Virus record (IMG/VR): IMGVR_UViG_3300047498_000083
Span: 1-24,857 of that record
DNA: 24,857 bases
Direction: 5' to 3' (one strand)
DNA from: a virus
Shown here: piece after piece, positions 1 through 24,857 of the stretch
How positions within the stretch are numbered: the stretch's first letter is position 1
How the letters are laid out: every line of letters begins with the position of its first letter
Notes under the pieces: model-generated
Told to the model about the DNA's origin: nothing
Seen by the model: the letters and a program-made list of their open reading frames with translations, nothing else
The model's database searches: none
Program-made: the position numbers and the translations under genes

Positions 1-419
1 GCGAGATCAGCGAGGGCTATGCGGCACAAGGCGAGATGGACGCACATCTGCCCGACTATCCGGCAGACGCCGTGGAACTGGCTGACGTGGTCATCAGGCT
101 GCTCGACACGATTGGGGCGTACGACCTTGCCACCGTCACCACGCTCACCGAGGGCGAGTGGCGCCGGCTGGTGCTATTCCAGCGTTGGGACGACTACGCG
201 CTGCGGACAATCGCTGAGTTGGTGGCTGCACTCGAAGCACACAGACGAGGACACGACGGCCTGGTGGGTCAGCCACTTGTGCATGCGGTGGCCATGAGCC
301 TGTGGTTCGGGCTTGACGCGCGGCTGCCGGAGATCATCCTGGCGAAGCTGACCTACAACACCACGCGCGCGGACCATCGGCAAGAGATCCGCGCGCTGGC
401 CGGCGGCAAGAGGTACTGA
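1..419 (+). CDS. MazG-like nucleotide pyrophosphohydrolase, 3' part
   Basis: The reading frame is open from the left edge (first whole codon at position 3), so the gene starts outside the window; the ATG at 36 lies inside the domain and is not the start. The visible part has the two acidic metal-binding motifs of the all-alpha MazG/dUTPase-type NTP pyrophosphohydrolases: EISEGY at the edge (EExxE-type helix) and ELADVVIRLLD about 25 residues later (ExxD-type helix). It ends in a segment with AKLTYN, R and GGKRY, as in phage MazG-like proteins. These enzymes hydrolyse nucleoside triphosphates to monophosphate plus pyrophosphate. In phages they are thought to clean or reshape nucleotide or alarmone pools; the substrate cannot be read here. 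The next gene follows after 3 nt, so the two are probably cotranscribed. Confidence 0.75.
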   Translation, partial: EISEGYAAQGEMDAHLPDYPADAVELADVVIRLLDTIGAYDLATVTTLTEGEWRRLVLFQRWDDYALRTIAELVAALEAHRRGHDGLVGQPLVHAVAMSLWFGLDARLPEIILAKLTYNTTRADHRQEIRALAGGKRY

Positions 420-422
420 GCC

Positions 423-857
423 GTGCACGCATATCATATAGACTCGCTCGCTCGCACCATCGTCGAGGTCACCTACCAGACGCTCGCCGATATGCAGGCC
501 TACGTCGGCGGCAGCATCGAGAGCGCGTGGCGCTGGCCGAACGGCGACACGCTGTACGTTGACGAGGACGGTTTGTCCAAGCCCGGCAAAGGTTTCTTCT
601 GGCTGGCCGATCGGACGGATCAGCCACTGGTGGGCAACGCCCTGGTGGTTGGTGCAGAGACGATGGACCGGCACGGCCACTACATTGACGCCCCGAGGCC
701 GGCGATGCCCTTAGAGTACCTGCACCGGTCGATCCGCTGGACCACGCGCGAGCAGGTCGACTCGTGGGCCAAGGCACACGCGAGCGAGCCAGCGATCACC
801 GTCGGCAGCGACGTCGTCACGCGCGTCGGCCGTCTGTTCGGCGGCATCCCACGATAA
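423..857 (+). CDS. DUF3846-like protein
   Basis: A 144-residue protein starting at a GTG 3 nt after the previous stop, with an AAGAGG ribosome site at 408-413 (9-nt spacer). Residues about 28-80 fit DUF3846: a YVGG..E segment, then an acidic GDTLYVDEDGL strand-turn and LVGNALVVGAE. These small proteins are common in phages and plasmids and have no settled function. The C-terminal 65 residues lie beyond the recognisable domain and resemble nothing I know. The context is a small early-type cluster with MazG. The stop is only 3 nt before the -35 box of the next promoter. Confidence 0.65.
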   Translation: MHAYHIDSLARTIVEVTYQTLADMQAYVGGSIESAWRWPNGDTLYVDEDGLSKPGKGFFWLADRTDQPLVGNALVVGAETMDRHGHYIDAPRPAMPLEYLHRSIRWTTREQVDSWAKAHASEPAITVGSDVVTRVGRLFGGIPR

Positions 858-860
858 GCG

Positions 861-889
861 TTGACACGGCACAACGTCTGCCGTAGAAT
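861..889 (+). promoter_or_regulatory. sigma70-type promoter
   Basis: Consensus -35 TTGACA at 861-866, a 17-nt spacer, and -10 TAGAAT (5 of 6) at 884-889. Transcription would start near 896, about 28 nt upstream of the ATG at 924. It lies in the 66-nt gap between two genes on the same strand and should drive the HTH and coiled-coil genes. Confidence 0.75.
866..884 (+). promoter_or_regulatory. putative operator dyad in the promoter spacer
   Basis: A perfect inverted repeat, ACGGCA-N7-TGCCGT, fills the spacer between the -35 and -10 boxes and touches both. A dimeric repressor bound here would block RNA polymerase. The first gene of the transcript encodes an HTH protein, so autoregulation is the simple reading (inference). 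Confidence 0.55.
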
Positions 890-893
890 TGCG

Positions 894-913
894 CCACGCC
901 AATCACGGCGTGG
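894..913 (+). promoter_or_regulatory. inverted repeat at start of transcript
   Basis: Perfect 7-bp arms CCACGCC and GGCGTGG separated by AATCAC. The right arm ends in the first two bases of the GGAG ribosome site (912-915) of the gene starting at 924. It could be a second operator or an RNA hairpin that limits ribosome access. Confidence 0.45.
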
Positions 914-923
914 AGACGAGACG

Positions 924-1202
924 ATGAAGGCGCTTATCGACGGCAAGATCTACGACACGGAGCAGGCGACGTTCGTGTCGCCAGCCGAACTCAAGGCGGC
1001 TGGCGAGGCGCTGTACGGCTCGCAGTGGCAGTCAGACCTGTCGCGCGAGATCGGCAAGAATCTGCGGACGGTCCAAAAATGGGCCGCCGGAGATCTTCGT
1101 CCGCCACCCATACTCGCCGACATGATCATCGCACTGCTGCGCAGACGTGGAGGCGATTGCCTCTCGCTCGCAGCCACATTTGAGCAACAGGAGTTGACGT
1201 GA
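924..1202 (+). CDS. small helix-turn-helix DNA-binding protein
   Basis: 92 residues from the ATG at 924, preceded by GGAG at 912-915 with an 8-nt spacer; a longer in-frame start at 861 would fall inside the -35 box and is rejected. Residues about 27-70 form a compact HTH: an alanine-rich helix (AAGEALYG), then WQSDLSREIGKNLRTVQKWAAG, where REIGKNLRTVQKW reads as turn plus recognition helix, and PPPILADMIIALLRRR as the closing helix. This pattern occurs in small phage and proteobacterial XRE-like regulators. Its promoter carries a dyad, so it probably represses its own transcription. The last 15 residues (SLAATFEQQ) look unstructured. It overlaps the next gene by GTGA. Confidence 0.7.
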   Translation: MKALIDGKIYDTEQATFVSPAELKAAGEALYGSQWQSDLSREIGKNLRTVQKWAAGDLRPPPILADMIIALLRRRGGDCLSLAATFEQQELT

Positions 1203-1483
1203 GCGACGACCCAATCCTTACGGCACTGGCGCTGCTTGAGACCAAACTCGATACCCGGTTCAACACCCTCGAGGTCCGCATGGACCGTTTGGAGAAGAAC
1301 CAGTTCGCGTTGATGGACCGCTTCGACCGACTCCAGCGAGACAAAGATGATATGCGCGAGCAGATCGAGGTGCAACGTCAGACCACGCAGACCCTGTTGA
1401 CCACGTCAGACGCGCTCTACCGCCGCATCATGCGGCTCCAGACTGACGTGGACGACCTGCGGGACAAAGGCAAAGCGGCGTGA
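1199..1483 (+). CDS. coiled-coil protein
   Basis: 94 residues from the GTG at 1199 (4-nt GTGA overlap with the HTH gene; AGGAG ribosome site 7 nt upstream). Almost the whole length is charged heptad-like helix, rich in L, D, R, E and Q, such as LETKLDTRFNTLEVRMDRLEK and later RIMRLQTDVDDLRDKGK. There is no membrane segment, signal or cysteine. It may multimerise, possibly with the HTH protein made from the same transcript. It is not recognised as a known family. Confidence 0.6.
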   Translation: MSDDPILTALALLETKLDTRFNTLEVRMDRLEKNQFALMDRFDRLQRDKDDMREQIEVQRQTTQTLLTTSDALYRRIMRLQTDVDDLRDKGKAA

Positions 1484-1656
1484 TCGCGGTCTACCAAGCC
1501 TGTCGCTTGGCTTGTACCTGAATTATAGTGCGTTCACGAGTCGCCAAACTCGCGCTAAAACCAAAATTTTGCAGCATGTTTAGACGCCGAACGCTCTCGG
1601 CGACAAAGTGGTGACGCCTAGCCGTGGGCTGACGCGGAACAAGGTAAACTTGAGCG
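1484..1656. terminator. gap between convergent genes with two hairpins
   Basis: A 173-nt noncoding gap where plus-strand genes ending at 1483 meet minus-strand genes ending at 1657. It holds an inverted repeat CCAAGC-N5-GCTTGG at 1494-1510, just after the plus-strand stop, and CGCCGA-N6-TCGGCG at 1585-1602, suited to the minus transcript. Neither has a clear U-run, so rho-independent termination is only possible. The stretch is less GC-rich than its surroundings. Confidence 0.35.
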
Positions 1657-1929
1657 TCAATCCGGCATGGTAGGCAAACTGTTTGAAGACCGCAGCATGT
1701 CGCGCAACAATGTCTCGTCGGCCTCCGGGGCGAACGCGAGGCGCCACGCCGTCGACGCCCAGCCGGCCACCACCGCAACCACCACGACGCCGCGCGCCAG
1801 TGTGTATTTGGCGATGCCGGCATCGGCGATCCGCGTCACCACGGGCTGCGCGATGTGATCGATGGCCCACAGGTCAATGCGCACGAGCACTTGCGAGACG
1901 GCGTTGACCAAGCGCGCGACCGTTTTCAT
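1657..1929 (-). CDS. small single-span membrane protein
   Basis: 90 residues from the ATG at 1929, which overlaps the stop of the upstream gene (ATGA). Residues about 1-42 form an amphipathic helix-rich stretch; residues about 44-62 (ARGVVVVAVVAGWASTAW) are one hydrophobic transmembrane segment, followed by an acidic tail with EADETLLRDML. No signal-peptide cleavage site is apparent. It is the last gene of the minus-strand cluster of small genes. The family is not recognised, so only an inner-membrane location is inferred. Confidence 0.6.
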   Translation of the reverse strand: MKTVARLVNAVSQVLVRIDLWAIDHIAQPVVTRIADAGIAKYTLARGVVVVAVVAGWASTAWRLAFAPEADETLLRDMLRSSNSLPTMPD

Positions 1930-2441
1930 GCGCGCCCCGCCGCGTGGTCAATTGAGAACACCTTGACCTCGTCCATGCAGTGGCTACACACGAAGCGGCC
2001 GGGCGGCGAGCCCGGCGTGTCCAAATGCGTGATGTACCAGCGCGGATGATTGCATTCGCCGCAGGACAAGAACCCCTCGCCGGGCGGCGGTTGCAGCGTG
2101 CCGTCGGCAGTGCGTTTGACCTCGCGCGTGCGCGCCGCCATGCCGGAATGCTCGCCCACCGCGTCCGGCTGCTCATGGGCTTCGGGCTTGATCTCGCGTT
2201 CCTGCGTCTCGGCCTGTTCCAACGCCGTCGCCGCCGCGTAGAGCAAGCCGCCGATCTCGGACAGCCGGGTCTGTTGGCCGATGACATGGATCTCGCCGCC
2301 GCGCATCCGCGCCACCACCACGGCTTGCTCGATATGCCCGGAGCGGTAAAGATCGGCGTAGGTGTCGAACGCTTTTTTACGATTGGACAGAGTCCGCAGC
2401 CGAGTCTTGACCAGATCGTCCTTCGCCGATTGTTTCCCCAT
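1926..2441 (-). CDS. phage protein with C-terminal zinc ribbon
   Basis: 171 residues from the ATG at 2441, preceded by GAAAGGG; a TTG two codons upstream is less likely. Residues about 36-80 (VVVARMRGGEIHVIG ... SEIGGLLYAAATAL) match the strand-strand-helix layout of small phage accessory proteins that display a short sheet before a helix. Residues about 80-120 are charged linker. The C-terminus has CGEC and, about 22 residues later, CSHC, a likely zinc ribbon. The start overlaps the preceding zinc-ribbon gene by 65 nt. Function is unknown; nucleic-acid or protein binding is inferred from the zinc ribbon. Confidence 0.6.
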   Translation of the reverse strand: MGKQSAKDDLVKTRLRTLSNRKKAFDTYADLYRSGHIEQAVVVARMRGGEIHVIGQQTRLSEIGGLLYAAATALEQAETQEREIKPEAHEQPDAVGEHSGMAARTREVKRTADGTLQPPPGEGFLSCGECNHPRWYITHLDTPGSPPGRFVCSHCMDEVKVFSIDHAAGRA

Positions 2442-2577
2442 CGACAAAGCCCTTTCTCAATTCAGGATGGTCGAAATCCGCGAAAAACAGATGGCAGCGG
2501 ACGCAATACCGCTCTTGCACGTCCATCGGGTGGAACGAGCGCGCGCCGCAGTCAGGACAGCGGAACGGCTCGATCAT
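2377..2577 (-). CDS. small zinc-ribbon protein
   Basis: 66 residues from the ATG at 2577, with GGAG about 7 nt upstream. Residues 1-30 are a short zinc ribbon: FRCPDCGARSFHPMDVQERY then CVRC, two CxxC knuckles 18 residues apart. Tiny proteins of exactly this kind (CPxCG, a 'hP.DV.ERYC' middle, CxxC) are common in phages and bacteria and generally uncharacterised. The last 25 residues are acidic and probably disordered. It lies within the overlapping minus-strand cluster and overlaps the gene upstream by 26 nt. Confidence 0.7.
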   Translation of the reverse strand: MIEPFRCPDCGARSFHPMDVQERYCVRCHLFFADFDHPELRKGFVDGETIGEGRSGQDSAADSVQS

Positions 2578-3106
2578 GGTCGGCTCCGTTGGCGGCGCGC
2601 TTGGGCGCATGTTCGGCCATGACGTAGAGGTAAGCCAATCCGCGTTGACCGATGCCTTTGGCTTGGCCGACCACGACCAGATCACCGCGAGCGACCAGCG
2701 TTTTGACCGCGCCGTTGGCCTTGAGACGGGCGGGTCGGTCGGTCGGCGCAATGCCGAGTATGCCGCATATATCCGAAAACGACATCGGCTTCGGCTGCTG
2801 CATCGTCTTCGACGCCTCGCGCAGTCGCGTGCGGACGGACAGCGTGTATTCGCCGATCGTCACGCTGTCGTTGCCCTTCGGGTTGCGTGGCGGCATCCCC
2901 GACCAGCCCTTGGCGGCCTTGGGTGCCGGCAGCGAACGCGGCGCCGGCTTGGCCGCGACCTCGACGGCAGCCACCGCCCGTTCGGTCGGCAACCGGCCGG
3001 TGTACACGCCGACCACCGTGCCGTTGACCACCATCACACGCTGACCGGCCTCGGCGATGATATCGGTCGCGACCAGCAGCAACTCCGCCTCAATCGAGAT
3101 TTTCAC
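2552..3106 (-). CDS. possible winged-helix DNA-binding protein
   Basis: 184 residues from a GTG at 3106 that overlaps the upstream stop as GTGA; the frame stays open to 3235 but that extension has the composition of out-of-frame sequence. Residues 1-45 contain a short beta-rich start (AELLLVATDIIAEAGQRVMVVNG). Residues about 50-90 are a proline- and alanine-rich linker. Residues about 105-170 look like a wHTH: PMSFSDICGILGI, a helix with LKANGAVKTLVARGDLVVVG and a closing strand GLAYLYV, the helix-turn-helix-wing order. The gene upstream ends in a similar layout, so the two may be related regulators. The wHTH call is inference from the pattern. Confidence 0.5.
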   Translation of the reverse strand: MKISIEAELLLVATDIIAEAGQRVMVVNGTVVGVYTGRLPTERAVAAVEVAAKPAPRSLPAPKAAKGWSGMPPRNPKGNDSVTIGEYTLSVRTRLREASKTMQQPKPMSFSDICGILGIAPTDRPARLKANGAVKTLVARGDLVVVGQAKGIGQRGLAYLYVMAEHAPKRAANGADHDRAVPLS

Positions 3107-3441
3107 GACGCTTTGCCCCGCCGGTAGCCGAACTCGTCCGCTTGAGCCAGCGTACCCTTGCGGACCATGCCATGCAGCACCTCGCGCACTGCGACCCGTT
3201 TGGAATTGACCGTCAGATGCTGGTCGGTGGTCCACAAAGCGACCACGTCCATCACCGCGAACGGCTCGTTATTCGCGCGCGTTTCGTCCGCCGTCGATGA
3301 ACGTCTGCCCGTCAGGATGACGGGCTCGGTTTGGGGCGCCTGGTCGGGCGTCTCAGCAGCTTTGGCCCTGTCTGCGTAGCTCGCCAGCACATCTCCATTC
3401 ACGAAGCTGGTCTTAGAGGTGTAGGATTCTTCGGTCGTCAC
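3103..3441 (-). CDS. unknown protein, first gene of minus-strand cluster
   Basis: 112 residues if it starts at the GTG at 3441. That GTG has no ribosome site at normal spacing. The frame is open for 12 more codons upstream, to a TAG, and GGAGG lies 8 nt before an in-frame ATT at 3448-3450, so initiation at ATT (as in infC) is possible. Residues about 65-112 (AVMDVVALWTTDQHLTVNSK ... VLHGMVRKGTLAQ) resemble the tail half of a winged helix: helix, turn, helix, then a strand GYRRG. The first 60 residues are polar and probably flexible. The family is not recognised. It is followed by a GTGA overlap with the next gene. Confidence 0.5.
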   Translation of the reverse strand: MTTEESYTSKTSFVNGDVLASYADRAKAAETPDQAPQTEPVILTGRRSSTADETRANNEPFAVMDVVALWTTDQHLTVNSKRVAVREVLHGMVRKGTLAQADEFGYRRGKAS

Positions 3442-3499
3442 CGTGGCAATGCCGTAGGCCTCCGCCTTGCCGACCCGGTTGGACTACGGATGAATATCT

Positions 3500-3592
3500 A
3501 GCCGCCTGTCCGGCGGGATTAGTCTCACGTTTCGTGACCCCTCTAGGGGATGAACGTTCGTGTCGTTATTCTCAGCCGCCTGTCCGGCGGGA
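3500..3592. repeat. duplicated 19-bp hairpin element, 74 bp apart
   Basis: Identical copies of AGCCGCCTGTCCGGCGGGA at 3500-3518 and 3574-3592. Each contains CCGCC-TGTCC-GGCGG, a 5-bp-stem hairpin. The 74-bp offset is close to seven helical turns, so the copies would face the same side of the DNA. Confidence 0.75.
3525..3559. repeat. three adjacent palindromes
   Basis: TCACG-TTT-CGTGA at 3525-3537, directly followed by CCCC-TCTA-GGGG at 3538-3549, then the perfect 8-bp palindrome GAACGTTC at 3552-3559. They lie between the two copies of the 19-bp element. Confidence 0.65.
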
Positions 3593-3643
3593 AGTCTGCC
3601 GGCGAGCCCCGCTTATCCAGCGGTTGTTTCCCGGCACACACGT

Positions 3644-3672
3644 CTTCTAACCGGCTCATTAGCGCCTGTCAA
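3644..3672 (-). promoter_or_regulatory. sigma70-type promoter for minus-strand cluster
   Basis: On the minus strand, -35 TTGACA (plus 3667-3672), a 17-nt spacer and -10 TAGAAG (plus 3644-3649, 4 of 6). The layout matches the plus-strand promoter at 861-889. The spacer holds an imperfect dyad ACAGGC-N8-GCCGGT. Transcription would start near 3637. Confidence 0.55.
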
Positions 3673-3722
3673 TGACTATTTTGTGCTTGACGTTGCGACT
3701 CGGGCGCACCTGATCGAGTCGC

Positions 3723-3968
3723 ATGCACGGTGAGTGGAATCGCCTCAAGCACGCAGTACGCCGGGTAGCGTGGCAGTCCGCGCCCGCTGAGCAAACGTGG
3801 CTGGAAGACCTGCTGCTCGACCGCGGTGATCCCCGTCTCACTTGGGCTGAGGAAGGCCTGTTGGCCCGTGTGGCGGCGCTCCTGCGGACGGATGAGCCGT
3901 GGCCTAGCCACGGTCAGGTCGTGGCACTCCGCCTGATCGAGGACAAGCTACGCAGTATGTTGATGTAG
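3723..3968 (+). CDS. small unknown protein
   Basis: 81 residues from the ATG at 3723. Composition is protein-like: W-rich and charged at the N-terminus (EWNRLKHAVRRVAW), then LTWAEEGLLARVAALL and a helix VVALRLIEDKLRSML. This resembles small all-alpha phage proteins, but I cannot name the family. No good ribosome site or -10 box is visible upstream, and the gene is alone on its strand, divergent from the promoter at 3672. Two minus-strand frames here are arginine- and proline-rich shadows. Reality is likely but not certain. Confidence 0.5.
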   Translation: MHGEWNRLKHAVRRVAWQSAPAEQTWLEDLLLDRGDPRLTWAEEGLLARVAALLRTDEPWPSHGQVVALRLIEDKLRSMLM

Positions 3969-3978
3969 ATAAGGACTG

Positions 3979-4010
3979 CAAGTTTGCCCCTCTGAATCTA
4001 TGAACTTGCC
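3979..4010. terminator. candidate bidirectional terminator
   Basis: An inverted repeat GCAAGTT-N18-AACTTGC sits in the 56-nt gap between the plus gene ending at 3968 and the minus late operon ending at 4025. The arms are perfect, but the loop is long and there is no strong U-run, so this is a weak call based on position. Confidence 0.35.
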
Positions 4011-4024
4011 GGCCTTTTGGCTGT

Positions 4025-4243
4025 CTATGCCGTGGCTGGTGGTAGCTCTGCCGCTGCTTCGGCAAGGGACACCTGAGCGTCCAGCTTGTCACTCGCCGCC
4101 TGAAGCGCTTCGATGTCGGCGGCGGAGTAGGGTTCGCCGCTCAAGCCCTTCTGAATTATCGGCGACACCTCTGTGAGCGCCGGCACGATCACGCTGGCGG
4201 CGTTGAGAATCCCGATGATCAGCGGTACGACTGCTCCGGCCAT
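4025..4243 (-). CDS. small membrane protein of the lysis region
   Basis: 72 residues from the ATG at 4243, with AGGAG 9 nt upstream overlapping the stop of the gene before. Residues 1-24 (AGAVVPLIIGILNAASVIVPAL) form one hydrophobic segment; residues about 35-62 (SGEPYSAADIEALQAASDKLDAQV) are an amphipathic, acidic helix. This plan is common in short proteins next to phage holins. It is the last gene of the late operon. A role in lysis or holin control is inferred from position only. Confidence 0.55.
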   Translation of the reverse strand: MAGAVVPLIIGILNAASVIVPALTEVSPIIQKGLSGEPYSAADIEALQAASDKLDAQVSLAEAAAELPPATA

Positions 4244-4254
4244 GGCCCGTGCTC

Positions 4255-5061
4255 CTACAGGTTGATTCCGCCGGCTGTCAGCTCGACGACGAATAGCTGG
4301 ACGGCGGCCTGCGCGGCCGCGGCCTGGTCAGTCGCAGCACCCGCCAACGAGGCCGTGGCGAAGGCGTCTATGGCCTTCCGGGCTTGCAGGCGGTACGGCG
4401 AGACCTTGGCCACCAGACGGGCTTTGGCGGCCGTCTGGGGCGTCTCCTGAAGGTAGGCCAGCCACGCGCTGTCGGCGGTGTTGTAGGCGGCGTACAGGCG
4501 TCCTGCGGTCGTCTGCGATGGCGTCGTCACCACCACCGTCGTCGGGGGCGGCGCGGCGGCCGGCGTGGCGCAGGCGCTGAGGCCGAGGCCGGCGAGCCAG
4601 ACGATCAGGAGCACGGGCACGACGTCCTTCGCCGCTGGCACAGTGGCTGGCACGACCGCGTTCGAGACTGGGCCCGACTTGCTGAGTAAGCCGTCTTTGG
4701 CGCGCGAGAAAAAGCCCGTGACCGGGGTCGAGGTGATGCAGCGCATCCCGAGTGATACGGCAAACAGGACAATGCCGGTGATCGTGTTGACCGTCGTGTC
4801 GTCCCAGCCGAGACCGTAGCGCGTGCTGGCGTAGGTCAGGATCGTCACCAGCACCGTCACGTAAGGCGTGCGAGCGGCAACCAGCGACTTGCCGGCTAGA
4901 AACGCCGGGAGCGATGGCGCGATAGTGGCTAGGCTGGTGAGCAAAGCCGGCAGGTTGCGCGCGGCCGCAACGGCGATATCGACCTGCCCGGCCTGCGAAG
5001 ACACGGGCGCCGTCAACACGACGCCTTTGATTGGCGGCACGATGGGTGACGTGTCTGACAT
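4255..5061 (-). CDS. holin-like membrane protein with internal lipobox
   Basis: 268 residues from the ATG at 5061. Residues about 67-83 (YVTVLVTILTYASTRYGL) and 92-106 (NTITGIVLFAVSLGM) are two membrane spans joined by the acidic turn GWDDTT, a plan familiar from small phage holins. A third hydrophobic segment at about 147-163 ends in LSAC (Cys164), a good lipobox, followed by a proline-rich ATPAAAPPP stretch and an alanine-rich helical tail (about 190-262). The second half therefore looks like an outer-membrane lipoprotein of the o-spanin or entry-exclusion type joined to a holin. An internal GTG at 4618-4620 or 4612-4614 follows GAAGGA, so a separate shorter product is possible. The holin role is inferred; no endolysin is in the window. 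Confidence 0.5.
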   Translation of the reverse strand: MSDTSPIVPPIKGVVLTAPVSSQAGQVDIAVAAARNLPALLTSLATIAPSLPAFLAGKSLVAARTPYVTVLVTILTYASTRYGLGWDDTTVNTITGIVLFAVSLGMRCITSTPVTGFFSRAKDGLLSKSGPVSNAVVPATVPAAKDVVPVLLIVWLAGLGLSACATPAAAPPPTTVVVTTPSQTTAGRLYAAYNTADSAWLAYLQETPQTAAKARLVAKVSPYRLQARKAIDAFATASLAGAATDQAAAAQAAVQLFVVELTAGGINL

Positions 5062-5124
5062 AGGACTAATCCGGAAAATCCAAGATATACGCTCGTGTCA
5101 AGCGGGTAGCGATGCACGTCTCCG

Positions 5125-5787
5125 CTAGCGTCTCATCAGCAGCATGATCAACGTCACTGCCGAAAAGATCGCGCTCACCACAGCCACGAAAGTCATGATC
5201 GCAGTCACGGTACCGCCCAACGCGGCATTCGTGCCAGTCTTGGTGAATTCGATCCGTGTAATTCGGTCGCCGATGGTCGCGATCTTCTCGTCCGTGGACG
5301 CCGTCTTGCTGGCGAAGAGTGACTTCAGATCCTCCATCTGCTTATGGAACGCAATGTCGGACTTCGCCGTGGCGGCGGCGTTACTCCGCTCCAAAATCTG
5401 TGCTGCTTCCTTCTGCGCCGCGAACGCCGCGCTCACGCTGCTATCGACGGCGAGCTTGCGCTGTTCAGTTCGCTTGTCACGCTCGTCGAAACTTCGTGTA
5501 ACGTTCACGAACAGAGCGGACGTGAGGCGGTGTTCAGCCACCAGCTTCTCGTCGAACAAAGTCGAAAGGCGTGCTGTCTCTCGATCTAGTAGCGTAGGCA
5601 CGCGGTTTACCGTCTCTGCCAGCAGCACGGTTGCTTTGTCACCGCCCTCGAAGCGCGTCACCAACACATCGCGAAGCGCGATTAACTTCTCATTGGTCTC
5701 CACACGCAACGCTTGTATTGCGCGCGTGTTCTGCTCCTGCGTCGCGGCAGACGGGTCGAGCGTGTGCGGCTCTGGTTCGACGCTCAT
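5125..5787 (-). CDS. coiled-coil protein with C-terminal membrane anchor
   Basis: 220 residues from the ATG at 5787, overlapping the fibre stop by ATGA. Residues about 15-180 are almost continuous charged helix (for example [49 protein letters not shown]). Residues about 188-216 ([27 protein letters not shown]) form one long membrane span ending in RR. Tail-anchored coiled coils of this type are often encoded after phage fibre genes and next to holins. Function is unknown; a lysis or membrane-tethering role is inferred from position. Confidence 0.6.
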
Positions 5788-8700
5788 GTCGCGGTGAGGC
5801 TCCAGCCCAGCAGGGTGTTGACTGCCGTCAGATTCGAATCGCTCGTCTCCGAGATCGCACTGATGCCAACCTTAGTCGGCGTGAAGAACGCACCAATCGC
5901 CTCATTGTAAACGAGCTTGAAGTTGTAGCCGTCGTAGCTGTAGCTGTAGTTGATCGTGCCGAAGTGCAAGTCAACCTTAAGGCATATAGGCGCGAATCCT
6001 CTGGAGGTGTACTCCGTGTCTATCCACGCCGTGGCTGCGTCCGTCGTCATGTTGGCGAGATGCTCGACACGCAACCTCGACCCGTCACGCTGGAAGAGGA
6101 AGGCGAAGTCCGCAGACGCGTGTGTCGCATCTGTACACAGGTTGACACCGACGTTGCTGGACGGCCAGTAGTATGCGTCCGGCTGTATCCAGGCGTACAG
6201 CGTCCATGTGCCGCCGGCAGGTAGTGGCTGAGTGAGACAAGACCAGTTGAGCGTGCCGATGCCCGGGGTGGTCAGCCGGATCGGCGTGCCCGGACCGCCG
6301 GCTTGGACGGCGACCGCCCCGCCTTGTGCCACCCAGGCGAAGTCAGCAAGGGCAGGCACAGCGCCGATGTGGCCGAGCGCGAAGCCTCCGCCACCGCCAC
6401 CACTCGCGGCTGTGGCTGTTAACGTCGCGTGCCCGCTGATTGCGCGCAGAACGACTTGGAGGCAGGAGATGTAGGAGATTGTGCCAAGCGCCGAGAATCC
6501 AACCGCTTGCGTTGTGCCAGTCGCGCCAGAGTGCGACCAGCTCATCGGGCCAACCGTCGGAGAGGTGAAGGTGCCGTCTGCCACCGCGCCGGCCGGCGTG
6601 GACGTGGCTGGAGCTGACGCCACACCGACAAACTGTGTCAGGATCAGCGCATTGGAGTCAGTCGGCAGCCCGCTCGCATAGCTCAGATCAGAGCCGCTCT
6701 GGCTGATCTGGCCGAACGTATGCTCAACGGCCGCGCCAGCCCCGGCGACCTCGTAGACAACACCGGACCCCTCGACCAAGCTGATCGACGGCGTGAGATT
6801 GGTACTGACAACACCAGCGTAAGAGCCGTAGAGGCCATACACGCTGTCCAGCAGCGCGAATCCAACTGGAGCGGGCGGCATTATACCGCCGCTATTTTCC
6901 ATGAGGATAAAAATGACCGTGTTGCCCGGCGTGCACGGTGCCGGCAGCGCTAGCACGCCGCCTGCCGATTCAAGCGCGAACACCTGCACGATCCTCGGCG
7001 CGACAGTGTCGTCAGCAATCGTCAGCCCAGCCACTGCAAGTGTCGTGATGCCAGGCACCGTGGTTGTGCCGTCGCCGATAGTCAGCCCGGTGCCGACGGC
7101 TGTGAGCGTGGCTAAGGTTGGACTGCCTTGCGAGCCGCGCATCACGACCTGTAGCACACCGGACGCAGTGGTGTTGGTCGTGCTTAGCGATACGTAGTTG
7201 GTGGTGCTCGCGAACTGTGCGGGCGTAGACCACCAGGCGCAATCGCCTACCAGCGCACTTGTGTACGTGACGTCCGCAGCACCAAATGGCTGGAAATTCG
7301 ACGGTGCGGTTGCGCCGCCGAAGAATCCAGTCAGGATCAGCGATCCGGCGTCGCTGGCGAGATTGCTCGTGTAGCTCTGCGAGCCGGGAACCCCGTCGAA
7401 GGGCGGCGCTACAACGTTTGCAACACCAGACACGTGCTCAAGCGAAATTGCGCCAACAACCTCCCAACAGACACCGCAGCCGGAGACGAGGTTGAGCGCC
7501 GGAGACAGATTTCCGGCACTCACAATGCCGCCAAAGATCTGTATCCAGTTGTTAGCTGCGTCCTGATATCCGTCCAGCCTCGGTGCGTCAGGCGTGTACG
7601 GCAAGGTACTGTCGGCGAAAAAGAACACGACAGTATTGCCTTCGGTGCACGGGGCAGGGAATGATAGTGTCCCGCCGCCGGCAAACAACGTCCCTGTCTG
7701 AACTATGCTTGGATTGGTTGGGCCGGCACCAGGCACGAGGACCATACCCGCCGTATCGACGGTCAGAATGCCGGTGAGATCCTGTGTGCCGTCCGATACT
7801 GTCAGACCAGTAGAGTTGATCTGGATGATATTTCCGGCGCCAAGCGATCCCGTGAAACCGTTGGCAAAATTAAGCCCGGCCGCTCCGGAGTAGGAGCCGA
7901 TTCCAGGCACAGCGATCGCGAAATTCGGGACGGCCTCTAATGTGACGTCGTTAACATTGCCGACTTGCGCGGAAAATCCGGCGCCGAAGGCTATCGATTT
8001 CGGCACGTACGCGCCGTACAGCGGGAGCGAGAAAGCCGGTGCTGGAGAGAAGACGATCTGCGGCTCACCACCGCCGAAGATCCCAACTCCAACAGCGCCT
8101 GTCGTCGGCGCACCGAAGACATTTTGCTGGTACGGCGTCGGTTGGCTGTAGTGACGCAGAGACCAGCCACCGTCCTGGTGATCCACCGTCAGTTGGTTGT
8201 AAGTGTCGGTGTAGCCGTCGTCGGCCTCGAGCCACAGCACGTTGCGGCCGGCGCCACCAAGCGGCACGACAACCGCACCGGGCCCATACTGGACCGCGAC
8301 CGGCGGCTCCAGCGTCGACACTCCGGAGATCTCGAGGAGACACCAGCGTCCGGTGCTATAGCTACCCTGCGTGGTTGTGACCGACGGCGCCCCAGTGAAC
8401 GCCGAGCCAGGCCATGACGCGACACTCTGGTTGGGCTGCACCCCGGACACGCTGCCAAGCAGCACGGTGTGGCCAGCCGGCGTCAGGCCACTGTCGATCT
8501 CGACCTGTCCGAGCAAGATGATCGTGTTGCCAGCTTGTGCGGTGGCTGGCAGGCTTAGAGTGCCGACCCCAGTGCCGTACACCGACTGTACGACCGCGGG
8601 CATCACCGGCACTTCGCCGACCACCGCACCGGCCACGTCGAGGGTTGACACGTTGCTCAACGTGTTGGTACCGTCGCTGATCGTCAGCGATCCGCCGCCG

Positions 8701-10781
8701 CTGCCGCCGCTGCCGGCTGGCCCTGTGGCTCCAGCCACGCCGGGCACGCCCTGTGGGCCTTGAGCACCGGCTGGCCCTGTGGCTCCGGTGGCACCCATCG
8801 GGCCCGTCGGGCCGGCAGGACCGACCGGGCCAACGTCACCCTTGGCGCCCGTCGCACCGGTCGCACCGGTCGCACCTGTGGCCCCCGCGACTCCGGGCGG
8901 CCCCTGTGCGCCGGTCGCACCGGTCGTGCCGCCACCGCTGCCGCTGCCCGTGGCTCCCGTCGCGCCCGTGGCTCCCGTCGCACCAGGCGGTCCCTGTGCG
9001 CCCGTGGCTCCTGTGTCGCCCTTGGCGCCGGTCGCGCCGGTCGCACCCGTTGTGCCGGGCGGACCTTGAGGACCGGTTGCGCCCGTGGCGCCCGTCGCGC
9101 CTGGCGTTCCGGGGACGCCTTGTGCCCCGGTCGGTCCAGCCGGCCCTGTGGGTCCTGTCGGTCCAGCAGGCCCGGTCGCACCCTGTGCGCCCGTGTCACC
9201 TTTTGGCCCGGCCGCACCACCAGTGCCGCCGCCGCCCGAGGCCGTGATCGTCGCGATCCCTGCCGACACAGCCACGGTCGTGCCGCTGCCAAAGTTGAGC
9301 TGCGTGACACCGGATTCGAGTGTGCCGTCTGCCGCAACCGTCAGCGATGATCCGCCGCCGGCAAACAAGGTCAGCGTCGTCCCCGACAAGGTGCCGGTAA
9401 GGCCGGTGCTGAAGTTAACCGTATCCACGGTCTCGGCGGTGCCATCCAACTGCACGGCAAGCGGGCTTCCAGCGGTCGTGCCGCCACCGCCACCGCCACC
9501 GCCACCTGTGATGGTCAGCACGGCGGCGCTGCTACCCGGTATCACGAGTGCAGCGGCTTTGTTCGCGGCTGTACCTGTGATGGTGACTGGAAACGAGCCG
9601 TAAACACTGAGGTGTTGCAGCATCCAGCCGCCACTGTAGTACGTGCGGGTCAACGATGGCGTGGCAGTTATCGCGCCTTCGTTCGCGATTATGACGAGCG
9701 ATGGCGGACCGGATGCAACGGCAACCGTGTAGGGATGTCCGCCGCCGAACTGCGAGCCGACGATTCCAGTCGACGCAGCACCGGAGACTTCGATCAACGC
9801 CCAGTGCGTCGATTCGTATGACCCCTGCGTGAACGTGACCGACGGCGGACCCGTGAACGCCGATGCAGGCCACATAATGGCCCCCTGCATCGGATCGCCA
9901 CTGACCGCGTCGCCGATGAGGTACGTGTAGCCGGCTGGCGAAACCCCCGACTGCATCTCGACTTGGCCGATCGCGATGATGATCGACCCTGGCTGCGCCG
10001 CCGCCGGCAGAGTGGCTGTCCCGACGTCGATGCCGTACACCGTCTGCACGATGGTCGGCTGAGCAGGTGGCTGATACAGCGTCGCCCCAACCACATCGAG
10101 CGCGGTGACGCCGGTCAGTGTCACCGTCCCCGCCGTGAGGCCGAGGCCGCCGATAACTGAGAGTGTCAGCAAATCCCCTGTCAGATTGGTGCTAATTCCC
10201 GAACCAATGGCGAGCGTGTTGACCGTCACAGGGTCGCCGGAGACGTTGAAATTGAGCGACGATCCACCGCCGGTACTGCCGCCGCTCGTATCGACCGACA
10301 ACGTCAGCACACCGCCGGCCAAAGCCGCGGTGATCCCGGTGCCGATGTTGAGCGTCGTGGCTGCTTCCACGACGCCGTTGGCCTCCAGCACAACCTGGAC
10401 ACTGGACGGCGGCACGGGCGCCCATGTGTCGTTCTGATAGATGTACTCGACGGGAACTGCGGTCGGCGAGGCAATGACCGTGGCTGTCCAACCCTGTTCG
10501 GGCGCATAAAACTTCCAGCTAGGCACACCGGTTTCGTCAAGCTGCCACGCGGTCAGCGCGTTCGCGTTGGCTGCCCATGCGCCGGTCGGCGCCGCGCCGA
10601 CGATGTAGCGATCACCGATGCCGGGCGAGACGGGCGGTGTGTTCAACGGCGGCACGCCGCTGACAAACATGACGACAGCGTCGAGCTGCCGCATGTTCTG
10701 GTTCATCGCGGCGCCCCAGCCGTCGTCGCCGGCTGCCCAACCGGATGCGAGGCCTAGATTTCCGCCAACCGTCTCAGTCAT
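5784..10781 (-). CDS. tail fibre with DUF2793 start and collagen-like repeats
   Basis: 1665 residues from the ATG at 10781 (ATGA overlap with the hub gene; a TTG four codons earlier is rejected). Residues about 1-125 match DUF2793: [14 protein letters not shown] and a [10 protein letters not shown] strand, the part that joins phage fibres to the tail tip. Residues 522-611 and 621-689 are Gly-X-Y triplets (30 and 23), a collagen-like triple helix rich in GAT and GPx. Four related beta domains lie at about 232-416, 719-900, 1012-1215 and 1252-1447; five short 'LNxGTG..TLxV' strands and poly-Gly linkers join them. Residues about 1470-1665 form a concanavalin-like end ([16 protein letters not shown]). 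It is most likely a homotrimeric receptor-binding fibre. No fibre chaperone gene follows. Confidence 0.85.
8715..9218 (-). repeat. collagen-like coding repeat
   Basis: Codes for the two Gly-X-Y blocks of the fibre, with an interruption SGGGTT between them. The DNA is a degenerate 9-nt repeat (GGN-GCN-ACN in the coding sense) with many near-identical 18-27-nt units such as those at 8850-8880 and 8940-8990. It is prone to length change by slippage or recombination. Confidence 0.85.
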
Positions 10782-13102
10782 GCGCTGCCCCAATTGCTGC
10801 CGTACTGCGAGCCCCAGCCAACATCGGCGAGCACAACACGGAAAGAGTAGAGTTGAAACGACGCCAGACCGTCGCGCGCTGCCTCCAGCTCAAGCGTCGC
10901 GCGTTTGGGCGCGCCGTCATCAAGCTGCATCGCAGCGGTATACACCCATGACGTGCTTGTGGTGGCGGCGGCCGTGCGCAACAAAGCGTGCGTTGTGGCG
11001 TCGTACACGCGGATGGTCACCGTCTGCCCGAGTTCGGGCGTTACGTCGGCCGATACATGACCGAACACGACGTCGGCTTGCGTCAGACGATTGCGGCGTG
11101 CCCAGGCGATTGTCTGATCGCCGACCACGGGATTGCGAGACGCACCGTACGGTAAACTGTTGACGGTCAGCAACCCAGGCGGGTACGGCATATTCTGTCG
11201 ACCGACCATCGTCACCGCAGCCACGGGGGCTTGGCCAATCGGTAGCTGTGCGCTTGACGTATTCGTCAGCGCGACACCGTTGATCGTCTCCCCGTTCACC
11301 CAGTCCGTCGGGTCGGCAAGCTGGTAGTCGTCGATCATGTAAAGCAGCGCGCCAGCGATGTGTAGCGCGGGCACAGTGTCGGTACAGCCACGGACGATGG
11401 TGGCTGTACCGGCATCCTCGTCGAGCGCCGTCACCCAGACGTATTCGGCGTCGATCAGGCCTGCGCCAGGCACAGTGGCTGACCTGCTGTTGCTGCCGAC
11501 GGAGACGGTCAGCGCCGTGTCGTAGAGGCCCAGTGGGCTCGTCACCGTGCAGACGCAACACCAGCCGCCTGTGCGGACGTCCTTGTACGCGGCGCCGGGC
11601 GCCTGCGTCCACAAGTCGTAGCCGGCGGACGTCGGATTGAACACAGGCCGCCCTGCCGCCAACACGTAAAACGCCGTCGTGGGCTGGACTTGAGCCAGAT
11701 TGGCAGCGGACAGGGTGTGTACCAGGTCACGCCAGTTCGCTTCGCGTGCCACCTGTTGTGTGGCAGGATTCGGCAGATTGTTTGGCCGCGACCACGTCGA
11801 TGGCTGTGGCTGTGTGAAGCCGCCGAGCGGCATGCCGAAGACGTCTTGGACGGCTTCGACTGTGATTTTACCTTCGCTTTTGGTGGCGATGCTGATCTTG
11901 CCCACGCGCAAAATCAGGTTGAACAGGCCGCGCGTCAGGTCGGTAATAGCGATCACGTCGCCCGGCGCGATCACGTACGCGCTGCGGTCGAGCTCCAGCG
12001 TGTACGCTTTGAGCCCGGCGCTCTTGGCTTGCAAATCGCGCGCAGCAACGCGGGCTGCCAGCGCGTTGGTCGGGAGGCCGGGGTAGTGCGTGGTCACCGA
12101 GATCCGTGCGCCGGTTGCCCTGATGGCCGCAATATTTTGCGCGCGGACCGTCAAGTCGTTGTCGAGCACCGGATCGTGCCAACTGACGATGATCTCGTTC
12201 GGCAGGTTGTTGGGACTGACGCTCGTGTCCTCAATCGACAGGAGGCCGTTGCCCGAGTTGAAGTTGATCACCTTGGTCGTGTCGTAGTCCTGCCGCAGCA
12301 GACGGAGACAAAACAGTCCGCTGGTCCGGTCGAGGTAGACGACCGCCCCGATGTGGTCGCAGACCTGCTGGATAAATTGTGCGACTGACGTCTCGGCTTG
12401 TTGGTATATCAGGCACAAACCGAAGCCTTCGAAGTACAGGGTATTCGCCGCAGCCGTGAACGACGTATCGTCGATCAACGCAGTATCCAGTCCAGATCCC
12501 CACAAAGGATTCGTTAAGCACTCGTAAATAATGTGGGCCGGGTTCATACTATTGATCGCCGGTGTGCCAGTATTAACACCACCCGGGTTCTCAGGCGTGA
12601 TAACATATCCGCCGGGGCTCGTTCCCGTCGTGTCGACGATGGCTCCAGCCACGTCGCTCATCAGCAGGATCATGGCCTGCCCGGGATTCCAGCAGTTATC
12701 GTTAAACCATCCTTTGGTGTAGCGCCTGACGCGGAACTTCCACTCCTTCGGATAGGGATTGTTACAACTGATTTCACCAGAGTAATACACCGTGGCTACG
12801 CCCCGCGACGCCCCGCATGTGCCGAGTTTGCCGGCAATGTAGCTACTCAGGACTTGAGTTGGCTTGCCCATCATCAGGGCAAACCAGCCGTTGATCCCAC
12901 CCTCTTTCTGGTCGCCGCCGAACAGGTTGGGCGCGTTGATCTGGACCCGTGCGGCGTCATCGGTCAAGTCGCCTTGCCAGCCGATCAAAGTCTTGTTCGC
13001 GTTGATCTGGCATAAATCGTCGATCGGACCCCGGCAGAGGCCCATCATGATGTCCATGTAGTAGCGATAGCCGCTGGTTCCTCCGCCCGATTTACCGCCC
13101 AT
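10778..13102 (-). CDS. tail tip hub protein (gpJ / GTA hub type)
   Basis: 774 residues from the ATG at 13102. The start ([26 protein letters not shown]) and the middle ([42 protein letters not shown], then [18 protein letters not shown] and [10 protein letters not shown]) follow the conserved order of the phage tail_3 / tip attachment family that includes the GTA hub and lambda gpJ. This protein forms the central hub at the distal end of the tube, binds the fibre and helps open the cell envelope. The last 350 residues contain a fibronectin-like strand pattern (residues about 665-760). It sits in the standard place, just before the fibre, and overlaps the small gene before it by 11 nt. Confidence 0.85.
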
Positions 13103-13298
13103 GCTTGGCCTCCGCTTCCGCGTGCACGATGGCGTGCTCTGCCAGAGCGTCGCCCGTGGCCCGCAACTGTGTGGCTGTTAAGCCGTGATCGACGAAATCT
13201 TGCCACGACAGCCCGTGCGATGCGAACCACTCGCGGGCGCCCCGCGAGCAGATGCCCGCCGTCCGTACGTGCTGCATCGTGACGAGCACGTCGGTCAT
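13092..13298 (-). CDS. small conserved tail-tip protein
   Basis: 68 residues from the ATG at 13298 (ATGA overlap with the previous gene), with GGAAGAA as ribosome site. The sequence TMQHVRTAGICSRGAREWFASHGLSW..F is a pattern I associate with small phage genes placed directly before the hub gene; a short helical C-terminus ([18 protein letters not shown]) follows. Function is unknown. The placement suggests a tip assembly or adaptor protein (inference). Confidence 0.65.
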   Translation of the reverse strand: MTDVLVTMQHVRTAGICSRGAREWFASHGLSWQDFVDHGLTATQLRATGDALAEHAIVHAEAEAKHGR

Positions 13299-13525
13299 TT
13301 CTTCCCGCCGCTCGACGAGATCGATTCCACCGACAGGTTGCCGTACCACAAGACCATCCAGGTGGGCAGCCAAACATCGCCGAAGATGACCGCTTGTGGC
13401 GTGCCGTCGCTGAACGTCGGAAATACGAACTGGCCAAGCGTGTCCGGTGGCGGCGGCTTCGGCGCCATCAGCGCGCCAAGAACCGCCGAGATCAACAGCA
13501 GTGCGATGGCGAATATGAACTGCAT
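13295..13525 (-). CDS. small tail-tip protein with N-terminal membrane segment
   Basis: 76 residues from the ATG at 13525, 1 nt after the BR0599 stop; a start 12 codons earlier would overlap that gene. Residues 2-20 (QFIFAIALLLISAVLGALM) are a membrane segment or signal anchor, followed by PKPPPP. The rest (GTPQAVIFGDVWLPTWMVLWYGNLSVE) contains the 'G.P..VIFG....W..LWYGNL' motif seen near the N-terminus of phage tip proteins. It sits where gene transfer agents and many phages encode an NlpC/P60 tail peptidase, but no Cys-His catalytic motif is present. Confidence 0.6.
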   Translation of the reverse strand: MQFIFAIALLLISAVLGALMAPKPPPPDTLGQFVFPTFSDGTPQAVIFGDVWLPTWMVLWYGNLSVESISSSGGKK

Positions 13526-13526
13526 G

Positions 13527-14351
13527 TCAGTACACCGCATCGCCGCTGAACGGGGAGACACCGGGAATCATCGGGAACCCTCCATAATTCGCGAGGTTAT
13601 TGAACGACGTGCAGGCGTCGGTATGGTGATAACAGCCACGGTAGGCAGTCACCTCCGTCCCGACGGTGATCTGGTCGGCTTGACCGAGCAGTGTGATGAG
13701 CCCGGATGGCAGCGAGTCCATGATCTGCCGCTGCTCCAGCGCGCCCGTCACCGGATCGGCGATGAAGCTGAGAAAACCGCCTTGGAAGTAGGACTGTGGA
13801 TGCCCAGCCCACGCGCTCGCGACGATTGTGTTGCCCGTGACAGCATAGACGGTCCCAATGGTGGCCCACAGCGACGGATCGGCGCGACAGGTGTGGGGGT
13901 CGTAAAGCGTGTACGGGCACGCGCGCTGCCAGCCGAGACGTATGCCAGGTGCCTGTAGCGCGTACGACAGTGTGTTGCAGGTCAATTCGGCGGTGCCTGG
14001 GTCGGTCCTCTTGACCGTCGTGACCGTACCGGCCCACGCGACCTGCACCTCCGGGTCTCCGTACTGGCCGCGGAACACCACAAGGTTAACGGGCGCGGAA
14101 GGCGCGGACCCGACGTACAGGCCACAAGGAGGCAGCGTGGCTGGCATGACAACCACGAGTGCATCGTCACTCGCTTCGACGGAGATCGTCACCCCTTTAT
14201 CGCTGATCGCAATCGGCAGATAGTCGTTACCGGCGTATGCGATCGTCCTGTCTGCGTCTGTGTAGTACCAGAATTGCCCAGAACGGTTGAACCGAAACAG
14301 GGAAACCGGTATCGCGCTGTACGCCGAGGTTTCGAGGCTCGCGAATGTCAC
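13527..14351 (-). CDS. BR0599/DUF2163 family tail-tip protein
   Basis: 274 residues from a GTG at 14351 with strong GGAGG 9 nt upstream and a GTGA overlap; the frame continues to 14675 but without coding character. The N-terminus (LETSAYSAIPVSLFRF then FWYYTDADRTIAYAGNDYLPIAI) and the C-terminal cysteine pattern (ACPYTLYDPHTC, then GCYHHTDAC..FNNLANYGGFPMIPGV) are diagnostic of the BR0599 family. In the Rhodobacter gene transfer agent the homologue forms part of the hub ring at the tail tip. The conserved cysteines may bind an iron-sulphur cluster or form disulphides. It is complete. Confidence 0.85.
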   Translation of the reverse strand: MTFASLETSAYSAIPVSLFRFNRSGQFWYYTDADRTIAYAGNDYLPIAISDKGVTISVEASDDALVVVMPATLPPCGLYVGSAPSAPVNLVVFRGQYGDPEVQVAWAGTVTTVKRTDPGTAELTCNTLSYALQAPGIRLGWQRACPYTLYDPHTCRADPSLWATIGTVYAVTGNTIVASAWAGHPQSYFQGGFLSFIADPVTGALEQRQIMDSLPSGLITLLGQADQITVGTEVTAYRGCYHHTDACTSFNNLANYGGFPMIPGVSPFSGDAVY

Positions 14352-15070
14352 GTCGGCAGCCCTCCGATCCCGCAGAGTTGCGGTGCGCCGTGCGTGTATT
14401 GCACGGCGCCCCCAAGCGATCCGCGATTGGTGAGATAGTCCATCGCCGTTTGTCCTTGACGCACACTGCAATAGATCTGCGGCTGGGAGCCGGTCGGCAG
14501 CGATCCATCGGTGCCCAAATCGGCGGGTGCCAGGTTTGCCTTGATAAATTTCCTGCGGTTGCTCTCGACCGTCAGGTCCAAAAACGGTCGCCCGGTATCC
14601 CAGTACAGCTCTGCCTGACAGCCGTGCGCGAAACTGGTGAGTGGCAGTGCCAGTTCGTTTCCGTTGGTAGGCCACAGCACACGGTTAGCGTACAGGTTTG
14701 CAATCTGGCCAGGATACGGCGTCAGCAACACGTCGTTGATCGCGCACTCGAATCGGAGTGTGCTGCTATCGAACGAGACGAGATAGTGATACCAGGTGAG
14801 CGGTGCGTAGGGCGGCGTGATCCACGAGTACCCTTGCAGAGGCGACCCCGCATAATACGGAATAGTGCCGTCGCCCCAATCGACTTCACAGTCAAAGTAG
14901 AAGTTGTGGTTTGGGTCGGCGCCCGGACCACCGTTGGTGAAAAACTTCCAGCCCAGGAGGCCGTCATGGCCGTCGGCGAACGGGGTGTACCCAAACGTCA
15001 CTGGGTTCGGTGCGCCGCTTGGCCCCGTCTCGATCCACATCGACAGCAGGGCCGTTGCGAAAGTACTCAT
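14348..15070 (-). CDS. LamG-like minor tail protein
   Basis: 240 residues from the ATG at 15070 (ATGA overlap with the gene before it); the open frame above is out-of-frame shadow. It is a concanavalin-like jelly roll: LLGWKFFTNGG, a WYHYLVSFDSSTLRFECAIN strand pair typical of LamG domains, and RPFLDLTVESNRRKF. Residues about 152-225 align closely with the C-terminal 80 residues of the upstream protein, including HGCQAELYWDTGRPFLDL and TAMDYLTNRG. It is therefore a tandem paralogue that has lost the N-terminal tail domain, probably a decoration or receptor-binding part of the tip. Confidence 0.7.
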   Translation of the reverse strand: MSTFATALLSMWIETGPSGAPNPVTFGYTPFADGHDGLLGWKFFTNGGPGADPNHNFYFDCEVDWGDGTIPYYAGSPLQGYSWITPPYAPLTWYHYLVSFDSSTLRFECAINDVLLTPYPGQIANLYANRVLWPTNGNELALPLTSFAHGCQAELYWDTGRPFLDLTVESNRRKFIKANLAPADLGTDGSLPTGSQPQIYCSVRQGQTAMDYLTNRGSLGGAVQYTHGAPQLCGIGGLPT

Positions 15071-17091
15071 GGCAGCACCACGTTGTAATCCGATTCGAGC
15101 CCTTCGATTGCGAGCAGGACCGGCGGCCCGATCACATCGTCGCAGAGGAACGCAGCATCGATCGGCGACGTGAAGTGGCTGCCGCCGATGCCGCGATTCA
15201 TCAGGAAGTCGTTGGCCACGCCGCCATCTCGCACGGTCAGCCACACAGCGGGCGACTGTCCGGTTGGCCCCGAACCGTCGATCAGGAGGTCGGTCGGCTG
15301 GCCGTCGGCCGTCGAGAACCTGCGCCGGTTCGGTGACCACGACAAGTCGAGGAACGTGTCGCCCACTGCGAAATACGCGTCTGCCTGGCAGCCCTGGTTG
15401 AGTTGCGCGAGAGGCACGCTCATCTGCATCAGTCCGAGATTGAGGGAAATAGGGTCAGTCCGTAGCGGCGCCATGGCCCCCATGTGTTCGTACGGCAGGT
15501 CATCGACGTAGAGCTGTACGACGCCTGTTGTGACATCGAGCGAGCCTAGCACGTGATGCCACGTGCCGGCGGTCCAGTTCGGCAGCGTCCACTTGACGAA
15601 CTGATTACCGCCGACAAAACCCGGCACGTTGACGCCGATGCCCCACTGCAAAATCGTGGATGCACTGCCGTTGCCGTTCGACGTCGAGAACATCACGCCG
15701 CCGTACGGCTGATCGTCGGCAGTGTCCATCAGCTCGCCCCAGTTCGCATACCACGGATCTAGCGGTTGCAGCCACAAACTGAACAACAGGCACGTGAAGG
15801 TCGCTGGCATGCTGACATTCTGCGGCGCATTCTGCGTGCCGGCGCGCAGCGACTTGATGCCGCGGACCGGGATGCCGGGAATGATGCCGCCACCGGTAAC
15901 CGGAAGCGCGTCTATGCACTCGCGGAACAGCACCGTGGCTGTTGTCAAACCGCTAATGTCCGTCTCATGCTTGACGGTGATCGTGTCGGCGGAGAGCCGG
16001 CAGTAGGACATAAACGATATGCGCATCACGTCGGATGGCTCGATGTCGACGCCGAGCGGTGCAAGCGAGAGCTCCTCGAGGGTGCCAGCCACGCCAGATT
16101 GGGTGATCCGGCGATAGATGCGCGTGCCGTCCCACAGTTCGATCCTGATGTCCTGCCGGCCGCGCACGGCGCTGCCGCCGCACAGCGTGTAGCCGCACAG
16201 CCCGACAGAGATATAAGTGTCGGTCGCACCCACGGGCAGAGCGAGTTCGAGGTCGTGGAAAAACGTCGGTACCCACAGCGGATTTGTCTGGCCGGCGAGA
16301 TAGTACATCTTGGAGCGCCAGCGTGCGTGCGCCTCACGCCCCGCCAGGAACCACGTCATCTGACGCAAATCGAAGCCGGCGCCGCCTGTATCCGTCATCG
16401 TCGGCAGGCCGAACGTGTTGTCGAGAATGTCGTCGAGCCGCTGGTAGGTGTGCGTCAGATTGTCGGCCGTGTTTGGCTCGTCGTCGAACACAGGCTGCTG
16501 GAGATAGATGTCCCACGTCAGCGCGGATTGCGGGTAGTCGTTGGCCTGCACCGTCAGCCACCGTAAGGTCGCCGTCAGCAGCGCTCCGGACGCCTTGTTG
16601 TTCGTCGGGTCAGTCTCCGAGCGACAGGTCAGCAAGGGCATGCAGCGCGTCCCTGCCGGCCACGTGGTCGCTGGTGGCTGGGTCAGCACGATGCTGGTGT
16701 TGTTCGCCGACAGCACCGTGCACACCTCGAAGGTGAACGGGTCGCTGTAGAGGATCAGCATGCCGCCTGCGGTGTATTCGGACCACGGCTGGATGTTGCT
16801 GATGGTCGTCCCGCTGAGTGCGTCCGTCAGCCGGAACATGTCGAACCAGACGGGCACATGGAAAAAGCTGTTGCCGCCGCCGAGAGACTTTAGCAGCAGG
16901 TCGTACAGCGTGCGGGCGTTGCCGCCGACAAGAACGTCGTATTCGAGATACCGGCGCGGTGAGATACGCATCCGGCGACGCTGTTCGGCCCCGCTGGGCG
17001 AACGAAGGATGACGGTCAACCACTCGAGGGTTTCCGTCATGCCGCTCTCGAAGTTCGGCGCAATCGACCATACAGGGAGGGTGTCGGTCAT
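15067..17091 (-). CDS. minor tail protein with duplicated N-terminal module and LamG-like end
   Basis: 674 residues from the ATG at 17091 (1-nt overlap, TGATG). Residues about 1-100 (WSIAPNFESGMTETLEWLTV, RRYLEYDVL, FFHVPVWFDMFRL) belong to a family of phage tip proteins encoded just before BR0599 genes, in the place of the GTA distal tail protein. The module seems repeated at about 245-370 (WFLAGREAHARWRSKMYYL, LWVPTFFHDLELAL). Residues about 415-640 form a LamG-like jelly roll with TWHHVLGSLDVTTGVVQLYVD. It should sit between tube and hub, with the lectin-like domain outward. The family name is uncertain. Confidence 0.65.
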   Translation of the reverse strand: MTDTLPVWSIAPNFESGMTETLEWLTVILRSPSGAEQRRRMRISPRRYLEYDVLVGGNARTLYDLLLKSLGGGNSFFHVPVWFDMFRLTDALSGTTISNIQPWSEYTAGGMLILYSDPFTFEVCTVLSANNTSIVLTQPPATTWPAGTRCMPLLTCRSETDPTNNKASGALLTATLRWLTVQANDYPQSALTWDIYLQQPVFDDEPNTADNLTHTYQRLDDILDNTFGLPTMTDTGGAGFDLRQMTWFLAGREAHARWRSKMYYLAGQTNPLWVPTFFHDLELALPVGATDTYISVGLCGYTLCGGSAVRGRQDIRIELWDGTRIYRRITQSGVAGTLEELSLAPLGVDIEPSDVMRISFMSYCRLSADTITVKHETDISGLTTATVLFRECIDALPVTGGGIIPGIPVRGIKSLRAGTQNAPQNVSMPATFTCLLFSLWLQPLDPWYANWGELMDTADDQPYGGVMFSTSNGNGSASTILQWGIGVNVPGFVGGNQFVKWTLPNWTAGTWHHVLGSLDVTTGVVQLYVDDLPYEHMGAMAPLRTDPISLNLGLMQMSVPLAQLNQGCQADAYFAVGDTFLDLSWSPNRRRFSTADGQPTDLLIDGSGPTGQSPAVWLTVRDGGVANDFLMNRGIGGSHFTSPIDAAFLCDDVIGPPVLLAIEGLESDYNVVLP

Positions 17092-20000
17092 CAGCGCTGC
17101 TTCGCTCCGACGAGGGTGCGGATCGTCGGCAGGTTGCTACGGATGTGGCTGAGGGTTACCTTCTCGCCTTCCGAGGACAGCATCGCATTGGGGATCTGGC
17201 TGGGGTCCATGACCAGCACGGATCGGATGTTCACGGGCGACGGCTGGGAGGCCGTCGAGCCGCCACGGTTGAGCACGTTGCGCGGATCGCTCTTCGAGAG
17301 AACCTGCTCGCCGCGCTGGAGGATCGCTGCCTGCTCGTCGCTCGACAAGCCGACGATGGTGCCGTCGTGGAAACGCGGCGCGTTGGCGAAATAGAGTGGT
17401 GAGATCGCGCGGCTGGCGCCGCCGGACTGTCCGACGATGCCACCCTCGTGGAACAGTGCGCTCAGCCACGACCATGCACCGCTGAGGAATCCCGGTGCCG
17501 AGGCAGCGATGCCGCCACCGCCTGCCGTGCCGGGCGATGTGGCACTGTTGAAGGCAGACTCTAGCTGCTTCTCTAGGATCGTCTTGGCGAGATTCTCCAG
17601 CAGAGAACTGAAGAAGTGCAGCATCGACGCCTCGATGTTGCGGAACGCCGTGCCCCATTTCTCCGTGCCGTCGATCGCCGAACCCAGGTCGGTGGCGATG
17701 GTCGAGAATGTGGCTGATACCTCCGTCGCAAACTGCTTGCCGATGCTGGAGCGAAGTTTGGCGAGCTCCGGGTTGATCTCGGTCGCTTCGCCTCGCAGCT
17801 TGGCCAACTGCGCGGTGACGAGGCTAAGCTGGGCCGGCGTCAAATCCTTCTGCGTCGCAATCAGGGCCTGCATCGAATCGATGAGCGCGAGCAGCGGCGC
17901 GCGGGCAGCGGTGTAAGCTGCCGTGATCCGTTTGGCCGCTTCTTCGCTCGTGACCGTACCGCTCTCCTGGAGATCCTTCCAAGCGGCAGCAAGGTCGTTT
18001 CTCTCCTTGAGCATGTTGTCGATGCGCTGGAGGCCGGCTTGATCGAGCGTATTCGCCTCGGTGCCGAGTGCGCCGCCGGGAGCGGCAGCCGTCTGTGCAG
18101 CGCGCGCTCTAGCCACGAAAGCATCCGCCGTAGGCCCGGGCTGCGTCTTTTGCAAGGTCAAGCCAAACGCGAGCGCCTTATCCGCGTTGTCCTTCAGGCT
18201 GGCGCCGAGCGCGGTCGAGATAGACAGGACTTTCTCGTAGCCTTCTGCCGCCGTGATCGTGCCGGCTGCAACGGCGTCATTGAGTTCCTTGAACTGCGTG
18301 GTGCGGTCGGCTTCGAGCGTCTTCAGTTCGTTATCGTAATACTTACGCGTGGCCTCGAGTTTGAGGATTTGCTCGTTGGCAGCCACATCTGCTTCGAATG
18401 ATGCGAACGATGTTGCCTTCAGGCCGGCGGCCGTACCACCGTCTTTTTTGTACTGCGCAAGCCGTTCGGCGAGCTGTGCGTAGTGGTCGTCGATTGCCTT
18501 AAGCTGGGCCTCCAAACTATCTTTTTCGGATTTCTCGGCGGCCGACCGTAGTTGGTCGTCAGCAGTGACAAGAGACTGCCCTGCCCCGCGATTCTCCTGG
18601 GCGAGACGTGCCTTCTCACGCGCAGCGGCGATTGCACCGAGCGTATTGAGTTGGTCCGTGTCGTTGACACCGGCCTTCTCAGCGTCCTGTTTTGCTTTGC
18701 GTCGGGCGTCCTCAATCTTTTCATTGTCATTTTGATGCCGGACTTGGTTGGCCAGTTCCTTCTGAATCGCCACCTGGTCCAAGAAAGCCTTGTTCGACCT
18801 CGTGGTTGCGGCCGTCAGGTTGTTCTGCGACTGTGCCGCGCCGTCCTCCCGGTTGAAGCCCTTCCCCGGCTCGACAGCATCGCGAACCCCCGCCATCGCA
18901 ATATTCAGGCGGGATTTGGCCTCAGCAATTTTAGCGTCGTATTCCGCGAGTGCTTTGTCGAAAGCCTTTGGCAGCAGGCCGGATTTCTCCCAGCCCTGGT
19001 CAACCAGGTTCTGGCGGGATTCAATCAGACCTTGCATTTGGGACGAAGTATTAGAAGCGGTCGTGGCATCGAGGAATTTGTTCTTCACCCCGTCCAGCTT
19101 GTCGATTATGGCCGTCGCGCCAATAAGGAAGGAATTCACAGCACCGGAGTTGGCAATCGCGTCAAGGAAATGGCCGACAGCAGTGGTCGCATGCTGGAAG
19201 GCTACCGTCAGTGGTCCTTCGGCAATGTCGGCGCCCTTCTTTACCTGCGAATTGAAAGCGTCGAAAGCAATGCCTTGCGCCTTCATCGCATCTCCGTGGT
19301 CGAACGCGTCCTTTATTGCTTTCCGAGTGGCGACGCTGAGGAAGTTATACTCATCATCCAGCCGCTTGACCGCATCGTAATCGTGCCGGAATGCGTCCGA
19401 CACTTTAGCCGCAGCCTCCGGCAGGGCGATCCCGAATGTCTTGCTGAGGTTGAGCGCGGCCTCCCCGAACTTCGCCAAATCGGCCTGCCCGATCCCCGCC
19501 CGAATGAACGTTTGCAAGGCCTTACCGGCCTCGCCGAAGTTGGCGCCAAGGTCCTGCATATGCCGCTGCAACGCGACAACTGACTTGCCCGAGTACGCCA
19601 TTCCGTCGACAGAAACGGCCAACTGCGCGTTAAGCTCGCGGATCGCCGTGCTTGTGGCCGCCATGCGGATCAGTGCGGCGGCAACCGTGCCGATGACGAC
19701 AGCAGCCGGCAACAGGTAAGGGATGAGCTTGATGACTTTGGATATGCGGATATTGAAGTCTTCAAGTACGTAGCCGCCTTCGTATAGCACAGTCGTGAAG
19801 ACGGATTGTCCAGCCACTAGGCCAGTCATCGCCCGGTTTAACTGGTCAAACAAATCCTTGGCTTGATACACTTGGAGGCCAAGAACCGACATGCCGGACT
19901 GGCTGCCCTTGCCGGTACTTGGGGCACCGTGGCCACCGCCGGCCGTAGCGCCTTCCTTCTCCGCAGCGGCGATACGCGCAACCCGCGCCTTTTCTTCGGC

Positions 20001-20879
20001 GGCGGCGTCGAATGCGATATTATCGAGCTCGGCTGCCCGCCGGACGTTTTCGAACGCGGCCTGGCGCTGGAGTTCCTCCTTGGTGGCTTCATCAAAGTCT
20101 CGGTCAAACCGCTGCTCCGCCGCCAACCTATCGGCCAGCGTCTTGGCATGGTGCGCGGCATTATCCGTGTCCGCCTGCGCGCGCATCTCCTGATACGCGG
20201 TCTCGCGTTGGACCTCTTCGGCTTGCGCGGCAGCGTGATCGGCGTCAAACTTCGTGGCTGCTGCTGCGGCTTTCTCCGCGTCGGCCGCCTCCTGCACCGC
20301 CTGCTTGTGTGCCTTAAGCCTGTTGTCGTACTCGTTGATCGCCTCCGACGCGAGCGCACGGGACGCCCCGACCTGGGTGGCAGCAGCCACGAGTTGTTCG
20401 TCGGCCGCGGCAAGATCGCGCGACGACAGGCCTGCGACTTCAAGCCGCGTCGCGTACTCCGCGAGCTTGAGGACCTGTTTGGCCAGCGACGCTTCGGCGC
20501 GGTCGGACGCCTTGCCGGCCTCGATCAGCGCGTTTGCTTGAACTTTGGAGACTTCCGCGGCGCCGGCCTGCGTGGCCGCCATTTCGGCGAACTTCGTCTT
20601 GGCGGCGTCCGCCCGCGCCGTCGCTTTCTCGACACTCGCCTCGAGTGCCTTGAAGGATTCGATGTCGGCGTTTTGCCTCGCGAGCGCGGCGCGCGCCTCG
20701 TCTAGCTGACGCAGCGTGTTATAGAGCTGCTTGCTGGAGACGTCGCCTTTGGCGGCTGCGGCGGCCTGCTCGACAAGACTGGCCGACAATTTCTGGACGC
20801 TGGCAGCCACGGACTGGAAGGTTTGCGACGAAAGGTCCGTGGCTTTTAGTAATAGTTGGATATCTTTACTATCTGCCAT
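17091..20879 (-). CDS. tail length tape measure protein
   Basis: 1262 residues from the ATG at 20879, with GGAGG 9 nt upstream and an 11-nt overlap with the GT frame. Residues 1-310 are long alanine/lysine-rich coiled coil; residues about 385-405 (LIPYLLPAAVVIGTVAAALI) form a hydrophobic segment; about 410-560 resemble the prophage tape measure domain (LNAQLAVSVDGMAYSGKSVV, AGKALQTFIRAGIGQADLAKF). The C-terminus has the classic FHEGGIVG (about 1143) and FHDGTIVGLSSDEQAAILQRGEQVLS motifs. It sets tail length and is threaded into the host during DNA entry. At about 0.15 nm per residue the tail would be roughly 190 nm (inference). Confidence 0.9.
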   Translation of the reverse strand: MADSKDIQLLLKATDLSSQTFQSVAASVQKLSASLVEQAAAAAKGDVSSKQLYNTLRQLDEARAALARQNADIESFKALEASVEKATARADAAKTKFAEMAATQAGAAEVSKVQANALIEAGKASDRAEASLAKQVLKLAEYATRLEVAGLSSRDLAAADEQLVAAATQVGASRALASEAINEYDNRLKAHKQAVQEAADAEKAAAAATKFDADHAAAQAEEVQRETAYQEMRAQADTDNAAHHAKTLADRLAAEQRFDRDFDEATKEELQRQAAFENVRRAAELDNIAFDAAAEEKARVARIAAAEKEGATAGGGHGAPSTGKGSQSGMSVLGLQVYQAKDLFDQLNRAMTGLVAGQSVFTTVLYEGGYVLEDFNIRISKVIKLIPYLLPAAVVIGTVAAALIRMAATSTAIRELNAQLAVSVDGMAYSGKSVVALQRHMQDLGANFGEAGKALQTFIRAGIGQADLAKFGEAALNLSKTFGIALPEAAAKVSDAFRHDYDAVKRLDDEYNFLSVATRKAIKDAFDHGDAMKAQGIAFDAFNSQVKKGADIAEGPLTVAFQHATTAVGHFLDAIANSGAVNSFLIGATAIIDKLDGVKNKFLDATTASNTSSQMQGLIESRQNLVDQGWEKSGLLPKAFDKALAEYDAKIAEAKSRLNIAMAGVRDAVEPGKGFNREDGAAQSQNNLTAATTRSNKAFLDQVAIQKELANQVRHQNDNEKIEDARRKAKQDAEKAGVNDTDQLNTLGAIAAAREKARLAQENRGAGQSLVTADDQLRSAAEKSEKDSLEAQLKAIDDHYAQLAERLAQYKKDGGTAAGLKATSFASFEADVAANEQILKLEATRKYYDNELKTLEADRTTQFKELNDAVAAGTITAAEGYEKVLSISTALGASLKDNADKALAFGLTLQKTQPGPTADAFVARARAAQTAAAPGGALGTEANTLDQAGLQRIDNMLKERNDLAAAWKDLQESGTVTSEEAAKRITAAYTAARAPLLALIDSMQALIATQKDLTPAQLSLVTAQLAKLRGEATEINPELAKLRSSIGKQFATEVSATFSTIATDLGSAIDGTEKWGTAFRNIEASMLHFFSSLLENLAKTILEKQLESAFNSATSPGTAGGGGIAASAPGFLSGAWSWLSALFHEGGIVGQSGGASRAISPLYFANAPRFHDGTIVGLSSDEQAAILQRGEQVLSKSDPRNVLNRGGSTASQPSPVNIRSVLVMDPSQIPNAMLSSEGEKVTLSHIRSNLPTIRTLVGAKQR

Positions 20880-21506
20880 CTCGCAATTCCTCCAGAACGT
20901 TCTCCAATATCTTGCCGCCGCTCAAGACCGAAGCGATGACTGCTTGGGTCACCACGGCCTCAGTTGTAATCCGATCCGCAATCCTGTCGCGGACAAACTG
21001 TGTCTCCTCCCACACGACAGCGACGGGATAACAGTCGGCACACGGATGACCCATCTCCAGCAGCAGCGAGACGTCGCGCCTCAGGCGCTCGTGGAATTCG
21101 GCGACTCCAGGGCTGGCAGGCTGATCCCGAGGCCGCTGGCCAGCCTTGCCAGCGTCTCGCCGAGCTTTTTTGGTCCCCCACTCCCGGTGAATGTCAGTTC
21201 GAGGATCGTCTCCAGCGCCTGTACGGCCATCGGAAACGGCAGCAGTTTCGCCGTCGGCCAGGAATCCGGTTCGCCACAGCCACGCGCTATCACCATCGCG
21301 GTTATGTCTGGCACCTCCTGGAGCAGCCCCAGCAGCGTGTCCGTTAGCGGCTCGTTCCGTTCCCGCGCTGCCGCGAACGACAGGACGGCCTGTTCGACCT
21401 CCTGCCGGCGGGCTTGCAGGAGGCCGGATAGGTCGTCGAGCGACAGGCCGTGAACCGTGAAGTCGCCGACGACCTTGGTCGGTGGAGAGTAATCCCGTAA
21501 GCTCAT
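20869..21506 (-). CDS. tail assembly chaperone GT (-1 frameshift product)
   Basis: A predicted 212-residue fusion: codons 1-114 of G, a slip at A-AAA-AAG (21171-21165), then 98 codons in the -1 frame from 21165 to the stop at 20869. The T part begins ARRDAGKAGQRPRD and contains LLLEMGHPCADCYPVAVVWEET and RIADRITTEAVVTQAVIASVL. It has no start codon of its own that makes sense, and it ends at the tape measure start, as expected for gpGT proteins, which coat the tape measure before tube growth. The frame, position and size fit the conserved G-GT arrangement of long-tailed phages. Confidence 0.8.
21081..21506 (-). CDS. tail assembly chaperone G
   Basis: 141 residues from the ATG at 21506, which overlaps the tail tube stop (ATGA). 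It is helical and acidic with FAAARERNEPLTDTLLGLLQEVPDITAMVIARGCGEP, then LPFPMAVQALETILELTFTGSGGPKKLG and a short tail. It resembles other pre-tape-measure chaperones in size, place and the GGPKK slip site near the C-terminus. It should hold the tape measure protein in a soluble form in the cytoplasm. Ribosomes that do not slip stop at 21081. Confidence 0.8.
   Translation of the reverse strand: MSLRDYSPPTKVVGDFTVHGLSLDDLSGLLQARRQEVEQAVLSFAAARERNEPLTDTLLGLLQEVPDITAMVIARGCGEPDSWPTAKLLPFPMAVQALETILELTFTGSGGPKKLGETLARLASGLGISLPALESPNSTSA
21134..21171 (-). promoter_or_regulatory. programmed -1 frameshift signal
   Basis: Slippery heptamer A-AAA-AAG (plus 21171-21165), in phase with G codons 113-114, as in E. 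coli dnaX. A 10-nt spacer follows, then a perfect 7-bp hairpin CGCTGGC-AAGGCTG-GCCAGCG (plus 21154-21134) as stimulator. Confidence 0.85.
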
Positions 21507-22618
21507 TGACCCGCCGGACGTTGACGCGAGTAGACTTGGTTGAGTGTACCCAAGGTGAGGACGTCAAATGAGAACGTCATCTCTTGGATCGCATCGCCCT
21601 TGAGCTCGTAGTTACCACTCGCGATCAGTTTTACTATTGGCATGAACTGGTCGGTATTCAAGCCGACCGGGTTGTCGGCGCGGAACCTGAGCGCGCCGTA
21701 CACCGCCGACTTGTCGGTCACGACGAGCGTGCTGTCCGACGCCAGCGTGGCGTAGGTCAGCGTGATCGTGCTCTCGGGCACCACGCCGCCGCCGGGCAAA
21801 ATCGTGTATCGTCCGCCATTTAGGTCGACCAACCAGTCGGTCCCGACGACGAGCGGCGCGGCCGTGCCAGCCGAGCCGCCGGCCAGCGTCGCGCCGCTGA
21901 TCGTCAGGCCGGCACTGGTGCGAGCCAGGGCCATCGCGTTGCCGGCCAAACCCGGGGCGTTGGCGGTCAGCGTGACGACGTTGCCGACGTTGGTCGCCGA
22001 CACGCCGATCACCTGGGAATTACTATTGATATACTGTGTCAAATTCGTCATCGACCCGCCGGGATTGCCGCCGATCGCGACCTGCGGGCCGACTGGGAGG
22101 GCAGTCACGAACGTGATGACATGGCCGGCGATTGTCACCGTGTCGGCCGCTGCGACTTGTGCCGTGGCTGTGATCGTGCCGGTGGCTGCGATTTCGATGA
22201 TCGCCGTCGCCGTCAAACTCGCGAGGTCAGCCACGCCCATAGGGTTGGTCGGCGTCACGCCGATCTGATAGCTGTAACCAGGGGATACAGAAACCGTTTC
22301 GCTCAGCCCAGTCGCCGAGGACTGAGGAGCAGCAATCGTCGAGCCGGCGAACCACAGCGCTAAGTTGTCAACCGAAATGTTGTCACTTTTGAACGTTCCG
22401 CTGATGTCCTTCTTGGTTACCACGCTGAAGTCCATGGTATTGAGCCCGCTTTCGGAACTATAATGCTTAAGATCTGTAATAGCCTGGGTGAATCCGAAAC
22501 TCGGCGTATTACCGATGTACAGTTCCCCCTGACCGGTTGTTGTGCCAGGCGCGAAGGCGTTGAAGAACACCTGCCCGCGACCGAGAACGTAGTTGAAATT
22601 CGACAGTGCGCCGGACAT
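21503..22618 (-). CDS. major tail tube protein with inserted domain
   Basis: 371 residues from the ATG at 22618 (1-nt overlap, TAATG). The N-terminus (LGRGQVFFNAF, GELYIGNTPSFGFTQAI) and C-terminus (RFRADNPVGLNTDQFMPIVKLIASGNYELKGDA) are typical of phage tube proteins with a beta-sandwich fold. Residues about 145-252 are an insert with TVTIAGHVITFVT, INSNSQVIGVSATN and TANAPGLAGNAMAL, a small beta domain also found in other phage tail proteins, placed just before the tube strand VVGTDWLVDLNGGRYTIL. The protein stacks as hexameric rings; the insert would face outward. Confidence 0.8.
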   Translation of the reverse strand: MSGALSNFNYVLGRGQVFFNAFAPGTTTGQGELYIGNTPSFGFTQAITDLKHYSSESGLNTMDFSVVTKKDISGTFKSDNISVDNLALWFAGSTIAAPQSSATGLSETVSVSPGYSYQIGVTPTNPMGVADLASLTATAIIEIAATGTITATAQVAAADTVTIAGHVITFVTALPVGPQVAIGGNPGGSMTNLTQYINSNSQVIGVSATNVGNVVTLTANAPGLAGNAMALARTSAGLTISGATLAGGSAGTAAPLVVGTDWLVDLNGGRYTILPGGGVVPESTITLTYATLASDSTLVVTDKSAVYGALRFRADNPVGLNTDQFMPIVKLIASGNYELKGDAIQEMTFSFDVLTLGTLNQVYSRQRPAGQ

Positions 22619-23136
22619 TAGTTACTTCCTTCTACCCATGGGTTACTCACGTCCTCGTTGAATTGGAGTGTCAACGGGATGTAGAAATAGCTGAAGGCGC
22701 TGACGTCCGCTGCGGGGCGGCAGAATCCCGGGCCGATAGATATACTCGTGATACGACCCCCCAGACGGTAAACATCCGGGTACTCTGCGAGACCATTTGA
22801 AGTCCGGACACTCGCGACCTGAGACAAACATTGCTCAGTCGCAGCCATTAGTCCGTACACCGGATCGAGCGGATTCTGCTTGTCGTCAACCGCCCAACCT
22901 TGCAACAACAACGCCCACGCATTCAACCGGCGTAGCTTGCTTTCTTCAGCCGCGATCTCTGGCAGCGGCCGCGGGCTTTCGAGGATCGAGAGGAACGGCA
23001 CGACGTCAGCCGCGCCGAACACCGAACGGCCGCGGAACACCGACGACGATAAGTCGTAGTCGTACCCGTTATCGGGGGTGATCGTCTGCAACTGCGCGGT
23101 CAGCGCCTGCAAGATGTCGAGTTTCCTGCTAACCAC
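22618..23136 (-). CDS. tail terminator (gpU-like)
   Basis: 172 residues from the GTG at 23136, overlapping the upstream gene by 8 nt. The start RKLDILQALTAQLQTI, the central FRGRSVFGAADVVPFLSILE and W.VDDKQNPLDPVYGLMAATEQCLS are the pattern of tail terminator proteins of the lambda gpU type, which cap the tube and stop its growth. The C-terminus is beta-rich (SYFYIPLTLQF). The order after the gpZ-like protein and before the tube protein fits. Confidence 0.7.
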   Translation of the reverse strand: MVSRKLDILQALTAQLQTITPDNGYDYDLSSSVFRGRSVFGAADVVPFLSILESPRPLPEIAAEESKLRRLNAWALLLQGWAVDDKQNPLDPVYGLMAATEQCLSQVASVRTSNGLAEYPDVYRLGGRITSISIGPGFCRPAADVSAFSYFYIPLTLQFNEDVSNPWVEGSN

Positions 23137-23737
23137 CGCTGTCTAACCGTTCGAGTTGGACGTCGAGTTGGCGGAAAAACTCAGCGGTGAGCATGTCGCC
23201 GATCACGTCCGAGAGGTCGTCGGCGACGCTCCGGAACACCTGATCGACTGACGCGGCATAAAGCAAAAACAAGCCCTTACCCAACGATATGGCAGCCGCC
23301 GTGCCACGCGGCGCGCCGCCCTTGAGCCGGATCGCCAGGCCTGTGTTCCCCGAGTTCAACGGCACAAGGAACGCCCTCTGGAGCGGCACAGGTGAGCCAG
23401 GATTCACCGTCACGATCAGGCCCGGTTTGAAGGTCTGGCCAGCCCCAACACCACCCGTCACGTATCGCGCCAGGCTGGTCGCCCGCTGCCGGCCGACGAT
23501 GCCCGCCTCCAAGCTGTCCGGGCGAGCATAGATGTTGATCCCAAGCCGCGACGTGTCGTCGAGATACCCCGGTGGAAAGGCCGTCTCCTTCAACATCGCG
23601 TCTTTGATCGGTCCGGCCAAAGCATCGCGGGCCGTGTCGTTCAGGCTGATCGATAGTGCGCGCGCAGCCACCTGCGGAAACGTCGCCAGATACTCGGCGA
23701 AATTGTCCACGCCCGTGGCTAGGACTTTCACGGTCAC
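23129..23737 (-). CDS. minor tail protein Z-like
   Basis: 202 residues from a GTG at 23737 that overlaps the upstream stop as GTGA, with AGGA 9 nt upstream; an ATG nine codons earlier is less likely. Features of the minor_tail_Z family: ARALSISLNDTARDAL, an arginine-rich middle (VGRQRATSLARYVTGG), FKPGLIVTV and the end FFRQLDVQLERL. In lambda the homologue acts in tail completion and is needed for infectivity rather than assembly. It lies between head completion and terminator genes, as in other phages. Confidence 0.7.
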   Translation of the reverse strand: MTVKVLATGVDNFAEYLATFPQVAARALSISLNDTARDALAGPIKDAMLKETAFPPGYLDDTSRLGINIYARPDSLEAGIVGRQRATSLARYVTGGVGAGQTFKPGLIVTVNPGSPVPLQRAFLVPLNSGNTGLAIRLKGGAPRGTAAAISLGKGLFLLYAASVDQVFRSVADDLSDVIGDMLTAEFFRQLDVQLERLDSGG

Positions 23738-24135
23738 AGACCGACGTCCTGCACCACGTTCCATACTACACGGATCGGGCCATCATCGACATCGAGACTG
23801 TCGAGGGTCAGCGTGATCTGGTAGGCCGGGATAAAGACTTGCCCGAGCCGTTGCGGCACGACACCGCCCCACTGCGTGCCGTAGTCGTCTACAGAGGCAA
23901 CCGCAATCTCGTCGGTCGAGAATATCAGTTTATTGACGTTTTCGATAATACCGGCGTACTGGCCGGCACCACCGATTTCTCCTTGTCTGATCAGCTTCTT
24001 GTGCCAGCGGACCGAGAACCACACCGGCGTCATGCCGACGGCATCGGTGTAGCTGCCCGCGACACTCATCGTGCCGTGCACAGCCCGCCGGGTTGCAGTC
24101 TTGAGCCCCGCGAGGTCGAAGCTGGGCCCAGCCAC
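23734..24135 (-). CDS. head completion / head-tail joining protein
   Basis: 133 residues from the GTG at 24135. It begins MAGPSFDLAGLKTATRRAVHGTM, has a central VRWHKKLI and 'VNKLIFSTDEI' strand, and ends with FIPAYQITLTLDSLDVDDGP, all in the range of small beta-rich FII-type connector proteins. The position between capsid-side small proteins and the gpZ-like protein supports head completion. The family match is by size, order and fold impression, not a diagnostic motif. Confidence 0.55.
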   Translation of the reverse strand: MAGPSFDLAGLKTATRRAVHGTMSVAGSYTDAVGMTPVWFSVRWHKKLIRQGEIGGAGQYAGIIENVNKLIFSTDEIAVASVDDYGTQWGGVVPQRLGQVFIPAYQITLTLDSLDVDDGPIRVVWNVVQDVGL

Positions 24136-24137
24136 TG

Positions 24138-24371
24138 TTAGAGGCCGCCAGCCGGGTCGCGCTTGACCGGTGCCTTGTCGTGCGCCGGGCCGGCGGGCGC
24201 AGAGTGCTCGATCGGCTGCTCGTTGTGAGGCATCCTAACGTGAGGTGCCCCCTTCGCTAACAGGAACCCCGCTTCATCAGGGGTGAAGTCGAACACCTTA
24301 TTGATTTCTGGGTAGACTGACTTACCTTCGCGGACAACCACGACGGCTTTCGAAACGAACAGATTCGGCAT
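24138..24371 (-). CDS. small capsid-adjacent protein
   Basis: 77 residues from the ATG at 24371, with GAGGAG about 8 nt upstream, 12 nt after the capsid stop. Residues 1-48 (FVSKAVVVVREGKSVYPEINKVFDF, EAGFLLAKGAPHVR) resemble the short beta plus helix 'increased hydrophobic strand, D.....EA..L..KGA' proteins found directly after phage capsid genes. The last 25 residues are proline-rich and charged. It could be a head-tail accessory or decoration component; the function is not known. Confidence 0.55.
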   Translation of the reverse strand: MPNLFVSKAVVVVREGKSVYPEINKVFDFTPDEAGFLLAKGAPHVRMPHNEQPIEHSAPAGPAHDKAPVKRDPAGGL

Positions 24372-24383
24372 GGTGCGTTCTCC

Positions 24384-24857
24384 TCAGACGACCCGGAGCA
24401 GGCCGGAGCCGTTCGGCTGCGCCGGAATCATTAACGGTGCACTTTGCGTCATGGTGAATGTGACTGACGGATCTTCGTTATACCACATCTTGGGGAATAG
24501 CTCTGTAGCGACAAGACCGGCTGCCCGGTCTTGAATGGCGCCGAAGCATCGCACACCCTGCAATCCCGGTCCTGTCAAGACAACAGTGGCTGGGTCCATG
24601 TATGGGATCGTGTTGCCGAACTCATCGTCATAGTAATCGTTGTAAGTCCACAAGTCCAACTGGCCCATGCCGTTCTGGCCAGACAGTGAACCACGGAACT
24701 CGTACGGCCCCATTACTCCCACTGATCTGTTGTAGGCCGAATCTGAACCACTATAGAACTTGTTCAGAAGCTGCACGATTTCTGGATTCTGAGAAAACGC
24801 TGCCCAGGCCGTGAGGCCGAACGTCAGCCTGTTAACCGGCTGCCGCGACAAGTTGAA
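24384..24857 (-). CDS. major capsid protein (gpE-like), 3' part
   Basis: The C-terminal 157 residues of a capsid protein whose start is beyond the right edge; a TTG at 24851 is internal. GQLDLWTYNDYYDDEFGNTIPYMDPATVVLTGPGLQGVRCFGAIQDR, then a WYNEDPS..FTMTQSAPLMIP ending, are the hallmarks of the lambda gpE capsid family (Phage_cap_E): a long 'Y..YYDD.G....Y..P..VV' strand and a 'DP......SAPL.IP' end. It fixes the left end of the head module relative to the tail genes that follow. Confidence 0.85.
   Translation of the reverse strand, partial: FNLSRQPVNRLTFGLTAWAAFSQNPEIVQLLNKFYSGSDSAYNRSVGVMGPYEFRGSLSGQNGMGQLDLWTYNDYYDDEFGNTIPYMDPATVVLTGPGLQGVRCFGAIQDRAAGLVATELFPKMWYNEDPSVTFTMTQSAPLMIPAQPNGSGLLRVV

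Follow-up and report, generated by a model that had tools for sequence, protein, structure and literature searches.

RNA inhibitors of CRISPR immunity (Racrs) are already known, and the best comparison for the locus reported here is RacrIF1. According to the available text of PMC10651486, RacrIF1 is a solitary type I-F repeat located in a prophage, which binds Cas6f and Cas7f and blocks immunity. It is processed by Cas6f and supports a Cas7f filament; without the handle, Cas5f and Cas8f are not recruited. The same text describes RacrIC1 and AcrIC5 as encoded on one transcript. In the survey presented there, 90% identity to a known repeat was required, full matches at most 100 bp apart were set aside as arrays, and candidates were dropped if a partial copy lay in their 100-bp flanks. 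Hosts of most surveyed units carry a CRISPR system of the matching subtype. The locus described below carries two copies 74 bp apart and would therefore be excluded by this 100-bp filter, as far as the available text sets it out, which leaves a blind spot. Among the matches listed from the open-licence literature, as far as their available text goes, no paper reports multi-copy Racr units.

The stretch of DNA that we analysed (the window) is a complete IMG/VR virus record of 24,857 bases, which may be a fragment. Minus-strand ORFs extend from 24.8 kb to about 4 kb. The ORF at 17091–20879 resembles tape-measure proteins, and the best likeness of the ORF at 10778–13102 is a tail protein of BcepNazgul (39%). 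A second minus-strand operon is presumed to start at 3441 and to comprise ORFs of 112, 184, 173 and 90 aa. The first of them lies at 3103–3441 and has a GTG start, the second at 2552–3106 with its GTG overlapping the stop codon of the first, and the 173-aa ORF at 1926–2447; another possible ORF of this operon is located at 2377–2751. The preliminary description had noted a minus-strand promoter followed by a long leader. We could confirm a minus-strand leader of ~196 nt, which is probably not coding: all 120-base windows in 3440–3799 were negative in six frames when scored with the phage's own codon usage. For the promoter, which in Racrs is expected within 250 bp upstream, the picture is divided. 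A sigma-70-like site TTGACA-N17-TAGAAG can be read by eye on the minus strand at 3644–3672, about 50 bp upstream of hairpin B (see below) and with a start expected near 3637, but a stricter consensus scan of 2400–5100 reported none.

Two identical 19-bp elements had been noted in this leader, with three palindromes between them. The elements, AGCCGCCTGTCCGGCGGGA, are located at 3500–3518 and 3574–3592 (74 bp from start to start) and form the sole direct-repeat family reported in 3200–4000; the palindromes lie at 3525–3537, 3538–3549 and 3552–3559. At 19, the longest exact repeat over a distance of up to 200 bp exceeded the 15 reached in 100 order-2 Markov windows of equal length, and other repeats of 19 within 200 bp were found only at 8713–8714/8767–8768, inside a tail-fibre ORF.

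In transcript sense (minus strand) the repeat is a 5-bp hairpin, CCGCC-GGACA-GGCGG, followed by CU. The upstream copy (B, 3568–3595) has its hairpin at 3576–3590 and a handle-like CUGAGAAU at 3568–3575; the downstream copy (C, 3494–3521) has its hairpin at 3502–3516, followed by CUAGAUAU, a degenerate handle. The 46-nt stretch between them (3522–3567), in the position of a spacer, holds all three palindromes. In addition we noticed a hairpin that had been missed before, CCGCU-GGAUA-AGCGG at 3609–3623 on the minus strand (A), 33 bp upstream of B. It differs from B and C by a compensated change of the closing pair from C-G to U-A and by a loop C to U, it has no handle, and it may be a degenerate third copy. 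By eye, copies of another viral unit described below (L110) show this swap of the closing pair as well. All three 5-bp/5-nt hairpins of the leader carry GNRNA loops on the minus strand; counting both strands, the entire record has only five hairpins of this kind, these three included. Among 20,000 dinucleotide shuffles none had three GNRNA hairpins and only one had two.

CCGCC-GGACA-GGCGG-CU is the core of type I-F (Cas6f/Csy4) CRISPR repeats. Rfam family RF01317 (CRISPR-DR4) aligned end to end with copy B at 21.1 bits (gathering score 35, E = 0.031) when the 286-bp leader was searched alone with permissive settings, and copy C scored 16.9 bits; at the gathering threshold Rfam returned nothing. 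When all families were searched over 57 kb (the window and two other records), the same match had an E-value of 6.1, which is no better than chance, so independent testing was needed. Since the I-F reading arose only after the Rfam match, every test that follows is post hoc.

To collect natural I-F repeats, we searched 398 genomes with the Rfam family; 43 gave a match, 38 of them over the cut-off. We built a covariance model, R2, from 12 of these repeats, 10 of which are distinct; they had come to light through Rfam, independently of the window. It found copy B at 3569–3594 with 22.0 bits (E = 3.6e-4) and copy C with 16.9 bits (E = 0.011), the latter covering the hairpin and CU only. The next match in the window reached 9.9 bits and the best in 408,407 bases of other phages 12.7 bits. 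A broader model of 35 repeats, R1, excluded the window and, unlike R2, took in units that had been found by a pattern modelled on I-F repeats and the window. With R1 copy B scored 28.4 bits (E = 1.8e-6) and copy C 21.6 bits (E = 2e-4), compared with 10.3 bits for the next best in the window and 16.3 bits for the best control. The E-values of both models are rough, coming from a short calibration, and filters were off for the window searches and at default for the control searches. The control set consisted of 19 stretches with 200-base overlaps, drawn from eight of the nine viral records related to the phage, from lambda and from 50,000 bases of BcepNazgul; left out were the ninth record (G003, whose match looked like that of G004) and the ends of G006 and G007. 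Hairpin A was reported by neither model at E-values up to 5. The preliminary description had suggested searching the rest of the genome for the element; elsewhere in the record an 18-nt core of it is absent at up to two mismatches. A copy with three mismatches at 829–846 (plus strand), near the end of the ORF at 423–857, has a broken stem on the minus strand, scores 10.0 bits with R1 and is probably due to chance.

Stem and loop of the leader hairpins both occur in natural arrays: the stem CCGCC/GGCGG in arrays with CCGCCGCACAGGCGGCTTAGA in 3 of the 398 genomes and the loop GGACA in an array of one genome (G361). By eye, copy B is one base off natural repeats in the 15-nt hairpin and further off in the flanks. 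None of the 1396 5-bp/5-nt hairpins of the control phages (43 with GNRNA loops) fits CYGCC-GNAYA-GGCRG, the pattern to which both window copies conform. The handle of B agrees with the natural CUUAGAAA at 6 of 7 fixed positions, for which the chance is about 0.0013 at equal base frequencies. Copy C has a degenerate handle, and GUUCA is not matched in the 5' flanks. In the R1 alignment one stem pair is either U-A or C-G, with both sides changed in 10 of 35 rows; as the other pairs hardly vary, support from covariation is limited to this pair. A search of genomes with a 16-nt core and one mismatch was discarded, matching 251 of 295 genomes, mostly GC-rich background, with a reversed control of the same order. 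Taken together, the copies in the leader are very probably I-F-like repeats. They share with RF01317 the stem CYGCC/GGCRG, the GNAYA loop, the following CU and a partial NAGAA handle. In contrast to repeats of a type I-F array, which are separated by unique spacers and lie with or near cas genes, they are spaced by 74 and not 60–61 bp, their flanks are degenerate, their score lies below the threshold, they form no array and no Cas6f gene is found in the record. Of the options raised in the preliminary description a small structured RNA is the one best supported; its kind, a mimic of I-F repeats, had not been named.

We consider it rather likely that the leader acts as an RNA anti-CRISPR, a Racr-like decoy consisting of several I-F repeat mimics. 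Like RacrIF1 and other solitary units, as the available text of PMC10651486 portrays them, it would be a noncoding phage RNA with an I-F hairpin just past a promoter and no cas genes, and in both the core hairpin is kept while the 5' handle may diverge. Racrs are marked by a hairpin like the repeat of a known CRISPR subtype, located in noncoding DNA of a mobile element, and such hairpins are found here; the window differs from RacrIF1 in having two copies 74 bp apart in the leader of an operon instead of one solitary copy. With the second copy lying within 100 bp, we file this irregular and diverged two-copy unit as a variant and not as a solitary repeat unit. The putative promoter at 3672–3644 would give rise to a structured RNA ahead of the operon, with two good copies (B and C) and perhaps a decayed copy (A) of the Cas6f-binding hairpin. 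By analogy with RacrIF1, Cas6f (Csy4) of the host would bind two or three of these hairpins, perhaps cleaving each at its 3' end. Cas6f and Cas7f would then be sequestered on RNAs unable to guide interference. If both B and C were cut, the piece set free would resemble a crRNA but have a degenerate 5' handle and a self-paired "spacer" of 46 nt instead of 32.

In RNA folding predictions the leader does not stand out by its overall energy (z = -1.41). The 46-nt stretch between B and C self-pairs with -11.8 kcal/mol on its own. Hairpin A is predicted to form with a probability of 0.99 at every RNA length tried. Folding the full leader displaces hairpin B (probability about 0.1), and C stays at about 0.95. 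Hairpin B is predicted at about 0.9 in RNAs ending at 3530–3570, B and C both fall to about 0.2 in an RNA ending at 3500, and B is at 0.0 in one ending at 3460. The isolated B–C stretch folds with B paired to C, which, like the displacement of B, speaks against the decoy reading. Forcing all three hairpins costs 2.3 kcal/mol.

We scanned viral contigs for two I-F cores, with the gap chosen to admit start-to-start spacings of 61 to 91 bp, and obtained 22 stretches. Twelve showed spacings of 60–61 bp with a few gaps; two of these came from one contig and one (L124) had two repeats only. The other ten were irregular and left eight distinct units (L105, L109, L110, L114, L116, L118, L119 and L125) with spacings of 23 to 185 bp. 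L111 has the same sequence as L109 and was not counted separately, and L114, found through a 61-bp pair, was counted as irregular since its third copy lies 47 bp away. L113 was rejected as an irregular unit, since both of its copies lack handles and larger repeats form its flanks. R1 matches all nine records, i.e. the eight units and the window; since the eight supplied rows of R1 they match by construction, and only the window is a test. A Cas6f gene was found in none of these nine records. One IMG/VR viral contig of 47,886 bases carries 49 I-F repeat cores at 60–61 bp spacing (L104, 10301–13307), which are either a phage-borne array or host contamination.

Bacterial genomes contain similar units as well. 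In the order of one such genome (G288) the I-F pair was found in 3 of 390 genomes, including G288 itself, which was the search centre and already known; a reversed-pattern control gave 0. The order is probably Rhodobacterales, as a Rhodobacteraceae genome (G011, L018) appears in the list. The unit of G288 adjoins a relaxase gene and a DUF927 gene. Cas6f was detected in none of the three genomes with similar units and in both array-bearing genomes. I-F repeats occurred in only 1 of 292 genomes of this order, and that one was the irregular unit itself. In these genomes without Cas6f, and in an order nearly devoid of I-F repeats, such units, if they are decoys, must therefore serve in other hosts. 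For the three bacterial genomes the missing Cas6f is a real weakness of the decoy reading. I-F repeat-like units with two and with four copies were seen in bacterial genomes that lack Cas6f, at L066 9771–9871, beside a relaxase gene and a DUF927 gene, and at L129 5940–6240, beside ORFs without clear family. A different arrangement was seen in genome G479 (L100, L130 6020–6400), a tandem repeat of about 157 bp with CCGCCGCATAGGCGGCTGAGAAG-type hairpins near an ORF that by eye is FGGY-kinase-like. It is not reported by Rfam, may be another structured RNA unrelated to the I-F units, and was kept apart from them.

Like the window, the irregular units (the eight viral ones and those of G288 and G537) contain at least two I-F hairpins at irregular spacing. 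By eye, the last copy lacks a full handle in 8 of these 10 units, with no handle in six and a partial one in two. Other units are better preserved than that of the window: in 4 of 6 loci scanned (L105, L109, L118 and L125, not L099 and L100) a copy scores above the Rfam gathering score, and in several phage units the I-F repeat is matched from end to end. By eye, the last copy in L110, L118, L125 and G537 is followed by a hairpin and T run resembling a terminator, whereas the unit of the window runs into the operon. The units occur in phages, with acrIF8-aca2 as neighbour in one case, and in at least one mobilizable-type element. They could form an uncatalogued class of multi-copy RNA anti-CRISPRs with two to six I-F hairpins at irregular spacing on one transcript, a proposal that we regard as evenly balanced. 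Such a transcript would tie up several Cas6f molecules simultaneously, and the crRNA-like fragments arising from it would have structured "spacers" of the wrong size. If this holds, RNA decoys against CRISPR also exist as multi-hairpin transcripts, and a catalogue demanding solitary copies misses them. Genes behind such leaders would then be candidate anti-defence genes, which would provide a handle on nameless phage operons.

The strongest context evidence for an anti-CRISPR role comes from L125. At 12790–13611 (minus) this locus carries on one strand acrIF8, aca2, three I-F hairpins 42 bp apart and a terminator-like hairpin (by eye). Its AcrIF8 gene matches PF25699 (E = 6.5e-25) and PDB chain 6vqw_A (E = 6e-22); the gene of the Aca2 family matches PF08965 (E = 2.2e-19), with NCBIfam matches only below the cut-offs. 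This stretch offers a natural test, with protein and RNA inhibitors of one CRISPR subtype adjoining each other. In the flanking ORFs of the other units, few of which were scanned per unit, no Acr match was obtained. An acrIF8-aca2 operon is also present in phage ZF40 according to the available text of PMC8434428, in which the term "CRISPR repeat" is absent. In the genome of this well-studied Pectobacterium phage (NC_019522) we found a single I-F-like hairpin, CTGCCGCACAGGCAG (L131 3359–3386, 22.4 bits), about 180 bp past the gene that from its position was taken to be aca2 and before the integrase gene. It is flanked by CCCTCT...AGAGGG, which could extend the stem.

Before the Rfam match our leading idea had been that the hairpins are boxB-like elements of an N-type antitermination (nut) site, at which an arginine-rich phage protein would bind the GNRNA pentaloops and cause read-through into the operon. 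The lambda nut site likewise presents a 5-bp stem with a GNRNA pentaloop in an early leader, our hairpin scan recovered both lambda boxB sites (among six matches), and the enrichment of GNRNA loops in the leader as well as its position between promoter and operon fit. GNRA-like pentaloops are found in boxB–N complexes (available text of PMC12550061), to which the leader conforms by sequence pattern only, and phages with three nut sites exist (available text of PMC11893012). However, each lambda nut site contains a single boxB, and among the ORFs of at least 20 aa overlapping 1400–4100 of this record, which may be a fragment, none was convincing by eye as an N-like gene; short arginine-rich frames such as 3572–3637 and 2682–2768 (minus) are expected in GC-rich DNA. 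The motif of boxA is CGCTCTTTA, and nothing like it was seen by eye in the leader. Moreover, a boxB requires neither a handle-like tail nor the exact CYGCC-GNAYA-GGCRG core, and full-length matches to the I-F repeat in several of the irregular units argue against it too. We therefore regard antitermination as unlikely.

A DNA operator appears slightly more unlikely. Here a dimeric repressor, perhaps encoded by the operon, would bind the two dyads 74 bp apart and loop the leader. Half-sites CCGCC/GGCGG lie 10 bp apart, by eye 6 of the 7 pairs of the dyad are symmetric, the spacing amounts to about seven turns and the elements are located just downstream of the promoter-like site. Yet all copies have one orientation and an asymmetric centre, GGAYA, the third hairpin alters a stem pair on both sides along with one loop base, and the resemblance to I-F repeats runs past the dyad into the handle of B. 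The preliminary description had stressed that 74 bp puts both elements on the same helical face. The similar units have spacings of 23 to 185 bp that follow no helical phase, and the spacing in the window is probably incidental in this respect.

More doubtful than an operator is a relic or mini CRISPR array, taken up by the phage with a spacer against a competitor and since decayed. The copies are repeat-like and one has a handle, the viral contig L124 holds a two-repeat unit at 61-bp spacing, and mini-arrays of phages against rivals are known (review PMC11656645, available text). Against this stand the spacing of 74 instead of 60–61 bp and the self-paired "spacer". By blastn of 3100–4250 against named phages we obtained one 23-base match only, outside the leader, and plasmids gave only weak edge matches (E = 0.8). 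Cas6f, the only cas gene searched, is missing from the record.

Regulators of the CsrA/RsmA type recognize the consensus A(N)GGA, with GGA in hairpin loops. The leader is very improbable as a target of such a translational regulator. All three loops start with GGA on the transcript strand, but this GGA is preceded by C or U, and A(N)GGA is not matched. Readings as a replication site with iterons or as a partition site were rejected in view of only two good copies and a G+C content of the leader of 0.60–0.61.

The genes behind the leader also count against the decoy reading. The ORFs of the presumed operon were compared with Pfam, NCBIfam and PHROGs, the 90-aa ORF with NCBIfam only and the ORF at 2377–2751 being left out. 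The single match was a marginal one to a PHROG (E = 0.075), obtained with a longer, 227-aa form of the second ORF, and none of the scanned ORFs matched an Acr or Aca family. A structure prediction for the 112-aa protein reached a mean pLDDT of 40.9 and was useless. No homologue was detected for the 112-, 184/227- and 173-aa ORFs in viral contigs, and for the first two none in named phages either. Close relatives, whose lack of the element or of compensatory changes the preliminary description had named as a refutation, were not obtained with these three proteins.

The tail gene of the phage has relatives at 30–44% identity. The eight viral records of the control set, which are distant tail-gene relatives, and BcepNazgul contained nothing above the control best with R1. 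The element core with one mismatch was found in 1 of the 9 relative records (G005), once and with a stem-breaking change, and when the window's own element was used to search viral contigs, for a double or for a single copy, nothing was returned. Repeated hairpins in G001 and G005 were dismissed as coding or as a tandem repeat; further pairs of repeated hairpins were listed in the window at 9024/9087 and in G006 and G007. In the window, Rfam also reported Ms_AS-1 at 15861–15955 (plus strand; 32.4 bits, gathering score 37, E = 0.017), which lies inside a long minus-strand ORF and is probably spurious. Upstream of the leader an 81-aa ORF (3723–3968, plus strand) is oriented divergently from the operon; a minus-strand frame over the same stretch scores alike in codon usage, and we are unsure of both its reality and its direction. 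Finally, a distant relative of the phage (L026, 18540–19040) carries GC-rich 28-bp tandem repeats together with CCCCCTCTGTAG repeats between genes, which are possibly a replication or partition site.
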